DNA from: a candidate division CSSED10-310 bacterium
Lineage (GTDB): Bacteria; CSSED10-310; JAFGJC01
NCBI GenBank assembly: GCA_016927905.1
Contig: JAFGLW010000031.1
Location: forward strand, 124,001-188,000
Direction of reading: 5' to 3'
DNA: 64,000 nucleotides
Made by a program: the position numbers and the translations under genes. Below the pieces are notes generated by a model, which saw only the letters and a list, made by a program, of their open reading frames with translations, did no database searches and had not been told where the DNA came from. Below, in pieces: positions 1 through 64,000 of the stretch (within the stretch, counting starts at the first letter, position 1; the number at the start of each line of letters is the position of its first letter).

Positions 1-999
1 CTGCAGCTCCGTCATGCGGCCGTCATTTTCCCGCAGTTTCTCCTCGAGATTTTCGATCCTGTATTCGCTTTTTTCAACATCCCGACGGGCGGATGCCAGC
101 GATTCAGCGGCCGTGTCCACCCTGCTTTTTGCTTCCTGCACCGATGCATCCCGCAAGCCGATCCGGGCGGTGGAACGGGCGATCGCGCTGTTCAGGCGGT
201 CGATGCGGCTGTTCTCTTCGGCCAGCGCCTTTTTCAGGCGGGCAAACCGCGCGGTGGAAATCAATCCCTGAAGATCCTCCAGTTCGTTCTTCAGCCGGTG
301 ATACTGTTCCGCCCTGCGGGCCTGTCGGGCCAGGACGATCCGGCGGGATTTAACTTCGGCAATGACATCCCTGACCCGTTCCAGGTTCCGTTCGGTGGAT
401 GCCAGTTTCGACAGGGCTTCTTTTTTCCTCGATTTGTATTTCAGTATTCCGGCCGCCTGTTCGAGCAAACCGCGCCGCTCCTCGGGTCTGGCCATCAGCA
501 GCGCATCCACCCTGCCCTGTTCGATCAGGGAATATGCGCCTTTCCCGATTTTCATGTCCAAAAACAAGTCAACGATATCCTTCAGGCGGCACTGGCTTTT
601 ATTGATCAGGTATTCACTTTCCCCGCTCCGGTACAAACGCCGGGCGATTTCGATTTCATCGAATTGATATGGCAGCTCGACCCCGGCACACTGAATGGTC
701 AGACAGACTTCCGCCATTCCCAGTGGTTTGCGTTGCGCACTGCCGTTGAAAATCACATCGGACATGCTTTGGGCACGAAGCTGGGAAGGACCCTGTTCGC
801 CCATCACCCAGCGCAGGGCATCCAGAACATTCGATTTGCCGCATCCGTTCGGACCCACGATGGCACAAATGGGGTGCCCGAATTCGAATACCGTTCGATC
901 CGGGAATGATTTAAATCCATGAAGCACCAACCGCTGAAACTGGATGGCAGCTGGTTTGGATGGATTTTCCGGTTGCTGTGCAGCCGATTCCTCTAACAT
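1..999 (-). CDS. smc: Chromosome segregation ATPase SMC, N-terminal part (runs off the left edge)
   Basis: This is the first 333 residues of SMC, the condensin ATPase that compacts and segregates chromosomes. The Walker A motif GPNGCGKSN lies near residue 50, preceded by the typical LHGFKSFPD strand. The Q-loop region and the EQGRVDALL segment follow, and from about residue 170 the sequence becomes charged and heptad-like (first coiled-coil arm). I chose the ATG at 997-999; another ATG five bases upstream is in a different frame and stops after three codons. The hinge, second coil and Walker B/signature motifs lie outside the window. Family assignment is firm; completeness cannot be judged. 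Confidence 0.93.
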   Translation of the reverse strand, partial: MLEESAAQQPENPSKPAAIQFQRLVLHGFKSFPDRTVFEFGHPICAIVGPNGCGKSNVLDALRWVMGEQGPSQLRAQSMSDVIFNGSAQRKPLGMAEVCLTIQCAGVELPYQFDEIEIARRLYRSGESEYLINKSQCRLKDIVDLFLDMKIGKGAYSLIEQGRVDALLMARPEERRGLLEQAAGILKYKSRKKEALSKLASTERNLERVRDVIAEVKSRRIVLARQARRAEQYHRLKNELEDLQGLISTARFARLKKALAEENSRIDRLNSAIARSTARIGLRDASVQEAKSRVDTAAESLASARRDVEKSEYRIENLEEKLRENDGRMTELQ

Positions 1000-1051
1000 T
1001 TCATGACCCGGGACATACGCCCTCTTTTACGGATTCACCGTTCTGCCTGAC

Positions 1052-1080
1052 AGCATAGCAATATTGACACTCCTTGACAA
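1052..1080 (-). promoter_or_regulatory. Candidate sigma70-type promoter for smc
   Basis: Reading the minus strand, TTGTCA (1075-1080) is followed after 17 bases by TATGCT (1052-1057). This gives five of six and four of six consensus matches with ideal spacing, and places the start of transcription about 45 bases before the smc ATG. Seen by eye only. Confidence 0.45.
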
Positions 1081-1122
1081 CGAAATATGGGAATCAGTGG
1101 GGGATGGATGCCGGATTAACCA

Positions 1123-2787
1123 CTAAATGTTGGGTTTTCCGGGATTCAGGACTTTTTCCAGATATTGTCTTTCGGGAGATTGCAGATCGGGATTCAACCG
1201 GCTGAGTTTGCCAAGCAGGTTCCGGTGTACGACTTTGGCTTTCGAATGGCATTTCCGTGCAATATCCGGCTCCTGCATGACATGTGCCGCCGCCATGATG
1301 TCGAACAGATCCTCCAGTTTGAAGATCGAATCCGGCTCGGATGGCATCCGGCGCAGCAGGTTCAGACTCTCCATCAAAACCCACCCATCCTGGATTTTAC
1401 CGGATGCAAACAGATCCAGAGCCTGTTCCCGGGTGGCAATTTTAATCAAAGCATGATCCTGTATTTTCATATATTTGATCAATGCCTGTTCATGGTCCGC
1501 GAGTGCATCCTTCACCTTCCCGATCTTGCGATGGATCCGTCCCCGGATCAGGTAAAGATCCACCGGATCAATCTCCGACAGACGGGCGGCCTTGATGGCT
1601 TTGGCTATTTCCGATGCCGCGGCGGGCAGGTCCATTTGCCGGTAGTGGGCAATCGCCAGATTTTTATGAAACAATGTGATATCTTCGAACAATTCCATCC
1701 GGGTGAACAGGGCGATTGCCTGCCGCCAGTTTTTCTGGGCTTGCACCAGGTTGCCGGTCTCCGAATGAAACGTTCCGAGGTTGCCGTGAACCTGAGCCTC
1801 CAGATGAACGGCGCTTCGGGGCGGTAGAGACTCCAGTGATTTCTCTGCAAACGCAATAGCGCTGACGAGATCGCCCAGTTGATAGTGGAGACTTGCGAGA
1901 TTATTCAGGTCCCGGGCCATCGGCAGGGGATCCTGAAAACCGGTGGAAATTTCCAGCGCTTTCTCGAGATAAACCATACTCCCGTTCAGGTCGCCCCGGA
2001 CGAAATTAAGATTCCCCAGGTTCCGAAGCAGAATACATTCCTCCTCCGGCCAACCCTGTCCGGAAATGGTCTTGAGTGATTCCTGAAAGAGTGTTTCCGC
2101 CTGTTTTAGATCACCCCGGTAAAACTCCATCTCTCCCAGAAGCCGTTCCGCCCGGGATTTCTGCATCCAGTCGTCGATCGACCAGGCGATAGCAAACGCA
2201 TGACCGAGAGCGGATCCGGCCTTGTCGAACTGCCGTGTATAATTGAAGAGTATTCCCTGATTGAGAAATGCTTCGGCCTGGATTTTCAGCGCTGAAATGA
2301 AGTGTCGGGCGACATCGTCTTTGAAAATTTCCCTGAGCAGTCCTGCCTTTCGTTTTTCAAAATGCATCCATTCCAATCCGGAATCAAAAGATGGTTTCCC
2401 CTTCAGAAACCGGCCTGTTTCGGTCAGAAATGCCGTGACGATCCGGATTGCGGCCGAGTTCTTTCCCGGGGTATCCAGTGATGAATCCCGGTCTATCTCG
2501 TGCAGGGATCGCGTGACATCTGCAACGGTTTGAACGGGGATTCTGATATCCTGCAGATTCACCTGCCCGGCATTCAGCAGATTCTCGGGCGGCAGAGCGC
2601 CCTCCCGGGTGATCCGGCTCAATGTATCCGTAAGCTTGAGCAGCTGGATTTCCCTGCGGCAGTGTTTACACTTCTGAAGATGCAGCTGGATCCTGCGGGT
2701 ATCGCGGGAATTTAATCGTCCGGTGATGTAATCGATTCCCGACGAAAGAACCGTGGAACATTCCCGTTTTCGAGTTTTCGCCTTCAT
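1123..2787 (-). CDS. Soluble zinc-finger anti-sigma factor with TPR repeats
   Basis: 554-residue partner of the ECF sigma factor encoded just upstream; the two genes overlap by four bases (ATGA). The N-terminus carries the zinc anti-sigma pattern His36-x3-Cys40-x2-Cys43. From about residue 160 the protein is a long array of helical TPR-like repeats, with alternating small and aromatic residues, about ten repeats to residue 470. No membrane segment is visible, so unlike most zinc anti-sigma factors it probably senses a cytoplasmic protein or peptide through the TPR array. Anti-sigma function is inferred from the motif and gene pairing; the ligand is unknown. Confidence 0.75.
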   Translation of the reverse strand: MKAKTRKRECSTVLSSGIDYITGRLNSRDTRRIQLHLQKCKHCRREIQLLKLTDTLSRITREGALPPENLLNAGQVNLQDIRIPVQTVADVTRSLHEIDRDSSLDTPGKNSAAIRIVTAFLTETGRFLKGKPSFDSGLEWMHFEKRKAGLLREIFKDDVARHFISALKIQAEAFLNQGILFNYTRQFDKAGSALGHAFAIAWSIDDWMQKSRAERLLGEMEFYRGDLKQAETLFQESLKTISGQGWPEEECILLRNLGNLNFVRGDLNGSMVYLEKALEISTGFQDPLPMARDLNNLASLHYQLGDLVSAIAFAEKSLESLPPRSAVHLEAQVHGNLGTFHSETGNLVQAQKNWRQAIALFTRMELFEDITLFHKNLAIAHYRQMDLPAAASEIAKAIKAARLSEIDPVDLYLIRGRIHRKIGKVKDALADHEQALIKYMKIQDHALIKIATREQALDLFASGKIQDGWVLMESLNLLRRMPSEPDSIFKLEDLFDIMAAAHVMQEPDIARKCHSKAKVVHRNLLGKLSRLNPDLQSPERQYLEKVLNPGKPNI

Positions 2788-3386
2788 CTGGAGACCTCCA
2801 AAATGCCCTGAAGCATATCCCTGGCCCGTCGCAGACGGGATGTAATGGTATTCATGTTGGTATTGAGTTTTTTGGAAATTTCCTTCGAGGTGTAGCCTGC
2901 AAAATAGTAATATTCGATGACTTCACGGTAGATTTCGGGCAATTGCTGAACCGCCTCTCGCAAATCCTCGCGAACCAATGATTCGCGTTTCGAAGTCTGT
3001 CCCATTCTCAAGGTTGCCCGCACCACCGAATAGTCATCCACATCACGGGATTCGATCGATCTGTACCGGTCACGCCAGTACCGCTGGCACAGATGATCCA
3101 TTGTAATGAAGAGGTACCGCGGGAAAGCCCGGTCATCCTCGATATTATGGAAATTTTTAAACACTTCCTGCAGCCCTTTCTGGGTCAGGTCGGGTTGATC
3201 TTCGATGGAAATTCCGCGTTTTCTGCATACCATCAGAGGGATTTCCAGGGTCAGGTTCAGCAATTGATCGCACAGTTTTGAATTCCATTCCCCGGATTGA
3301 ATGTATCGGTATTTGATTTCACTGACGATCTGGGCAATCCTGTCATAATCCATGGTATCGAATATAACCCGGAAATCTCCTTTCAA
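2784..3386 (-). CDS. ECF-type RNA polymerase sigma factor
   Basis: About 200 residues with a sigma region 2 (DDRAFPRYLFITMDHLCQRY, near residues 83-102) and a region 4 helix-turn-helix (YTSKEISKKLNTNMNTITSR, near 169-188). The linker is short and no region 1.1 or 3 is present, as in ECF sigma factors. The longest open frame starts at a TTG (3384-3386). The ATG at 3351-3353 is an equally good start and would give 189 residues; neither has a clear ribosome binding site. The next gene is its putative anti-sigma factor, so the pair probably responds to an intracellular signal and directs a small regulon. Confidence 0.85.
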   Translation of the reverse strand: MKGDFRVIFDTMDYDRIAQIVSEIKYRYIQSGEWNSKLCDQLLNLTLEIPLMVCRKRGISIEDQPDLTQKGLQEVFKNFHNIEDDRAFPRYLFITMDHLCQRYWRDRYRSIESRDVDDYSVVRATLRMGQTSKRESLVREDLREAVQQLPEIYREVIEYYYFAGYTSKEISKKLNTNMNTITSRLRRARDMLQGILEVSR

Positions 3387-3500
3387 TCCAGGAATGAGGT
3401 TTCCCGGTATGCAAATCGTTCAGTTGCAAAAAAAACATCCCGGGGATACCTGATTTGCTGAAAACGCGGACCGAACCATGCATCATCCGGCATGCAGGTC

Positions 3501-3530
3501 TTGACAACTTTGTCCGGAAACCTTTATTTT
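3501..3530 (+). promoter_or_regulatory. Candidate sigma70-type promoter for the YbgF-like/LysM operon
   Basis: A perfect TTGACA (3501-3506) is followed after 18 bases by TATTTT (3525-3530, four of six matches), about 30 bases before the ATG at 3562. It lies in the spacer divergent from the sigma factor gene. Confidence 0.55.
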
Positions 3531-3561
3531 TACGGTATTGGCCTAAGAGGGAACCGGATTG

Positions 3562-4260
3562 ATGAATCTTTCGATTTCCAGCAGGTTTGTTTTGTGTCTG
3601 ACCATGGGTTGTGTGTTTTCCGGATGTGTTTCGACGGCGCTTGTCGATCAGATGGTTTCGGATGTTAACCGTTTGAAATCGGATGTTGCAGCGCTGGAAA
3701 AGCAGGTTGCGGACCAGGCCGGCGATATCGAAATGCTGAAAAACGCTTTTCCGGAAATCCCGGAAACACCCGTAGCTGTTGCTGCGGAACCCGCTCCGGG
3801 CGGGGATCAACCGTCACCGGAGGCGGGGAGAACGTCACCGGAAATCCGGAACGCGGAAATGTTTTATTCAAATGGACAGAACCTGTATCAGGCGGGCAGT
3901 TTCCGGGAAGCCTCGGTTGCTTTTGAACAGGCAGCTGCATTGGCTCGATCCGCCGAGATGCAGAGCCAGGGTTATTACTGGCTGGGTGAATGTTATTATG
4001 CCCAGGATTCATTTCAACGGGCGCTTGAATTTTTCGAACGAGTTGTAACCGATTTCCCGGATCAACTCAAGGCTCAGGATGCTCTTCTGAAAATTGGGTT
4101 TACATATTATGCATTGAAGGAATATAATGAAGCCGTGCAGGTATTGGAGGATTTCTTAAATAGATATCCACATCATCGGGCTGTGGCCATGGCTCAAGCC
4201 AAACTGAACGAGGCAAAAATGTGTTTGACAGAGCAGCCGGGTCAACCCCATTTGCGTTAA
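3562..4260 (+). CDS. YbgF/CpoB-like TPR lipoprotein
   Basis: 232-residue outer-membrane or periplasmic protein. A signal peptide ends in a lipobox (FSG-Cys22). It is followed by a short coiled coil (about residues 30-60), a Pro/Ala/Glu-rich linker and four TPR-like repeats (about 95-225), the last matching the typical YbgF end with repeated FPDQ and YPHH segments. In Enterobacteria CpoB coordinates septal peptidoglycan synthesis with Tol-Pal; no tol or pal gene is in this window. The ATG at 3562 is preferred over the TTG at 3559 because AGAGGG lies at good spacing. Co-transcribed with the LysM gene 12 bases downstream. Confidence 0.8.
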   Translation: MNLSISSRFVLCLTMGCVFSGCVSTALVDQMVSDVNRLKSDVAALEKQVADQAGDIEMLKNAFPEIPETPVAVAAEPAPGGDQPSPEAGRTSPEIRNAEMFYSNGQNLYQAGSFREASVAFEQAAALARSAEMQSQGYYWLGECYYAQDSFQRALEFFERVVTDFPDQLKAQDALLKIGFTYYALKEYNEAVQVLEDFLNRYPHHRAVAMAQAKLNEAKMCLTEQPGQPHLR

Positions 4261-4272
4261 GGAGAGCCGATT

Positions 4273-5427
4273 ATGAGAATCTACAAGATGGCGAACGCGA
4301 TAATCATTCTCGGACTGGTAACATTGCTCGCAGTGTCAACAATCGGGTTTGCGCAGGAAAAAACCTGGACTTACGGCGGCATTGAATACCGGTTGCCGAA
4401 ACCTTTGGAGGAGATACAGATTCCTGCCGAGCTTCCGGAATATCATGTGGTCGTGCCGGGCGATTGTTTATGGTTTATTGCCAGACATTATCTCAACGAT
4501 CCCTTTTTGTGGCCTTTGATCTGGGAAGAAAACCTTGATACCATCGAAAATCCGCATCTTATTTTTCCAGATCAGCATGTGAAGCTGCCGGGAGGCATTG
4601 TCGTTGCCACCGGTCAGGAACCCGGTGCCGAGGGACAGGAAGGCATGGCGGGAGAAGAAGATGAGGAAGGGGGAGAATACGTCGCGGATACGGGATTTGA
4701 AGGGATGGAGATCAAACCGCCCGAACCGTTCCCCGTGACGTCCCGGACCGCCATCATCTCCTCCGGCTACATCGCCACCGACAAGATCAAAGCTCCGAAG
4801 ATTATCGGAGCGAACACGGAATCCTACGACCTGTCGACAAACGACATTGTCTATATCGACACCGGCTCACCCGAGGGAATGGAACCAGACACCGACATGT
4901 TCGTCGTCCGGAAACTTCACAAAGTGCACCATCCGGTTTCGGGCAAATACCTGGGGTGGATGGTTCACGTAATGGCTGAAATCAAAACATTGTGTGTCAA
5001 TGAAGATATGACATCCGCCGTGATCGGTGAAACGTTCCATCCGGTTGTGATCGGAGATCTTGTTATTCCCAAGGCGGATATCCCCATCCCGGTCACCCTC
5101 GGATCACCTCCCACTGATCCCTGCAATCCGTCCACCCGGCAGCTGCCGGGAACGATTGTGGATGCCTACCACGGCGGACCCATGTTCTCCGATGCGGTCA
5201 TTATCGCCCGCGGTGACATCGCATACGTCGACCTGGGAACAGAGGACGGTGTGGCTCCGGGAGATTACTTCACGATATTCAAGCGTAATTTCGGCGATCA
5301 GGGTCTCCCCAGATACGTGTCCGGTGAAGCCATGGTGGTGAAAGTCGCGGAAACGACGTCAACCGTGGTGATCACCCAGAGTCAAACGGCGATATTCATC
5401 GGCGATCAGATCGAGTTGAAACAATAA
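4273..5427 (+). CDS. Secreted LysM-domain protein
   Basis: 384 residues with an N-terminal signal peptide (cleavage after about residue 28, IGFA-QE). One LysM domain (about residues 57-105) begins YHVVVPGDCLWFIAR and ends HLIFPDQHVKLP, so it should bind peptidoglycan. An acidic Gly/Glu-rich linker follows (about 115-140), and then a large C-terminal region I cannot assign with two similar beta-rich halves. Strong ribosome site AAGGAGAG before the ATG. Placed after the YbgF-like gene, it is probably an envelope structural or maintenance protein. This LysM-plus-long-tail layout is common in uncultured anaerobes but its function is not known. Confidence 0.75.
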   Translation: MRIYKMANAIIILGLVTLLAVSTIGFAQEKTWTYGGIEYRLPKPLEEIQIPAELPEYHVVVPGDCLWFIARHYLNDPFLWPLIWEENLDTIENPHLIFPDQHVKLPGGIVVATGQEPGAEGQEGMAGEEDEEGGEYVADTGFEGMEIKPPEPFPVTSRTAIISSGYIATDKIKAPKIIGANTESYDLSTNDIVYIDTGSPEGMEPDTDMFVVRKLHKVHHPVSGKYLGWMVHVMAEIKTLCVNEDMTSAVIGETFHPVVIGDLVIPKADIPIPVTLGSPPTDPCNPSTRQLPGTIVDAYHGGPMFSDAVIIARGDIAYVDLGTEDGVAPGDYFTIFKRNFGDQGLPRYVSGEAMVVKVAETTSTVVITQSQTAIFIGDQIELKQ

Positions 5428-5442
5428 TACGGAAGGTTTTTG

Positions 5443-5479
5443 AACGGGGGGAGAAGCCGGTCGGTTTCTCCCCCGTTTT
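5443..5479 (+). terminator. Rho-independent terminator after the LysM gene
   Basis: An imperfect inverted repeat pairs 5443-5455 (AACGGGGGGAGAA) with 5465-5477 (TTTCTCCCCCGTT), ending in TTTT. It separates the envelope pair from dprA, which starts only about 20 bases later. Confidence 0.65.
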
Positions 5480-5500
5480 GTATCAATCGCACCAGCTTTT

Positions 5501-6628
5501 ATGACGGACAGGCCTTCGATGGAACAATCCGACAGAAGAAAATGGCTGGCGTTGAGTTTGTGGCCGGGCTTCGGTGTGAAGTCATGGCTGAAACTGAACC
5601 GTATGACAGACAATCCGGTGGCGATTTTCGATGACCGGACGCTGCAGGCCCGGTTTACGGATGGCCGGAGATCGACTGAGGATTTCGGCAAGCTGCTGGA
5701 TATGGCGGATGCTGAGCTGGCGCGCGCCCAAACCGAATCGTTCGGGATTATAACGGTTCAGGATCCCCAGTTCTCCCATCTTCTCCGCTCAATCCCCGAC
5801 CCGCCACCGGTTCTATTTTACCGGGGCGATATCAGTTTTCTGGATACACTCTCAATGGGAATCGTCGGAACACGTCATCCGACAGCATATGGCATCGAAA
5901 TGACCCGCAAATTCGCCACCGGTCTGTCAAAGCGGAACATCACGATCGTCAGCGGTCTGGCCATCGGGATCGACGCGCACGCCCATGACGCCGCATTGCG
6001 TCAATCCGGCAAGACCGTTGCGGTTCTCGGCTGCGGCCTGGATCAGGATTATCCCAGGAGCAACCGGGAATTGCGCTGCCGCATCGAACACGAAGGGCTG
6101 GTGGTGTCGGAATATCCCTGGGGCACCGCACCCAATCCGGGGCAGTTCCCCCGGCGCAACCGGATAATCAGCGGGCTGTCGTGGGGAACGTTGATCGTTG
6201 AAGCCCGGGAAAGCAGCGGTGCGCTGATCACCGCAAACCTTGCCCTGGAGCAAAACCGCGAAGTTTTCGCTCTGCCCGGAAACATCACCTCTGCCGCCAG
6301 CAGGGGACCGCTGAGCTTGATCCGGCAGGGTGCCGTACCCGTGACCGAGATCGATGATATCCTGGAGCATCTGCCCGGTCGACCCGGGAGAGACACTTCC
6401 AATACAAATCACCTGCCGGATCTGCAACCACCGGAAAACCTGACGGATTCCGAGAAAATTCTCTGGAGCTGCCTGAGTTGCGATGCCGAGTCCGTCGATG
6501 ACCTGATCGTCAAATCAGGGTTGCCGGCTTCGCAAGTCCATTCTATCCTGTTGAAGTTCGAACTGTCGGGCCGGGTGCAGCAGCTGCCTGGAAAGCAGTA
6601 TAAATTCAACTCCAAATCAAGCAATTAA
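5501..6628 (+). CDS. dprA: DNA-processing protein DprA
   Basis: 375-residue protein that loads RecA on incoming single-stranded DNA during transformation. Visible parts are a short N-terminal helical domain and the Rossmann-like DprA core with VGTRHPTAYG, SGLAIGIDAHAHDAAL and LGCGLDQDYP. The FPRRNRIISGLS segment then follows, with a C-terminal winged helix (about residues 310-370, ending SGRVQQLPGKQYKF). Length is normal. The start is uncertain: the ATG at 5501 and the one at 5519 both lack a clear Shine-Dalgarno sequence. Four bases separate it from topA, as in many genomes where dprA and topA are neighbours. Confidence 0.93.
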   Translation: MTDRPSMEQSDRRKWLALSLWPGFGVKSWLKLNRMTDNPVAIFDDRTLQARFTDGRRSTEDFGKLLDMADAELARAQTESFGIITVQDPQFSHLLRSIPDPPPVLFYRGDISFLDTLSMGIVGTRHPTAYGIEMTRKFATGLSKRNITIVSGLAIGIDAHAHDAALRQSGKTVAVLGCGLDQDYPRSNRELRCRIEHEGLVVSEYPWGTAPNPGQFPRRNRIISGLSWGTLIVEARESSGALITANLALEQNREVFALPGNITSAASRGPLSLIRQGAVPVTEIDDILEHLPGRPGRDTSNTNHLPDLQPPENLTDSEKILWSCLSCDAESVDDLIVKSGLPASQVHSILLKFELSGRVQQLPGKQYKFNSKSSN

Positions 6629-6632
6629 AGAA

Positions 6633-8960
6633 ATGAAATCAGAAAAAAACAAGAAAAAACTGGTCATCGTCGAATCGCCCGCCAAGGCGCGCACTGTCAC
6701 CAAGATTCTCGGAGGCGAGTACCGTGTTCTGTCCTCCGTCGGCCATGTCCGGGATCTTCCCAAAACCCGGTTTGGAATCGATGTCGAAAGTGATTTTTCG
6801 CCCGAATATGTCACCATTTCCGGCAAACAGAATGTGATCGAAGCCATCCGAACCGCTGCCCGGGATGCCGGGGAGATATACCTGGCAGCCGATCCTGACC
6901 GGGAAGGGGAGGCCATCTGCTGGCATCTCGTCCATTATCTGAAGGGATCGAACGCCGCGATATACCGCATCCTCTATCATGAAATCACCCCGGCGGCGAT
7001 TCGTTCCAGCCTGGAGAAGCGCGGTGATTTGAATATGAACAAGGTGAACGCGCAGCAGGCCCGTCGCGTACTTGACCGGATTGTCGGATACCGCTGGAGC
7101 CCGCTTTTATGGAAGAAAATCAAAGGCGGGCTTTCCGCAGGCAGGGTTCAGTCGGTGGCGCTGAAGATCATCTGTGACCGGGAACGGGAGATTCAGGCGT
7201 TTGTCCCTAAAGAATACTGGATCATTGCCGCGAGGCTCAAGGCGGATGCACCTCCTGAGTTTGAGGCTGTTTATCATGGTTCGGACGGAAAACGGATCAG
7301 ATTGAGTGATCAAAAGACCGCTGACGCTGTATTTGCCGATATCCGGGATACCCGGTTCGAAGTTTCCAAAATAACCCAGCGCAGGGTCAATCGCAGACCC
7401 CCGCCGCCGTTTATCACCAGTACGCTGCAGCAGGAAGCGGCCCGGCGGCACCGATTCCCCGCACAAAAAACAATGCGCCTGGCTCAGCAGCTTTACGAAG
7501 GGAAAACCCGTATTGCCGGGGATGTACATGGGTTGATCACTTACATGCGAACCGATTCGCCCCGGATCGGCAGGGATGCTCAGGAAGCCGCACGAGTATA
7601 TATCGAACGGCGGTTCGGTGCTGATTTTAATCCTTCCAAACCGCCGTTTTACAAGGCCCGAAAGGGTGCCCAGGAGGCTCATGAGGCCATCCGGCCCACA
7701 GACGTGGAATTGACGCCGGAGAAAGCGGCCGGTTTTCTGCAGCCCGATGAGCTGAAACTATACAGACTGATCTGGGAGCGGTTCATCGCCAGCCAGATGA
7801 AAGATGCCGTTCTCAATGTCACAACCGTTGTCATCAATGCAGGCAGCAGGGGAAACCACCAGTTTCGTGCGACCGGAACGGAAATCATGTTCGAGGGATA
7901 CTATCGCCTGACCGGGATGCAGATGCCTTCGAAACCGGAAACCGGATCCGCCGATCAATCCGGTCAGATTCTGCCGTCCCTCTCCCAGAATCAACTCCTG
8001 GAATGCCTGAAATTGACCTGCGATCAGAAGTTCACCAAACCACCATCCCGGTTTTCCGAAGCCACCCTGGTCAAAGAGCTGGAAACGCTGGGTATCGGCA
8101 GGCCGAGCACCTATGCGTCCATCATGAGCACCATCCGGGGGCATGACTATGTCGAGATAATCGACCGGAAGTTCAAACCGACTGAGTTGGGTTTCATGGT
8201 CGCCGACATGTTGACCCGGCATTTCCCAGATATCATGTCGGTTCAGTTCACCGCCCGGATGGAAACCCGCCTGGACGACGTGGAAAAGGGCAGTGAGACC
8301 TGGGTTGAAACGGTTCGCAGTTTCTATTCCGTTTTTGCCGAAAAACTCGCGGCAGCGGAAACCGGTATCGACCGGGTGAAACCGGTTCTCCAGGTGGTCG
8401 AAGGTGTTGAATGCCCGCTCTGCAAGGGTCCGATGGTCATCCGGAAAAGTAAAAAAGGGCCGTTTCTATCCTGCCAGGCCTTTCCCGGTTGCAAGGGTGC
8501 CCTGCCCATCCGAAAATCAACTCAAGGGGATCAAAAACAGTCTTTCAAATCAGTATTGACCGGTGCAACCTGCCAAAAATGCGGTGCTCGTATGGCACTT
8601 CGAACCGGCCGTTACGGGTTGTTCCTAACCTGCTCGCGGTTTCCCGCCTGCCGCGAAAAAGCCCCTTCACCCGCCGGGCTGCCCTGCCCGTCCGAATCCT
8701 GCGACGGGCGGCTGACCCAGCGGAGAGGGAAACGTAAACGGACATTCTGGGGCTGTACGAACTACCCGAAATGCACGGTTGTATTCACCGGTGTCCCGGT
8801 TCTGGATCCGTGCCCCGGATGCGGATTCCCGTACCGGAGTGCATCATTGCGGAAGACAGGTATTTTCTTGACATGTCCCCGCTGTCATCACACAGTTGAG
8901 CTTCAAGAGGAGCGGAAAGATAATGGAGACGGCGATACAGAGGTTTATGACGTATCTTGA
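6633..8960 (+). CDS. topA: DNA topoisomerase I (type IA)
   Basis: 775 residues; relaxes negative supercoils. The Toprim domain has VESPAK near residue 14 and DPDREGEA near residue 88. The catalytic tyrosine is about residue 304 in ITYMRTDSPRI. Four C-terminal zinc ribbons (about residues 590-765) each have paired Cys motifs such as CPLCKGPM, CQKCGARM and CPGCGFPY. Transcribed with dprA; its 3' end overlaps xerC by 38 bases. Many genomes have trmFO next to topA; it is absent here. Confidence 0.96.
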   Translation: MKSEKNKKKLVIVESPAKARTVTKILGGEYRVLSSVGHVRDLPKTRFGIDVESDFSPEYVTISGKQNVIEAIRTAARDAGEIYLAADPDREGEAICWHLVHYLKGSNAAIYRILYHEITPAAIRSSLEKRGDLNMNKVNAQQARRVLDRIVGYRWSPLLWKKIKGGLSAGRVQSVALKIICDREREIQAFVPKEYWIIAARLKADAPPEFEAVYHGSDGKRIRLSDQKTADAVFADIRDTRFEVSKITQRRVNRRPPPPFITSTLQQEAARRHRFPAQKTMRLAQQLYEGKTRIAGDVHGLITYMRTDSPRIGRDAQEAARVYIERRFGADFNPSKPPFYKARKGAQEAHEAIRPTDVELTPEKAAGFLQPDELKLYRLIWERFIASQMKDAVLNVTTVVINAGSRGNHQFRATGTEIMFEGYYRLTGMQMPSKPETGSADQSGQILPSLSQNQLLECLKLTCDQKFTKPPSRFSEATLVKELETLGIGRPSTYASIMSTIRGHDYVEIIDRKFKPTELGFMVADMLTRHFPDIMSVQFTARMETRLDDVEKGSETWVETVRSFYSVFAEKLAAAETGIDRVKPVLQVVEGVECPLCKGPMVIRKSKKGPFLSCQAFPGCKGALPIRKSTQGDQKQSFKSVLTGATCQKCGARMALRTGRYGLFLTCSRFPACREKAPSPAGLPCPSESCDGRLTQRRGKRKRTFWGCTNYPKCTVVFTGVPVLDPCPGCGFPYRSASLRKTGIFLTCPRCHHTVELQEERKDNGDGDTEVYDVS

Positions 8961-9846
8961 GGTCGAGCGGGGCGCGTCCCCACATACACTTCGGTCCTAC
9001 CGTCAGGACATCGAAACTTTTAACCGGTTCCTGCACAAGACGAGCCAGGGACAGGATTCCAAGGGCAGGGTTAAGCCCTCCGAAATCGACCGGTACGCCG
9101 TCCGCTCGTTTCTGGGCTATCTGCATACCCAGAATTATTCCAGAGCCTCCATGGAACGCAAACTGGCGGCAATCCGGGCTTTCTTCCGGTTCCTGAAAAC
9201 CCGGAAACTCATCCGCCAGAATCCAGTCAAATACATCCCGCTGCCCCGTAAAGACCGGAAGCTGCCCACCTTCCTCACCGTGAACGAAGCCGATACATTG
9301 CTCAATGCTTACCCGTCACCCAACCTCCTTCGGGATCTGCGGGATCTGGCGATCGCGGAAACGCTCTATGGAACCGGTATCCGGGTCTCCGAACTGGTGA
9401 ACATGGATGTGGGAGATCTTGATCCGGGGTCGGAGGAAATCCGTGTTCTGGGAAAAGGCGGCAAGGAGCGAATTCTGCCCGCAACGCAGACCGCGATCAC
9501 CGCCATCGAAACATATCTCCAGGCCCGGCGGAATCTCAAATCCGGAAAATCCCAACCTGGGGATTCGAACCCCCTTTTCACCAACCTGAGAGGCACCCGA
9601 ATTTCAGATCGCAGCGTCCGCCGGATTCTCCACCGGATGGGATTGGACCGGGGACTTTTGAAACGCGTTCATCCCCATCAGCTCCGGCACAGTTATGCAA
9701 CGCATCTGCTGGATTCCGGAGCGGATTTGAGAGCCATCCAGGAACTCCTGGGACATACCAGCCTGTCGACAACTCAGAAATACACCCATATCAGTCTGGA
9801 AAGGTTACTGAAAATATACAATGAGAAACATCCTAAAGCGAAATAG
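8923..9846 (+). CDS. xerC: Tyrosine recombinase XerC/XerD-like
   Basis: 307-residue site-specific recombinase that resolves chromosome dimers at dif. It has an N-terminal SAM-like DNA-binding domain. The catalytic set is Arg in GTGIRVSELV, Lys in GKGGKER, HQLRHSYATHLL, the second His in LGHTSLSTTQKYTH and the nucleophile Tyr in that same segment. The ATG at 8923 is chosen because AGAGGAG lies ten bases upstream; the longer open frame from 8896 has no such site. Position between topA and hslU is the classic xerC location, which is why I prefer XerC over XerD. Confidence 0.88.
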   Translation: METAIQRFMTYLEVERGASPHTLRSYRQDIETFNRFLHKTSQGQDSKGRVKPSEIDRYAVRSFLGYLHTQNYSRASMERKLAAIRAFFRFLKTRKLIRQNPVKYIPLPRKDRKLPTFLTVNEADTLLNAYPSPNLLRDLRDLAIAETLYGTGIRVSELVNMDVGDLDPGSEEIRVLGKGGKERILPATQTAITAIETYLQARRNLKSGKSQPGDSNPLFTNLRGTRISDRSVRRILHRMGLDRGLLKRVHPHQLRHSYATHLLDSGADLRAIQELLGHTSLSTTQKYTHISLERLLKIYNEKHPKAK

Positions 9847-9856
9847 ACAAGATAAA

Positions 9857-11224
9857 ATGGAGAATCTGACGCCGAAGGAAATCGTTGCGTATCTGGATTC
9901 TTACATCATCGGTCAGGACAAAGCGAAACGGGCGGTTGCCATCGCCCTGCGCAACCGGTGGCGCCGGATGCAGCTCCCCGAGGACATCGCCGAGGATATC
10001 ATCCCCAAAAACATCCTGATCATCGGTCCGACGGGTGTGGGAAAAACCGAGATCGCCCGGCGGATCGCCCAGCTGACACAGTCACCGTTCATCAAGGTCG
10101 AAGCGTCCAAGTACACCGAGGTCGGATATGTGGGGCGGGACGTGGAATCCATGATCCGCGACCTGGCCGATCTGTCGGTGAATATGGTCAAGAAGGAACA
10201 CCGGGAAAACGTGTTCACACAGGCTCAGGAGCATGCGGAAGAGCGGCTGCTGGATATCCTGATTCCCCCGACAGCCGCACCTTCGATCGGGCAGGCGGAC
10301 GACCCTGGTGACGCTGAAAAATCATACCGGCATTCCCGGGAAAAAATGCGCACAAAACTCCAGTCCGGACAACTTGATGACCGCATGATCGAACTCGATG
10401 TCAGCGAAAACATCGGGGGCATGATCGAAGTGTTCTCCTCGTCGGGGATCGAGGAAATCGGCATGCAGATGAAGGAAATGATTCCAGGTCTGTTCAGTCC
10501 CAAGAAAAAACGCCGTAAAATGAATGTCGGTGAAGCCCGGCATCATTTGATCGAGGAAGAAAAGGACAAACTCATCGACATGGACAAGGTGACGCAGGAG
10601 GGCATAAATAGAGCGGAAATCTCCGGAATCGTGTTCATCGATGAAATCGACAAGGTCGTCGGCAGGGAAAGCGGTACGGGTCCGGATGTTTCCAGAGAAG
10701 GGGTCCAGCGAGATCTGCTCCCCATCATCGAGGGGTCCGCGGTAATAACTAAATTCGGACCGGTTCGAACAAACCATATCCTGTTCATCGGCGCCGGAGC
10801 ATTCTCCATATCCAAACCAGCCGATCTGATCCCGGAAATACAAGGCAGATTCCCGGTCAAGGTTGATGTGCACAGCCTGTCAAGACAGCATTTAAGGCGG
10901 ATACTGATCGAACCGAAAAATGCTTTGACCAAGCAGTACCAGGCCTTGATGTCGACCGAGAAAATCTCCATCCTGTTTGAGGATGATGCCATCGACCGGA
11001 TCGCGGAACTGGCGGAGATGGTGAACCGGGAGAGTGAGGATATCGGTGCCCGGAGACTCCATACGGTCCTGGAAATCCTTCTGGAGGATCTGTCTTTCCA
11101 TGCTTCCGACATGCAGGGACAGCAAGTGGTGATTACGCCCGACTATGTCAGCCGGAACGTAACGGTTGAGGCGATCATCAAGGCGGAAAACATTCGGAAA
11201 AAACGCAAACCCGGATTTCGATAG
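9857..11224 (+). CDS. hslU: HslU-type AAA+ unfoldase without an adjacent hslV
   Basis: 455-residue ATPase of the HslUV protease. Walker A is GPTGVGKTE, Walker B is VFIDEIDKV, the substrate-gripping pore loop is GYVG, and a full I-domain lies between about residues 115 and 245. It starts at the ATG at 9857, ten bases after xerC; the usual xerC-hslV-hslU order therefore lacks hslV. The C-terminus is unusual: canonical HslU ends in a conserved DLSRFIL-like tail that inserts into HslV, whereas this protein ends in a basic stretch, RKKRKPGFR. That suggests either a different peptidase partner or a divergent HslV elsewhere. Confidence 0.92.
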   Translation: MENLTPKEIVAYLDSYIIGQDKAKRAVAIALRNRWRRMQLPEDIAEDIIPKNILIIGPTGVGKTEIARRIAQLTQSPFIKVEASKYTEVGYVGRDVESMIRDLADLSVNMVKKEHRENVFTQAQEHAEERLLDILIPPTAAPSIGQADDPGDAEKSYRHSREKMRTKLQSGQLDDRMIELDVSENIGGMIEVFSSSGIEEIGMQMKEMIPGLFSPKKKRRKMNVGEARHHLIEEEKDKLIDMDKVTQEGINRAEISGIVFIDEIDKVVGRESGTGPDVSREGVQRDLLPIIEGSAVITKFGPVRTNHILFIGAGAFSISKPADLIPEIQGRFPVKVDVHSLSRQHLRRILIEPKNALTKQYQALMSTEKISILFEDDAIDRIAELAEMVNRESEDIGARRLHTVLEILLEDLSFHASDMQGQQVVITPDYVSRNVTVEAIIKAENIRKKRKPGFR

Positions 11225-11225
11225 G

Positions 11226-12512
11226 ATGGCCCCGGTGAAACGGATATTCCCCAAGATACAAATGCTTTCTATGGCGGTGGGCCTGCTTCTGATACCCTGT
11301 CTGATCGCTCATTGCGGACATAAAACCAACCTGCATCCGCCTGCGCCCCGGCGAGTGGCCACCATACCCAAACTCCTGGCTGACGTCGAATGCGAAACGA
11401 TCGTTCTCTCCTGGGAACCGGTTTTTTTCGACAACAAAGGTACCCTCCTGGAATCCCCTGCCGATTACCTGGTTCTCCGCAGACGCGGCGACTGGATTGA
11501 AATCCGGACCTCGGAAACCCCGGCCCCCACTCCTTCCCCGAACACGCTCATCCTGTTTGACGAAACAGCCGTTGAACCGGGCGAATCCACGCCAATCGCC
11601 AGACCAACCGTGCATCCTCCGGAGTTCGCTTTCAAGTTGATCGGTTATCTCCCCGGAACGCAGGATTCCCCGGTGGGAAAGGAACCCGCCAATTATAAAA
11701 TGATATTCCGGGATCCCGGTCTGCCGGGTATCGAATTCGAGACGGCGGAAAAATATAAACCTCCGAAAGGATTCCCGCCTGAGAAGACCGGAGCGGACCT
11801 GGATCTGCTCCCAGGGTATTCATATTATTACAAGGTCCAGGCGGTCGGACCCGGCCGGCTGACTTCCGACCCGTCTCAAGCCCTGGAAATCAAATATTTC
11901 GATATTCCCGGGCCGCCCCGTGATCTGACGGCGGAACCGGCTCCCGATTCGGTGATTCTCGCATGGAACCCGCCCGAAACAACCTGCACCGGTTCGCAGC
12001 TTGGTCGGATCGGCGGGTATTATATTGAACGCACACTGAAGGACACCCCGGATATTTTCGACACCATCGGAACCGTATCGGTTTCAGATGAGCGGATCTA
12101 TCGGGACGGATCTTTCCGCAAAGATGCAGTATATCTTTACCGGGTGCGGGCATTCACTCTGGAGGGTAAACTGGCCGGATTACCAGCCGATCCCGTCGAA
12201 ATTTCCACAACCGACACGTTTTCTCCGGACCCGCCGGCAGTGCTCAAGACGGCGTATTCGTCCAGGGGTGTCCACCTGCTCTGGGAACCGAGTCCATCCG
12301 GAGATGTTGCGGGATACCGGATCTACCGATCAACCGGAACAGACGATCCCTTTCGGCCGTTGTCCGCCGATGAGTTGATACGGGACAGCGGATACATCGA
12401 CGATTCCGTAGTGCAGGACCAGCTTTACCGGTATTATGTAACGGCTGTGGATGATTCCACTGCCCGGAACGAGTCGTTGCCGTCACCGTCGGTTAAATTA
12501 GTTATTCCTTGA
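11226..12512 (+). CDS. Putative lipoprotein with fibronectin type III-like domains
   Basis: 428 residues starting one base after the hslU stop. A hydrophobic signal segment is followed by Cys30 (LIAHC), a weak lipobox because His precedes the Cys. The rest looks like at least three beta-sandwich repeats of fibronectin III type, with recurring ILSWEPV, VILAWNPP and HLLWEPSPSGDVAGYRIYR signatures and YRVRAF or YRYYVTAVD strands. Probably an outer-surface or periplasmic structural protein. No enzymatic motif seen. Confidence 0.7.
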   Translation: MAPVKRIFPKIQMLSMAVGLLLIPCLIAHCGHKTNLHPPAPRRVATIPKLLADVECETIVLSWEPVFFDNKGTLLESPADYLVLRRRGDWIEIRTSETPAPTPSPNTLILFDETAVEPGESTPIARPTVHPPEFAFKLIGYLPGTQDSPVGKEPANYKMIFRDPGLPGIEFETAEKYKPPKGFPPEKTGADLDLLPGYSYYYKVQAVGPGRLTSDPSQALEIKYFDIPGPPRDLTAEPAPDSVILAWNPPETTCTGSQLGRIGGYYIERTLKDTPDIFDTIGTVSVSDERIYRDGSFRKDAVYLYRVRAFTLEGKLAGLPADPVEISTTDTFSPDPPAVLKTAYSSRGVHLLWEPSPSGDVAGYRIYRSTGTDDPFRPLSADELIRDSGYIDDSVVQDQLYRYYVTAVDDSTARNESLPSPSVKLVIP

Positions 12513-12533
12513 TGTAGAGGATTGGAGGTTAAC

Positions 12534-13424
12534 ATGTTTGAAGGATCCATCGTTGCTCTGGTCACACCGTTCAGGCATGGCCGCCTGGATGAGCAGGCAG
12601 TACGCGGTTTGATTCAATACCATATCCGGAATGGAACGAACGGTATCCTGGTTGCCGGATGCACGGGCGAAGCCGCCAATCTTTCCCCGGATGAACTCCG
12701 GATGCTGATCAGCCTGGCACAGGAAGAAACATCCCGTTCCGACCGAAAAATCTGGATCCTGGCCGGAACCGGATCGAACAGTACCGCCGTTACGCTGGAA
12801 AGAACGAAAATCGCCTCCGAGATGCTTGTTGACGGAGTTCTGCTTATCACACCGTATTACAATAAACCGACTCCAGCCGGCCAGATCGAGCATTATCGGA
12901 AAGTCGCGGACAGCACCCCTTTACCGGTAATTTTATACAATGTTCCAGGCCGGACGGGAGTCAACATGTTGCCGGAAACGATCGCGGAACTGAGCCGGAT
13001 CGACAACATCGTGGCCATAAAGGAAGCGGGGGGAGATGTGGATCAGGTCAGCCGGATACGTCTGCTGTCCGGTATCACGGTGCTGTCCGGAGACGATACG
13101 CTGACCCTACCGATGATGGCCGTAGGGGCTTCGGGAGTCGTTTCGGTGACCGCCAATATCGATCCGGCCGGAATCTCCGGAATGTGTGCCGCCTGGAAAA
13201 ACGGAGATATCGAAACCGCCCGCCAACTCCACCTGAAACTTTTCCCCTTGTCCAAAGCGATGTTTATCGAAACAAACCCCATGCCGGTCAAGGCCGCTCT
13301 GGAAATGATGAACCTGATCGTTGGCGAACTTCGGCTGCCCCTGGTCCCGGTAAAACCCGAATCCAGAGAAACCATTCGGAAAGCCCTGGTGGCTGCCGGA
13401 TTGATGAACCAGGTGGGCGAGTGA
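12534..13424 (+). CDS. dapA: 4-hydroxy-tetrahydrodipicolinate synthase
   Basis: 296 residues, normal for DapA, which condenses pyruvate with aspartate semialdehyde on the way to diaminopimelate and lysine. The Schiff-base Lys is in VAIKEAGGD, and the catalytic Tyr is in ILYNVPGRTG. The usual GTTGE loop is CTGEAANLS here. The ATG at 12534 is preceded by GGAGG at good spacing. Its last codons overlap the dapB start, so the two steps are co-translated. Confidence 0.93.
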   Translation: MFEGSIVALVTPFRHGRLDEQAVRGLIQYHIRNGTNGILVAGCTGEAANLSPDELRMLISLAQEETSRSDRKIWILAGTGSNSTAVTLERTKIASEMLVDGVLLITPYYNKPTPAGQIEHYRKVADSTPLPVILYNVPGRTGVNMLPETIAELSRIDNIVAIKEAGGDVDQVSRIRLLSGITVLSGDDTLTLPMMAVGASGVVSVTANIDPAGISGMCAAWKNGDIETARQLHLKLFPLSKAMFIETNPMPVKAALEMMNLIVGELRLPLVPVKPESRETIRKALVAAGLMNQVGE

Positions 13425-14164
13425 TTCCGATAGTCGTGTGGGGAGCTGGAGGCCGGATGGGGAAACACGTGATCAGCGCTGTCCAGGCGCAACCCGACAT
13501 GAAGCTAGCGGGAGCGGTCGAATCGGCCGATCATCCGGCGATTGGCCGGGATGCGGGTGAATTTCACGGATTGAAACCCGCAGGGGTACTGATCGGACGA
13601 TATCCGGAAACGGGCGAATCCGATGGCGTGGTCATCGATTTCTCTCTGCCGGGCGGGCCCGAGGCTGCCGCGAGCTGGGCTCAGACGAATCGCTGGAATT
13701 TCATCTCCGGAACGACTGCACTGTCCGGTAGCGATCAGGAGGCGATCCGGAAGGCCGCCGGGCACGTGGCCGTCCTGACCAGTTCCAATTTCAGTCTTGG
13801 TATCCAGCTGCTCCTCATGTTCGCCTTCCAGGCGGCCAAAATCCTGCCGGAAGAATTCGACGTGACCGTGATCGAATCCCATCACAAAGCCAAACGGGAC
13901 CGGCCCAGCGGAACGGCCAAATCAATCCTGCAGGCTGTCGCGTTGAATTCCCCGTCCGCTCGATGGACGGACGTTGCGGCTCTGCGTGCAGGGAACATTA
14001 TCGGCGAACACGAACTGCGGCTGGTGTCCGATTACGAGACAATCAGCGTATCCCATCATGCGCTGACCCGGGATGTGTTTGCCCGGGGAGCGGTCAAGTG
14101 TGCCCGCTGGATACACGGCCGGCCGTGCGGATTGTATGAAATGAAGGATATGATCGAACGATGA
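13421..14164 (+). CDS. dapB: 4-hydroxy-tetrahydrodipicolinate reductase
   Basis: 247 residues. It starts at a GTG that overlaps the dapA stop (GTGA). The nucleotide-binding loop is VVWGAGGRMGKH near the N-terminus. The catalytic and substrate loop is IESHHKAKRDRPSGTAK (about residues 150-166). DapB reduces the DapA product with NAD(P)H. The end overlaps the next gene by four bases (ATGA). Confidence 0.93.
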   Translation: MIPIVVWGAGGRMGKHVISAVQAQPDMKLAGAVESADHPAIGRDAGEFHGLKPAGVLIGRYPETGESDGVVIDFSLPGGPEAAASWAQTNRWNFISGTTALSGSDQEAIRKAAGHVAVLTSSNFSLGIQLLLMFAFQAAKILPEEFDVTVIESHHKAKRDRPSGTAKSILQAVALNSPSARWTDVAALRAGNIIGEHELRLVSDYETISVSHHALTRDVFARGAVKCARWIHGRPCGLYEMKDMIER

Positions 14165-15900
14165 ACCTGAGAACCCCGATCCCGTGCCTGACTGCCGCAC
14201 TGATTCTCCTGACGTTTGCGTTGCCGGTAACGGGCGGGGAAACCGATATGCCGGAGGCCATAAGACCCGGAACCAGAGGACACATCCTATCCTGTTTCTC
14301 CGGAACGGAGCCGATCCGGCAGGAAATCGAGATCCTGGGTATTCTCCGCAACCCGGATCCGGCGGCGAACGCAATACTGGGGAAAATACTCTCCGAACCG
14401 GTCAAATCGGCGGGGATCATGTCGGGAATGAGCGGTTCGCCGGTATATATCGACGACCGGTTGATCGGAGCCATGTCGTTTGCCTTTCCGTTTTCGACTG
14501 AACCCATTTGCGGGATCACACCCATCGAAGCGATGGACCAACTGATTCCGTATCTTCCCGAGACCGGACAAATCCGGGACGATTCCCGGCGATCCCGTCT
14601 TTTAATTCCTCCCTTTAGATACTCCCGGATGCTCCCGATCCGGATGCCGCTGGTCATCCGGGGCATGCCCGATTCAACATTGGACATGTTCAAGGATCTG
14701 CCCTTTTCCCGGTCGTTTTTCAGCGAGTGGACACCGGTTGCGGGTGGGATCTCCAGGCTGGACCCGGAGATACCCCTGCGACCCGGATCTCCCGTAGCAG
14801 CCGTCCTGATGGACGGTGACATTAAAATGGCTGCAACCGGCACCGCCACGGCGGTCAACGGCAACCGAGTTCTGGCGTTCGGTCATCCCATGATGAGTCT
14901 CGGGCAGTGTGATATCCCCATGGCTTCCGCGGAAATCGTCACGTATATACCCAGCCTGGCGAATTCATTTAAACTGGCAAATATCGGGCGGGTTATGGGA
15001 AGTTTTTTTGTGGATGCCGAACCGGGTGTCGCCGGATTGATCGGTGATCCGCCCCGGATGATTCCCATGCAGATCATCATCCGGCGCAACGGGCATCCAG
15101 CCAGTGAATACACACTCAGGCTGATCAATGACCCCCGCCGTACCGCACTTTTTTCGGCGATCGGAGCGGGAGCGGCTTTATCGTTCATCGGACCCAAATC
15201 GGATGATTTTTCCTGCGAATCCACTCTGACGGTCGCAATCCGGAACCGGGAAAACCTGCAAATATCCCGAATAACCGGAGCCGGCAGGAATGCCTATGAG
15301 GAAATGTTCAAGATCCTGGCCGTAATCGGGGAAATACTGCAAAATCCGGTTCTTCCGGTTGAAATTGAGTCCATTCACCTGGCTGTTGATATTGTAGAGA
15401 CGATCCTGTTCTACCAGCTTGAATCGGCGGATCTTACAACCGGCCGGTCGCGGCCGGGAACCGATCTTACGGTTCGGTTGACCGTCAAGGAATACCGGGG
15501 TTCCCCCATTCGCAGGCTGGTGAAGCTGAGCCTTCCTCCGGGTGTTCAACCGGGATCATACGGCATCAAAATCATGGATGCCGAATCCTATCGCCGGTTC
15601 CAGTCCGAAAAGCGGGTCGCTGAATTTTTCTACCGGGATTTTGCGGATTTCATGGCACACCTGGATGCAGCCGGACCGGAAAACATCCTGCATGTTCTCC
15701 TGATCCAGCCATCCAGTGACATTCTCGTCGGCCATGGCCTGCTTCCCAATTCCCCTCCCACCATGGAATCCCTCAACCGCCTTCCGGGTTCAACCTGCCG
15801 GATCAGATCATCCGAAACCATCATATTGCATGACACCGTGACGTTCCCCGGCCGGATAAACGGCAAAGCGGAAATTGCGGTGGAAATTCTACCGGAATGA
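14161..15900 (+). CDS. Secreted SpoIVB-like (S55) peptidase-domain protein
   Basis: 579 residues with a signal peptide (about residues 1-25). A GMSGSPVYID segment near residue 95 matches the catalytic-Ser motif of SpoIVB-type peptidases, and LAFGHPMM near residue 240 resembles the His motif. In Bacillus SpoIVB the His motif comes first; here the Ser motif comes first, as I recall from other diderm S55-annotated proteins. The C-terminal third is unassigned. Overlaps dapB by four bases, so it is in the dap operon. Probable role: periplasmic or envelope proteolysis; activity not certain. Confidence 0.7.
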   Translation: MNLRTPIPCLTAALILLTFALPVTGGETDMPEAIRPGTRGHILSCFSGTEPIRQEIEILGILRNPDPAANAILGKILSEPVKSAGIMSGMSGSPVYIDDRLIGAMSFAFPFSTEPICGITPIEAMDQLIPYLPETGQIRDDSRRSRLLIPPFRYSRMLPIRMPLVIRGMPDSTLDMFKDLPFSRSFFSEWTPVAGGISRLDPEIPLRPGSPVAAVLMDGDIKMAATGTATAVNGNRVLAFGHPMMSLGQCDIPMASAEIVTYIPSLANSFKLANIGRVMGSFFVDAEPGVAGLIGDPPRMIPMQIIIRRNGHPASEYTLRLINDPRRTALFSAIGAGAALSFIGPKSDDFSCESTLTVAIRNRENLQISRITGAGRNAYEEMFKILAVIGEILQNPVLPVEIESIHLAVDIVETILFYQLESADLTTGRSRPGTDLTVRLTVKEYRGSPIRRLVKLSLPPGVQPGSYGIKIMDAESYRRFQSEKRVAEFFYRDFADFMAHLDAAGPENILHVLLIQPSSDILVGHGLLPNSPPTMESLNRLPGSTCRIRSSETIILHDTVTFPGRINGKAEIAVEILPE

Positions 15901-15932
15901 GTATCCCGGCACTAGGAGGCTCAGCCTGACAA

Positions 15933-18062
15933 ATGAAACGGTTCCTTGTCATTCTGATTGTGATTTCAACATGTTCCACCATCCGGGGTGCATCGTCTGA
16001 AATTGTGACTTTATGCGCCCAGTCGGATTTCACGGATGGCAATCTGGAAAACGTGAAGATCGATTCCGGCGGCTGGATCAGCCTTTCCGGAACCATGCAG
16101 ACACTGGCCGAAATTGAAGCTGAAAGCGCCGTATGGTCCCTGGCTATGGATCACCACGGCAGCGTATATGCCGGGACAGGCAACAACGGCATGATTTACC
16201 GGCTTCATCCGGGAGAAAAACCGGAAGTGATTTTTGATTCACCTGAAATCGCCATCCTCAGCCTGGCATGCCGTTTCGACGGAAGTATTTTTGCCGGAAC
16301 CGCACCCGACGGGTTGATCTACCAGATCACCCGGGATTCATGTGCCACGGTTTTCGCCCGGACGGAACAGCACTATGTCTGGGATCTGATAATCGATCCG
16401 GCAGGTAATCTGATCGCCGCGACAGGCGATCAGGCAAAAATACTATATTTCAGCCAGTCCGGGTCCAGGACCTTCGAGTGCGACCTGGATGCCGGCCATG
16501 TCCGGACGCTGGCGCTATGCGGGAATTCCCTGCTGGCCGGAACGGCCGATCCGGCAACCCTGTACCGACTGACCGGAACAGATCTGCAGGTTGTCTATGA
16601 CGCCAAGCAGCGGGAAATCAGCCGGGTGGTCTGCACCGGATCTCAGGATGTTTTTTTCTCGGCTGTGGCGTCACCCGCAATCAGCGGAACGGAGATAAAG
16701 CCGGGGATGGCGTTATTGCCGGGACAGAACCGGGAAGGCGACCGGGAAATCGGAACGGTTTACCGGATCACGTCGAGTGGCGTTGTGGAGTCCTGGTGGT
16801 CGACGGCTGCGGTCCCGATTTTTGACATGGTATTGATGGGTGAGCATCCGGTGGTTGCATGCGGCAGCAAAGGATTCGTGTTCGAGATCGAGGGACCGGA
16901 TCTGGCCGCACTAATATCCACGGTGGCCGAATCCCCCGTTCTCACCCTTCTTCCCGTATCATCCGGACTGTTGATGGGGACATCGAATCAAACGTCGGTA
17001 TTGAAATTGACCGGTGATCCGAGTCATGAAGGGAGTTATGAATCTGATGTCTTCGATGCCGAAACGGTTTCCAGATGGGGGATGCTGACATATCAGGCTT
17101 TGAATTCAGGTTCCGGCGAAATCGATTTGGAAACCAGATCGGGTAACCGGAAATCTCCGGATGATCTCTGGTCAAAATGGGCGTCGGTCGTGGCGGATAC
17201 TGGTGGATTTCGCATTCAGAGCCCGCCGGCCCGGTTCCTGCAGTGGCGGGCGCTCTTCAAGAGCCGGAAGACTTCCCCCGTGCTGGGCTGTATCCAGTTT
17301 TCGGTCGCCAGGCCGAACCGCACACCGCGCCTTTCATCGGTAATTGTTTATCCGGTCCAGAAGGGCGTGTTCATCGATCAGATGATACCTTCCGGAAAAC
17401 TATACCGGCAGGAATTTTCGGATGGAACCCGTCTGGAATATTCCATTCAGCCCCAGGCGGGTATCGGCGGTGTATCCAAGGGACAATGGTTCAAATTGCG
17501 CGGGATGCGCACGGTCCGCTGGGATGCCGCCGATCCGGATCTGGATCTTCTGGAATCTGAAATCGCCATTTCCACCCATGGGAGTGAAAGATGGACAATC
17601 CTGGAGACTGAATATGACACTCCCATTTTCACCTTCGACAGCACGGCTTTCCCGGACGGAGTTTACGAAATCCGGATCACCATCTCGGACAGGCCATCCA
17701 ATCCCAGGAATCTGGATCGATCCGCATCAATGGTCAGCCGTGCGTTCACCATTGACAACACTCCGCCGATCCTGGCTGGATTGACAGCGGAAGCGGTCGG
17801 GACATCCGGATCCACGATTCGCCTTTCCGGAAAAGCCCGGGATGATCTCAACCGCATCGTCCGGCTGGAATACTCGTTCAATTCGGAAAAATGGTATTCT
17901 TTCACAGGCAAAGATGGTATTCTCGACAGCTGTGAAGAACAATTCGAACTGGTGCTTCCGCAACCCGAAAACAGGACTGAAATCTTTGTGCGGGCAACGG
18001 ATGACCATGAAAACGTCACCACCGCCTCGGTTCCTGTTAAACAGGCAGGCGAAAAGAAGTGA
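15933..18062 (+). CDS. Secreted beta-propeller protein
   Basis: 709 residues with a signal peptide (cleavage near residue 20). From about residue 60 to 370 there are recurrent short motifs of the type GSVYAGTGNNGMIYRL, GSIFAGTAPDGLIYQI and NSLLAGTADPATLYRL, spaced about 40 residues, typical of a WD/NHL-like propeller. The C-terminal part (about 400-700) looks like Ig-like sandwiches, with a typical FTIDNTPPILAGL join. Function unknown; probably envelope-associated. GGAGG lies before the ATG at slightly long spacing. Confidence 0.65.
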   Translation: MKRFLVILIVISTCSTIRGASSEIVTLCAQSDFTDGNLENVKIDSGGWISLSGTMQTLAEIEAESAVWSLAMDHHGSVYAGTGNNGMIYRLHPGEKPEVIFDSPEIAILSLACRFDGSIFAGTAPDGLIYQITRDSCATVFARTEQHYVWDLIIDPAGNLIAATGDQAKILYFSQSGSRTFECDLDAGHVRTLALCGNSLLAGTADPATLYRLTGTDLQVVYDAKQREISRVVCTGSQDVFFSAVASPAISGTEIKPGMALLPGQNREGDREIGTVYRITSSGVVESWWSTAAVPIFDMVLMGEHPVVACGSKGFVFEIEGPDLAALISTVAESPVLTLLPVSSGLLMGTSNQTSVLKLTGDPSHEGSYESDVFDAETVSRWGMLTYQALNSGSGEIDLETRSGNRKSPDDLWSKWASVVADTGGFRIQSPPARFLQWRALFKSRKTSPVLGCIQFSVARPNRTPRLSSVIVYPVQKGVFIDQMIPSGKLYRQEFSDGTRLEYSIQPQAGIGGVSKGQWFKLRGMRTVRWDAADPDLDLLESEIAISTHGSERWTILETEYDTPIFTFDSTAFPDGVYEIRITISDRPSNPRNLDRSASMVSRAFTIDNTPPILAGLTAEAVGTSGSTIRLSGKARDDLNRIVRLEYSFNSEKWYSFTGKDGILDSCEEQFELVLPQPENRTEIFVRATDDHENVTTASVPVKQAGEKK

Positions 18063-18079
18063 ATGAAAGGAGTTTCTTT

Positions 18080-18790
18080 ATGAGCAGGCAACTTCATATT
18101 TTTGTTTCGCTGGCAGTATTGCTGATTTTTATCCCGGCCGTGTCCGCCGATCTGTACTGGGAAACCCATATGACGACATCCGGAATTCCCGGTGTACAGA
18201 ACGGGGATGATATCTCGAAAACCTTCATGAACAAGGACGGCATGCGAATGGAACGGAAAGACGGGATCACGATCATGAACTATGAGAAAGGCATGATCTA
18301 CCAGCTCGATTTCGATAAAAAGACTTATGAGGAAGTGCGATTGGACAGCATGCTCCAGGGCCATGATGAGGCGGTTCAGTACATGCAGAACATGATTAAA
18401 TCCATGTCGGAAGACATCACAATCGAAAAAACAGACGAAACAAAAAAGATCAACGGCTACGATTGCACCAAATACGTGGTCACAGTCATGGGCATGCCGT
18501 CTGAGACGTGGATCACCAAGGATGTCGAAGGTTTCGCGGAATTGCAGAATGCCACAAAAAAACACATCGAAAAATACAAAAACAATCCACTGCTCAAGAA
18601 CATGCTCGGAAATCCGGCATTCGAAAAACTCGAAGGATTTCCCATCATGAGTGTCAGCCAGGTCGGCCAGATGCGGTCTGTCAGCAATGTCACCAAGATC
18701 GAAAAGAAAAAGCTCGATGCGGATCTATTCCTGCCGCCTTCTGATTATGCCAAGGTGGAATCATCGTCCGATTCACCGTTCGGACGATAA
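18080..18790 (+). CDS. Secreted DUF4412-like protein
   Basis: 236 residues with a signal peptide (about 1-23). The body shows the pattern of DUF4412/LolA-like proteins: a mature start DLYWETHMTT, then a repeated met-rich strand KDGMRMER and the phrase INGYDCTKYVV that is typical of this family. The ATG at 18080 has AAAGGA upstream; an alternative GTG is 21 bases earlier. Last gene of the operon before a strong terminator. Function unknown. Confidence 0.65.
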   Translation: MSRQLHIFVSLAVLLIFIPAVSADLYWETHMTTSGIPGVQNGDDISKTFMNKDGMRMERKDGITIMNYEKGMIYQLDFDKKTYEEVRLDSMLQGHDEAVQYMQNMIKSMSEDITIEKTDETKKINGYDCTKYVVTVMGMPSETWITKDVEGFAELQNATKKHIEKYKNNPLLKNMLGNPAFEKLEGFPIMSVSQVGQMRSVSNVTKIEKKKLDADLFLPPSDYAKVESSSDSPFGR

Positions 18791-18814
18791 ATATTACGCG
18801 TTTCGGTTCGTTTC

Positions 18815-18848
18815 AACCCTGGAACATCGAAGTTTCAGGGTTTTTTTT
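18815..18848 (+). terminator. Rho-independent terminator
   Basis: AACCCTG (18815-18821) pairs with CAGGGTT (18836-18842), followed by a run of eight T (18841-18848). It ends the long plus-strand operon and lies just beyond the end of the convergent ModE-like gene. Confidence 0.85.
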
Positions 18849-18857
18849 CAATCCCCT

Positions 18858-19217
18858 TCAATCGGATTCGAATACGGACTCGAAGGCCTCCGTCACCGCA
18901 CGAGCCGCTTCTTCGTTGAAGCGATTGAACCGCTTTAGAAACAATGCGCCCTCCGCAGTCAGCCGCGAACCCTTCCGTTTCGATGCGGATTGATTTTCAA
19001 CGAGCTTGTAACCGAGCCGATCCTCGGTTTCCCTGATTTTCCCCCACAGGGTTCTGAATGACATTCCCAGTTCCGATGCCGCCCTGTTCATGGACCCGGT
19101 CCGTTCAATCACCTCCAGAATGGATTGTCGACCCCCGCCCATCAAAATGCTCCCGGATGAATCCACGATCCATAACTTCATTCGAGGCGAGAATTTCGGA
19201 GAAGTCTGAGATTTCAC
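18858..19217 (-). CDS. ModE-like winged-helix regulator lacking the molybdate domain
   Basis: 119 residues consisting only of the N-terminal DNA-binding half of ModE. The helix-turn-helix is MNRAASELGMSFRTLWGKIR and the wing is LTAEGALFLKRF. The C-terminal MOP domains that bind molybdate or tungstate are missing. The longest frame starts at GTG 19217; the ATG at 19181 is an alternative. It is divergent from fdhD and close to the AOR-type operon, so it probably controls molybdenum/tungsten enzymes; the signal it senses is not evident. Confidence 0.75.
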   Translation of the reverse strand: MKSQTSPKFSPRMKLWIVDSSGSILMGGGRQSILEVIERTGSMNRAASELGMSFRTLWGKIRETEDRLGYKLVENQSASKRKGSRLTAEGALFLKRFNRFNEEAARAVTEAFESVFESD

Positions 19218-19300
19218 GATTCAATTATGATCCATTCGGCATCGATTGTCTATTCCCAGGTCATCTCCCCATCCCGATCGGCCGTGTTATTGTATCCTTC

Positions 19301-19329
19301 TTGACATAATGATTCCATACCGGTATTTT
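19301..19329 (+). promoter_or_regulatory. Candidate promoter overlapping the annotated fdhD start
   Basis: TTGACA (19301-19306), 17 bases, then TATTTT (19324-19329). If used, transcription would start near 19336 and the true fdhD start would be the GTG at 19339 or the ATG at 19375. Confidence 0.35.
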
Positions 19330-20172
19330 TCCGGGGTGGTGCAGTCGAAATTCGAAAACGGACCGCCCGTCAAGATGATCGTCAAAGATCTCAGCCGGTG
19401 TTTCGACACCATTTTGATCGACAAAAGCGAGAAGAAATGCCGGCCTCACCATCTGATCCGGGAAGCGTCGCTGGATGTTGATGTTGACGATATCCCGGTG
19501 ATTTCTCTTCTCTGTCTCCCGGTGGAGCTCGAATACCTCGCTCTGGGATTTTTGTTCACCGAAGGTTTTATCCAGTCCCGGCGGGATGTGACATCGATCC
19601 GTGTTTCCCGCAATCCACTTCGGATCGATATCCGAACGAACCGCGGGGAGGATCTGGCACGGCAGATCGTCGCCAAGCGGACAATCACATCCGGATGCGG
19701 CAGAGGCATTCTATTCCGGAATTCCGGAGATTGGCGTAAACCGGTTGTTCAATCCGATTTCAGAATTTCCACGACCAGACTGATCGAACTTTGGCGGCGG
19801 ATCGGCGAGAACGACGATTTGTACCGCAAGACCCGGGGTGTTCACAGTTCGGTGTTGTGCAGCCGGGAAACCATCGAGTATTTTTCGCCGGACATCGGCC
19901 GGCATAACACCATCGATCGGGTAGCTGGAAAATGTCTTTGGGATGAGATTGAGGTACGGGAGAAGCTCCTGTTCTGCACCGGTCGGTTCTCGTCTGAGAT
20001 GGTTTTAAAACTTGGAGAAATCGGTATACCCGTTGCGGTTTCCCGGTCGACTCCGACGGACATCGCCGTTGAGATGGCTCAGGATATGGGGATCACGCTG
20101 GCATCAACCAAGGACATGCGAAAACTGGTTATATACACCCACTCGGACCGAATAGCCAATGGTACCGGCTGA
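19309..20172 (+). CDS. fdhD: FdhD-type sulfurtransferase
   Basis: Up to 287 residues. FdhD moves sulfur from a cysteine desulfurase to the molybdenum or tungsten cofactor and is required for formate dehydrogenase activity in E. coli. Typical segments are LEYLALGFLFTEGFI, the catalytic loop TSGCGRG (one Cys instead of CxxC), HSSVLCS, EYFSPDIGRHNTIDRVAGK and SRSTPTDIAVEMA. The start is uncertain (19309, 19339 or 19375) and none has a strong ribosome site. No formate dehydrogenase is in the window, so here it may serve the neighbouring AOR-type enzyme. Confidence 0.85.
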   Translation: MIPYRYFSGVVQSKFENGPPVKMIVKDLSRCFDTILIDKSEKKCRPHHLIREASLDVDVDDIPVISLLCLPVELEYLALGFLFTEGFIQSRRDVTSIRVSRNPLRIDIRTNRGEDLARQIVAKRTITSGCGRGILFRNSGDWRKPVVQSDFRISTTRLIELWRRIGENDDLYRKTRGVHSSVLCSRETIEYFSPDIGRHNTIDRVAGKCLWDEIEVREKLLFCTGRFSSEMVLKLGEIGIPVAVSRSTPTDIAVEMAQDMGITLASTKDMRKLVIYTHSDRIANGTG

Positions 20173-20196
20173 TCTTGGAAACGGCATTTTGCATGG

Positions 20197-20397
20197 TTAC
20201 CCTCCGTGCATGATATGAATCACCCGAACATCAGCTTCATCCGGGACCTTCGTTCCGGAATAATCCTCCGAATGAACCAATACGCCGTTAACCGTAACCA
20301 TTATCAGAACATAGGTATATCCCATTACGTCCAGGATATCCTGAACGGTCATGCCGTCATGCCAGCTGAGTTCGTCCCGGTTATTCACTGTGATCAT
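20197..20397 (-). CDS. ThiS/MoaD-family sulfur carrier protein
   Basis: 66 residues with a beta-grasp pattern and the essential C-terminal Gly-Gly (IHIMHGG). Such proteins carry sulfur as a C-terminal thiocarboxylate for pterin cofactor (MoaD) or thiazole (ThiS) synthesis. It overlaps the ThiF-like gene and is last in the AOR-type operon. No other thiamine genes are present, so a role in tungstopterin assembly is more likely than thiamine; this is inference from context. Confidence 0.8.
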   Translation of the reverse strand: MITVNNRDELSWHDGMTVQDILDVMGYTYVLIMVTVNGVLVHSEDYSGTKVPDEADVRVIHIMHGG

Positions 20398-21016
20398 GAC
20401 ATCTTGTATCCATCAGCAGTTCCACCGCCAGATTCGCCTGCATGTTCGCCACAATAGCCACCCGCGGCGCGCATAATCCCATGCTCATCTGCGAAGTCAT
20501 ATCTCCGCAAAAATAGACGTTCCCGGTCCGGGTGATCTGAATTTCATGATTGCGGCCGTAACCGGCCAGCCCGTTTCCAACGATCACCGGCTTCGACGAC
20601 GCTCCGCGGGACCAGGTTTCGATTAGCCAGATCTTATCCTCGGCCCGGTCAAACGCTTCGATCAGAAGGTCTGCGGTCGAATAGATATTCAAGAGATTTT
20701 CCGGCGTCAGTCTGCAGGAATGCAGGGTCAACCGGATCCGGGGATTGACTGCGCGAAGATGTTCTGCCAGCGCGTCGGTCTTGTATCGGCCGATATCGGA
20801 CACGAAGTAATGCTGCCGGTTGAGATTGGATAATTCGATCCGGTCGTAATCAGCCAGGATCAGATACCCCAGTCCCGCCCGGGCCAGGGAAACCGCTGCG
20901 ATGGAGCCCAATCCGCCGCATCCGGCGATCCCCACCCGCATTTGATTCAGCACCGGCGTGGTGCCCGGAACATTCCGGTCGAATAACTCATTCCGGTCAA
21001 GCGGCAGCAGTGTCAT
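20381..21016 (-). CDS. ThiF/MoeB/HesA-family adenylyltransferase
   Basis: 211 residues. The nucleotide-binding motif is GIAGCGGLGS (residues about 29-38), followed by LADYDRIELSNLNRQHYF, the standard E1-like Asp/Asn/Arg set. It activates the C-terminal glycine of a ThiS/MoaD partner by adenylation; that partner is the overlapping downstream gene. The Cys4 zinc site of MoeB is not seen, which is common in short ThiF forms. Starts by ATGA overlap with the redox gene upstream, so it is translationally coupled to it. Confidence 0.85.
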   Translation of the reverse strand: MTLLPLDRNELFDRNVPGTTPVLNQMRVGIAGCGGLGSIAAVSLARAGLGYLILADYDRIELSNLNRQHYFVSDIGRYKTDALAEHLRAVNPRIRLTLHSCRLTPENLLNIYSTADLLIEAFDRAEDKIWLIETWSRGASSKPVIVGNGLAGYGRNHEIQITRTGNVYFCGDMTSQMSMGLCAPRVAIVANMQANLAVELLMDTRCHDHSE

Positions 21017-22998
21017 CCCCTGTTTTTTTCGACAATGGCAACCAGTTCCGGCAGATCGATGCCCAGCTCCTTCAAGCGTTCGACCGTGGGCACTCCGTTG
21101 TCGTCCCAGCCCCGGCGCCGATACACAACTGACACGGTCTTGTCATACTGATCTTCGCGGTAATCCCGCAGTATTTTGATCTTTTCAGATGTGGATCTGC
21201 CTTCAGGATCAACTCCAACGATTTCCCTGAGCTGTTTATCATAGCGGTCCTGCCTGGATTCGTATTCCTCCGCCGTCACCGGACCCAGAGCACGGTAAGG
21301 CATGTAATCGTCCCTGCGTGTGCCGTACCCCAGCATCCGGCTCATGACCCGTTGGAGATTATAGACGCGCGCGGACTGATCGAGCATTTTCTGCTCATCC
21401 AGTTTGATCCCGGTCATGCCCTCCACGAATTTGAAATAGTTGTTAACGTGGTCCGGAACTTTCTGTGGTTCGGATGTCATTTTGTTGTCTGCGGGTACGA
21501 CGTCATTCCAGCAAAGTTTGCACAGGCCGTACAGCCCGAACCAGGTGCGCCACAGGGGGAAATAATGGAGTGCTTCCGCCTTGTGCTCATATGTCGGCAG
21601 TTCGTTGTTGACCATATCCATGAAAATCAGCCATGCTTCATCATGCTGCGGCCCTTTGATGGCCATACCGTAACCGCACTGCTGGGCGAGTGATTCCTTG
21701 GTGACATACTCCGACACTTCCAGCCCCTTGGTCTCCATGCCAATATCGTCCATGAATTTCCGATCCGCACCATATTCGTTTTCCCACTTATCTTTGAGCC
21801 ATCGGATTCCCTGCCCCACATCGACACCGAACCCTTCACCCCGGGCCATCTGGTGAAGCAGTTCCAGAACTTCGTCTCCGGAACCAAAATTCAGCTCCAG
21901 GCCGCCTGTTACACCGGTATCGATGACGCCGTTCTCGAAACACTCCATAACAAACGCTATGGTGGTGGCGGCGGAAATGGTATCGATGCCGTAGGTGTCG
22001 CAATAGAAGTTGAATTCGGCGATGAAATCCGCATCGAAACATCCCATGTTGGAACCTCCGGCCGCGGTTTCGTATTCCGGCCCGTCGACACAGACTTTCT
22101 GTCCCTTGTATGGGCCGGTCCGCAATTCGAAATCGTCGATCGTCTTGGCGCAGGCCATGCTGCATCCTTTCCAGCAACCGTCGGGCATATTCTGGGTGAA
22201 ATATTTCGCTTTCAGCATCTTCGAATCGATCTTCCACACTTCCGGATGGGATCCATATTTGTAATTCTTTACCGGTAAAAGATCGTATTGATTCATGACA
22301 TCGACAATATTAGCGGTACCGACCTCCCGCATCCGGCACTGAACCGGATCCAGATTGGCCATTTCGGCATTCACCTTCATCCCGTGGTCCCGGATCATCT
22401 GGGGATCCACCGGCTGGTTCAGATCGTCGACAATCTGGATGGCACCGGTTGGACAGACATAGGCGCAGGATGTGCACCCGATGCAATGCGGATCCACCTC
22501 GTTGAACGGCATCGCAATATGACGGTGTATCCCCCTGCCGGCAAAATCCAGGATCCGTTCCAGGGCAAACTCCCTACAGGCCCTGACACAGTGACCGCAT
22601 AGAATGCAGGACTGGGGGTCCTCCTCGGTATAACGACCTTTAAATCTCGACTCGGAAACGCCGCACAGTCCGGCAATTTCCCGGACAGCCCGGACATTGG
22701 GCCACCGGCCCAGGTACATTTCCGCCAGGATCCTCCGGTGTCGAGTCACCGTTTCCGAATCCGTCCAAACCTCCAGCGGTTCCCGAACGGGATAATTACA
22801 GGCCGTCACCAGTTTCTTCTTTCCCCGGACTTCAATCTCGCAGATACACAACCGGCAGGTGCCGGAGGGCATCAGATCCTTGTGATGGCACAGGGTGGGT
22901 ACGGTTATGCCCTCCTTTCGAACGGCGTCAAGAAGAAAGGTCCCTTCCGGAATTTCCCTCGGTTTTCCATTGATGACGATGCTGATTTTATCTGCCAT
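21013..22998 (-). CDS. Fusion: NuoG/HydA-like iron-sulfur module plus C-terminal domains of aldehyde ferredoxin oxidoreductase
   Basis: 661 residues. Residues 1-75 are a [2Fe-2S] ferredoxin domain (Cys37, 48, 51, 67). Residues 131-182 hold two [4Fe-4S] motifs (Cys131/134/137/141 and 172/175/178/182). The His-Cys cluster of NuoG is missing. From about residue 210 the protein is domains 2 and 3 of AOR: Cys275/279/283 for a [4Fe-4S] cluster, GPEYE (306-310), YGIDTIS (336-342), KGPQH (448-452, His452) and GLCKLC (491-496). The Glu and His match the proposed catalytic pair of Pyrococcus AOR. The AOR N-terminal domain is absent and sits on another gene of this operon. ATG 22998 is preferred over 23004 because GGAGG is better spaced. 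Tail overlaps the ThiF-like gene. Confidence 0.88.
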   Translation of the reverse strand: MADKISIVINGKPREIPEGTFLLDAVRKEGITVPTLCHHKDLMPSGTCRLCICEIEVRGKKKLVTACNYPVREPLEVWTDSETVTRHRRILAEMYLGRWPNVRAVREIAGLCGVSESRFKGRYTEEDPQSCILCGHCVRACREFALERILDFAGRGIHRHIAMPFNEVDPHCIGCTSCAYVCPTGAIQIVDDLNQPVDPQMIRDHGMKVNAEMANLDPVQCRMREVGTANIVDVMNQYDLLPVKNYKYGSHPEVWKIDSKMLKAKYFTQNMPDGCWKGCSMACAKTIDDFELRTGPYKGQKVCVDGPEYETAAGGSNMGCFDADFIAEFNFYCDTYGIDTISAATTIAFVMECFENGVIDTGVTGGLELNFGSGDEVLELLHQMARGEGFGVDVGQGIRWLKDKWENEYGADRKFMDDIGMETKGLEVSEYVTKESLAQQCGYGMAIKGPQHDEAWLIFMDMVNNELPTYEHKAEALHYFPLWRTWFGLYGLCKLCWNDVVPADNKMTSEPQKVPDHVNNYFKFVEGMTGIKLDEQKMLDQSARVYNLQRVMSRMLGYGTRRDDYMPYRALGPVTAEEYESRQDRYDKQLREIVGVDPEGRSTSEKIKILRDYREDQYDKTVSVVYRRRGWDDNGVPTVERLKELGIDLPELVAIVEKNRG

Positions 22999-23000
22999 GA

Positions 23001-24887
23001 TCATTTCACCTCCACCGCATCAAAATTGCACACCTCGAAGCAAATTCCGCATTTGATGCATTTCAACGGGTCGATCCGGTGCGTTTGTTTCTTTTCACCG
23101 GTGATGGCCCCGGAAGGACATTTCAATGCGCAGAGGGTGCAGCCGGTGCATTTTTCATGATTGATCGAATAGGTTATCAGTGCTTTGCAATGCCCGGCCG
23201 GACAGCGTTTATCCCGGATATGCGCATGGTATTCATCCCTGAAATACCGGATGGTGCTCAGGATTGGATTCCCCGCTGTACCGCCAAGCTGGCACAGGCT
23301 GGTTGCGGAAACCGTTTCCGAAACTTCCTCCAGAAACTCGATATCCCCCTCTTTTCCCTGGCCGTTGCAGATCCGGTCCAGAGTCTCATACAGAGCCGGT
23401 AGACCTTCCCGGCACGGCGTGCATTTTCCGCAGGATTCGTCCATCAGGAATCCGGTGAAATATTTGGCGACATCGACCATGCAAGTGCGGTCATCCATCA
23501 CGATCATCCCGCCCGAACCCATCATCGATCCGGCTTCGGTCAGGGAATCGAAATCCACCGGCATATCCAGTTTCTCCACCGGGATGCATCCACCGGACGG
23601 ACCGCCGGTTTGAACCGCTTTAAACCTCCTGCCGCCGGGAATGCCGCCGCCGATTTCGTAGATGATCTCACGGAGCGTGACACCCATGGGAACTTCCACC
23701 AACCCCGTATTGTTGATCGCACCCACCAGGGAGAAGACCTTCGTCCCGGACGATCCGCCCCATGGATTCTCCCGCACATTCCCGGTACCGATGGAAGCGA
23801 ACCAGTCGGATCCCTTTTCGATTATGACCGGGATGTTCGCCCATGTTTCCACGTTGTTCAGGACCGTCGGTTTATCCCGGTATCCGTATTCGACATTGTG
23901 AACGTATTTGGCGCGCGGTTCGCCGGCTTTCCCGGACATGGAAGCCATCAAAGCGGTCGATTCGCCGCAAACGAATGCCCCGGCGCCGCGATGAATGTGA
24001 ATATCGAACGAAAATTCCGTTTCAAAAATATTTTTTCCCAGGAGTCCCCGTTCCCTGGCCTGCCTGATCGCCTTGCCGAGTCGCGCCATTGCCAGGGGAT
24101 ATTCCTTCCTGACATAGACAAAACCTTCGTTTGCACCGACCGAAAAAGCCCCGATCATCATGCCTTCAATGACCGAATGCGGATCGGCTTCAATGATGCT
24201 GCGATCCATGAACGCACCGGGATCGCCTTCGTCGGCGTTGCACACCACATAGGGGATTTCCCTGCGCTGCAGAGCCGCTTCACGGGCGGACCGCCATTTG
24301 ATGCCGGCGGGAAATCCGCCGCCGCCCCGGCCCCGGATGCCGGATTTGATGACACTTTCAATCACCTCATCCGGCGACCCGCTCTCCAGAATTCCGCGGA
24401 TGGCCCGGTAACCGCCCCGGCCGATATAGTGTTCGATGTTTTCCGGGTCGATGATCCCCTTGTTGCGAAGCGCAATTGGCCGTTGTTTGCTGAAAAACCC
24501 GATATCTGCCATGGTCTGGAACCGCTGGCCGGTTGCCGGATCCCGGTACAGGAGCCGTTCAACGACACTACCTTTCTGAAGGTGCTTCTCAACAATCTCC
24601 TCGACATCCCCTTTCGCTTTGACTTTCTGATAAAAGATGCCTTCTGGTTGAACAACCACTATCGGTCCCACGGCGCAAAATCCATTGCATCCGGTACCGA
24701 TCACCAGGTAATCCGATTCCAGACTTTTTTCCTTTAGAATCCGGTTCAGGGCGTCCCGGACATTGAACGCTCCCGCCGAAATGCATCCGGTGCCGGTGCA
24801 GACCATCAATGTGGCTTTGTAGGCGCGTAGATCCCGGTTCACTTCCCGGGATATCGTTTCCAGATCCTGCATCTTAATCCGAGACAT
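23001..24887 (-). CDS. NuoF/HydB-like NAD(H)-binding flavoprotein subunit
   Basis: 628 residues. An N-terminal thioredoxin-like [2Fe-2S] domain has Cys30, 35, 67 and 71. The NuoF core has the NADH/FMN motifs GRGGGGFPAGIKW and NADEGDPGAFMDR, and a cluster motif CGKCTPCREG. The C-terminus carries two ferredoxin-type [4Fe-4S] motifs (CTGCTLCALKCP and CIKCGICFEVCN). This is the layout of HydB of electron-bifurcating hydrogenases, so it should exchange electrons with NAD(H) and possibly ferredoxin. Sits between the two AOR-half fusions, four bases after the first and overlapping the second. Bifurcation is inferred, not shown. Confidence 0.92.
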   Translation of the reverse strand: MSRIKMQDLETISREVNRDLRAYKATLMVCTGTGCISAGAFNVRDALNRILKEKSLESDYLVIGTGCNGFCAVGPIVVVQPEGIFYQKVKAKGDVEEIVEKHLQKGSVVERLLYRDPATGQRFQTMADIGFFSKQRPIALRNKGIIDPENIEHYIGRGGYRAIRGILESGSPDEVIESVIKSGIRGRGGGGFPAGIKWRSAREAALQRREIPYVVCNADEGDPGAFMDRSIIEADPHSVIEGMMIGAFSVGANEGFVYVRKEYPLAMARLGKAIRQARERGLLGKNIFETEFSFDIHIHRGAGAFVCGESTALMASMSGKAGEPRAKYVHNVEYGYRDKPTVLNNVETWANIPVIIEKGSDWFASIGTGNVRENPWGGSSGTKVFSLVGAINNTGLVEVPMGVTLREIIYEIGGGIPGGRRFKAVQTGGPSGGCIPVEKLDMPVDFDSLTEAGSMMGSGGMIVMDDRTCMVDVAKYFTGFLMDESCGKCTPCREGLPALYETLDRICNGQGKEGDIEFLEEVSETVSATSLCQLGGTAGNPILSTIRYFRDEYHAHIRDKRCPAGHCKALITYSINHEKCTGCTLCALKCPSGAITGEKKQTHRIDPLKCIKCGICFEVCNFDAVEVK

Positions 24888-24891
24888 GCTC

Positions 24892-26166
24892 TCAACCCCG
24901 CTTTCTTTCTATGATATCGGCAACAGCTTTTGCCTGGGCATTCCCGAATACCTCTTCGTCGATTTTGACCACCGGGGCCAGGCTGCAGCATCCCAGGCAG
25001 GCCACCGCTTCAAGACTGAACCGTCCGTCATCCGTCGTTTCCCCGCGCCGAATCCCCAGTTCCCGTTCGAAAGCATCCAGTATCAGCTCGGAACCTTTCA
25101 CGTGACAGGCCGTTCCCACGCAGACCTGGATCATCACTTCGCCTCTGGGCGCAAGGCTGAAAGCCTTGTAGAAGGTGGCGATATGGTAAAGTTCCGCCTT
25201 GGGAACCCCGGTCATGGCATTGATTTCATCGATGGCTGCTTTCGATATATGCCGGTCACGATCCTGGATATCCTGCATCATTTCGATCACATATTCGGGA
25301 TCGTCGTTCCACCTGGATATGGTTGTCCGGACGGAAGCCCGGTCGATATCCGGCATGGACGCCACATTGGGAACATAAATATCCGAAACCTTGCTCTTAA
25401 CGATACGCCATGCGGGTGTGTAGTCCCGATTCCGGATCACCAGGGCTTTCAGTTTCTTGTCGCGGAAAACCCGCCCGATGCCGCCTCGGCCGGCCTGTTT
25501 CAGCCTTGCCACTCTGCGGCGCCAGTCATAAAACGAAAAATTCAGGACCCCGATCCGGATGTGATCGGCGGCCCGGCCGGCCGATACCACGGCGATATTC
25601 CGCTTGTCATCTTCGCTCCCGGCATACATCTCCGTGAATTCTTCAGCCACGAGATGCGAATCGATGCTCTCCAGCGGCGCCGTCTCCAGCGTGATCCGAT
25701 TCCGGACTGCATCGATGCATAGAATGGTTTCGGAGTCTGCCTTGCCGACGATGCACAACGCGTCAAATCCAGCGAATTTCAGATACGGTCCGAAATAACC
25801 GCCGACATTGGAGTCCATGATTGAATTGGTCAGGGGAGAAATGGACGTGACCAGAGTTTTACCCGAGCCTGGAAACGATGCCGTTCCCCCCAGTGGCCCC
25901 GAAGAAAAACAGATGGGATTTTCCGGGCTGTCCCACCGGGTACCGGAATTTATTTCCCGGAACATCAGCCAGAGATCGAATCCTTTGCCACCCACCCACA
26001 ACGCTTTCATCTGCTCACTCACCGGCCGGATCTCGATAATCTTCCGGTCCAGATCGACATGAAGGGTTCGGTTTGCATATCCCCGGTCGAGCTCACCGGG
26101 CGGGTAAGACAACTCCGTGAGTATTTCATGCCGGGTGCGCATTTCACTGATCCGTTTATCCGCCAT
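24892..26166 (-). CDS. Fusion: N-terminal tungstopterin domain of aldehyde ferredoxin oxidoreductase plus NuoE-like [2Fe-2S] subunit
   Basis: 424 residues. Residues about 25-247 are AOR domain 1, with VGGKGFDLWLM, GPLGGTASFPGSGK, SNVGGYFGPYLKFAGFDAL and AGRGGIGRVFRDKKLKAL, the segments that wrap the bis-pterin cofactor. AOR sequence stops at the domain 1/2 boundary. Residues about 280-424 are NuoE/HydC, with [2Fe-2S] ligands Cys349, 354, 390 and 394. The rest of AOR is on the third gene of the operon. ATG 26166 has AGGAGG seven bases upstream. First gene of the operon; an inverted repeat (26264-26279) lies about 100 bases upstream. Confidence 0.88.
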   Translation of the reverse strand: MADKRISEMRTRHEILTELSYPPGELDRGYANRTLHVDLDRKIIEIRPVSEQMKALWVGGKGFDLWLMFREINSGTRWDSPENPICFSSGPLGGTASFPGSGKTLVTSISPLTNSIMDSNVGGYFGPYLKFAGFDALCIVGKADSETILCIDAVRNRITLETAPLESIDSHLVAEEFTEMYAGSEDDKRNIAVVSAGRAADHIRIGVLNFSFYDWRRRVARLKQAGRGGIGRVFRDKKLKALVIRNRDYTPAWRIVKSKVSDIYVPNVASMPDIDRASVRTTISRWNDDPEYVIEMMQDIQDRDRHISKAAIDEINAMTGVPKAELYHIATFYKAFSLAPRGEVMIQVCVGTACHVKGSELILDAFERELGIRRGETTDDGRFSLEAVACLGCCSLAPVVKIDEEVFGNAQAKAVADIIERKRG

Positions 26167-26263
26167 GTGGTTCCTCCTGCTGGAATGGATGCGACTCATC
26201 AACGTGATTGCCGGAATTCAAATCCGGACACTCGGGGGTATCCCCTCCGATTGCTAAATATTT

Positions 26264-26279
26264 TTGACTGAAAAGTCAA
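26264..26279. promoter_or_regulatory. Perfect inverted repeat, candidate operator
   Basis: TTGACT-GAAA-AGTCAA, a six-base perfect palindrome with a four-base centre, in the spacer between the divergent AOR-type operon and the surface-protein gene. A shorter palindrome GGGG-TAT-CCCC lies at about 26236-26246. Either could bind a regulator such as the ModE-like protein; no protein-site link can be shown from sequence. Confidence 0.35.
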
Positions 26280-26411
26280 GTGCGCGGACCGTTTCAAGAA
26301 CCGGCAGGAATCCCCCTCCCCTTCCGAACCTGCCATTGAAGGCACTTTGCGTATCGACTCATTTTCTGATAGATAACTTTTGCACGAAATGTCTACGGGG
26401 AGACGACACTG

Positions 26412-27623
26412 ATGAAAAAGTACGGGTATTTGACTGATCGTTTTAAAGAACAATCACCGGTCTTTCAGGTGGTAACGGCAACCGTCATGCTGATGATCCT
26501 CATAACCGTCCCGGTTCTTCACGCCGATATCAAGGAATTGAAGAACGACGGCTATATCGAGGGGGGTTCCGCCTATTATCAGCAGGGATTTGTCGCGGGG
26601 GAAATCATGGCTGCCAAGTTCACTGCAGATCCCGCCGATTACCCATATCAACTGACCATGGTCAGAGTTCTTGTGGGGGACGGCGGCATGGGAGGCACGA
26701 CCGGCGCGTTTGTCCTGCATATCTGGGAAGATACCGGCGCAACAGCACCGGGAACAGCACTCATTACACCCGAGTCCTTTCAATTAACTGCGGGATTCTG
26801 GAATGAAATAACCCTGCCCACGCCCATCGCGGTCACCAGCGGGGACGTGCGGGTGGGACTGGAATTTTTCCTGGATCCGCCACCCAGCTTCTTCCGGGAT
26901 GCGGACGGCAACATCACCCCGCATTACAATTTTATCTTTGCCGTTCCCGGTGGATGGTTCTACGCGGAAGATCTCGGTCTGCAGGGTGACTGGATCCTGC
27001 GGATCCGGATTGATACCGGCGGGACCTCTCCGACGGCAACACCAGCGCTGCCAACCAATACACCCCCGCCGTTCCCGACTCATACGCCGTTCCCGACCGG
27101 CACAGCCGCTCCGACATACACTCAGCTACCCACCAACACGCCGCTGCCTACCAACACAGGCCTGCCGACCGGCTCCGCTTCACCTTCGAGCACGCCGTCC
27201 GCTCCCCCTACCGATACGCCGGTGGCCACATCGACGGCCCTGCCGCCCTCACCCACTCCCACAGCTCCCGAAACACCCTGGGTGGAGCTCTGGATGCCGT
27301 CCCATTATTTTACTCCCGGCGATCCCTGCGCCCTGAACGCCATGATTCACAATCCCGGTGATCCGATTCAGAATTGCAGGCTGATCGTGTTTTTGATTCT
27401 GGGCGACGGCGTATGGTTCTGGCCGACCTGGGGTGAAAACCTGAATTCCCAGTTGATGACTATCGACAGCGGTCTGAACACCGTTATGATCATTCCGGAA
27501 TTCCTCTGGCCGACGGGCGCGGGATCCTATTCACCGATTTTGTTCATCGGAGCCGTAACCGACTCCGGTTACTGGAATTTTCTGGCAATTCCGGACATCT
27601 GGAATTTCGGGTTCGGGGAGTAG
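26412..27623 (+). CDS. Secreted protein with Pro/Thr linker and conserved C-terminal domain
   Basis: 403 residues. A signal segment (hydrophobic, about residues 20-38) is followed by a beta-rich domain (about 40-205). A low-complexity linker of repeated TNTP, TATP and LPTNTP units (about 208-290) then leads to a C-terminal domain of about 115 residues. That last domain shares its layout and the WP[ST]GxGS motif with the end of the protein ending at 55989. Two decayed copies of the same C-terminus occur in the window (near 35000 and 47600). Likely exported and surface-exposed; the C-terminal domain may be an anchoring or sorting module, which is a guess. Confidence 0.7.
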   Translation: MKKYGYLTDRFKEQSPVFQVVTATVMLMILITVPVLHADIKELKNDGYIEGGSAYYQQGFVAGEIMAAKFTADPADYPYQLTMVRVLVGDGGMGGTTGAFVLHIWEDTGATAPGTALITPESFQLTAGFWNEITLPTPIAVTSGDVRVGLEFFLDPPPSFFRDADGNITPHYNFIFAVPGGWFYAEDLGLQGDWILRIRIDTGGTSPTATPALPTNTPPPFPTHTPFPTGTAAPTYTQLPTNTPLPTNTGLPTGSASPSSTPSAPPTDTPVATSTALPPSPTPTAPETPWVELWMPSHYFTPGDPCALNAMIHNPGDPIQNCRLIVFLILGDGVWFWPTWGENLNSQLMTIDSGLNTVMIIPEFLWPTGAGSYSPILFIGAVTDSGYWNFLAIPDIWNFGFGE

Positions 27624-27627
27624 CCGG

Positions 27628-28611
27628 TTATTCGATTCCGACCAGCGCCTTGATATACTGCAGTCTCTCGTAACCCTCCGGATCTTCGCTCTTTCTCTGA
27701 CCCAGTATTCCCCTGAAATCACCCAGGGAAGCGAATCCGTGTTCATCCATCCACTCCGCCATCTCCTTCAGAATCGCACCGATCCGGTCCAACCCGTTGA
27801 GATACAGAGTGGAGCAAAGCTGGACTGCCGAAGCGCCCGCCAGGATATGCTTGATGACTCCACGGGCATCGTGGATGCCCGTCGATGCCGCCAGGTCACA
27901 CCGAATCCGTCCGGACAGAAGCGCGATCCAGCGGAGCGGAACGTGGGTTTCATCCGGTGAACTGAACCGGTTCCCCGCTTTCAATCTCATTTTGTCGGTG
28001 TCAATATCGAATTGATAGAATCGGTTGAACAGCACGAGAGCTCCGGCGCCCCGCCAGCTCAATTCGGCCGCAAACCGGGAAAGCGACGAAAAATAGGGAC
28101 CGATCTTCACCGCGATGGGAATGGTCACCAGTTTTCGGACGTTTTCCAGAATATTGAAATGATGTTTTTCGATTTGTTCAGCCGGGATCCCGGGATCGCT
28201 GGGCATGCAGGAAATATTCAGTTCGATGGCATCCGCTCCCGCTTTCTGAAGCCTTCGGGCGTATTCCGTCCAGCCTTTGTCGGAGTAGCAATTGATACTG
28301 GCGATGACCGGGATGGACACTGATTTTTTTGATTCCCGGATGATATCAAGATATTCGTTTTCCCCGAAATCAAGCTCGGTATTGTAAAGATAATCGTAAC
28401 TCTCCGTGTGCCATAACCCATCTGCCTGGCCGGTCACATTCTCGGCCGATCGCCGGATCTGTTCCTCAAACAGCGATTTCAGTACGACGGCACCCGCGCC
28501 GTTCCTTTCGCAATCCTGAACATTTTCAACCGATTTGACCAAGCTGCAGCTGGCGACAATCAACGGGTTTTTCAAGCGAATACCCATATAGTCGGCATGA
28601 ATATCTGCCAT
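27628..28611 (-). CDS. Dihydroorotate dehydrogenase-like flavoprotein
   Basis: 327-residue FMN-dependent TIM barrel. It has LKNPLIVASCSLVKSVENV near the N-terminus, AIELNISCMPSDPG, VKIGPYFSS and a phosphate-binding end AGASAVQLCSTLY. It resembles the DHODH-like proteins often found beside 2-oxoacid or aldehyde ferredoxin oxidoreductase genes rather than true PyrD; no pyr genes are nearby. ATG 28611 is chosen for GGAGG eight bases upstream. Convergent with the surface-protein gene, four bases apart. Substrate unknown. Confidence 0.8.
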   Translation of the reverse strand: MADIHADYMGIRLKNPLIVASCSLVKSVENVQDCERNGAGAVVLKSLFEEQIRRSAENVTGQADGLWHTESYDYLYNTELDFGENEYLDIIRESKKSVSIPVIASINCYSDKGWTEYARRLQKAGADAIELNISCMPSDPGIPAEQIEKHHFNILENVRKLVTIPIAVKIGPYFSSLSRFAAELSWRGAGALVLFNRFYQFDIDTDKMRLKAGNRFSSPDETHVPLRWIALLSGRIRCDLAASTGIHDARGVIKHILAGASAVQLCSTLYLNGLDRIGAILKEMAEWMDEHGFASLGDFRGILGQRKSEDPEGYERLQYIKALVGIE

Positions 28612-28741
28612 GAGCCAATCCTCCGTTTTCAAATTTCTCTGACGACGGGACCGGGATCGAAGGATTTCTTCCCGGATTTCACTATTTCACCTTCTGTATC
28701 CGAATTCACAATCCAGGTCAACTCCCCATGGTAAAATCGTT

Positions 28742-28769
28742 TTGTATTCAATTCTCTCTATGCTATCAT
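28742..28769 (+). promoter_or_regulatory. Candidate promoter for the rnf operon
   Basis: TTGTAT (28742-28747), 16 bases, TATCAT (28764-28769, five of six). A leader of about 70 bases would precede rnfB. Weak -35 element; by eye only. Confidence 0.35.
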
Positions 28770-28845
28770 GCCGGGAAGTCATGGAGATTCAGTTCCCGGA
28801 TCATCCCGAAACATCTTCAGGTAACCTGCCGTTGAGGAGGCTTGG

Positions 28846-29691
28846 ATGGATGTTGTCAGCATAACCGTTGCCACAATGGGAACCGTTGCTTTGATCGCCG
28901 GAATCATTCTTTTTGCCGCATCGAAGAAGTTCGCCGTGATCGAGAATCCGCTGATCGATGAAATCGAGGAACTTTTGCCGGGAGCCAACTGTGGGGGATG
29001 CGGATTGACCGGTTGCCGGGCTTTTGCCGAAGCATCCGTCAATGACCGGACCGTCCGCCTGAAATGCCCGGTTGCACAAGCTGAAATCATGGCCAAAATT
29101 GCCGAAAAACTCGGCCTGGAAGCCCTGGAAACCGTCCGGACAACCGCACGGGTCATGTGTCAGGGAGGTTCGAGAAGCCGGCGGGAAAGCGAGTATCTGG
29201 GGATCCAGTCCTGTTTCGCCGCGGTCGTATCCAATTCCGTCGATCTGGTCTGCCCGTACGGCTGCCTGGGTTACGGAGACTGTGTCAGAGCCTGCCCGTT
29301 CGACTGTATCCGGATCGTGGGCGGTGTTGCGGTGGTGAATGAGGAAGAATGCACGAGCTGCGGTATCTGCGTCAAAGCCTGCCCGCGGAACATCATCGAG
29401 ATCACACAGTATGAAAAAAGGGTTTATGTCGCCTGCCGGTCACCCGACAAGGGCCCGGAAGTCAAACAATACTGTTCGGTCGGATGCATCGGTTGCAGGC
29501 TTTGCGAAAAAGCCTGTCAATACGATGCGATTGATTTTAAACCATTTATTTCACGCGTGATATCCGAGAACTGCACGGAATGCCTGGCATGTGTCGAGAA
29601 ATGTCCGACGCATTCCATCCTCTTCCGCCAGGTTGATCCGGAAAAAACCGGTATCCTGGCCGGCAAGGTGTACGACGATGTGCCGGAATAG
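28846..29691 (+). CDS. rnfB: Rnf complex subunit RnfB
   Basis: 281 residues. One N-terminal membrane helix (about 5-25) is followed by the RnfB cluster motif GANCGGCGLTGCRAF (about residues 46-60). The rest is a chain of four more Cys-rich [4Fe-4S] motifs (for example CVRACPFDC, CTSCGICVKACP, CIGCRLCEKAC and CTECLACVEKCP). It is thought to take electrons from ferredoxin. The high cluster count is like clostridial RnfB. GAGGAGG lies before the ATG. First gene of rnfBCDGEA. Confidence 0.93.
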   Translation: MDVVSITVATMGTVALIAGIILFAASKKFAVIENPLIDEIEELLPGANCGGCGLTGCRAFAEASVNDRTVRLKCPVAQAEIMAKIAEKLGLEALETVRTTARVMCQGGSRSRRESEYLGIQSCFAAVVSNSVDLVCPYGCLGYGDCVRACPFDCIRIVGGVAVVNEEECTSCGICVKACPRNIIEITQYEKRVYVACRSPDKGPEVKQYCSVGCIGCRLCEKACQYDAIDFKPFISRVISENCTECLACVEKCPTHSILFRQVDPEKTGILAGKVYDDVPE

Positions 29692-29700
29692 GCTGCGAGA

Positions 29701-31059
29701 ATGATCATGCCGGGTAAACTGCTCACATTTCGTTCCGGCGGTGTTCACCCCCCGGGGAACAAACACCTGAGTGAACACAAACCGATCCGGCGGGTGCCGC
29801 TTCCGGAAACCGTTTCGATCAACCTGAATCAACACCTGGGCAAACCGGCACAATGCGCCGTCAAGATTAAGCAGGAGATTTCAGTCGGCGAGCGAATCGG
29901 CGAAGCGGACGGATTCATATCGGCGGATATCCACAGCCCGGTTTCAGGCACGGTCAGGAAGATTCAGACCGTGATGACCGCCGTCGGCACCATGGCGGAA
30001 TCCGTATTGATCGAGGTCGATTCCGAGAAAACGGCTGAGGATCTGAAGAAATATCAATCCACACCCGACTGCGCTCCGGAAAAACTGGGCAAAAAGGAAA
30101 TCCTTGAAGCGATCAAGCAAGCCGGGATCGTCGGAGAAGGCGGCGCTGCATTCCCCACCCACATCAAGCTGGCTCCGCCACCGGATAAACCGATCGACAC
30201 GGTCATCCTGAATGGCGCTGAATGCGAACCGTTCCTGACAGCCGATCACCAGTTGATGCTTGAGAAAACGGCTGAGATCCTGACGGGCGCACGGATTCTC
30301 CGGCATATTCTGGAGATTGATTCGATCATCATCGGGATCGAGAACAACAAACCGGATGCCATCCGGGCATTCGAGAAACTGATTGAAACGGACTCATATC
30401 CGGGGATGCGGATCGCCGCGTTGAAAACCAAGTATCCCCAGGGTGGTGAAAAACAGCTGATCAAAGCGATTCTGGATCGCGAAGTGCCTTCCGGTAAACT
30501 GCCGTTCGACGTGGGGGTCATCGTGCAGAACGTGGGAACGGTTTTTGCCGTGTATGAAGCCGTTTACTGCGGGAAACCGCTGATCCAGAGGGTGGTGACC
30601 ATCAGCGGCTTCGTGAACAACCCGGGAAACTACCTGCTGCCCCTGGGTGTCAGTTTCGAGCATGCCATCCGGGCGGGAGCCGGGGGATTCCGGGACGATA
30701 CCCGGGTGAAGGAAGTCATCAACGGCGGACCCATGATGGGCAAGGCGGTCCGGCAGCTCGATGTGACGGTGACCAAGGGAACGTCCGGAATACTGGTCCT
30801 GTCCGATCAGGAGTTCAGTTATGACGGGGAAGGCCCGTGCATCCGATGCGGGCGGTGCATCGATACATGCCCCATGGGCCTGATGCCGACGCTCCTGGCC
30901 ATGAACGCCCGGTATGAGCGGATTGAAGGCTTAAAAAGCGTAATGGACTGCATCGAATGCGGCACCTGCAGTTATGTATGTCCCACTCATCGTCAGCTGG
31001 TTCACTGGATCCGGGCGGGCAAAGTACTCCTCCGGAAAGCGAACAGGAGCGTGAAATGA
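29701..31059 (+). CDS. rnfC: Rnf complex subunit RnfC
   Basis: 452 residues. It contains an N-terminal barrel-sandwich part and a NuoF-like NADH/FMN binding core, with VGEGGAAFPTHIKL (about 141-154) and LNGAECEPFLTADH. Two [4Fe-4S] motifs, CIRCGRCIDTCP and CIECGTCSYVCP, lie near residues 380 and 420. RnfC is the peripheral subunit that reacts with NAD(H). Its stop overlaps the rnfD start. Confidence 0.95.
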   Translation: MIMPGKLLTFRSGGVHPPGNKHLSEHKPIRRVPLPETVSINLNQHLGKPAQCAVKIKQEISVGERIGEADGFISADIHSPVSGTVRKIQTVMTAVGTMAESVLIEVDSEKTAEDLKKYQSTPDCAPEKLGKKEILEAIKQAGIVGEGGAAFPTHIKLAPPPDKPIDTVILNGAECEPFLTADHQLMLEKTAEILTGARILRHILEIDSIIIGIENNKPDAIRAFEKLIETDSYPGMRIAALKTKYPQGGEKQLIKAILDREVPSGKLPFDVGVIVQNVGTVFAVYEAVYCGKPLIQRVVTISGFVNNPGNYLLPLGVSFEHAIRAGAGGFRDDTRVKEVINGGPMMGKAVRQLDVTVTKGTSGILVLSDQEFSYDGEGPCIRCGRCIDTCPMGLMPTLLAMNARYERIEGLKSVMDCIECGTCSYVCPTHRQLVHWIRAGKVLLRKANRSVK

Positions 31060-32024
31060 ATACTCTGGTCATCTCCTCTTCGCCCCATCTGAGACCCAGG
31101 GAGAATCTGACCCGGGTCCTGTACGATGTGGTCATCGCCCTGGTTCCGGCGTTGCTGGTCGGTATTTATTTTTTCGGATTGAGAGCCCTTCTGGTAACCG
31201 TCGCCGCGACCGCGAGCGCCGTTGCATTCGAAGCCCTCTTTCTGAAAATCTCCGGGAAACCGGGTATTGGACGGGCTGCGTTTGACGGCAGCGCGATCAT
31301 CACGGGAATCCTGCTTGCCATGAACCTGCCCCCGTCATCCCCTTATTGGATGGTCGTGATCGGCAGTTTTGTGGCCATTGTAATCGCCAAGCAGACGTTC
31401 GGCGGGTTGGGATATAACATTTTCAACCCCGCGCTGGTCGCCCGGGTGTTCCTGCTGATTTCCTTTCCCGTCCAGATGACCCGCTGGACAGCACCGACGT
31501 TTTTCACTGCCGAAGCGATCACAACCGCCACGCCCCTGGGTCTGTTGAAAACGGAGGGCTTGCAGGCCGTTTTAAGAACCTATTCCAACAGCGCCAACCT
31601 GCTGGGTGCCATTCCGGGCAGTCTGGGCGAAGTCTCCGCGGTTGCGCTGCTGATCGGTGGAATCTATCTTCTGGTCCGGAAAGTGATCAGCTGGGAAATC
31701 CCGTTGAGTTTCCTGGGTGCGCTGTTTGTCTTCACTGGAATATTCTGGCTGATCGATCCTGGAAAATATGCCGGTCCGGTGTTTCACCTGCTGACCGGCG
31801 GCGCGGTGTTGGGAGCGTTTTTCATGGCCACGGACATGGTCACCTCCCCGCTCACCCGCAAAGGCATGCTCATCTTCGGAACCGCGATCGGGCTTCTGAC
31901 CGGCGTCATCCGCCTGTTCGGGGGTTACCCGGAAGGGGTCTCCTTCGCCATCCTGATCATGAATACGTTCGTCCCGTTGATCGACCGGTACACCCACGCA
32001 CGCATATTCGGAACCCGGGGTTGA
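31056..32024 (+). CDS. rnfD: Rnf complex subunit RnfD
   Basis: 322-residue integral membrane protein with about nine hydrophobic helices. The covalent FMN attachment site is read as ITTATPLG, with Thr-Ala-Thr in place of the usual Ser-Gly-Ala-Thr. Other RnfD segments are LGYNIFNPALVARVFLL and the end NTFVPLIDRYTHARIFG. ATG at 31056 overlaps the rnfC stop (ATGA), so the longer open frame from 30957 is not used. Confidence 0.93.
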   Translation: MNTLVISSSPHLRPRENLTRVLYDVVIALVPALLVGIYFFGLRALLVTVAATASAVAFEALFLKISGKPGIGRAAFDGSAIITGILLAMNLPPSSPYWMVVIGSFVAIVIAKQTFGGLGYNIFNPALVARVFLLISFPVQMTRWTAPTFFTAEAITTATPLGLLKTEGLQAVLRTYSNSANLLGAIPGSLGEVSAVALLIGGIYLLVRKVISWEIPLSFLGALFVFTGIFWLIDPGKYAGPVFHLLTGGAVLGAFFMATDMVTSPLTRKGMLIFGTAIGLLTGVIRLFGGYPEGVSFAILIMNTFVPLIDRYTHARIFGTRG

Positions 32025-32028
32025 AACC

Positions 32029-32592
32029 ATGAAAGACCTCAAAGATGTCATTATTTTGGTTCTGATCGCCGTCATCGCCGGTGCCTGTCTGAGCGTGGTT
32101 TATGTGTCGACGGCGGAACGTATCGCGGAAGTCAAGCGGATGGAGCTTCTGGAAGCGCTCAAGAAAGTGATGCCTTTTCTGAAGGATTCCCCCCGGGAAA
32201 TCGCATTCGATTTCAACGGGGAGACCATTTTGATCTATGCCGTCGAGGAAGACGGTGTTTTGGAAGGTGCGGCGGTCAGGATGACCACCCGGGAGGGTTA
32301 CGGCGGCGATATCTCGTTTTTAATGGGTGTCGGACCTTCGGGGGAAATCACCGGATTCTACCTTCTGTCCCACAAGGAAACCCCGGGTCTCGGCACCAAG
32401 GCAGCCGACAGGAAATTCTGGGGGCAGTTTATCGGCAAATCCCTGGATAATTTCTCGTTCAAGGTCAAAAAAGACAAGGGAGATGTGGAGGCGATCACTG
32501 CAGCCACGATTACTTCCCGGGCCCTTTCCCAGGCACTCGAAAAAGGACTGAAAGTGTACCGGAAGTATCGCGATACCCGAGGTGGATCATGA
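32029..32592 (+). CDS. rnfG: Rnf complex subunit RnfG
   Basis: 187 residues: one N-terminal membrane helix and a periplasmic FMN-binding domain. The covalent FMN site is AITAATITSRA, with the last Thr as attachment residue by family analogy. HKETPGLGTKA is the other family segment. RnfG relays electrons between RnfD and the membrane subunits. Four bases after rnfD and overlapping rnfE. Confidence 0.93.
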   Translation: MKDLKDVIILVLIAVIAGACLSVVYVSTAERIAEVKRMELLEALKKVMPFLKDSPREIAFDFNGETILIYAVEEDGVLEGAAVRMTTREGYGGDISFLMGVGPSGEITGFYLLSHKETPGLGTKAADRKFWGQFIGKSLDNFSFKVKKDKGDVEAITAATITSRALSQALEKGLKVYRKYRDTRGGS

Positions 32593-33206
32593 GTAAAAAA
32601 GAACCGCTGAACAAAGCTTTTACGGAAGGAATCTGGAAAAACAATCCCGTTCTGATTCTGCTGCTGGGCATGTGCCCGGTCCTGGGAGTGACCAGCAGCG
32701 CCGTCAACGGCCTGGGAATGGGCATGGCAACGCTGTTCGTGCTGGTGATGTCCAACCTGGTGGTATCGGTTCTGCGGCACATCATCCCCAAAAAAATGCG
32801 CATCCCCTGTTTCATCGTGATCATCGCGTCGTTCGTCACCATCGTGGAAATGCTGACCCAGGCCTATACTCCGGCGCTCTATCGCGCCCTGGGTATTTTT
32901 ATTCCCCTGATCGTCGTCAACTGCATCGTCCTGGGCCGGTCGGAAGCGTTCGCATCCAAAAACGGCGTGGTTCGGTCCATCGCCGACGGTCTGGGCATGG
33001 GTATCGGATTCACACTGGCTCTTTTCCTGATGGGGGTGATCCGGGAATTCTTCGGAAACGGTTCCTTTTTCGACCTGTCCCTGTTCGGAGAAAACTTCAA
33101 TCCCGTATTGATCATGATCATGCCCCCCGGCGCGTTTTTGACGCTGGGGTATCTGCTGGCTTTTTCAACCTATATGAAAAACCGGCGGCGGACCAAGGAG
33201 GCGTAA
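32589..33206 (+). CDS. rnfE: Rnf complex subunit RnfE
   Basis: 205-residue membrane protein with six hydrophobic helices. It carries the NqrD/RnfE segments NPVLILLLGMCPVLGVTSSA and LIVVNCIVLGRSEAFASKN. The Cys residues in these two segments correspond to those that hold the intramembrane [2Fe-2S] cluster shared with RnfA. Starts by ATGA overlap with rnfG. Confidence 0.95.
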   Translation: MSKKEPLNKAFTEGIWKNNPVLILLLGMCPVLGVTSSAVNGLGMGMATLFVLVMSNLVVSVLRHIIPKKMRIPCFIVIIASFVTIVEMLTQAYTPALYRALGIFIPLIVVNCIVLGRSEAFASKNGVVRSIADGLGMGIGFTLALFLMGVIREFFGNGSFFDLSLFGENFNPVLIMIMPPGAFLTLGYLLAFSTYMKNRRRTKEA

Positions 33207-33207
33207 T

Positions 33208-33795
33208 ATGACGATCGGAATGCTGCTTATGCTGTCCATCTACGCCATGCTGGTCAACAACGTGGTGTTGATGCAGTTTCTGGGGATCTGCCCCTATCTC
33301 GGCGTTTCCAAAAAAAGCGACACCGCCACGGGCATGGGACTGGCCGTCATCTTCGTCATGACCCTGGCCACGGCCTTCACCTGGCTGATCGATCACTTCG
33401 TTTTGATCCGGTTCGATCTGGTATTTCTGAGGACCATCGTGTTCATCCTGGTGATCGCCGCACTGGTGCAGTTCGTCGAGATATTTCTAAAAAAATCGAT
33501 CCCGGCCCTGTACCGGAATCTGGGGATCTATCTTCCGCTGATCACGACCAACTGTGCCATACTGGGTACCGCCATACTGGCCGTTCAGAAAGATTACAGT
33601 TTCCTCGTTGCTCTGGTATATGCCGTATCCACCGGAATCGGTTTTTTGATCGCCATCATCCTGTTCGCCAGCATCCGGGAGCGGCTGGATACTTCGGAAG
33701 TCCCGGAGATTTTCAGGGGAGTGGCCATTTCGCTGATCAGTGCTTCCATCCTGTCCATGGCATTCATGGGATTCGCCGGCTTGGTCAGGATGTAA
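33208..33795 (+). CDS. rnfA: Rnf complex subunit RnfA
   Basis: 195-residue membrane protein with six helices. The NqrE/RnfA segments NNVVLMQFLGICPYLGVSKK and PLITTNCAILGTAIL each carry a conserved Cys. One base after rnfE. With RnfE it forms the ion-translocating core that couples ferredoxin:NAD electron flow to Na+ or H+ export. Last rnf gene; its 3' end overlaps the convergent PHP gene by 11 bases. Confidence 0.95.
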   Translation: MTIGMLLMLSIYAMLVNNVVLMQFLGICPYLGVSKKSDTATGMGLAVIFVMTLATAFTWLIDHFVLIRFDLVFLRTIVFILVIAALVQFVEIFLKKSIPALYRNLGIYLPLITTNCAILGTAILAVQKDYSFLVALVYAVSTGIGFLIAIILFASIRERLDTSEVPEIFRGVAISLISASILSMAFMGFAGLVRM

Positions 33796-34660
33796 AACCA
33801 TTTTGAATGCCGGTTTGATCAAACCGGCAGGTCGTCCATCCTGTATCGGTCAGCACCTGGATCATCCGGTATCCAGCATCCGTCAGCAGGCGGGCAGCAG
33901 TGTCGAATCCCGCCGTGAGGGTATCGGGATGGTGGGCGTCGGAGCTGATTGTTACGGGAATATCCCGCCTGAAACATTCTGCGAGAATCCATGAATCCGG
34001 GTAGGGTTCACTGGTAAATCCGCGGCTCATGCCCCCGGTGTTGACCTCCAGAATTTTACCGGATCGGGCGATCGCATCCAGAGTTTCCCGAATGATTCGT
34101 CGGTACCAATCCTCCCGTTCGTTGAAATACAGCTCTCCGATGTTGTTTTTCTTGATGATATCCAGATGCGCCAGAATATCGAACCGGCATCCGGATGCCA
34201 TTGCAGCGATCTGCCTGTAATACAAGCGGACGGCTTTCCGGATATTTCCTTCGAATATCGATTCGATGCCGGCTGCGAATGCATCGGGAGACGAATCGAC
34301 CGCCCAGAGAGATCCGTTGGGATTCCGGGCAATGAAATGCACCGCTCCGATTACGAAATCCAGATAGCTGGAAATGGGACTCGGGAGATCCAGGGCGCCG
34401 GTCCCAGGAATGAAATCGGCTTCCAGACCGAGATGAACCTTCAGGTGGCCGCCGGATGGGATGGAGACGGAGCGGACGGCATGGATATAGTCTGGCAGCC
34501 TGTTTTCTTTCATGGCCCAGGAAACCGGTTCTGATATGGGTGCATGGCTGGAGAATCCCAGAGCGGTCATGCCGGAGCGGACGGCCCGGTCGACAAATTC
34601 CTGCGGCGTTCCCTTCCCGTCGCAGAAATGCGTATGCGTATGGTAGTTGAACCAGCTCAC
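33785..34660 (-). CDS. PHP-family histidinol-phosphatase (HisJ/HisK type)
   Basis: 291 residues. The metal-binding PHP motifs are visible: HTHTHFCDGKG at residues 7-17, GLEADFIPG, GAVHFI, ILAHLD and SSDAHHPD. This matches the monofunctional histidinol-phosphatase that makes histidinol, with no other his genes near by. Other PHP phosphoesterases have the same motifs, so substrate is not certain. Convergent overlap of 11 bases with rnfA. Confidence 0.82.
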   Translation of the reverse strand: MSWFNYHTHTHFCDGKGTPQEFVDRAVRSGMTALGFSSHAPISEPVSWAMKENRLPDYIHAVRSVSIPSGGHLKVHLGLEADFIPGTGALDLPSPISSYLDFVIGAVHFIARNPNGSLWAVDSSPDAFAAGIESIFEGNIRKAVRLYYRQIAAMASGCRFDILAHLDIIKKNNIGELYFNEREDWYRRIIRETLDAIARSGKILEVNTGGMSRGFTSEPYPDSWILAECFRRDIPVTISSDAHHPDTLTAGFDTAARLLTDAGYRMIQVLTDTGWTTCRFDQTGIQNGFTS

Positions 34661-34764
34661 AACAACGATCTCTCCGATTCCGGGAACCCTCCCGGATGCA
34701 GCCCGATTATCCTCGCTCGCCCCCAGAACTGCAATGTGAACAGATGATGGTATTAGGAGGGAAG

Positions 34765-34856
34765 CGGCTGGTGACTGGAGAAGTGGCTGGTTGCTGGTGG
34801 CGAGTATGGCTGGTGATTGGTTTTACCAGCAACCAGAAACTAGCAACCAGAAACTT
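34765..34856. repeat. Low-complexity CTGGT/ACCAG repeat patch
   Basis: Imperfect short repeats of GGCTGGT, GTTGCTGG and their complements. Minus-strand CTGGTTGCTGGTAAA (within 34821-34836) recurs on the plus strand at 47687-47701. Both copies lie just downstream of a decayed gene fragment of the same family. The spacer 34661-34955 holds no gene that I can support. Confidence 0.5.
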
Positions 34857-34954
34857 TCTGTCATTCCCCCCATCCGTTAGACGGCAGCAGGGTACTTTCG
34901 GTTCATGCAAAACCGACCCGAATGGCAAAAAGTGGTACGACCATTGGAGGCGTC

Positions 34955-35179
34955 TTACGCCCCCCAGCCGAATTCCCAGGTGTCCATCTCCCCGAAAAGC
35001 TGGGTGATGTCGGGATCGGTTAAGGCAGCGTACCAGGTGGCAGTACCTGAGCCGGCATCCAAAGCGTGACACCCAGGCGATCGCATCCGGGAGTGGCGGT
35101 GGGGCGGCACCGGGGTCACCGTAGGCGGGACGGGCGTCGGCGTCAGGGTCGGGTCCGGATGGGGAGATCCCTGGACGGT
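34955..35179 (-). pseudogene. Decayed remnant of a Pro/Thr-linker surface protein
   Basis: Directly downstream of, and in frame with, the M3 peptidase stop lies a 74-codon stretch ending in TAA at 34955. It reads a Pro/Thr linker (LTPTPVPPTVTPVPP), then a short unrelated piece, then WYAALTDPDITQLFGEMD and a final FGWGA. The end is clearly the same as the C-terminus of the protein ending at 55989 (WYAGMTDPGITQLFGE), but about 80 residues of that domain are missing and there is no start. I read it as an internally deleted fossil. Confidence 0.7.
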
Positions 35180-36694
35180 TCAGGCGGAGAGGTATCGCCC
35201 GAGCGCGTCGGCGGTCAGGTCTTTCCCGGTCGCCGACCGGATTTTCTCCCGCCATGGAATCCATCCACCCGGCTTGACATAATACATATTAACGAACTCG
35301 AAAAGATCCGGTCCCGGATACGCTCCGAATTTCTCCCGGATCGCCTCGATGGTGTGCAGTGCCATGACGTCCATCAGGAGATAGTTCTGGCTGTAAAGCG
35401 GATGGGTCGTATAGAGTGTGTTTCCGGCCCATCCAGTATCGTCCGGCACCGAAAGACCCAGATATTCCTTCGTCAATTCCGCCAGCAGTCCCCGAGGATC
35501 GGTCTCCCCGCGGTACACCGCCCATTCCAGAAGGCAGGAAACGGCGATCCGCCGGAACCAAAGGATCCTGGACAGACGGGTCTGATGCCGGATCTGATCG
35601 ATCTGATCGTCGTCCAGGCCGAATGTTCCTTTCAAAAACGACGGTTCGTGCACGATCCGTTCGTACATACCGGCGACGCCCTCCCAGAAAAATGACGGAT
35701 CACCACCTGCCACGATATAGGATGAAGTATCCAGCAGCGAACCGTGGATGGCGTGACCGAACTCGTGAAATACCGCGTCGTACCATTGCAGCCCATCCCG
35801 AGGGTTGGCCAGGATACGGATGTCTTTCCCGAATTCGATGGTCATGCACAACCCGCCGTAGGGGATATCCCGCTCGATCACCCGGATCGGCAGTTTCTCC
35901 AGATCGCCGCCGGCTTTTTTCAATTCGGCCTTAAACGTCGGAATGATGTCTTTCTTGGGAAACCGCTCCGGAGCCGGCGACTTGAGAACCGTATGAATAT
36001 AGTAACTTAAATCCCACGGTTCGATCGCGTCGATACCCATATCCCGTACGATTCGCCGGCAGGTTTGTGTCCAGATATCTTCCGTCGATGTTTTGACCTG
36101 CTCGAACAGCTCCCGCAACTCGTTTTCGTCGATTTCCTGGAGTTTCAGGCCCAGCGCGACATAATCGGGATACCCGAGTTTGACGGCCAGTTCATTGCGT
36201 TTTTCGAACAGCCGCACGACGTCGAATTCGATCCGTTCATCCAGGGCCTTCCCCGCATAATACGCAGTGCGACGACGGCTCCGGTCCGGCTCCGATTCGA
36301 GAATTTTCCCCTGCTCGCTCCGGGAAATAATCTTTCCGCCCATCTCGGGTTGAAACGAAATGATCTTCTGTTCGATCGGATGGGATATCTCGAACAGCTC
36401 CGGATCGTTGCCGATCCTGGAACTCAGAATCGTGTCAGCGAAAAGTTTCAGGCGGCGATTCAGCCTGGAATCGCTGATTCCGGTCTTCCAGTAATCGACG
36501 ATGCGGTCATTTTCGTCTGTCAGCAGCAAATCGACAAACTCCGTGTTCAGTCTGGTGAGATCTTCATGGGGTTCGCCCAGAAGCTGGTGGAAGTGTGCGA
36601 GGCCTTTCCGATGCCCCAGCTCTTTCAGGCGCAGGTCCATGGTATCGAGAAATGCCGCCAGTCCGTTCTCATCCCTGATTTCAGTCGGTTTCAT
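35180..36694 (-). CDS. M3-family-like zinc oligopeptidase
   Basis: 504 residues. The active site is HEFGHAIHG near residue 315, and the third metal ligand is the Glu in FFWEGVAGMYE about 25 residues later. Mostly helical, consistent with thimet-type oligopeptidases, but shorter than the usual 600-700 residues. No signal peptide, so cytoplasmic peptide turnover is likely. ATG 36694 has GAGAGGA at good spacing. Twelve bases after the M16 pair, with which it probably shares a transcript. M2 or M32 membership cannot be fully excluded. Confidence 0.78.
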   Translation of the reverse strand: MKPTEIRDENGLAAFLDTMDLRLKELGHRKGLAHFHQLLGEPHEDLTRLNTEFVDLLLTDENDRIVDYWKTGISDSRLNRRLKLFADTILSSRIGNDPELFEISHPIEQKIISFQPEMGGKIISRSEQGKILESEPDRSRRRTAYYAGKALDERIEFDVVRLFEKRNELAVKLGYPDYVALGLKLQEIDENELRELFEQVKTSTEDIWTQTCRRIVRDMGIDAIEPWDLSYYIHTVLKSPAPERFPKKDIIPTFKAELKKAGGDLEKLPIRVIERDIPYGGLCMTIEFGKDIRILANPRDGLQWYDAVFHEFGHAIHGSLLDTSSYIVAGGDPSFFWEGVAGMYERIVHEPSFLKGTFGLDDDQIDQIRHQTRLSRILWFRRIAVSCLLEWAVYRGETDPRGLLAELTKEYLGLSVPDDTGWAGNTLYTTHPLYSQNYLLMDVMALHTIEAIREKFGAYPGPDLFEFVNMYYVKPGGWIPWREKIRSATGKDLTADALGRYLSA

Positions 36695-36705
36695 AATCAG
36701 TCCTC

Positions 36706-38178
36706 TCAAAATTCCGGTACGATTCGAACAGGGCCCAGGCTTTCAATCTGCGGAACAATCCGATCCGCCGGGCCGACGATGGTGATCACCAGGTCATCGG
36801 GATGGATGTAGCGCTGCGCGGTCTTGAGAATATCTTCCCGGGTAACGCTTCGAATATACCGGGGGTAGAGCGTGACATCATCCAGGGGAAGACCGTAGAA
36901 ATTCATGTGTACGAGTGTTCCGGCGATATCCTCGTATTGCTCGAATTCCAGCGGGTGGCTGCCGATCAATCCCTGTTTGGCATCCTGAAGTTCCCCATCC
37001 AGAACGGGTTCTTCACGGATTTTCCTGAGTTCGTCGAGGATCACCCGGACGGTTTCGCCCAGCGTATCCACCTTGGTGAAGGTTCCCACGGCAAATTCAC
37101 CGGTGAATTCACGTCGGGCGAAGAAACTGTATACCCCATAAGTCAATCCCCGTTTGACCCGGACTTCGGTGGACAGTCGGGTAAACAGCCCACCGCCACC
37201 CAGGATCCGGTTCAGGGTTTCGATTTTGAACCGGTCGGGATTCACTCGGTCGATACCGATATGCCCCATCACAACCTGGGCCTGGACAGTGTCCTTGTCG
37301 ATAATATGGATTTGTGTTCCCGAAACCGGTCGGGGTGGTGGTATTGGCGGAAGAGGTTCTGAAGATCTTTCCCAGCCAGACAGATAGTCCCGGCAGAGTG
37401 TTTCCACCTGATCTTTCGATATATCTCCGATGACGACCAGCACGGCGCGGTCCGGCCGGTAGAATTTGCGATAGAACTCCAGCACCTGTCCGCGTGTGAT
37501 TGTTTTCAGGTCTTCTATAGTGCCTTTGTGCGGTTTCGCATAGGGGTGATCGCCGAACACATCCCTGCGGAAGCGCCGGTAGCAGAGATCGCCGGGATCA
37601 TCCGAGCTCTGCATCAGATCCCCGATGATATAGTTCCGGCCTTCCTCCAGGTTGGAATCTTCGAAATCGGCCCGGCTGAGAATTTCAGCGAAGCAGGGAA
37701 ACAGCTCCCGTACATCCCGGCTCAGGCAGTTCAGGGTCGCAATGCACGATTCGTTGTAAGCCACCGATGTGACGAACGCACCGTGCCGGTCCATGACGGC
37801 GTCGATCGCCTCATCCGGATAGGATTCGGTTCCTTCTGTCAGCACCCAGCCGGTCAGATATGCCAGGCCGGATTTCCCGGGCGGGTCATAGATGGATCCG
37901 CCGCGGATCTGCGCCCGGGCATACACCATGGGGATATCGCGGCGTTCCACCACGAACACTTTGAGCCCGTTTTCGAGTGTGAACTGCTCCGGTACAGGGA
38001 AGGGAATGACGGCTTTCTGATCCCAATCGGCACGCTCGAGATATTCTTTGAGAGAAAGTGTCGCTGAATCCCGTTTATCGATTCCGACCGGCGGTTGGTT
38101 CATCTTGACGGGGATGCAGGCCATCATAAATCCGGCGATGCAGACTGCCGGGAGATATCGCATTGTCGCCCGTATCAC
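36706..38178 (-). CDS. M16-family peptidase homologue without the catalytic motif (lipoprotein)
   Basis: 490 residues with an N-terminal lipobox (FMMAC). The M16 fold is clear (ENGLKVFVVERRDIPMV near residue 70, later HPYAKPHKGTIEDL and LTYGVYSFF). Where active members have HxxEH this protein reads GLAYLTGWVL, so zinc binding is lost. It starts by GTGA overlap with the upstream catalytic M16 gene. Such active/inactive pairs form heterodimers in mitochondria and many bacteria; likely a periplasmic peptide-degrading complex. Confidence 0.85.
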   Translation of the reverse strand: MIRATMRYLPAVCIAGFMMACIPVKMNQPPVGIDKRDSATLSLKEYLERADWDQKAVIPFPVPEQFTLENGLKVFVVERRDIPMVYARAQIRGGSIYDPPGKSGLAYLTGWVLTEGTESYPDEAIDAVMDRHGAFVTSVAYNESCIATLNCLSRDVRELFPCFAEILSRADFEDSNLEEGRNYIIGDLMQSSDDPGDLCYRRFRRDVFGDHPYAKPHKGTIEDLKTITRGQVLEFYRKFYRPDRAVLVVIGDISKDQVETLCRDYLSGWERSSEPLPPIPPPRPVSGTQIHIIDKDTVQAQVVMGHIGIDRVNPDRFKIETLNRILGGGGLFTRLSTEVRVKRGLTYGVYSFFARREFTGEFAVGTFTKVDTLGETVRVILDELRKIREEPVLDGELQDAKQGLIGSHPLEFEQYEDIAGTLVHMNFYGLPLDDVTLYPRYIRSVTREDILKTAQRYIHPDDLVITIVGPADRIVPQIESLGPVRIVPEF

Positions 38179-39518
38179 GATCCGCTCCTTCCATCGGATC
38201 CCGCACCGGCGTTTTTAACCATCCCCACCGTGCGGGAAGCTGGAATGATATAGCGTTCCGTAACCTCCTTAATGCGTTCCGGAGTGAGTTCATTCAGCCG
38301 GTCCTCCAGATCCAGCGCATCCCGCCAGGAACCAACCATCTGGGCTTCCCCCAGTTTGAATGCGATGCTCATGGAGGATTGCATTTCGTAGACATCCTGA
38401 GCCAGTAGCTGGATCCGGGCGGTGTCGAGCTGTTCTTGTGTCACCCCGCTCTCCCGGATTTTTCCCAGTTCCGAATCGATTCTGTCTTCGAGAGTCCCGA
38501 TATCGATCCCGGGGAGCGGCATAGCGCCGATGATCAGCAGTTCCGGATCCCGGGAGGCGCGGCAGTAGGCGTAGGCATACATGGCCACGGGATCGGATCC
38601 CTGTGAAAGAAGCCCCAGGGGGGAGGATCCGCCGCGGGACAGGATCGCGCAGAGCACTCTGAGTGCCAGGTTGTCCGGATGATCCCCGGTGGGGATTTTG
38701 TATCCCGACATGTAAAGCTCCCGCTGCACCGGCATATCCAGGACAAATCTCCGTTCAATCGTCTGAATCGGTTCCTCCGGGTAGTCCCGACCGGGGAGCC
38801 GTCCCGGCAGGATCGACCCGAAATGTTCCGACATCAGATCCAGCAGGTATGGTGTCTGGAAGTTGCCGACCACCACGGCCACGGCGTTGTTTGGAACATA
38901 AAATTTCTTCTGGAAATCCATCAGATCTTCGTATGTAAAAGACTGGACATCCTCCAAGCGCCCGATTGTGATCGTCTTGTAAGGATGGATGTCAAATGCG
39001 TGCTGGTACAGCTCGTATCGAAGAAGTCCCCGGGGCGTGTCGATATAATTCAGCCGGAGTTCCTCCTGGACCACCTCCAGTTCCCGGGCGGCCTCCTCAC
39101 GGGTCGGCTGCAGGTGTTCCATTCGTTCCGCTTCCAGCCGGATCACGAGTTCCAGCCGGTCCGGCGGCACCGTTTCGTGGTAACATGTCCGGTCCATGGA
39201 CGTGTTGGCGTTGGAGTGCCCGCCCCCGACGGCACCCAGCAGCCGGGCGAATGTTTCTCCTTCCAGGTTCCGCGTGGTTTTGAACATCATGTGCTCACAG
39301 TAGTGCGCCATACCCGTTTTCCCGGGTGTTTCATCGATCGATCCGACACGATAGTACAGGGCGAAGGACACAACGGGCGCATTACTTTGTTCGACGGCGA
39401 GGATTTTCATTCCGTTGGGAAGCGCGTGTTCGGTCACCGGCAGGTCGATCGCTATGACCTGCACGCCGATCATCAGGCGCAGAAGGCAAAATAAGAGGCA
39501 ATATCCGTTCGTTCTCAT
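38175..39518 (-). CDS. M16-family zinc peptidase, catalytic subunit
   Basis: 447 residues with a signal peptide. The inverted zinc motif is HYCEHMMF (about residues 72-79), and the distal Glu is in AARELEVVQEE about 75 residues later. Good ribosome site GGAGGAAAG. Heads the operon that continues with the inactive M16 lipoprotein and the M3-like peptidase. Cuts small peptides outside the cytoplasm by family analogy. Confidence 0.9.
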   Translation of the reverse strand: MRTNGYCLLFCLLRLMIGVQVIAIDLPVTEHALPNGMKILAVEQSNAPVVSFALYYRVGSIDETPGKTGMAHYCEHMMFKTTRNLEGETFARLLGAVGGGHSNANTSMDRTCYHETVPPDRLELVIRLEAERMEHLQPTREEAARELEVVQEELRLNYIDTPRGLLRYELYQHAFDIHPYKTITIGRLEDVQSFTYEDLMDFQKKFYVPNNAVAVVVGNFQTPYLLDLMSEHFGSILPGRLPGRDYPEEPIQTIERRFVLDMPVQRELYMSGYKIPTGDHPDNLALRVLCAILSRGGSSPLGLLSQGSDPVAMYAYAYCRASRDPELLIIGAMPLPGIDIGTLEDRIDSELGKIRESGVTQEQLDTARIQLLAQDVYEMQSSMSIAFKLGEAQMVGSWRDALDLEDRLNELTPERIKEVTERYIIPASRTVGMVKNAGAGSDGRSGS

Positions 39519-39634
39519 TCTTTCCTCCGGAAATGGTGTTGTTCCAGGTTGATTTTCCGATTGATCCCTCTGTCCCGATCGGCTTCCGGGACACGAACTG
39601 TTATTATATCATACGCGATGAGCCGGTTTAAGGT

Positions 39635-41008
39635 TCAGTACCATTTTTCTCCTTTGATCCGGGCTTCCAGCCGCCTGCGGCGATGCTGAAGATCCTTCCG
39701 GATCCGGTCGCCTTCCCATCCGTTCAGAACCAGTTCGTCGAACGCCCGATGGACGACATGAAGTGCCTGCCGGAAATCTTTTACCTGATGCTCGTAATAC
39801 TTGGCAAGCTCTTCGTATGGGAACACGGTTCTGCCGCCGCCGGTCTGAATGAAGATCTGCCAAAGCTTTACGGCCTCATCATAATCATTCGAAAATTTGT
39901 GCAGGAGGGAAAGCCGCGTCAGGGCATTGCCGTAAAGCGCAGCCGGCAATCCCTTTGTCAGGGCCTTGCGATAAGCGGTCAGTGCGTTTCCGATGTCCCC
40001 CGACGATTCAAGCAGGCGCGCCAGGCCGAACAGATCCTCTGCGGGCCGAGTGTCATCCGGGAACGGATCGGCGAGAAACCGGAGAATTTCCGAGGAGACG
40101 GCTGCAAGGGAAATGATATCGTGTGCGTTGTGTGCGAACGCACGTTGAATAAAGCGTGCGTCCCGGCTGCGGATATATTTGAAATACAAATCCGGCAAAA
40201 GCGCGCCGGGAACGTCGTCTTTCCGGTGAAAGTCCAGGATACCCGTTTCGACCGAAAGCAGCCGGCAGTCGGGCAGCCGGTGCCGGTATAGCCGTCTGAC
40301 CAGCATCAGAAGATCGATATGGAGCGGTTCCGGCATGGGTTGTGTTCGCCTGTTGATGATGAACCGGGTTTCCAGGAGGGGCCAGTCGTAGGTTTTCCCG
40401 TTGTAGCTGACCACATAGGTAAACCGTTTCAGTATTTCCTCCAGAGCGTGCATGACCGCGGGTTCCTCTGGAAAATCCCGCATGAAATACTGCTCCACGA
40501 TGAATTCCCTGTCCTGGAAATAACCCAGTCCGGCCAGGAAGATATAGGTTCCCGTTCCGGTATCCAGTCCGGTCGTTTCGGTGTCGAAGAACACCGCCCG
40601 CTTAAAATCAACGCCGGTCAGTCTGGAATCGGACAGGGCCCATGCCAGTGTGTTCGACGGCATTTCCAACAGTGAATTGACCGCCACCTTGCCCTGATAG
40701 TGATGCCACGGATAGACGGTCCGGACCTGAAAACACGGTCCGTGCGGCGTATCCAGGAATTCCCCGGGTATCAGATCCTCGATATTCTGCCCGGGTCCTT
40801 CGATGAATTCCGCGGTCAGCAGGCCTCTTGTTACTTGAGATTCCAAACAGCAGCGGTTCCGATCCGGGGGACGCGATTCGACATCTGCGATGATGGCACG
40901 CAGGTCATCCAGCTTTTTCCGTCGTTCGGTTCCGCTGTCGGTATCAGCCGGACCACTCCGGTCTTTTTTCTTTTTTAAGGCCCGGAGCCGTTCCCTGATG
41001 TCCGACAT
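39635..41008 (-). CDS. RNase H-fold (YprB-like) exonuclease domain protein
   Basis: 457 residues. The central exonuclease domain (about 130-310) has FFDTETTGL (first Asp/Glu pair), VSYNGKTYDWPLL, HIDLLMLVR and HNAHDIISLA, the DEDD arrangement of YprB-like ribonuclease-H-fold proteins. The C-terminal 120 residues look like TPR helices. Cytoplasmic; substrate unknown. ATG directly follows the ilvE stop (TAAATG style coupling), so the two are co-expressed. Confidence 0.82.
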   Translation of the reverse strand: MSDIRERLRALKKKKDRSGPADTDSGTERRKKLDDLRAIIADVESRPPDRNRCCLESQVTRGLLTAEFIEGPGQNIEDLIPGEFLDTPHGPCFQVRTVYPWHHYQGKVAVNSLLEMPSNTLAWALSDSRLTGVDFKRAVFFDTETTGLDTGTGTYIFLAGLGYFQDREFIVEQYFMRDFPEEPAVMHALEEILKRFTYVVSYNGKTYDWPLLETRFIINRRTQPMPEPLHIDLLMLVRRLYRHRLPDCRLLSVETGILDFHRKDDVPGALLPDLYFKYIRSRDARFIQRAFAHNAHDIISLAAVSSEILRFLADPFPDDTRPAEDLFGLARLLESSGDIGNALTAYRKALTKGLPAALYGNALTRLSLLHKFSNDYDEAVKLWQIFIQTGGGRTVFPYEELAKYYEHQVKDFRQALHVVHRAFDELVLNGWEGDRIRKDLQHRRRRLEARIKGEKWY

Positions 41009-42034
41009 TTAATCCAGTATGGTGACCCATTTGAAGGGATCGTCAACGACGCCCCATTGAATTCCGGTCAGCATGTCATAGAGTTTCCGACTGAGTTCGC
41101 CCACATCCTTGGTTATCTCCTGGGTGTACCGGCCGTGATACGCCGATATTTTACCGATTGGAGTAATCACCGCAGCGGTTCCGCAGCCGAAGGTCTCATC
41201 TGCATCGGTCAATACTTCTTCCAGGGGCAGATCACGCTCTTCGATGGTCATCCCGAGTTGTTCCCGGGCCAGGCGCAGGATGGAATTCCTGGTTATTCCG
41301 GCCAGGATGGTATCACTCAAGGCTGGTGTAACCAGGGTGTTTTGGATCCGGCACATGAAATTGCACGCACTGAGTTCTTCGATATTCTCGTGCCGGTATC
41401 CATCCAGCCAGATCGCTTCCTGGCACCCATTTTTTTTAGCATAGGCCGTCGCCAGCATACTCATGACATAGTTGGCACCCGTTTTGTACGCCCCGTGGCC
41501 GCCTGGCATGGCCCGTACCATGTGATGGATCACCATTCCATGGAGCGGGTTGAAGCCGGTGGCGTAATAAGGTCCGACGGGCGATACGAAGATGAGGAAT
41601 GTCGGGTTTTCCGCCCGGCGGACTCCGAGCCCGGGTTCTCCGATCAAAAGGGGGCGGATATACAGCGATCCGCGGTTGTTCGGATCGGGATCGAACGCCG
41701 GGATATAGTTCCGGTTTTTGATCACCAGCTCCTTGACTTTCTTCACGAACAGATCCACCGGCACCGGCGGCATCAGGATGCCTTCTGCCGACCGCCCGAA
41801 CCGTTTGCCGTTCTCCTCGATCCGGAACAGCCGGACATGACCGTCTTTCCCCAGATAAGCTTTAGCGCCTTCGAAGATCGAATTGCCGTAATTGACGCCA
41901 TAGCTGGCATAATGAACCATCAATTTGGGGTCGTCGGGTCCCAGAAACTGACCTTCATTCTCCCACCGGCCGGTATCGGGATTGTAGGAATCATTGATAT
42001 AAACAAAATCCGTCTTCGTAAATCCAAATGCCAT
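41009..42034 (-). CDS. ilvE: Branched-chain amino acid aminotransferase (type II)
   Basis: 341 residues; transfers the amino group to branched-chain 2-oxo acids with PLP. Class IV signatures are FEGAKAYLGKDG, the PLP Lys in GAYKTGANYVMSML, and the EELSACNFMC segment. Length and sequence match the larger BCAT type (about 340-360 residues). AAAGGAG lies before the ATG. Only BCAA gene here. Confidence 0.92.
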   Translation of the reverse strand: MAFGFTKTDFVYINDSYNPDTGRWENEGQFLGPDDPKLMVHYASYGVNYGNSIFEGAKAYLGKDGHVRLFRIEENGKRFGRSAEGILMPPVPVDLFVKKVKELVIKNRNYIPAFDPDPNNRGSLYIRPLLIGEPGLGVRRAENPTFLIFVSPVGPYYATGFNPLHGMVIHHMVRAMPGGHGAYKTGANYVMSMLATAYAKKNGCQEAIWLDGYRHENIEELSACNFMCRIQNTLVTPALSDTILAGITRNSILRLAREQLGMTIEERDLPLEEVLTDADETFGCGTAAVITPIGKISAYHGRYTQEITKDVGELSRKLYDMLTGIQWGVVDDPFKWVTILD

Positions 42035-42057
42035 GGCAGACTCCTTTCGCGAAAAAA

Positions 42058-42086
42058 TATTTAGAAAAACGCTTTTAATTTATCAA
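42058..42086 (-). promoter_or_regulatory. Candidate promoter for ilvE
   Basis: On the minus strand TTGATA (42081-42086) is followed after 17 bases by TAAATA (42058-42063), about 24 bases before the ATG. The -10 is weak but the region is the most AT-rich in the neighbourhood. Confidence 0.35.
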
Positions 42087-42283
42087 CTTACACAGATTCG
42101 GCGCGCAGATTCCCATTTTAGTTTTTTTCCCAGGGGAAATCAAATGGCAAATGGGATCCGAAGCGGCCGCCGGAGGGATCCGTCCCGGCATGGCGGCCGA
42201 TCGGTTCCGAACGGGCGGTTTCCCTCTGGCTCGACCGGACAAACCGTGATACAAATATCCTTAATTTCTGAGGAGGCCGGTTC

Positions 42284-42922
42284 ATGGATGGATTATTCAA
42301 TCGTATTTTGATTCTGTCACCGCATGCCGATGATTCCGAGCTGGGCTGCGGAGGAACGGTGGCGCGGTTTGTTGAGGAAGGCCGGGAGGTTCATGTCGCG
42401 GCTTTTTCCGTCTGTGAGGAGTCGGTTCCGGAGGGATTCGAAAAGGATATTCTGTTTCATGAGTGGCATCAGGCTCTGGCGATTATGGAAATTCCGGAAG
42501 ACTGCCGGCATCTGTTCCGGTACCCCGTGCGCTATTTCATGCAGCATCGCCAGGAAATTCTGGATAAGCTGATCCAATTCCGGGATCAATTGAAACCGGA
42601 CCTGGTGTTGTTACCCTCCTCCCAGGACCTGCACCAGGATCACCAGACCATCGCAAATGAAGGGCTTCGCGCGTTCAAAGGAACCAGTATGCTGGGATTT
42701 GAGATCCCCTGGAACAACATCCATTTTGAAACGAGGAGTTTCATTCATCTGGAAAAGCGGCATATCGAGAAAAAAATCCAGGCTCTGGCCTGTTACCGGT
42801 CCCAGGGTTTCCGGGGATATGCCGATCCCGGATTCATTTTTTCGCTGGCCAAAACCAGGGGTGTCCAGATTGAAGTTCCGTATGCGGAAGTATTCGAAAC
42901 CATCCGATTGATCATACGATGA
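42284..42922 (+). CDS. PIG-L/LmbE-family deacetylase
   Basis: 212 residues. Zinc ligands are in ILSPHADDSELGCGG (residues 10-24) and in DLHQDHQTI (about 110-118). The family removes acetyl groups from N-acetylglucosamine-type sugars. GAGGAGG before the ATG. It overlaps the next gene by four bases, so the deacetylase and the large lipoprotein are coupled and may act on the same glycan. Substrate not determinable. Confidence 0.88.
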   Translation: MDGLFNRILILSPHADDSELGCGGTVARFVEEGREVHVAAFSVCEESVPEGFEKDILFHEWHQALAIMEIPEDCRHLFRYPVRYFMQHRQEILDKLIQFRDQLKPDLVLLPSSQDLHQDHQTIANEGLRAFKGTSMLGFEIPWNNIHFETRSFIHLEKRHIEKKIQALACYRSQGFRGYADPGFIFSLAKTRGVQIEVPYAEVFETIRLIIR

Positions 42923-45900
42923 GATCTCGGATCGGTATCGGTATTATATTGGGGAGTGCGATTATTTCCCTGGCATGTTCGCCCCGATCCGAACCGTTGG
43001 GTCGGGGATCCGGCAACATCATCCGGAATCCTGGGTTCGAGCAGGGAAATGCGTTGCCAGAAGGGTGGGATAAGATAACGGTCACCTTCGGAACGACTCC
43101 GGAATTTTTATGGAACGACATCCCGGAGCGACGGACAAAAGTCAGTGGCGTGCATCTTGAAGAACCGGGATTCGGCGGCTGGAAACAGCAGGTCACGTTG
43201 GAGCCGGACACCCAGTATAGGCTCAGCGCATATTTGAAAACCGAGAATATCTGGGGCAAGGGTCTGGGCGTTTCGGTCTTTTTCCCGAAATTTCGATGGA
43301 TGCGCCCGCTTTCGATCCGGGAATCACCGGAATGGATCAAATATGATGTGGACCTGTTGAGTGCCGGGCTGACCCAGATGGATCTTCTGTGTGCGATGGG
43401 CGTGAACGGTCTGAACTCGGGAACGGCTTGGTTCGACGATATTGAGCTCCGGGCGCTGCAAAACCCGGCGTTCGACGGGAACATCACCCGTTCACTGTTG
43501 TTTCCGTCCATGACGATTCGATACGATGTCAAACGGGGATACCTGACTTCATTGAAACCCTTATCCCGCTATCCGGATGCGCCCGAATTCCTGGCCTCCT
43601 ATCCGACATTGCCCTATCTGGATCCCGCGAAAGACTGCTTCCTGGGTGACATCTCCCTGGATGTTCGCCAGGACCGCTCCTGGCTGCATGTCACAACGGC
43701 CGACCCGGAGATGAGACACGATGTGAAATCGGACCGGGAAAAACTCTGGGCGGAGCATCGTCATCCGAGCGCCGGTATTCCGGTGATCCGGTCGGATTTT
43801 TCGAGTGCTGGTGATTCCGTAATCTGGCGGATTTCTTTGGAAAACACCGGAAAGAAGGACCTGGTGATCGGATCCCTGGAGTTGCCCATGCCGTGGAACA
43901 ACAACTACTGCCTGTTCGACCCGCACGACAAAGCCAGTCAGAAACTGCTTTACACCCGCCGGGTTTCGGAACATAAACACATCGGCGGCAATTCCTCCTA
44001 TGTTCTGGCCTGCCCCATGGACGGTCAACCGCCGTCTCTGGTAATTCACCCGGCGGATCCCGATACCGGATTTGAATTCGCCTGGCACGAGCCGGACACA
44101 ATCCGCAACCAGCGTAGAGACAAGGACCAATGGATACACGGTGCCTGGCCTGGACTGACCCGCGTGTGTCTTTTTTCACGCGGGATCAAAGAACGGAGCG
44201 GGTGGGGGGAATGGCTGAATCCCCAGAACCATCTCGTGGTCCCGGCCGGTCAGACTGAATCATTCACGCTCCGGCTGCAGTGGCTGGATAACCGGAGTGA
44301 TCTGCCGGAAGCTCTTGCTGATTCCGGGCTGCTGGGATTCCGCGTAATACCGGCATTGGCCCTTCCCTCCGGTTATCCCGCCACGGTGATCGTGTACGGA
44401 GCGTCACATCCCGTGACGGTAACCGGTGCCGCGTCCTGGTCGGAAACTCCCGTTCCGAGCGCTTTCAGGGGCACAGCCGTCCGGATTATCCTGGACCAGG
44501 AAGGACCGCGGGCGGTGGATATCACGGACGCCGATAACCGGACCGGGCGGTTGTTCATGTTTTGCCTCCCGTCGCTCAGCGATCTGATGGACCAGAGGGC
44601 TCGCTTTATCATGGGAAAACAGCGTTACGTGAAACCGGGAGATCCTCTGTCCGGCGCTATTTTGTGCTTCAACAGCCGGACCGGCGCTGTTCTTGCCGAA
44701 ACCCGCGACATGTGGGGATCCGGAGGTTATGAAGGCGGAATCACCGATGCCATGTTCCTGGCATTGAAAAATACGATCAGACCGGACTGCCAAGAAATAT
44801 CTTTTCTGGAAGATTACATTTGGGGGTGGCTGCTGGGCGGGATTCAGGATCCGGCAGATTACGGCGTGGCCTGGACGGTATCCATGCCTGACCGGAAGGA
44901 AAGAGGTTACAATTACATTCATGTCCTGAATCTTTACGACGCCATGGCCCGGGGATCTGCTATCCGCCCGGAGCTGTACCGCAAGCGGACGGAGGATTAT
45001 CTCGATCTGTGGTGGAACACTTTCAATGCGTTCAAACGAACAACCGTGCGGTTTCAGGATCTTGGTTTGATGGGACGCGGGAACATCACCTTCATGCCCG
45101 AATTTTTCAGGCGGTTCGATTTGGCGGACCGAGCGGCTTCGATCGAAGACGAGATCCGGATGTGGGGCAGATACTGGTCGGAAGACCCGCCATACCCCTT
45201 CGGATCGGAGCTTTTTTTCGACAACACCGGGTACGAGTCGGTGTTTTTCTACCGGGATTACATCGGGGAAAAACAACTTGCCGAGCAGGCAGTCCGGGTC
45301 ACCAAGGCAGGACGCGGTCGAGCGCCGACCTGGTTCTGGAACGACTCGGATCAGCGGTGGTGGGATGCCGTCCGGACTTTTCCAAACTACGAAAGTTTTA
45401 CTGATTTTGGCGAGAACTGCCACCATTATATGACGGGACTGAACGGGTACATGCTTCTGGAAGCGTATGACCGGGGATACGGCAGGGATGAACCGGGTCC
45501 GGTTGGGTATTCGGGCATCTGGAACAGCTGGGCACGTGTGCAGCCGGACGGATTCGCCGGGATGTGCTACTGCCCGGATCCGACCAGCGACAACTACGGA
45601 TTGAACCGGTTCACAGGCGATGTGGGTCTGGGGCTGTGGGGCAATCTGAAGGGTGCACGGTGTTATGTCGTCGATGATCCGGTCCTGGGCCGGATCGCTT
45701 ACGGAGGTTACCTGTTGGATACGAAAGACGACTCCGGGAATGTCCGGATGACGGTGGAACCCTTATCCGGGATGGATCACCGGGTCCGGTGGATCGGTCC
45801 GGACCTGGCGGCGGATTCGGACGGACCCTCCATCCGGAAGCTGTCGGCGGACCGGATGTTGCACCATTTGGAACTCGTTCTGGTCAATCCCTTCGACAGT

Positions 45901-46155
45901 TCCTGCAACGCGCTCGTTTCCATCAAAAGTCTTCCGGGACCGGAATATCGCTGGACTGCGGAATCGGACACTCCCGGCCGGGCATTTTGCATCGAATCCA
46001 CGGTCAAGCCGGTCGACAGGACGCTGATTCTGGAAATGCCGTTCCCGGCCAATACGGTTCAGCGCTGGATGCTGACGGCGGTTCAGCCGGTCGCCGGATC
46101 CGGCTCCGGAGATAGAACCCCGACCACCAGCAGCCCGATGATGAATCCGAGATAG
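42919..46155 (+). CDS. Large lipoprotein, possible glycan-active enzyme (DUF5695-like)
   Basis: 1078 residues. The signal peptide ends in a lipobox (ISLAC, Cys20). Residues about 32-180 form a carbohydrate-binding-like jelly roll (IRNPGFEQG start and WFDDIEL end are typical). The central and C-terminal parts (about 560-900) are rich in Trp, Tyr and aromatic pairs and look like a helical barrel as in polysaccharide lyases or alpha/alpha glycosidases; I am reminded of DUF5695 but cannot verify it. Its last 73 bases overlap the convergent membrane-protein gene. Confidence 0.6.
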   Translation: MRSRIGIGIILGSAIISLACSPRSEPLGRGSGNIIRNPGFEQGNALPEGWDKITVTFGTTPEFLWNDIPERRTKVSGVHLEEPGFGGWKQQVTLEPDTQYRLSAYLKTENIWGKGLGVSVFFPKFRWMRPLSIRESPEWIKYDVDLLSAGLTQMDLLCAMGVNGLNSGTAWFDDIELRALQNPAFDGNITRSLLFPSMTIRYDVKRGYLTSLKPLSRYPDAPEFLASYPTLPYLDPAKDCFLGDISLDVRQDRSWLHVTTADPEMRHDVKSDREKLWAEHRHPSAGIPVIRSDFSSAGDSVIWRISLENTGKKDLVIGSLELPMPWNNNYCLFDPHDKASQKLLYTRRVSEHKHIGGNSSYVLACPMDGQPPSLVIHPADPDTGFEFAWHEPDTIRNQRRDKDQWIHGAWPGLTRVCLFSRGIKERSGWGEWLNPQNHLVVPAGQTESFTLRLQWLDNRSDLPEALADSGLLGFRVIPALALPSGYPATVIVYGASHPVTVTGAASWSETPVPSAFRGTAVRIILDQEGPRAVDITDADNRTGRLFMFCLPSLSDLMDQRARFIMGKQRYVKPGDPLSGAILCFNSRTGAVLAETRDMWGSGGYEGGITDAMFLALKNTIRPDCQEISFLEDYIWGWLLGGIQDPADYGVAWTVSMPDRKERGYNYIHVLNLYDAMARGSAIRPELYRKRTEDYLDLWWNTFNAFKRTTVRFQDLGLMGRGNITFMPEFFRRFDLADRAASIEDEIRMWGRYWSEDPPYPFGSELFFDNTGYESVFFYRDYIGEKQLAEQAVRVTKAGRGRAPTWFWNDSDQRWWDAVRTFPNYESFTDFGENCHHYMTGLNGYMLLEAYDRGYGRDEPGPVGYSGIWNSWARVQPDGFAGMCYCPDPTSDNYGLNRFTGDVGLGLWGNLKGARCYVVDDPVLGRIAYGGYLLDTKDDSGNVRMTVEPLSGMDHRVRWIGPDLAADSDGPSIRKLSADRMLHHLELVLVNPFDSSCNALVSIKSLPGPEYRWTAESDTPGRAFCIESTVKPVDRTLILEMPFPANTVQRWMLTAVQPVAGSGSGDRTPTTSSPMMNPR

Positions 46156-47438
46156 TTGTCGTGCATCAGCCGTGACAGATAAATGAACGCAAACAGGGTG
46201 ATCGCGTATCCGCACAGAAGATTGGCAGGCGTCGGGCGACGATGCACCCGGAGCACCGACAGAACCAGCAGGGGACCCGCGCCCAGGACCTGCCAGATCC
46301 AGAAGGGATAGTATTGGGTCCGGGATGCGACGGACTGCCAGGTCAGCAGATAGTTGGATGCGCCGTATCCGGGCGTCCCGCCGATCAGATAGTTCATCTC
46401 GGTGTGCCCGGCGTTGAAGGCGATGATATCGTCCCAGAAGACGGGAAAATCCCAGACCAGGAACGGACCAATCAGCAGTATGCCCGGCAGTAGAAACCAG
46501 GGAGCGTATTTCCGCCGGCGGGCCCAGAATCCCTCGCGCTTGAAACAGCCCAGATATGCGGCCATATACGGGATGAACAGCCAGGCAAACTGCTTGGAAC
46601 AGCATGCCAGCGCAGTCAGGAAAACCGCGGTCGTGTCATGCTTTTTGACCGCCGCCAGGACCGCCGCCAGGATCAGCGCTAGCGGCACGATGTCGTTGCG
46701 GCCCTCCACCAGGAACGGGATCAGGAACGGATTAAGCGCAAACAGGACGACGGCGGACAGCCGCCGGTCTTCTTCCCCGCCGGCCAGCCGGGCGGTGATC
46801 CCGATACTCCACAGATAGAAAACGAAGTAGACCAGGCGCATGTCGAACCAGTGGAACAGGTTCTGAAACAACACCTGGACCGGTGTTCCGATCAGGAGAA
46901 AAAACGGCAGGTACGGCCAGTGGAACAGGGGGGGATCGCGGTCGTCGCCGGCGTAATCGCGCATGGGAGTGTCATGGTACGTTTCGCGATATGGATTTCG
47001 GCCGGACAGGACCATCCGGACCGCCTCCTCCGTCTGAATCACGCCGCCGTCGTGGGCGAACCGGTGCGGCTCGGTCTGGTGTCGGCAGAGCATCTCCCAG
47101 GCTACCGGAACGGCGACGGTCACCGCGATCAACATGCCCAGGATGATCGCCCGCAGGTTCCGGATCGTCAGGGTCGGAAGAGATTCCCGGAAAAAATCCA
47201 GAAGCAGGAAGAGGAGGACCAGGCCGGTGGCGGTGGACACCAGGGCCAGGGCGATCGGATTGTTCACTAAAGCGTTGCTGGGCGCTCCGAGCAGGCGGTG
47301 GATCCAGTCCGGCAGCCGGTCGAACATGGTGGGATCGCGGGGGTAGAAAAACGCCGGGTATCGGTACAGGCGGACCGCAACCAGAACAGCCAGCAGGAGC
47401 CCGGCCATGGAAACCGGCGAGGTGTTTTCGCGCCGCAT
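46083..47438 (-). CDS. Multi-pass membrane protein, putative GT-C type glycosyltransferase (DUF2029-like)
   Basis: 451 residues with about ten hydrophobic helices. A loop after the second or third helix has GRNPYRETYHDTPM, and FNPFLIPFLVEGRNDIVPLA is a typical mannosyltransferase-like (GT87/DUF2029) segment. Probably uses a polyprenyl-phosphate sugar donor to build a surface glycan. No clear ribosome site, so the start is uncertain. The last 73 bases overlap the convergent lipoprotein gene. Confidence 0.68.
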   Translation of the reverse strand: MRRENTSPVSMAGLLLAVLVAVRLYRYPAFFYPRDPTMFDRLPDWIHRLLGAPSNALVNNPIALALVSTATGLVLLFLLLDFFRESLPTLTIRNLRAIILGMLIAVTVAVPVAWEMLCRHQTEPHRFAHDGGVIQTEEAVRMVLSGRNPYRETYHDTPMRDYAGDDRDPPLFHWPYLPFFLLIGTPVQVLFQNLFHWFDMRLVYFVFYLWSIGITARLAGGEEDRRLSAVVLFALNPFLIPFLVEGRNDIVPLALILAAVLAAVKKHDTTAVFLTALACCSKQFAWLFIPYMAAYLGCFKREGFWARRRKYAPWFLLPGILLIGPFLVWDFPVFWDDIIAFNAGHTEMNYLIGGTPGYGASNYLLTWQSVASRTQYYPFWIWQVLGAGPLLVLSVLRVHRRPTPANLLCGYAITLFAFIYLSRLMHDNYLGFIIGLLVVGVLSPEPDPATG

Positions 47439-47526
47439 GCGTCAGGTTTTAGCAGTTTATTGGTTCAAAATCCATTGTCCTGACCGGATGCCCGCGGAAA
47501 CCTCTTGTTCGCTCCGTCAATCAGCC

Positions 47527-47655
47527 CCGGAATTCATGTGGCCTTCCGGGACTGGTTCGGTCAGCGACATCCTCTGGTATGGTGCCATGACCGACCCCGG
47601 GATCACGCAGTTGTTCGGGGAGATGGACCTGTTCACGTTCGGGTGGGGCGTGTAG
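47527..47655 (+). pseudogene. Remnant of the C-terminal domain of a Pro/Thr-linker surface protein
   Basis: About 42 codons reading PEFMWPSGTGS, then ILWYGAMTDPGITQLFGEMD and a final FTFGWGV before a TAG. This is nearly the same as the end of the protein ending at 55989. No start, signal or linker is joined to it. Fossil fragment. Confidence 0.72.
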
Positions 47656-47675
47656 GAAACCGAATGCGGTTTCGA

Positions 47676-47736
47676 GTTGCTGGTCCCTGGTTGCTGGTAA
47701 ACCCACCAGCCACAAGCCACCAGTAACCAGTCACTA
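47676..47736. repeat. CTGGT/ACCAG repeat patch, second copy
   Basis: Imperfect repeats like the one at 34765-34856, in opposite orientation. The shared core is CTGGTTGCTGGTAAA (47687-47701). As in the first copy it follows a decayed surface-protein end. Confidence 0.5.
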
Positions 47737-47760
47737 CCCCGGCCTTCGGCTACGGGGAAT

Positions 47761-47784
47761 AGGGATGAGGGATGAGGGATGAGG
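47761..47784. repeat. Tandem heptamer repeat
   Basis: Three direct copies of AGGGATG followed by AGG. Typical slippage-prone microsatellite in non-coding DNA. Confidence 0.8.
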
Positions 47785-47868
47785 TACTGAAATATCCCTC
47801 GAGAGTGATCTCTGCGAAGCAGGCGGGGTGTGTCGGCTGCAGAGAATTCCCTGTCCCGGGACCGTAGA

Positions 47869-47888
47869 GGCAGACCGGCGTGTCTGCC
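47869..47888. repeat. Inverted repeat (hairpin)
   Basis: GGCAGAC (47869-47875) pairs with GTCTGCC (47882-47888) around a six-base loop. It resembles short palindromic intergenic elements that recur in many bacterial genomes. No T-run, so not a terminator. Confidence 0.6.
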
Positions 47889-47943
47889 CGTCCGGGGGAA
47901 CGGGGGTTTGTTTATCCTGGCGTGTTGCCCCGGGCTGATATGT

Positions 47944-47962
47944 CCCGGCCCTTAAGGCCGGG
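47944..47962. repeat. GC-rich inverted repeat
   Basis: CCCGGCC (47944-47950), CTTAA, GGCCGGG (47956-47962). Strong hairpin downstream of the minus-strand operon that ends at 48061. Lacks a T-run on either strand. Confidence 0.6.
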
Positions 47963-47964
47963 TA

Positions 47965-48013
47965 CCCTCATCCCCTGGGAGAGGGTGACGCAGCGCGCAG
48001 CATCGGGTGAGGG
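47965..48013. repeat. REP-like palindromic element
   Basis: CCCTCATCCC at 47965-47974 pairs with GGGTGAGGG at 48005-48013. The CCCTCACCC / GGGAGAGGG style is like REP elements of other genomes. The whole spacer 47656-48060 is a chain of such repeats and contains no supportable gene. Confidence 0.5.
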
Positions 48014-48060
48014 CACCAGCCCCCAGCCACTTCCCCAGACACCGACCCGACGTCGAACCG

Positions 48061-49464
48061 TTATCGTTCGCCTTCCACAATCACAATGGGGCACAGGCCG
48101 CCGCCGGCGGAGATATTGATCACGGCCGCTTCCGATGTCCGGCACATGCCGCCCGCGTGTTTCCCGCCGAACGCATAGAAATTCTGGTTCAGCTTCTTGG
48201 ATTTCCACCTCAGATCAGGACTCACTTCCGGCAGCTCCATCTCCGGGATGGGCACGAATTCCTGGGCGACGTATTTCTGATCGGTGGTTGCAGCGAGGTG
48301 GATGGTTTCCTCCCATTCCGCCTGGGTTTTCACCGGACCGACGCATACGCCTTTGCCGCCGTAAAGGTCCATGGGTTTCAGAACGAGTGTCTCCCGGTTG
48401 GCCCGCACATATTCATACAGGTCGACCTGGGTTTTACCGTCCGGTCCGAGCGTCTTGCGTTCCTGCATCAGCCGGGTCCACGGAACCGTATTCAAAACCA
48501 CTTCGCGTTCCTCCGGCGTATACAGCTTCATGATCTCGGGATCCTGCAGGTGTTCCAGCAGGCTTTTGATGGCCGCCAGGATGGAGCGGATGGAGTTGCA
48601 GCAGCAGAAGGCATTGTCGCGGTAGGCTGCCCGCAACGGTTTGATGTCGTCCCATACGTCGGTCCAGTTCCGGATCCAGCCCCGGCGGTAGAAGATGTCG
48701 ATTTCCATTCCGGTGGGTGTATAGGCTTTGCCGTTCCGGTAATCGATGCTGGGGGGAGTTGCGAATTCGCATTGGTAGCCCTGGCGCTTGAAATCCTCCA
48801 CGATCAGGAGAAATTCCGGGAAGGTCGTACCTTTGTCGGACACGATGGCGATGTTCGGAAGCAGCTTCTTGCCTCCCCATTCCCGGTAGGCCCTGAGAAG
48901 GCTGTACAGAATCTGGGGGATAAACCGGTCCGATCCCAGATAATATTCCCTTCGCAGTTCATCCATCACCGGTCCCTGTTCGATGATCTCGGTTTGAACA
49001 TCGGAATACATGGGTCCCCCGGGCGAATCGGTATTGAACTCAATAAACTTGATGGTATCGTTCTCCACAAACGCATCGTTCCGCGTAATCCATATCCGTC
49101 GCTGGGTCCCGGTATCGCTTTCAACGAGTTCGGTTTCCTTGTCGGTCAGATTGAACATCGGTTTGAACCGGTCATTCTGGAAATACAGATTGGATACCTT
49201 TTCCAGAACATTCATGATGTGATTGGATACCCGTTCGATCTCATCCATCTGTCGCCGGGTGACAAAATAGGGCATGATGAATACCGGGAACGGTTTCCGG
49301 ATAATATTGACCTCATCGCCCACATTGATGACACAGCCCCGTTCATGAAACCGATTGTTGGCATCCTCCAGAAGGTTTTTCGCCGGTGATTCCGGCGTAT
49401 CCAGCCGAGTCAGGATCTCCCGGAACTCATTATTGATTCTCTCGATGATTTTCGCGTCCGACAT
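48061..49464 (-). CDS. ATP-grasp ligase, glutathionylspermidine-synthase-like (copy A)
   Basis: 467 residues. The order of motifs follows the GspS/YgiC group: FIEFNTDSPGGPMYSDVQ (about 144-161), IDIFYRRGWIRNW (about 256-268), the ATP-binding strand VLKPMDLYGGKGVCVG (about 358-373), YVAQEFVPIPEME, then FYAFGGKHAGGMCR and VINISAGGGLCP at the end. Such enzymes join a carboxylate (often a peptide) to an amine using ATP. Paralogue of the gene at 56055-57425. Last gene of an operon with the M20 peptidase and a proteasome-like pair, 51 bases after the latter. Substrates unknown. Confidence 0.8.
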   Translation of the reverse strand: MSDAKIIERINNEFREILTRLDTPESPAKNLLEDANNRFHERGCVINVGDEVNIIRKPFPVFIMPYFVTRRQMDEIERVSNHIMNVLEKVSNLYFQNDRFKPMFNLTDKETELVESDTGTQRRIWITRNDAFVENDTIKFIEFNTDSPGGPMYSDVQTEIIEQGPVMDELRREYYLGSDRFIPQILYSLLRAYREWGGKKLLPNIAIVSDKGTTFPEFLLIVEDFKRQGYQCEFATPPSIDYRNGKAYTPTGMEIDIFYRRGWIRNWTDVWDDIKPLRAAYRDNAFCCCNSIRSILAAIKSLLEHLQDPEIMKLYTPEEREVVLNTVPWTRLMQERKTLGPDGKTQVDLYEYVRANRETLVLKPMDLYGGKGVCVGPVKTQAEWEETIHLAATTDQKYVAQEFVPIPEMELPEVSPDLRWKSKKLNQNFYAFGGKHAGGMCRTSEAAVINISAGGGLCPIVIVEGER

Positions 49465-49515
49465 TTTTTTAATTTCCTCCTTAACGGGATAGTGTGATCT
49501 CCAGAGAACCCGATC

Positions 49516-50586
49516 TTATTTGTTTTTGCTTTCCTTGGCAAGCAGTTTTTCCACCGGTTTGTATCCTCTCAGATAGCGGGACAGGGCGGTTCGATTCCGG
49601 CATCTTTGAAACAGTTTTCGTTCGGCCCGATCGAATGGAACATTTCCGAAAACCAGATCGCCGACGGTATCGAACGCCATTTTTTTGGTAATGATCTCAC
49701 CTTTGTAAGCTCCCACCACTTCCGAAGCCAGTTTTGCGCGTTCGTCTGTGATTTCAAGCAGTCTTTCTGAATTCGATTTCCGGCCGTCGATGACCGTTAT
49801 ATTGTAATAACCTCCGACACCGATGTTATTCCTGCAGGCAAGATTGGTTGCATGAATGATGGACATCATGGATTCGACCGGATCGAGTTTAACTCTGCGT
49901 TCCTGGAGGGTTTTGGTGCTGAGGAAATCCGCGAATGCCAGATCAGACGTATCCTGACCCGAGCCGATGGACTGGAAAGCCGCCTGAACCGGTTCATATG
50001 AGAAAGTCATCATGTTGAAATAATAAATCCTGAACCCTTCCTGGGGCTCGTATCCGGACAGGATGCCCCGGTTGACATACAGGAATCCAAGGTTGGGATA
50101 GCGGCCTTTCCAGGACATCGCCGCCTGGGCATCGTCGATGATTTCCTTCTGATTGATTTCGACCTTGCTGTCCCCGCTCATGTAATATCCCCGGATCAGA
50201 TCCGTTCCCTTGAAACCGTACTGGTGAACCAGGTAATCGTCGACATGATTCCGTTTCATCGACGACAAAAGGGTAAAGATACGATCAGCGATATCCCGGA
50301 TGGTCAGAAATTGATCGGATTTGCCGCTTATCCGGATTTTCCGGTTTTCCGCTTCGTCTTCCAGGAACCGGTAGGAACGGGTTTTGATTTCTTCGCTGAT
50401 CGAGCTGGTGCCCGATCCCCCATAGGCCGCAGCAACTCCGTACCGCTTCTGTATTTCAGGTGGTATGATGGACTGGATTTTATCTCCCACGTCGCCTTTT
50501 CGGGACATATCGCCCCAGCTGACCTGTTCGTCACACACCATGGCTCCGGAAAATTCATCAAAGCGGATTGCATTGACCACCGTCAT
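49516..50586 (-). CDS. Proteasome/HslV-like Ntn hydrolase, probable active subunit (pair 1)
   Basis: 356 residues. Removal of Met would expose Thr2 as the nucleophile. The next motifs follow HslV: SGAMVCDEQVSWGD (Asp19 = Asp17 of HslV), KGDVGDKI (Lys36 = Lys33), YGGSGTSSI, GYEPQEGFRIYYF and SIGSGQD (Ser209 = the GSG Ser). GVGGYYNITVIDG matches the strand after the Asp166 region. Compared with HslV (about 175 residues) there is an insert of about 80 residues (about 65-165) with YGFKGTDLIRGYY, and a C-terminal extension with YLRGYK. ATGA overlap with its Ala-type partner upstream; GAGGAGG ribosome site. Assignment by motif; activity unproven. Confidence 0.78.
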   Translation of the reverse strand: MTVVNAIRFDEFSGAMVCDEQVSWGDMSRKGDVGDKIQSIIPPEIQKRYGVAAAYGGSGTSSISEEIKTRSYRFLEDEAENRKIRISGKSDQFLTIRDIADRIFTLLSSMKRNHVDDYLVHQYGFKGTDLIRGYYMSGDSKVEINQKEIIDDAQAAMSWKGRYPNLGFLYVNRGILSGYEPQEGFRIYYFNMMTFSYEPVQAAFQSIGSGQDTSDLAFADFLSTKTLQERRVKLDPVESMMSIIHATNLACRNNIGVGGYYNITVIDGRKSNSERLLEITDERAKLASEVVGAYKGEIITKKMAFDTVGDLVFGNVPFDRAERKLFQRCRNRTALSRYLRGYKPVEKLLAKESKNK

Positions 50587-51638
50587 CGCCTTGCCTCCTC
50601 AGCCTGGATCCTGCTTTTGTATCCTCTCAGAAAATGTTCCATTTCCCGGTGGTTTTGAGTCGATTTCAAGAATTCCGCTTCAACCCGGTCGAGATCGATG
50701 TCATCCAGCACCAGGTTCTTCACCAGTTTCATTGCCGCGGGTTTTCCGATGAATCCGTGCACCCATGCGGTCACGATTTCCTGGGCCAATTTTGCGCCGT
50801 GACCCGTATATTCCCGGTACCGCTGGACATGTGTTTTTCCTTCTCCGGTAATCAGGACGAACTGGGGATACCCGCCCACTTCATGATTGAACCTGGTTGC
50901 CGCTTCCAGAGCCGTGATCAGGGCCAGGAGCGCTTCTTCCTGTTTTATTCCCTTTCGCCGCTCCTTCAACCCGCGATTCCGGAAGAAATCGATGAACGCC
51001 AGGTTCGCCGCATCGCTGCCTTTCCCGATGCTTTCGAACAGACCCGAACCCAGGAACATGTTTCCCGCTTTTCCGCTCCATTCATACCAATGAAAGCCAT
51101 TGCGGGAATCCACACCGGCGATCAGGGCGCTGATCTCGAAAAGAGATCTGGTATGTGCAGATTTATCGTCGTATTTCAGCCATTTAAGCGCATCGGAACG
51201 GATCATTTCCTGTTTGATCTCGATGCGTTCTCCGTCCCGCTCAAAGTATCCCCGATTCAGATCATCCACGGTAAATCCGTAGACGAATCCCAGCTGATCA
51301 TTGATCCGCTTGCGAATCAACCCGTCTATTTCCCGGATGGCGATCTGGGCGATTTCCTTCAGTGAGCGAATGGGATCCTTCCGACCTTCGGATGCTGGAT
51401 CACTGACGGTTCTCTTCAGTTGTTTCTGGACATTCAATACCGCCTCATGGGTCACGGACGGATCCCCCTCGATTCCGATGACCGCCTCCATGCCGGTCGA
51501 TTCGCAGAATTCGGGCGGCAGCAGGGATTGAAGATTGTCCAGCGACAGGGTTCTCCGGGTGCCTCTCCGCCAGAATTCCTCATCGGCAAGAAGAACACCG
51601 GAACGGTCATCGATGCGGATCAGGTTGATCAGAGCCAT
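50583..51638 (-). CDS. Proteasome/HslV-like Ntn hydrolase homologue, probable inactive subunit (pair 1)
   Basis: 351 residues, same architecture as the downstream gene. The N-terminus is MALINLIRIDD, so Ala replaces the nucleophile Thr. Asp19 remains (LADEEFW), but the Lys33 position is Asn (LDNLQSL). GSG is GKG (SIGKGSD). The family insert is kept (YGFTVDDLNRGYF), as is the C-terminal FLRGYK. It resembles the catalytically silent subunits of proteasomes, and likely forms a hetero-oligomer with the Thr subunit. GGGAGGA before the ATG; 30 bases after the M20 gene. Confidence 0.75.
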   Translation of the reverse strand: MALINLIRIDDRSGVLLADEEFWRRGTRRTLSLDNLQSLLPPEFCESTGMEAVIGIEGDPSVTHEAVLNVQKQLKRTVSDPASEGRKDPIRSLKEIAQIAIREIDGLIRKRINDQLGFVYGFTVDDLNRGYFERDGERIEIKQEMIRSDALKWLKYDDKSAHTRSLFEISALIAGVDSRNGFHWYEWSGKAGNMFLGSGLFESIGKGSDAANLAFIDFFRNRGLKERRKGIKQEEALLALITALEAATRFNHEVGGYPQFVLITGEGKTHVQRYREYTGHGAKLAQEIVTAWVHGFIGKPAAMKLVKNLVLDDIDLDRVEAEFLKSTQNHREMEHFLRGYKSRIQAEEARR

Positions 51639-51668
51639 GATTCCTCCCGATATCTACAGTATATCCCG

Positions 51669-52913
51669 CTACATCGTCAGATCTGCCGCGATGAGGCAGA
51701 TCAGGTGAGCAAACGTCACGAGTTGCTTGATTTCGACGTATTCATTCGCCATATGGAATGCCGTGTCATCACCCGGCCCGAAGGCAACAGCGAGAATTCC
51801 ATGCTCGTTCATCCCCTTTGCGAATGTCCCGCCACCCAGACCGAACGGTTCCGGGAGAAGACCGAACGCCCGGGCGTTGGCCTGGATGGATTTCACGAGG
51901 ATATTGTCCGGATCGATGGCGTGAGGAAGTGACGCATCGCCGATGGAAAATTCGAAATCATCCGCGATCCGCAACGACAGCATTTTCATTTCATCCCGTA
52001 CGCCTTCCGGTGTCTGACCGGGAACGATCCGGCAGTCGATATCACAGGTACACTCGCTGGGTACGATATTGGAGGCAGCTCCCCCGTGTATTTCCCCGAC
52101 ATTGACGGTCGGTTTTCGCAGGATAGGATCTTCGACATATTGAAATGTGTGATGTTCCAGTTCAGCCAGAAACCGAGCCATTTTGTTGATCGCATTCACT
52201 CCCAGATGCGGAGTGGACCCGTGGGCCTGTTTCCCGACTGCCCGGACCGTTATCACCATCCGGCCTTTCTCGGCGATGTCGATCTTCTTCATGTTCTCCC
52301 CGATATCGGGAATGATCGCATAGGCGGGCGAAATGAGGTTTTCTTCCATCAGGTAATGAATGCCGTAGTCCACGCCGTCCGGATCCCCGGCTTCTTCATC
52401 GGCCAGAGCGGATATCTGAAGCTGACCGGTGATGCTTTCGTCCGCCCCGATGTCCTTTATCACTTTGGCCGCCAGCAGGGAAGATGCCAGCGGACCCTTG
52501 TTGTCCAGCACGCCCCGGCCGTACACGAATCCGTCCCTGCGGGTCATGACGAATGGATCTGTTTCCCATCCGGAACCCGGCGGAACGATATCCATGTGAC
52601 AGGCGATAAACAGAATTTTCGAATGATCCTCCCCTTTCCCGAGATATCCGATGACGTTAGGACGCCCTTTTTGTCTTTCGAACACATCATATCGGATACC
52701 CCACGAATCGAATTCCCGCTGGACGATCTCCGCCACCCGCCATTCCTCACCTCGAATCGTCAGGTAATCGAAGTTCCCCAGTTTGCTGGTTGGTACATTG
52801 ACGGTACGTTTCGAAACCATCTCCCCCAGAATCCGGAGAATTTCCGTTTCAATGACGCTGCTGTGTGCGGTGAAATATTCATTGATCGCAGCTTTCAGTT
52901 TTTCCTGTGACAT
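51669..52913 (-). CDS. M20-family metallopeptidase (ArgE/DapE/dipeptidase-like)
   Basis: 414 residues. Metal-binding segments are ACHMDIVPPG, GRGVLDNKGP, ADEEAGD (general base Glu plus metal Glu) and a late His in DDTAFHMANEY. The dimerisation domain sits between. M20 enzymes cleave small peptides or acylated amino acids. ATG 52913 is chosen for GGAAGGAG upstream. First gene of the operon M20, Ala-type subunit, Thr-type subunit, ATP-grasp A, which ties it to that system. Confidence 0.88.
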   Translation of the reverse strand: MSQEKLKAAINEYFTAHSSVIETEILRILGEMVSKRTVNVPTSKLGNFDYLTIRGEEWRVAEIVQREFDSWGIRYDVFERQKGRPNVIGYLGKGEDHSKILFIACHMDIVPPGSGWETDPFVMTRRDGFVYGRGVLDNKGPLASSLLAAKVIKDIGADESITGQLQISALADEEAGDPDGVDYGIHYLMEENLISPAYAIIPDIGENMKKIDIAEKGRMVITVRAVGKQAHGSTPHLGVNAINKMARFLAELEHHTFQYVEDPILRKPTVNVGEIHGGAASNIVPSECTCDIDCRIVPGQTPEGVRDEMKMLSLRIADDFEFSIGDASLPHAIDPDNILVKSIQANARAFGLLPEPFGLGGGTFAKGMNEHGILAVAFGPGDDTAFHMANEYVEIKQLVTFAHLICLIAADLTM

Positions 52914-53032
52914 GCAATTTCTCCTTCCGTTGATCACCCGCTGAAAATCGATCGAATCTTATCGAAGCAGATTTTCCAGGTCAAATTCACTTGAAATGCG
53001 ATGCTGTTTCAAGGACAATTTCAGCAGGAAAT

Positions 53033-53061
53033 TTGACTTCCCTGGATAACTGAGGTAGACA
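53033..53061 (+). promoter_or_regulatory. Candidate promoter for the Kelch/Pro-Thr surface protein
   Basis: TTGACT (53033-53038, five of six), 17 bases, TAGACA (53056-53061), a weak -10. Alternative -10 GACAAT at 53058. About 80 bases before the ATG at 53140. Confidence 0.3.
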
Positions 53062-53139
53062 ATAACAGGGTGGAATGATTAACGAAATGAGTATTTTCCT
53101 GATAATTGAAATATTTAATCCAATTGGGAGGAACGTTAC

Positions 53140-55989
53140 ATGAAGTCGCATTTTGCACTCCTTCTGACACCATCTGTCCTGATTTTATCAGTTTTGATGA
53201 TGGTGACGGGATCTGTCCGGGCGGATACCGCCAGAGGTCCGGGCATTCTACAAAATACCGAACTTGTCATTGTGAGCGATTTTCAACCTGATAAATACCC
53301 CGGGTTCGACGATCAGCCCGGAGATCCGATCGAAACTTTCAACATCGACTGGGCGGAAAATCCGAAAGGCTTGTGCTATTACCCTCCGGCCAATTACGTT
53401 CAGTTCGCGCATGACGGCGGCGAGGGTAGAGCCTCCATGTACAACATCGATACGATGGCCGGCCATGTCGTCATCAACACGATCCAGTTTTCCGATGTAA
53501 ATCCCGAATGGCCAAGTACTCTGGACCCGAAAGACGGAGTCGGATTCGATCCCATCGCTGGAACGTTTTTCGCCGTGGATTTAAACGGTGACGGCGGCAC
53601 CACGCGGGAAGATTACATCATCGAGTATGACACAACCGGGTTGATCAGCAATGGATGGGAAACGGACGGTATCGGTAACGACAGTTCGGACGGTTCCGCA
53701 ATCGACCGGATCACCGACATCGCGGTTGTGCCCGGTTCGCCGCCCCGCTTTTTCGTCACCAGTGTCGTTTCGACGGAAGTCACTGAAATTGCACTGATCC
53801 GTTCGGGTATGTGGGTGGACGATACCTGGAGCACGGTTACTTCCTGGCCGGTCACCGATATAACCTTGCCATACGGTATCGACTATGATGCGCAGAACGG
53901 TGTTCTGTACGTCGCCGATTTCGAGTCCACCAATATCTCTGCTGTCGATCTGTCCGGTACATTCCTGGGATCGTTCAGATGTTCCGCCGGTGTGTACAAC
54001 ACCGGAGTGACTTTTGTGGAGGGAGCTCCCGTTCCCGAGGTCTGGGTAATGGATCCGGAAAGCACTCAGTGCAAACGGTGCCAGGCTTTCAGTTTCGCCA
54101 CACCGACTCCCACTCCCACCACCACATCCCCACCGCCCACCGACACGCCCGCCGGCCCCAGCCCGACACCCTCTCATACGCCTTCCGAACCCACGCCGAC
54201 CCCCGATCTGGGTGTGGAACTGAGTCCCGATCTGGTCGAAGACCTGGAATGCTACGATTTCACCTATTTCGTTGATTTCACCGTCGCCAATTACACCGGC
54301 ATCGAGGATTCGTTCGATATTTCCTACATTTCCGACTGGCCAATCAGCGGACCGGCGACGATCGGTCCCATTCCCTATGGCGAGATGGATATTTTCACCT
54401 GCAGCATCACTTTGGACACGCGCGATAACATCGTCTCCGAAATCACGGTCACAAGCCAGACCAATCCGATGTACACCGATACTTCATACGTCGATCTGAC
54501 CGCAACCAACCATGAAATGCTTCTCGGCGAATCGATGCCCCATGCCCGGGGTTACCATGCCTTGGTCTGTGAAGGTACGAATTTCTGGGCACTGGGCGGA
54601 TCGGACACGGAGGGACTTGTGGATGCTGTTGAAAAATACAACCTCTCCACAGACTCGTGGGATCCGGGAACCGTCTGGTCGACGCCCCTGACCTATATTG
54701 ATGCCGTTTTCTATGGAGAGCAAATCTTCATACCAGGAGGATACAACCTAACGACCTTCGAAACAACAACCTATACTTATGAAACTGCTTCCGGAACCTG
54801 GTCCACCACGCATCCGGCCCTGACCGCAAACGCGGGCTACAGCACGACGTTGTTCGCTGGAGAAATCTATCGTATTGGAGGGTCTCCGCTATCCACCTGG
54901 CCGGATCCCCAGAGGCAATTCGCCAAGATGAACCCTGCCATGGGCTGGACACCTCTGTCTCCATGCTGGACCAAGAGACTCTGGTCGGCGTTCGGCACGG
55001 TCGGCGATGTGCTGGTTGTGGCCGGTGGATTTGACGGTACGACAGCCGTCGGTGCTACGGAATTCTGGAGAACCAGCATTGAACAATGGGATACTGGAGT
55101 GAATATGCCCGTTCCCGTCTATGCCGCTGCAGACGCTGTCTTTGAAGGCAAATTGTGGGTTCTGGGCGGGATTGACGGTTCGGGTAACGAGCGGGATATC
55201 ATCCAGACTTACAATCCCGGCACCAACACATGGACCGTCGAAGCGATCAAGCTGATCCAGCCGAGAGCCTATTTCGATGCGGATGCAACGGAACAGAGGA
55301 TCGTCGTTACCGGCGGGTGGTATCCCAATACCGTCGTTCACGACCTGACCGAAGTGATCGTTCCATGCGGTGCAGCGCCGACTCCACCCCCGACATTCAC
55401 TCCGCCGCCGCCTCCAACCGATACGCCACTCGGCACGAATACACCCACGCCGATCACCCCGACTCAAAATCCAACCGAAACATTCCCGCCCACTCCGACC
55501 CATGGACCGCCAACCAACACGCCCGTGATTCCGACCAATACGCCCGTACCTCCTCCCACCAATACGCCCGTGATCCCCACCAACACGCCCGTGATCCCCA
55601 CAAATACCCCGGTTGTCCCGACCAATACACCCTCATGCGATGTGCTGGGTTGTGAAATCTACATGCCGCAAACGGTATTCAGAGCCGGTGATGAATGTTA
55701 CTGCGACGTATATATCTGCAATCCCGGATCGGAAACTTATCAGAACATTCCGGTTTTCGTCATTCTGGATGTTTACGGATGGTACTTCTTCGCCCCTTCA
55801 TTTGAAGAATTCGATTTCTATCAGATGAATATTGTTCCCGGTTTGACGACGATCAATGTTCTGCCCAGCTTCACCTGGCCGAGCGGTGTGGGATCGGCAT
55901 TCGGCATCCTGTGGTACGCGGGCATGACCGATCCGGGTATCACCCAGTTGTTCGGAGAATATGGGATATTCACATTCGGGTGGATGTAA
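53140..55989 (+). CDS. Large secreted protein with beta-propellers, two Pro/Thr linkers and the conserved C-terminal domain
   Basis: 949 residues. Signal peptide about 1-28. Residues about 30-315 look like an NHL/phytase-type propeller. A first Pro/Thr linker lies at about 318-350. A CARDB-like sandwich follows (about 353-450), then a Kelch-type propeller (about 455-745) with repeats such as GGYNLTTFETTTYTYE and LWVLGGIDGSGNE. A second linker of NTPVIPT units spans about 750-835, and the C-terminal domain 838-949 ends TDPGITQLFGE and FTFGWM. Exported and likely surface-exposed. Separated from the ATP-grasp gene by a shared terminator; it interrupts the proteasome-like cluster and is on the other strand. 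Confidence 0.72.
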   Translation: MKSHFALLLTPSVLILSVLMMVTGSVRADTARGPGILQNTELVIVSDFQPDKYPGFDDQPGDPIETFNIDWAENPKGLCYYPPANYVQFAHDGGEGRASMYNIDTMAGHVVINTIQFSDVNPEWPSTLDPKDGVGFDPIAGTFFAVDLNGDGGTTREDYIIEYDTTGLISNGWETDGIGNDSSDGSAIDRITDIAVVPGSPPRFFVTSVVSTEVTEIALIRSGMWVDDTWSTVTSWPVTDITLPYGIDYDAQNGVLYVADFESTNISAVDLSGTFLGSFRCSAGVYNTGVTFVEGAPVPEVWVMDPESTQCKRCQAFSFATPTPTPTTTSPPPTDTPAGPSPTPSHTPSEPTPTPDLGVELSPDLVEDLECYDFTYFVDFTVANYTGIEDSFDISYISDWPISGPATIGPIPYGEMDIFTCSITLDTRDNIVSEITVTSQTNPMYTDTSYVDLTATNHEMLLGESMPHARGYHALVCEGTNFWALGGSDTEGLVDAVEKYNLSTDSWDPGTVWSTPLTYIDAVFYGEQIFIPGGYNLTTFETTTYTYETASGTWSTTHPALTANAGYSTTLFAGEIYRIGGSPLSTWPDPQRQFAKMNPAMGWTPLSPCWTKRLWSAFGTVGDVLVVAGGFDGTTAVGATEFWRTSIEQWDTGVNMPVPVYAAADAVFEGKLWVLGGIDGSGNERDIIQTYNPGTNTWTVEAIKLIQPRAYFDADATEQRIVVTGGWYPNTVVHDLTEVIVPCGAAPTPPPTFTPPPPPTDTPLGTNTPTPITPTQNPTETFPPTPTHGPPTNTPVIPTNTPVPPPTNTPVIPTNTPVIPTNTPVVPTNTPSCDVLGCEIYMPQTVFRAGDECYCDVYICNPGSETYQNIPVFVILDVYGWYFFAPSFEEFDFYQMNIVPGLTTINVLPSFTWPSGVGSAFGILWYAGMTDPGITQLFGEYGIFTFGWM

Positions 55990-56005
55990 TCACATTCTGC
56001 TTACA

Positions 56006-56034
56006 AAAAGCGGGGATTTCGTCCCCGCTTTTTT
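56006..56034. terminator. Bidirectional Rho-independent terminator
   Basis: AAAAGCGGGGA (56006-56016) pairs with TCCCCGCTTTT (56022-56032) and a longer T-run follows on the plus strand; an A-run precedes it, so it can work for both the surface-protein gene and the convergent ATP-grasp gene. Confidence 0.9.
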
Positions 56035-56054
56035 TATTCCCCCGCTTTAAAATC

Positions 56055-57425
56055 TTACCGTCCGGACTCCACAACGCAGAAACTCACCAACGCACCACCG
56101 GCTGATATATTGATGACGCTGGAATCCGATGTCCGGCAGAACCCCCCCCCGAAATCTCCGGCGAATGTAAAGAAATTCACATTGATTTTCTTAGGTTCCC
56201 AGACGATCCGGTCATCCCGGACAACCGGAAACTCCTGCTCGGGAATCTTGACATATTCCTGAACGACATAGGGTGTTTTCAGGGCGGTTTCAATGGCGTT
56301 CTCCCATATCCCCAGATCAACATCCCGGCCGATGACCACACCTTTTCCGCCGTATTCGGCATTGGGTTTAAGAACAAACAGTCTTCGATTCCTGCGGATA
56401 TATTCGGCCAGATCAACCTTTCGTCCCTGATGAGTTGTTTTCCCTTCCTTCATGATTCTCGTCCATGGCAGATGCTTGCGCAGGATCACGCGTTCCTCGG
56501 GCGTGAACAGCCATTCCGTGGATTCATCAGTCATCACTTCCAGTAGATTTTTGTTGTCACCCAGTTTCGAGGAAAGTGGATTGGCGAAAATAACGTTTCC
56601 GTCCCGGTATGCGTCGATCACCGGTTTCGCTTCCGCCGGGTGCCGGGAATAATCCCCGAGAACGCCCCGTCTGTAAATCAAATCGATCGGGTGATCGCCC
56701 TTTCTCAAAACAGTACCGTCGTATTCACACGTCCATGGATCGGTAAAAATCGCCTGGTATCCTTCTTCCTGGAACAGTTCGGCGAAAAGCCGGAATTCCT
56801 CGACATTGGTCACATCGGGATTCCCCATGACTGCAATACTCGGGTTGCCTGACTTGCCCGCATCTTTCCATGCAGAAAGCAGCGCTTTGAGAACTCTGGG
56901 TCGATACGGTTCGTACCTGAAAATGTAGTTTTGGTTCAGCCGCTTGAAAATCTCCATTTTCGCCAGGGCTTCCCATTGGATATCCGAGTAATAAGCCCCG
57001 CCGGGACTGTCGCAGTTGAATTCCAGAAACTTGTAGTCGCCATCATCCGGTACGATCGAATCCATCCGGGAAAAATAAATATGCCGGAACAATGGCCCCC
57101 CGATCTCCACCAGCGGTTTTTCGTCCTCGGTCAACTCGTACATCGGACGGTATTCGGGAACCTCATAGTACATGTGAATCAGCTTTTCCTGGCATCCCAG
57201 CAGAATCCGGACGACGTTTGCATATTCTGAAATCCGGTCTACGGTCAGAAAATACGGCTTGATAAATGTAGGCAGGACCTTGCCGCGAGCCAGCGCCCGC
57301 CGTTTCTCCAGATAATAGTTCATATCCTCGATGTCCCGAACAATCATGCCGGGCGGATCGTCCAATTCCGTCATGAGATTTCTGAACTTCTTTTCAAGAA
57401 CCGCTGTCATGTTGCTGGATTCCAT
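56055..57425 (-). CDS. ATP-grasp ligase, glutathionylspermidine-synthase-like (copy B)
   Basis: 456 residues, full-length paralogue of the gene at 48061-49464. Motifs in the same order: FLEFNCDSPGGAYYSDIQ (about 132-149), IDLIYRRGVLGDY, VLKPNAEYGGKGVVIG (about 344-359), YVVQEYVKIPEQEFP, FFTFAGDFGGGFCR and VINISAGGALVS. A carboxylate-amine ligase by family analogy. GAGGAGGGTG ribosome site. Monocistronic in view of the flanking opposite-strand genes, with its promoter in the spacer 57426-57580. Confidence 0.8.
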   Translation of the reverse strand: MESSNMTAVLEKKFRNLMTELDDPPGMIVRDIEDMNYYLEKRRALARGKVLPTFIKPYFLTVDRISEYANVVRILLGCQEKLIHMYYEVPEYRPMYELTEDEKPLVEIGGPLFRHIYFSRMDSIVPDDGDYKFLEFNCDSPGGAYYSDIQWEALAKMEIFKRLNQNYIFRYEPYRPRVLKALLSAWKDAGKSGNPSIAVMGNPDVTNVEEFRLFAELFQEEGYQAIFTDPWTCEYDGTVLRKGDHPIDLIYRRGVLGDYSRHPAEAKPVIDAYRDGNVIFANPLSSKLGDNKNLLEVMTDESTEWLFTPEERVILRKHLPWTRIMKEGKTTHQGRKVDLAEYIRRNRRLFVLKPNAEYGGKGVVIGRDVDLGIWENAIETALKTPYVVQEYVKIPEQEFPVVRDDRIVWEPKKINVNFFTFAGDFGGGFCRTSDSSVINISAGGALVSFCVVESGR

Positions 57426-57583
57426 ATTTTCACCCTCCTCGGTCAGTCATCCCGATTCGAATTTTCAGCACTTTCCGGGAACAATGCCCGCCACTCGGAG
57501 CTTTCGAACGAATATTTTATCCGGAAATGGCCGAACATGCAAAATACCGGCAGGTATCTCCCGGAAAGCTTTGAACGGTCAAT

Positions 57584-57612
57584 TTGGACCCGAACACCGG
57601 ATATGGTATAGT
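57584..57612 (+). promoter_or_regulatory. Candidate promoter for the FG-GAP lipoprotein
   Basis: TTGGAC (57584-57589), 17 bases, TATAGT (57607-57612, five of six). The start of transcription would be about 25 bases before the ATG at 57642. The -35 is poor. Confidence 0.4.
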
Positions 57613-57641
57613 TGCGACTTCGATGCGGGAAGGAGGAGAAC

Positions 57642-59000
57642 ATGTTTCGCCAGTTGACAGCAAAGTTTTCAGTGACCCCGGCAACCGGGGCGGTTCTCTG
57701 CCCAGTTTTAATATTGCTTCTCCAGATCGGCTGCGGTCAAAAGGATCCGCCAGAATCAAGACCCGCCCAGCAGCGTATTACCGTCAAACCGGAAAAGGCG
57801 ATCCCACTTGTCCCGAAAAAAGGATCCACCCTTTATATCACCCAGGCTCAATTCACCTACCAGCCTGATGAACAGGGAAGGATGCTTCCTGTCCCGGGAG
57901 CTGCGCGGCTGATGATTTATACCTTCGATGGAACTCAATGGAACATGGACTTGCTGGAGGATCCCGACAGCAATGTATTCCACAAAGCTGAATGGTTCGA
58001 TCCGCCCGTGGGAGATCCTGGAATTCTCACAATCGGAGCGGACCGTGCATATCTGAAGCTTTGGCGTTTCGAACAGGGGCGGTGGACCGGTCACACGCTC
58101 TGGAGTACAACTTTCGGAGGCCGTCACGACCGGCTGAGGGATTTTGAAGTGGCTGATGTAACCGGAAACGGGTCGGAAGATATCGTGATTGCCACTCACG
58201 ACCAGGGAGTTGTTGCCGTGGTTACCTGGATTGACGATTATTGGAAATCAATCGAATTATGCCGCACACCGGATACCTTCGTTCATGAAATCGAAACTGG
58301 AGATGTGGACGGGGACGGCCTCGTCGAAATCTTTTCGACCCCCAGCAAACCCAACAAACTTGACGGATCCATTCAACCCGGCTCGATCGAAATGTGGAAA
58401 TACGTAAACAACCGCTGGATATCGACTCCGGTGGATATCCTCGAAACCCGGCATGCGAAGGAAATTTTATGCACCAGGCTTCACGGTGAAGACAACCCGG
58501 TTCTGCTGACTGCGCTGGAAGGAAAGTTCCTGGGCGGGCAACCGGATGTCCTGCCGGACCGCGGGGATTCCACGGTGATCCGTCTGTATCGATTCGACGG
58601 CGCTATAGAGAAAAAGGACATCGCCGTGCTACCGGGTCAGTTGTGCCGGTTTCTGACGACGGGCGATACCGATGGAAACGGTCTGACGGAAGTAATCGCA
58701 TCCACCAAAAGCACCGGCATCTGGAAACTGACGCCACCCTCCAGTCCGGAACAGACTCAGTGGCGGCAGAATCTGATCGCATCCGGCACCTCGGGATTTG
58801 AACATTCCACGTTTCTGATCGATCTGGATGGTGATCAAAAAGATGAAATCATTGTGGCGTCTGACGATCAGAAGGAGCTTCGCCGGTACTGGTTTGATGG
58901 TATCCGTTATTCCATGGAACGGATCGACACATTGAAGGAAGACACCATCACGTTCAACATAACGGCCCGTATCGCCGAACCGAAATCAACCGGCAGTTAG
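57642..59000 (+). CDS. FG-GAP/VCBS-repeat lipoprotein
   Basis: 452 residues. Signal peptide with a lipobox (LLQIGC, Cys31). The body has integrin-like FG-GAP/VCBS repeats with calcium-binding loops: DVTGNGSEDIVIATHD, DVDGDGLVEIFST, DTDGNGLTEVIAS and DLDGDQKDEIIVAS. A seven-bladed propeller held on a membrane is likely. AGGAGGA before the ATG; the longer frame from 57612 is not needed. Its last 15 bases overlap the convergent Thr-type subunit gene. Confidence 0.82.
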   Translation: MFRQLTAKFSVTPATGAVLCPVLILLLQIGCGQKDPPESRPAQQRITVKPEKAIPLVPKKGSTLYITQAQFTYQPDEQGRMLPVPGAARLMIYTFDGTQWNMDLLEDPDSNVFHKAEWFDPPVGDPGILTIGADRAYLKLWRFEQGRWTGHTLWSTTFGGRHDRLRDFEVADVTGNGSEDIVIATHDQGVVAVVTWIDDYWKSIELCRTPDTFVHEIETGDVDGDGLVEIFSTPSKPNKLDGSIQPGSIEMWKYVNNRWISTPVDILETRHAKEILCTRLHGEDNPVLLTALEGKFLGGQPDVLPDRGDSTVIRLYRFDGAIEKKDIAVLPGQLCRFLTTGDTDGNGLTEVIASTKSTGIWKLTPPSSPEQTQWRQNLIASGTSGFEHSTFLIDLDGDQKDEIIVASDDQKELRRYWFDGIRYSMERIDTLKEDTITFNITARIAEPKSTGS

Positions 59001-60032
59001 CGGATACCCACGCAGAAGGCGGTGCATCGAGACGGCATCGTTGCAGGATTCCCAGAGTATTTCTTCGGCCCATTGTACCCCTTTCTCCAGAAACAACAGC
59101 CCCTCCACAATCTCACGGCATGCCGAACGGGGTATGAATCCCGCCCGATCGGCCCGGACGGTTTCGCTGGCAAGTTTGGATCGGTGATCGTTTATTTCCC
59201 TGTATCGTTCGCCGTCTTTTGCACCCCGGCCGTCAAACAACAGCATGTTGAAATATCCGCCAACGCCGAGATTGTGTTCGGAAGCCATGTTAACGGCATC
59301 GATGAGTGTGCAGATGCCTTCCACCCGATCGATTCCTTCCGTTCTGGCCCGGACACCTTCTTGATTGAATAGCCTGGGCATCACGAAGTTGGTGCTGTCA
59401 CCTCCCGAACCCAGGGCGGCATAGCCCGTCTCGTTCGGTTCCACAAAACCTTCACTCATGGAAAACACGTAAATCTGGAACCCGGCGATCGTGTCGAATC
59501 CCGCCAGAATCCCGGCATTTCCAAATACCGGGCCGGATTTGGTCTTTTCGGGATCCCGGGCGATCGATTGCATCGCATCGTTAATAATCTCGGAGTTTTT
59601 GATGTCGAATCGGTCACCATTTTTCAGCGTATACCCCCGAACCAGATCAGCGGTCCGAAATCTGTATTTCTGGAGCAGATGATCATCGGTATGCCTATGT
59701 TTCATTTCGCATATAACGCGCCAGGCGATGCGGGAAACATCGGCGACGGTTAAAAACGATTCCGGTTCCCGCTCCGTTTCCATGCATCGTTTTCTGAATT
59801 CACGTTCAATCTGCCGGCAGATCGTCAGGCGCAATTCATCTCCGATGGAGGATGTTCCGGTGTTGCCGTAGCATGCTGCCAGCGAATACCGTTGGCGGAT
59901 GTACGCCGGAATGACGCTCCGGATTTTATCGGCCGCGTACAGTTTGATCCGTTCGGGATTCCAATGACGCTGTTCATCGCACATCATGGCTCCAGACCAT
60001 TGGTCAAACCGGATTGCATTGATCGAGGTCAT
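58986..60032 (-). CDS. Proteasome/HslV-like Ntn hydrolase, probable active subunit (pair 2)
   Basis: 348 residues, paralogue of the gene at 49516-50586. N-terminus MTSINAIRFDQWSGAMMCDEQ gives Thr2 and Asp19; Lys36 is in AADKIRSVIP. YGNTGTSSIGDEL and ALGSGGDSTN keep the HslV-like glycine turn and the GSG Ser. The insert signature is YRFRTADLVRGY; the C-terminus has LLRGYPL. Overlaps the end of the Ala-type gene by four bases (ATGA). AGGAAG before the ATG. Convergent overlap of 15 bases with the lipoprotein gene. Confidence 0.78.
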   Translation of the reverse strand: MTSINAIRFDQWSGAMMCDEQRHWNPERIKLYAADKIRSVIPAYIRQRYSLAACYGNTGTSSIGDELRLTICRQIEREFRKRCMETEREPESFLTVADVSRIAWRVICEMKHRHTDDHLLQKYRFRTADLVRGYTLKNGDRFDIKNSEIINDAMQSIARDPEKTKSGPVFGNAGILAGFDTIAGFQIYVFSMSEGFVEPNETGYAALGSGGDSTNFVMPRLFNQEGVRARTEGIDRVEGICTLIDAVNMASEHNLGVGGYFNMLLFDGRGAKDGERYREINDHRSKLASETVRADRAGFIPRSACREIVEGLLFLEKGVQWAEEILWESCNDAVSMHRLLRGYPLTAG

Positions 60033-61138
60033 GACCGCTTCCTTTCCGATTCAGATATCACGACGGAAGGATTCAAAAAAAGTGTGGATTCGGGAGAAGT
60101 GGTGGGGATACCTGGCTCGAATATTTTGTACCCCCGCAGTAATTTTCCCAGCACAACCGGATCATCCACGGATCCGAACAACCGTTTTTCGACATCCGGG
60201 ACCGGCGCTTGATCCCATATCAGCATTGACAGAAGCGCTTTCGCGGAATCAACAGGCAGCAAACCGGCCTGTTTTGCCCGGATGATCTCCAAAGACAATC
60301 TGGCCCGGTCATCCCGGATATCACGTATCCGGTCGTTTCTGGATTCACCGCCGCTGTTCAGCAGCATGAATCTGATAAAACCGCCATTCTGGCCGTAGTG
60401 ATTCATAGATTGGCAGATCGCTTCCAGTAAAACGATCAGACCTTCAATGTCCCCGGGACCCCTACGCCGCGATTCCAGCAATTTCCGGTTCAGAAATTGT
60501 GAGAACCCCATCGCTGCGCCGTCCCGACCCTGCCCGAGCGATTCAAACCAGCAGGATTGAAACGACAGGACACCATCCGACTCCTTGATTGCAAATGCTG
60601 AATAGCCGGATTGCCGGTCAATTCCGATCAGACAAGCTTCCACAGGCGGAGACAACGGATTGTAGCCTGTCGTTTCGATTCCCTGGATGATTTTCATCGC
60701 GCGGGATTTGATCTCCGGCAGGGATATTTCAATCCACTGACCGTCACTCATGTACCGTCCAGCCAGGCAATCATCTGAATTGAATCCGAACAGATACTCC
60801 AGTCTGTCATTCATTCGTCTGGAGCGGACCGCTCGGAAAGCTTCCAGAACCTCCCGACCCAGCATCTCCACCGTGACTGGATCCTGCAGATCAACACGGT
60901 TTTCAAGATAATTCGACACGCGTTTCCCCGCCGTCTCGGCCACTTCCCGATGAAACGGCGGATGACCGGAACCTCCGTATACCAACTCGATCCCGTACCG
61001 ATCGGCCTGTTTTTCCGGTACCAGGACATACAGGTGATCCGTGAACCACGTTTTTCTACGCCAGATATGCCAGGATTCTTGATCCACGCATATTCCACCG
61101 GAATTTTCCGTAAACCGGAATGCCGTTACAACCGCCAT
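60029..61138 (-). CDS. Proteasome/HslV-like Ntn hydrolase homologue, probable inactive subunit (pair 2)
   Basis: 369 residues from the ATG at 61138, chosen because GGGGAGG lies nine bases upstream and because the product then begins MAVVTAFRF like its paralogues. The open frame extends far upstream into the MEMO gene but has no support there. Ala2 replaces Thr, Asp19 stays (CVDQESW), the Lys33 position is His (FTDHLYVLVP), and GSG is GQG (SLGQGRD). Insert FGFNSDDCLAGRY and C-terminal LLRGYK are kept. Inferred silent partner of the downstream Thr subunit. Confidence 0.75.
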   Translation of the reverse strand: MAVVTAFRFTENSGGICVDQESWHIWRRKTWFTDHLYVLVPEKQADRYGIELVYGGSGHPPFHREVAETAGKRVSNYLENRVDLQDPVTVEMLGREVLEAFRAVRSRRMNDRLEYLFGFNSDDCLAGRYMSDGQWIEISLPEIKSRAMKIIQGIETTGYNPLSPPVEACLIGIDRQSGYSAFAIKESDGVLSFQSCWFESLGQGRDGAAMGFSQFLNRKLLESRRRGPGDIEGLIVLLEAICQSMNHYGQNGGFIRFMLLNSGGESRNDRIRDIRDDRARLSLEIIRAKQAGLLPVDSAKALLSMLIWDQAPVPDVEKRLFGSVDDPVVLGKLLRGYKIFEPGIPTTSPESTLFLNPSVVISESERKRS

Positions 61139-61235
61139 TGTTATCATCCTCCCCGTCAAACCCGGATCAGCCGGTATTAACCGGCAGAATTGCCCCCCAA
61201 CTAACCATGTCGCGACATTTTTTTCAAGAGGAAGG

Positions 61236-62462
61236 TTACGGTTCCCAGAAAACCGCCGCTGCAAAGCTGACAGCAGACCGGGTGGAACTTTCGTCCCACA
61301 TTTCGTAATCCAGAATCCGCCCCCTGAGCGGTCCCGCAATTTCGAGCAGTGTCGCCAGAGTGGATAATCCACATACATTATAGCGATCTTTCACCCGGTT
61401 CGATTCCGCCCAGAAACTCAGGATGTCTCCGCCCGCAAGCGCTTCCAGCAGCAGTTGATCATGCCGTGCGGCCTCTTTTCGCAGTGAAGTGGCCGGCCGG
61501 TCATGACCGAATTTGGGGCCAATATGCGACAGATCCACTCCGGCCACGATCATTGTGCCCGGATCCCGCGCAATCTCACTCAGGCTTTCCATAAAACCCG
61601 TTACCTGAAGATAATCATGCGGTCTGTTCACAAGCCCCAGAAATTCCGTAAACGACCCGCACAAAACGGGAATGCACCCGACATCGGCGTTTCCGATCAA
61701 GCGCCGAATAAAAATGCTCTGCAACTCCAGAGAATGTTCCGATCTGTGGGCGAAATCGTCGGGTGCCGCTGCACCCGAAACACTTTTTTTCAGACGCAAA
61801 ACAGTCTCGACATCGGTTTTCAAAAGACCTAAAGGCGTATCATAGTGTTTGGTGGTCATACTGAAAAATCCGTTTTCCAGCGTGTGCCCCGTTCCCAGCA
61901 GGAGAATTCGCTGCGGCTGTTTTTCTGGCCAGCAGAAATACGCTTTCCCGTAAACCCGCCGTCCGATATTGATGTCGATATGCGGCGATACGATCGCCTT
62001 GACTGTGCCACCGCCTTCCGGTTTCTCCTGGCCGTATGCCATGGCCAGAATTTCATCGATAAACTTTTCCAGAATCTCCCGATCGGATGGATAACCTGTT
62101 CCGGACAATACGGGAGATCGAACATCGAGACTGGAATAGGCATTGATCAGGTCACGTTTTGAATCGCGAAATTTGATGGTGTCAAGCAGGAAATTTTCGT
62201 CGAACCGGTCGATGATCCGCCGGATCTCCGATTCGCTGATGAACAGACCGTTGTTCATCCGCATCATCTGATACTGAAATTCAGATGCTGTTTTGACCCG
62301 GTTCAATGTGATCAGGACCGCGATCGCTTCACCGTTCAATACCAGACCCTGCGGGATCAGCCCCAGATGGTCCTGAACGACAAAGACCTTGGTTTTCCCG
62401 TGATCGACTGGGATAATCTGCAGATCCGATCGCATTGGGGGAAGGGATTCTTCCGATTCCAT
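61236..62462 (-). CDS. MEMO-family protein with N-terminal PqqD-like domain
   Basis: 408 residues. The C-terminal about 260 residues are MEMO1-like (AmmeMemoRadiSam protein B). Residues corresponding to MEMO1 metal ligands are seen in VSPHIDINIG, LLGTGHTLENG, VAGVDLSHIG and the Cys of YNVCGLST. The first about 110 residues resemble a PqqD/RRE-type peptide-binding module (VVQDHLGLIPQGLVLNGEA, then a helical end). It is upstream of the second proteasome-like pair by 97 bases and co-oriented, so it may belong to that system. The AMMECR1 and radical SAM partners are not in the window. Function not known. Confidence 0.8.
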   Translation of the reverse strand: MESEESLPPMRSDLQIIPVDHGKTKVFVVQDHLGLIPQGLVLNGEAIAVLITLNRVKTASEFQYQMMRMNNGLFISESEIRRIIDRFDENFLLDTIKFRDSKRDLINAYSSLDVRSPVLSGTGYPSDREILEKFIDEILAMAYGQEKPEGGGTVKAIVSPHIDINIGRRVYGKAYFCWPEKQPQRILLLGTGHTLENGFFSMTTKHYDTPLGLLKTDVETVLRLKKSVSGAAAPDDFAHRSEHSLELQSIFIRRLIGNADVGCIPVLCGSFTEFLGLVNRPHDYLQVTGFMESLSEIARDPGTMIVAGVDLSHIGPKFGHDRPATSLRKEAARHDQLLLEALAGGDILSFWAESNRVKDRYNVCGLSTLATLLEIAGPLRGRILDYEMWDESSTRSAVSFAAAVFWEP

Positions 62463-62592
62463 ATCAGTACCATGTGATACTCTCGAGAGAAATGCAACGG
62501 GTAATTCCGACTTTTGGATTCCACTTTGAATACCGAGAAGATTGTCTTTTGCACCTTGACCTTTGCCACCCCTTCATTTACTTTCCCAGCAG

Positions 62593-64000
62593 ATGAAAAA
62601 AGAGATATTCCGGGACCTTCTGATCCTTCTTGCTTTATTGCTGATTTTGGTTTGGCTGTCCGGATTGGCCTGGAACCGGTATTTCGATCCGGATGAATTT
62701 GAACATCTGCATGCATCCCGGTCGATCGCCCGGGGTCTGCGGGTCTATACTGACTTCTTCGAGCATCACATGCCCCTTCAATACATATTCCTCGTGCCGC
62801 TGCATCATATGTTGAACGACACCGAAATCTACCTGATATCGGGCCGTTATTTTTACTTCTGTTTCCTGATCCTGACCCTGGTCATGACCTACCTGATTGC
62901 CCGGAGAATGCTGAATCAAACTTCCGCTCTGCTGGCCTTAATGCTTTTGACCTGCAGTTTTGTTTTCAGGGAAAAAGCTGTTGAAATACGACCCGACAAT
63001 ATTCTTGTTCCCCTGTTTCTGGGCGGATTGGTTTGCCTGCTTATCGGGTTGGATCGCATGAAGAATGGAGCTTTCATCGGATCGGGAATGCTGTTCGGGT
63101 TATCCGTCTGGTCTTCGGTCAAGGCCGGACTGCTGATCGCCGCCGTTGGCGTTTCCTGTTTGATTTACGGGATTGCAGCAAGAAAAATCCGCAGGTTGTT
63201 TGTATGTGGAATTTGTGAAATGGCAGGATTTGGCGCTATTCTGACAATCGGCATTCTGATGGCATGGAAAATGGGTATTTTGAAAGATCTCTTTCACTTC
63301 AATTTCATTCAGAATGCAGACTGGAAGTATTCATTTCCGGTTCAACGGTCGATATCGGAAATAATGGCCAAAGATCCCGCGATCCTGGCGTTGTTCACGA
63401 CCGCCTGGGTGGCAACCGGCCTGAGAATGACATCGCGATACCGCCTGGCGTCAAGTGAAGGATTTCTGTTTTTTGTTCTGACGCTTTCTCTTGCTGGGAT
63501 TTTGATCTTCATTCCAAATCCTTATCTCCAGAATTTTCTGCCGGCACAGCCGCTCCTGGCGATTTTCGGTGTTCTCTGTCTCCGGAGATCGTTCACAGGT
63601 GAATCGCCAAGCCGGAAATGGTTCCGCCCATTCATTGCGGGGTGGATCACTCTGGCGGCAGGATATTCCGCAATTATCCTGGTGCGAACCCACTTTTTTG
63701 AATTTCAACTGCCGGCGGATCAGGTTTCCGGGCACTGGCTGACCATTCTAATGTGTCCGGTCATTGCCTTGGTGCCGTTTGCCAGCAGCCGGTTCTCAGC
63801 CCCCGTCGTCCTGCTGCTTGCTTTCTGGCCCGGCTTTCACCTTTTAAAGGGTAATCCGGGCAGGGAGTTTCAATTCGAGAAAATCCGGCAAATCAGGGAT
63901 TTGGCCGGTGATGACGGCACTGTTTTAGACGGTTGGACCGGATATGGCACATTGAGTGATCATGCGATTTTTTATCCGTTCATTCACATCGGTATCCGGA
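62593..64000 (+). CDS. GT39-like membrane glycosyltransferase, N-terminal part (runs off the right edge)
   Basis: At least 469 residues, open to the end of the window. The first helix is followed by YFDPDEFEHLHAS, the acidic D-x-D/E-H loop typical of ArnT/PMT-like GT-C enzymes. Then come ARGLRVYTDFFEHHMPLQY and about ten more membrane helices. Likely moves a sugar from a lipid-phosphate donor to an outer-surface acceptor. It is divergent from the MEMO gene with a 130-base spacer. Confidence 0.78.
   Translation, partial: MKKEIFRDLLILLALLLILVWLSGLAWNRYFDPDEFEHLHASRSIARGLRVYTDFFEHHMPLQYIFLVPLHHMLNDTEIYLISGRYFYFCFLILTLVMTYLIARRMLNQTSALLALMLLTCSFVFREKAVEIRPDNILVPLFLGGLVCLLIGLDRMKNGAFIGSGMLFGLSVWSSVKAGLLIAAVGVSCLIYGIAARKIRRLFVCGICEMAGFGAILTIGILMAWKMGILKDLFHFNFIQNADWKYSFPVQRSISEIMAKDPAILALFTTAWVATGLRMTSRYRLASSEGFLFFVLTLSLAGILIFIPNPYLQNFLPAQPLLAIFGVLCLRRSFTGESPSRKWFRPFIAGWITLAAGYSAIILVRTHFFEFQLPADQVSGHWLTILMCPVIALVPFASSRFSAPVVLLLAFWPGFHLLKGNPGREFQFEKIRQIRDLAGDDGTVLDGWTGYGTLSDHAIFYPFIHIGIR

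Follow-up and report, generated by a model that had tools for sequence, protein, structure and literature searches.

A tungsten-dependent aldehyde-oxidising enzyme appears, from the genes described here, to be encoded in two separate halves, both of them joined to components of an electron-splitting NADH/ferredoxin machine. This split arrangement of an aldehyde ferredoxin oxidoreductase (AOR) with NuoE and NuoG recurs in many other microbes. We consider it likely that the three genes involved encode a tungsten-bis-pterin aldehyde oxidoreductase set into a Bfu-type bifurcating core, and that this arose by insertion of nuoE-nuoF-nuoG. We know of no experimentally known protein with this layout, and no description of a split AOR was found in the open literature searched; the initial annotation, too, knew of no described enzyme with this gene layout.

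The genes lie on the reverse strand of the window, i.e. the whole stretch of 64,000 nucleotides analysed, at positions 21013-26166, coordinates given earlier and found correct by ORF and Pfam checks. Gene 1 (24892..26166 (-), 424 aa), whose ATG at 26166 is preceded by AGGAGG, joins AOR domain 1 (AFOR_N, PF02730, residues 33-246, 25429..26070 (-), 5.8e-47) to a NuoE/HydC/BfuC-type [2Fe-2S] domain (2Fe-2S_thioredx, PF01257, residues 281-421, 24904..25326 (-), 2.5e-45). Gene 2 (23001..24887 (-), 628 aa) encodes a NuoF/HydB/BfuB-type flavoprotein with an N-terminal thioredoxin-like [2Fe-2S] stretch, an FMN/NADH-binding domain (Complex1_51K, residues 181-353, 23829..24347 (-), 1.2e-43), SLBB and NADH_4Fe-4S domains, and a C-terminal double [4Fe-4S] ferredoxin-like part recognised by its motifs (residues 574-627, 23007..23168 (-)). 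Gene 3 (21013..23004 (-), 663 aa) combines a NuoG/HydA/BfuA-type iron-sulfur module (Fer2_4, 1.4e-14, and Fer4, residues 5-190, 22435..22992 (-)) with AOR domains 2 and 3 (AFOR_C, PF01314, residues 210-649, 21058..22377 (-), 5.5e-93). AFOR_N and AFOR_C are both above the Pfam cut-off, but on separate proteins. The matches bear out the initial annotation on the content of all three genes and on where the AOR is cut, between its domains 1 and 2. The stop of gene 1 and the ATG of gene 2 are four bases apart, and the junctions of gene 2 with gene 3 and of gene 3 with a fourth operon gene are four-base overlaps. This fourth gene (20381..21016 (-)) encodes, by domain match, a ThiF-like adenylyltransferase that likely acts in maturation of the pterin cofactor; it is present at 30 of the 44 complete split loci from the best 80 of 160 relatives.

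AlphaFold models of the AOR-bearing chains, each folded alone, reached a mean pLDDT of 87.9 (pTM 0.61) for gene 1 and 82.1 for gene 3, where residues 135-193 fall below 50. In Foldseek comparisons, AOR domain 1 superimposes on 1aor_A with an rmsd of 2.5 over 220 columns, and the NuoE part finds its best solved match in 9mqx_C of the bifurcating tungsten oxidoreductase (WOR) of Acetomicrobium mobile (rmsd 2.1, 146 columns). The best solved relative of the NuoG part is 9mqx_A of the same enzyme (6.1e-39). The gene 3 model matches 1b25_A with E 4.9e-19 and an rmsd of 4.6 over 475 columns; the rmsd of the C half to solved AORs was never better than 4.6, and confidence is low in the NuoG cluster region.

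In the proposed enzyme, AOR domain 1 would be carried on the BfuC/NuoE subunit and domains 2-3 on the BfuA/NuoG subunit. Judged from this domain content, the tungsten site would have to assemble from two polypeptides, and it would close only once both AOR-bearing chains have joined BfuB. The site would oxidise an aldehyde to the acid, the two electrons passing from the AOR [4Fe-4S] cluster directly to the NuoG-type clusters, without a WorS wire, and on through cluster B1 to the FMN of BfuB, which would reduce NAD+ and ferredoxin together.

The initial annotation had held that the split is not a frameshift and had proposed a search for it in other genomes. It recurs in five of the eight genomes of phylum CSSED10-310, one of which, G003, has its AOR halves on different contigs. 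A species-genome scan, from which the best 80 of 160 relatives were kept, gave 55 split loci in 14 named phyla and 25 intact loci. Both halves are held by 44 of the 55 split loci and 11 are interrupted by contig ends. Reading frames were counted from stop to stop with unrefined starts, and one locus (L071) is counted as split although a stop interrupts its NuoG part. By record title, nearly all split loci come from metagenome-assembled genomes (MAGs). The order AORN, NuoF, NuoG, AORC on one strand is found in 44/44 complete loci from the best 80 of 160 (L076 has no NuoF), and in 25 of these 44 NuoE is additionally fused to NuoF. In a further search 46 of 47 matches end at the end of domain 1; of four inspected (L182-L185), two are intact and two, L182 and L183, have a four-gene split in which separate genes encode AOR domain 1 and NuoE. 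Two Thermoplasmatota matches that seemed to extend past NuoG (G098, G109) proved to be plain NuoE/F/G genes without AOR.

At motif level the window proteins contain the BfuBC core set of FMN, five Fe-S clusters in BfuB and one in BfuC; the assignment of motifs to named Bfu clusters is partly our assumption. The NuoG-like part keeps all twelve Cys of one [2Fe-2S] and two [4Fe-4S] motifs, and a His-ligated cluster motif is absent from residues 89-130, the stretch inspected. We take the three clusters to be A1, A2 and A4, without A3 and A5, which is the clade 45 pattern, the names being based partly on the available text of PMC9304861. Clusters B2-B5, described in that text as missing from non-bifurcating homologs (PMC9304861), are present in the window BfuB at motif level, and its GAFMDR, mapped by motif, corresponds to the Ala/Met pair used as a criterion for bifurcating beta subunits (PMC7311640).

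Both this complete complement of clusters and the Ala/Met pair, which aligns in 26 of the 43 split loci that have a NuoF (best 80 of 160), argue against the rather unlikely case that the same assembled enzyme does not bifurcate but serves NAD+ alone, ferredoxin alone, or runs backwards, reducing acids with electrons from NADH and ferredoxin. Such a function is nevertheless consistent with several relatives. In 9 of the 44 complete loci (best 80 of 160) BfuB has neither the thioredoxin-type [2Fe-2S] cluster nor the C-terminal pair of [4Fe-4S] clusters and NuoE lacks its cysteines, and the AOR halves of the same loci are not reduced. By alignment, NuoE cluster loss amounts to 10/44, the nine reduced loci plus L078, where two of four cysteines align; an earlier motif search gave 15. 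The NADH loop is gapped in L081, L084, L095 and L096 though their BfuB clusters are retained, and the NuoF of L099 has Cys/Ala in place of the Ala/Met pair. Given the reduced BfuB and NuoE and the gapped NADH loops, bifurcation cannot apply to every member of the family. For the A. mobile enzyme itself any endergonic step is described as unproven in the available part of PMC12096430. An Rnf set adjoins the window operon and could consume or provide reduced ferredoxin, which would fit a non-bifurcating enzyme.

Among published enzymes the nearest relatives are the electron-bifurcating WORs, which the initial annotation did not mention and which are termed Class IV WOR or Wor-Bfu in the available text of PMC13328260 and PMC9304861. 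Like the proposed enzyme, AmWOR1 of A. mobile (WorABCSL, PDB 9mqx), the best solved match for both the NuoE and the NuoG part, combines an AOR with a NuoE/NuoF/NuoG-type module, and its reported acceptors are NAD+ and ferredoxin (available text of PMC9304861 and PMC13328260). AmWOR1 has five subunits, with an intact WorL and a WorS holding four [4Fe-4S] clusters, whereas the window encodes three subunits, with WorL divided between fusions to WorC and WorA and no WorS gene in the operon. A motif scan over 2.5 kb found a four-motif ferredoxin only at L085 among the 44 complete relatives (best 80 of 160), 8 of which have less than 1 kb of sequence before the operon. Type 1 Bfu enzymes (HydABC FeFe-hydrogenase, Nfn-, Fdh- and F420-Bfu) have similar B and C subunits, and the resemblance to HydABC noted at first holds. 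Their catalytic domain for the third substrate is located on BfuA, Wor being described as Type 2 Bfu (available text of PMC9304861); the window BfuA, unlike theirs, holds only domains 2-3, with domain 1 on BfuC.

The AOR of Pyrococcus furiosus (PfAOR, 1aor) and 25 intact CWxGC-type AORs share the AOR domains and catalytic residues of the window proteins, but are single polypeptides. These 25 loci (L105, L106, L108, L109 and L111-L131; Thermodesulfobacteriota, Thermoplasmatota, Chloroflexota and others) come closest in sequence among intact AORs (54-60%; best 80 of 160), and none of them gave a NuoE or NuoF match. AorABC of Aromatoleum aromaticum (8c0z) likewise has an AOR with further subunits, among them a flavin subunit that we take to be of a different nature. 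Its AOR subunit is intact, with 28% identity to the window N half and 20% to the C half in fold searches, and its acceptor is given as NAD+ in the available text of PMC10413684.

The cut between domains 1 and 2 is probably best explained by a nuoE-nuoF-nuoG cassette that inserted in frame at the linker of an AOR gene, as a single insertion of this kind would account for the gene order as well as for the two fusions. The C half resumes at the NNPADP segment of the intact gene, and the distances of AORN and AORC are the most highly correlated of ten part pairs (r 0.76; 24 of the 44 loci, four of them with a reduced NuoF that lowers the NuoF correlations). An AU test, on a tree of the window and 20 of the 44 complete split loci, rejects the grouping of all split AORs in a single clade (dlnL 143, p 0.0002). 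The odd position of L099 had already been noticed in an earlier AOR tree, which omitted four loci with short AOR pieces; a further tree included 13 of the 44 complete loci plus the window. In the AU-test and later AOR trees the root was placed among intact relatives purely for display; rooting with the intact AOR of the source genome was dropped, its branch being much too long. The NuoF proteins of the sampled split loci form one clade against nine paralogs, a partial outgroup, in trees of 42 loci plus the window and of 16 plus the window, L182 and L183. The cassette appears to have moved into one or more other AOR genes at a later time.

Two archaeal loci, the split L099 and the intact L131, have four upstream genes, ThiF and two downstream genes in common and in the same order, and look like the filled and the empty state of one insertion site. 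This pair rests on one genome. A WorS-like gene lies just upstream in L131 and L126 and is absent from L099, and the L099 segment next to the junction does not group clearly with either donor. A stepwise origin, by fission and two separate fusions, we regard as distinctly unlikely. The separate AOR domain 1 and NuoE genes of L182 and L183 could be its intermediates, and the NuoE–NuoF fusion in 25/44 loci (best 80 of 160) indicates that fusions come easily. However, L182 and L183 are accounted for just as well by insertion, whether or not the domain 1 stop is read through, and L099 and L131 resemble one site with and without the cassette. Insertion is favoured by the gene order of an uncut AOR in 44/44 complete loci (best 80 of 160), which a stepwise path does not predict.

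The equivalents of Thr243, Glu313, Tyr427 and His448 (PfAOR numbering) and the four cluster Cys are conserved in the window halves, in all ungapped split rows (52-55 of 55) and in 25/25 intact rows (best 80 of 160), and Asn93 is kept in 44/44. The initial claim that both halves keep their motifs thus stands for the catalytic residues and cluster cysteines; it has to be qualified for the spacing of the cluster motif, which is CxxxCxxxC and not CxxCxxxC, and for the Asp of the second pterin motif DxxGLC, presumably D489 of PfAOR, which is Gly in the window protein. This position is Gly in 50 and Ser in 2 split rows, and Gly in 20, Ser in 3 and Ala in 2 intact rows. These unusual pterin and cluster motifs of the clade, and the occurrence of benzoyl-CoA reductase BamB among AOR-fold proteins (PMC13328260), would fit a substrate other than an aldehyde. 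This is improbable, as the four residues named for most aldehyde-oxidising members are kept (PMC13328260), aldehyde oxidoreductases score best among nine solved relatives with BamB ninth, and genes neighbouring some relatives make or use semialdehydes.

These neighbours hint at aldehydes of the proline, hydroxyproline, ornithine and lysine group, e.g. glutamate-gamma-semialdehyde. A PruA gene adjoins 3 split loci, piperidine-6-carboxylate dehydrogenase 2 and HypD 1, a WtpA-like gene, a hint of tungsten, adjoins 6, and a P5C-type neighbour is missing at most (best 80 of 160); the intact kin have HypD and ProC as neighbours. In the source genome (86.5% complete) no wtpA and no model match to P5C dehydrogenase were found, so that the indications for tungstate and for the substrate all derive from relatives. 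Only tentatively do we extend the proposal to nuoE-nuoF-nuoG as an insertable electron-handling unit that, set in frame into one linker of an intact AOR gene dependent on ferredoxin/WorS, would divide the one catalytic protein over two chains of a three-subunit bifurcating enzyme. This would have happened in more than one AOR lineage, including by transfer into an archaeal AOR, and the tungsten site, formed in trans, would act on glutamate-gamma-semialdehyde or its C6 homologue.

That the split is an artefact or decay (misassembly, frameshift, or a pseudogene backed by an intact paralogue) is hardly credible, even with nearly all records titled as MAGs and an intact AOR in the source genome, since recurrence across genomes rules out a frameshift or assembly error, the identical junction being found in tens of species and different assemblies, with active-site residues invariant where aligned and the paralogue of a distant lineage. 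The initial annotation had named an intact AOR elsewhere, together with a lack of structural fit between the halves, as a sign against a split enzyme. Such a gene exists (G000:C10:14995-, frame 688 aa), but it shares only 35% domain 1 identity with the window and hence belongs to another lineage; this distance also excludes it as the origin of the split gene.

If correct, the proposal describes a bifurcating enzyme whose catalytic metal site is divided over two electron-handling subunits and which works without the polyferredoxin wire of known bifurcating tungsten enzymes. In the 2026 WOR survey a WorL protein had to contain both AOR domains (PMC13328260), which is not the case in the window. 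The survey would therefore miss the split branch, whose members occur in many phyla, most of them uncultured. The archaeal pair of filled and empty loci would make the insertion origin directly testable, and the relatives with decayed flavin and ferredoxin parts would serve as natural tests of the roles of the clusters in bifurcation.

The initial annotation had described two AOR halves fused to NuoE- and NuoG-type parts, with a NuoF-type gene between them, and in the window the coordinates and Pfam domains agree with this exactly. Gene 1 (24892-26166) encodes AFOR_N and a NuoE-type 2Fe-2S_thioredx domain, gene 2 (23001-24887) the NuoF set of Complex1_51K, SLBB and NADH_4Fe-4S, together with a thioredoxin-like stretch at the N-terminus and two 4Fe-4S at the C-terminus, and gene 3 (21013-23004) Fer2_4/Fer4 and AFOR_C. 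All three are near-contiguous or overlapping on the minus strand, and a ThiF gene (20381-21016, minus) comes after gene 3. Among the matches listed, none of the three proteins reaches an NCBIfam cut-off; the best models below it, NuoE, NuoF and NADH-dependent hydrogenase A6, each span one part.

The same split, which the annotation proposed to look for in other genomes, was indeed found there. Both fusions are present in 5 of 8 genomes of the window's own phylum, CSSED10-310. In a species-genome scan whose query was a NuoG-AORC (third-protein) alignment, the best 80 of 160 relatives were retained and sorted by domain search into split and intact loci. Within these 80, the AOR halves lie on separate proteins of the locus in 44, 11 are split types broken by contig ends, and 25 are intact AORs. 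The complete split loci comprise 18 with three genes, 25 in which NuoE and NuoF are also fused, and one without NuoF. Judged by record titles, the 55 split loci of this set span 14 named phyla, with 12 loci having no stated phylum. Positive genomes number 16 of 80 in Krumholzibacteriota (phylum of L072) and 4 of 294 in Elusimicrobiota (phylum of L060). For the phylum of the archaeal split locus L099, the NuoG-AOR fusion occurs in 1 of 340 genomes among the matches listed; two doubtful further matches were examined and dismissed. The phylum of L061 has the fusion in 1 of 396 genomes, and a four-gene form occurs there in at least two more. This form, seen in L182 (1776-7601) and L183 (1260-6815), consists of AOR domain 1 alone, NuoE, NuoF and then NuoG-AOR domains 2-3.

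Joined in silico, the two halves align with P. furiosus AOR (1aor; 1.8e-50, query residues 32-519). Three points count against full retention of the motifs: the Asp of the second pterin motif, D489 of that enzyme, is replaced across the clade by Gly (or Ser, Ala), Lys stands where 1aor has Arg76 and Arg182, and the spacing of cluster Cys 1-2 is one residue wider than in 1aor. Asn93 of domain 1 is retained in 44 of 44 loci. Residues Thr243, Glu313, Tyr427 and His448, listed in a passage of PMC13328260 for most aldehyde-oxidising members, are identical, as are the four cluster Cys, in all ungapped split rows (52-55 of 55) and in all 25 intact ones. The twelve NuoG-type cluster cysteines are present in 52 or 54 of the 55 split rows, and gaps account for the others. 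Across 24 bacterial split loci and with kinship ignored, the pairwise distances of AORN and AORC are the best correlated of ten part pairs (r 0.76), and those of AORC and NuoG, located on the same chain, give r 0.71. The AlphaFold model of gene 1 contains AOR domain 1 (rmsd 2.5 vs 1aor) and NuoE (rmsd 2.1 vs 9mqx_C), connected by a low-confidence linker. In the model of gene 3, AOR domains 2-3 mostly have high pLDDT, but an rmsd of 4.6 to 1b25, and the NuoG cluster region is poor. We infer that the two AOR halves assemble in trans.

The window flavoprotein has both the BfuB cluster cysteines and the Ala/Met pair given for bifurcating beta subunits in a passage of PMC7311640; the pair is seen in 26 of the 43 loci having a NuoF. 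In nine of the 44 complete loci (L055, L062, L070, L074, L075, L076, L085, L086, L100) NuoE has lost its cysteines, and the flavoprotein lacks its ferredoxin-side clusters, namely the thioredoxin-type [2Fe-2S] and both C-terminal [4Fe-4S]. The FMN glycine is lost too in L070, L074 and L100, and most of the FMN domain is gone in L076 and L086. L081, L084, L095 and L096 keep the cluster cysteines with the NADH loop of NuoF gapped, and their sequences raise the question whether ferredoxin might be the only electron outlet. In all nine reduced loci and in these four, the scored AOR residues are unchanged; they stay constant while the acceptor part varies, and the catalytic part is therefore under constraint. 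Immediately upstream of the reduced split AOR of L085 lies a four-cluster ferredoxin (790-1218, plus strand), as if an outlet resembling WorS, the polyferredoxin subunit of known bifurcating WORs, had been regained.

All 44 complete loci have the nuo parts between AOR domain 1 and domain 2, in the order of a single AOR gene. The junction of the intact relative L105 reads KALVVKLSNVKSGLNNPADPALLREVG, and the AORC part of split C halves begins at the same NNPADP segment (L060, DALNNPADPGKIR; L097, EMNNPADPELIR); in this comparison no segment is visibly absent from the split AORs. In a careful AOR tree of 33 rows, 20 bacterial split AORs form one clade (100/100), and the archaeal L099 groups with intact Thermoplasmatota AORs (100/100). 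A single clade of split AORs is rejected by the AU test (dlnL 143, p 0.0002). The NuoF tree (19 rows, including L099 and the four-gene L182 and L183) unites the sampled split loci as one clade vs nine paralogs (100/100), with a support of 99 in a quick tree of 43 rows without L182 and L183. The AOR of L099 reaches 81% (domain 1) and 77% (domains 2-3) identity to intact archaeal AORs, and its NuoE/F/G 50-68% to bacterial split loci, their sole comparators. L099 and the intact L131 share four upstream genes, AOR, ThiF and two downstream genes in the same order, with two aldehyde-dehydrogenase genes intervening in L099 only. A WorS-like ferredoxin lies directly upstream in L131 and in the intact L126; L099 has none at that place. 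The identity profile of L099 is a mosaic, clearly nearer intact archaeal AORs except for ~130 residues past the junction, which are about equally identical to both putative donors and group clearly with neither in a tree. On these sequences, from one genome and one contig, the simplest account would be transfer of a cassette with short flanks into an archaeal AOR gene.

ThiF is present in 30 of the 44 complete split loci. A WtpA-like gene adjoins six split loci, all of Krumholzibacteriota by record title; that of L058, the one tested, is over the NCBIfam cut-off. In the window, FdhD (19333-20172, plus) and a ModE-like regulator (18858-19217, minus) lie at the ThiF end of the operon, and a divergent rnfB-C-D-G-E-A set (28846-33795, plus) adjoins it, which could couple the NADH and ferredoxin of the operon to an ion gradient. 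An FdhD gene likewise comes second after the intact AOR of L116. A 403-aa protein with a Pro/Thr-rich repeat stretch and no Pfam match is encoded at 26412-27623 (plus). Near the operon in both the window (14161-18790, plus) and L046 (7890-12470, minus), two genomes of the phylum, stand three genes of ~580, 709 and 230-240 aa, matched by order and length; the last one in the window is a DUF4412 gene.

P5C dehydrogenase genes stand beside split AOR operons of distant taxa (L099, 10020-13176; L103, 2116-5370; L097, 6440-8071). PruA is above cut-off in all three and piperidine-6-carboxylate dehydrogenase in L099 and L103, both marginally in L099. HypD is near the split AOR in L084 and a glycyl-radical enzyme under cut-offs in L055, and L097 also has a fragment of the ornithine-cyclodeaminase family. 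Of the intact kin, L112 has HypD and an ornithine-cyclodeaminase-family gene, ProC is beside L124 and, by similarity, in L129, and amino-acid-oxidase-type pairs occur in L112, L120 and L124, for which proline would be a guess as substrate. The window's genome gave no match to P5C dehydrogenase. As raw counts, these neighbours point to P5C/glutamate-semialdehyde chemistry as a lead, not a result.

Passages of PMC9304861 define the Bfu family by a BfuBC core and place Wor, having S and L subunits, in Type 2; a passage of PMC13328260 gives Class IV WOR as WorLSABC, in a survey counting proteins with both AOR domains. For AmWOR1 of Acetomicrobium mobile, a passage of PMC12096430 states that proof of any endergonic step is lacking. 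The split enzyme of the window falls outside the formal definitions of both Class IV WOR and Type 1 Bfu. No description of a split AOR was found in titles, abstracts or text passages of the open-licence papers searched, subscription papers and supplements being beyond reach, and it may stand unnamed in some existing list. The split AOR layout is real and recurrent, and it is unlike any WOR layout found described in those papers. By the working principle that we infer for it, the enzyme would be a variant of the Wor-Bfu kind.
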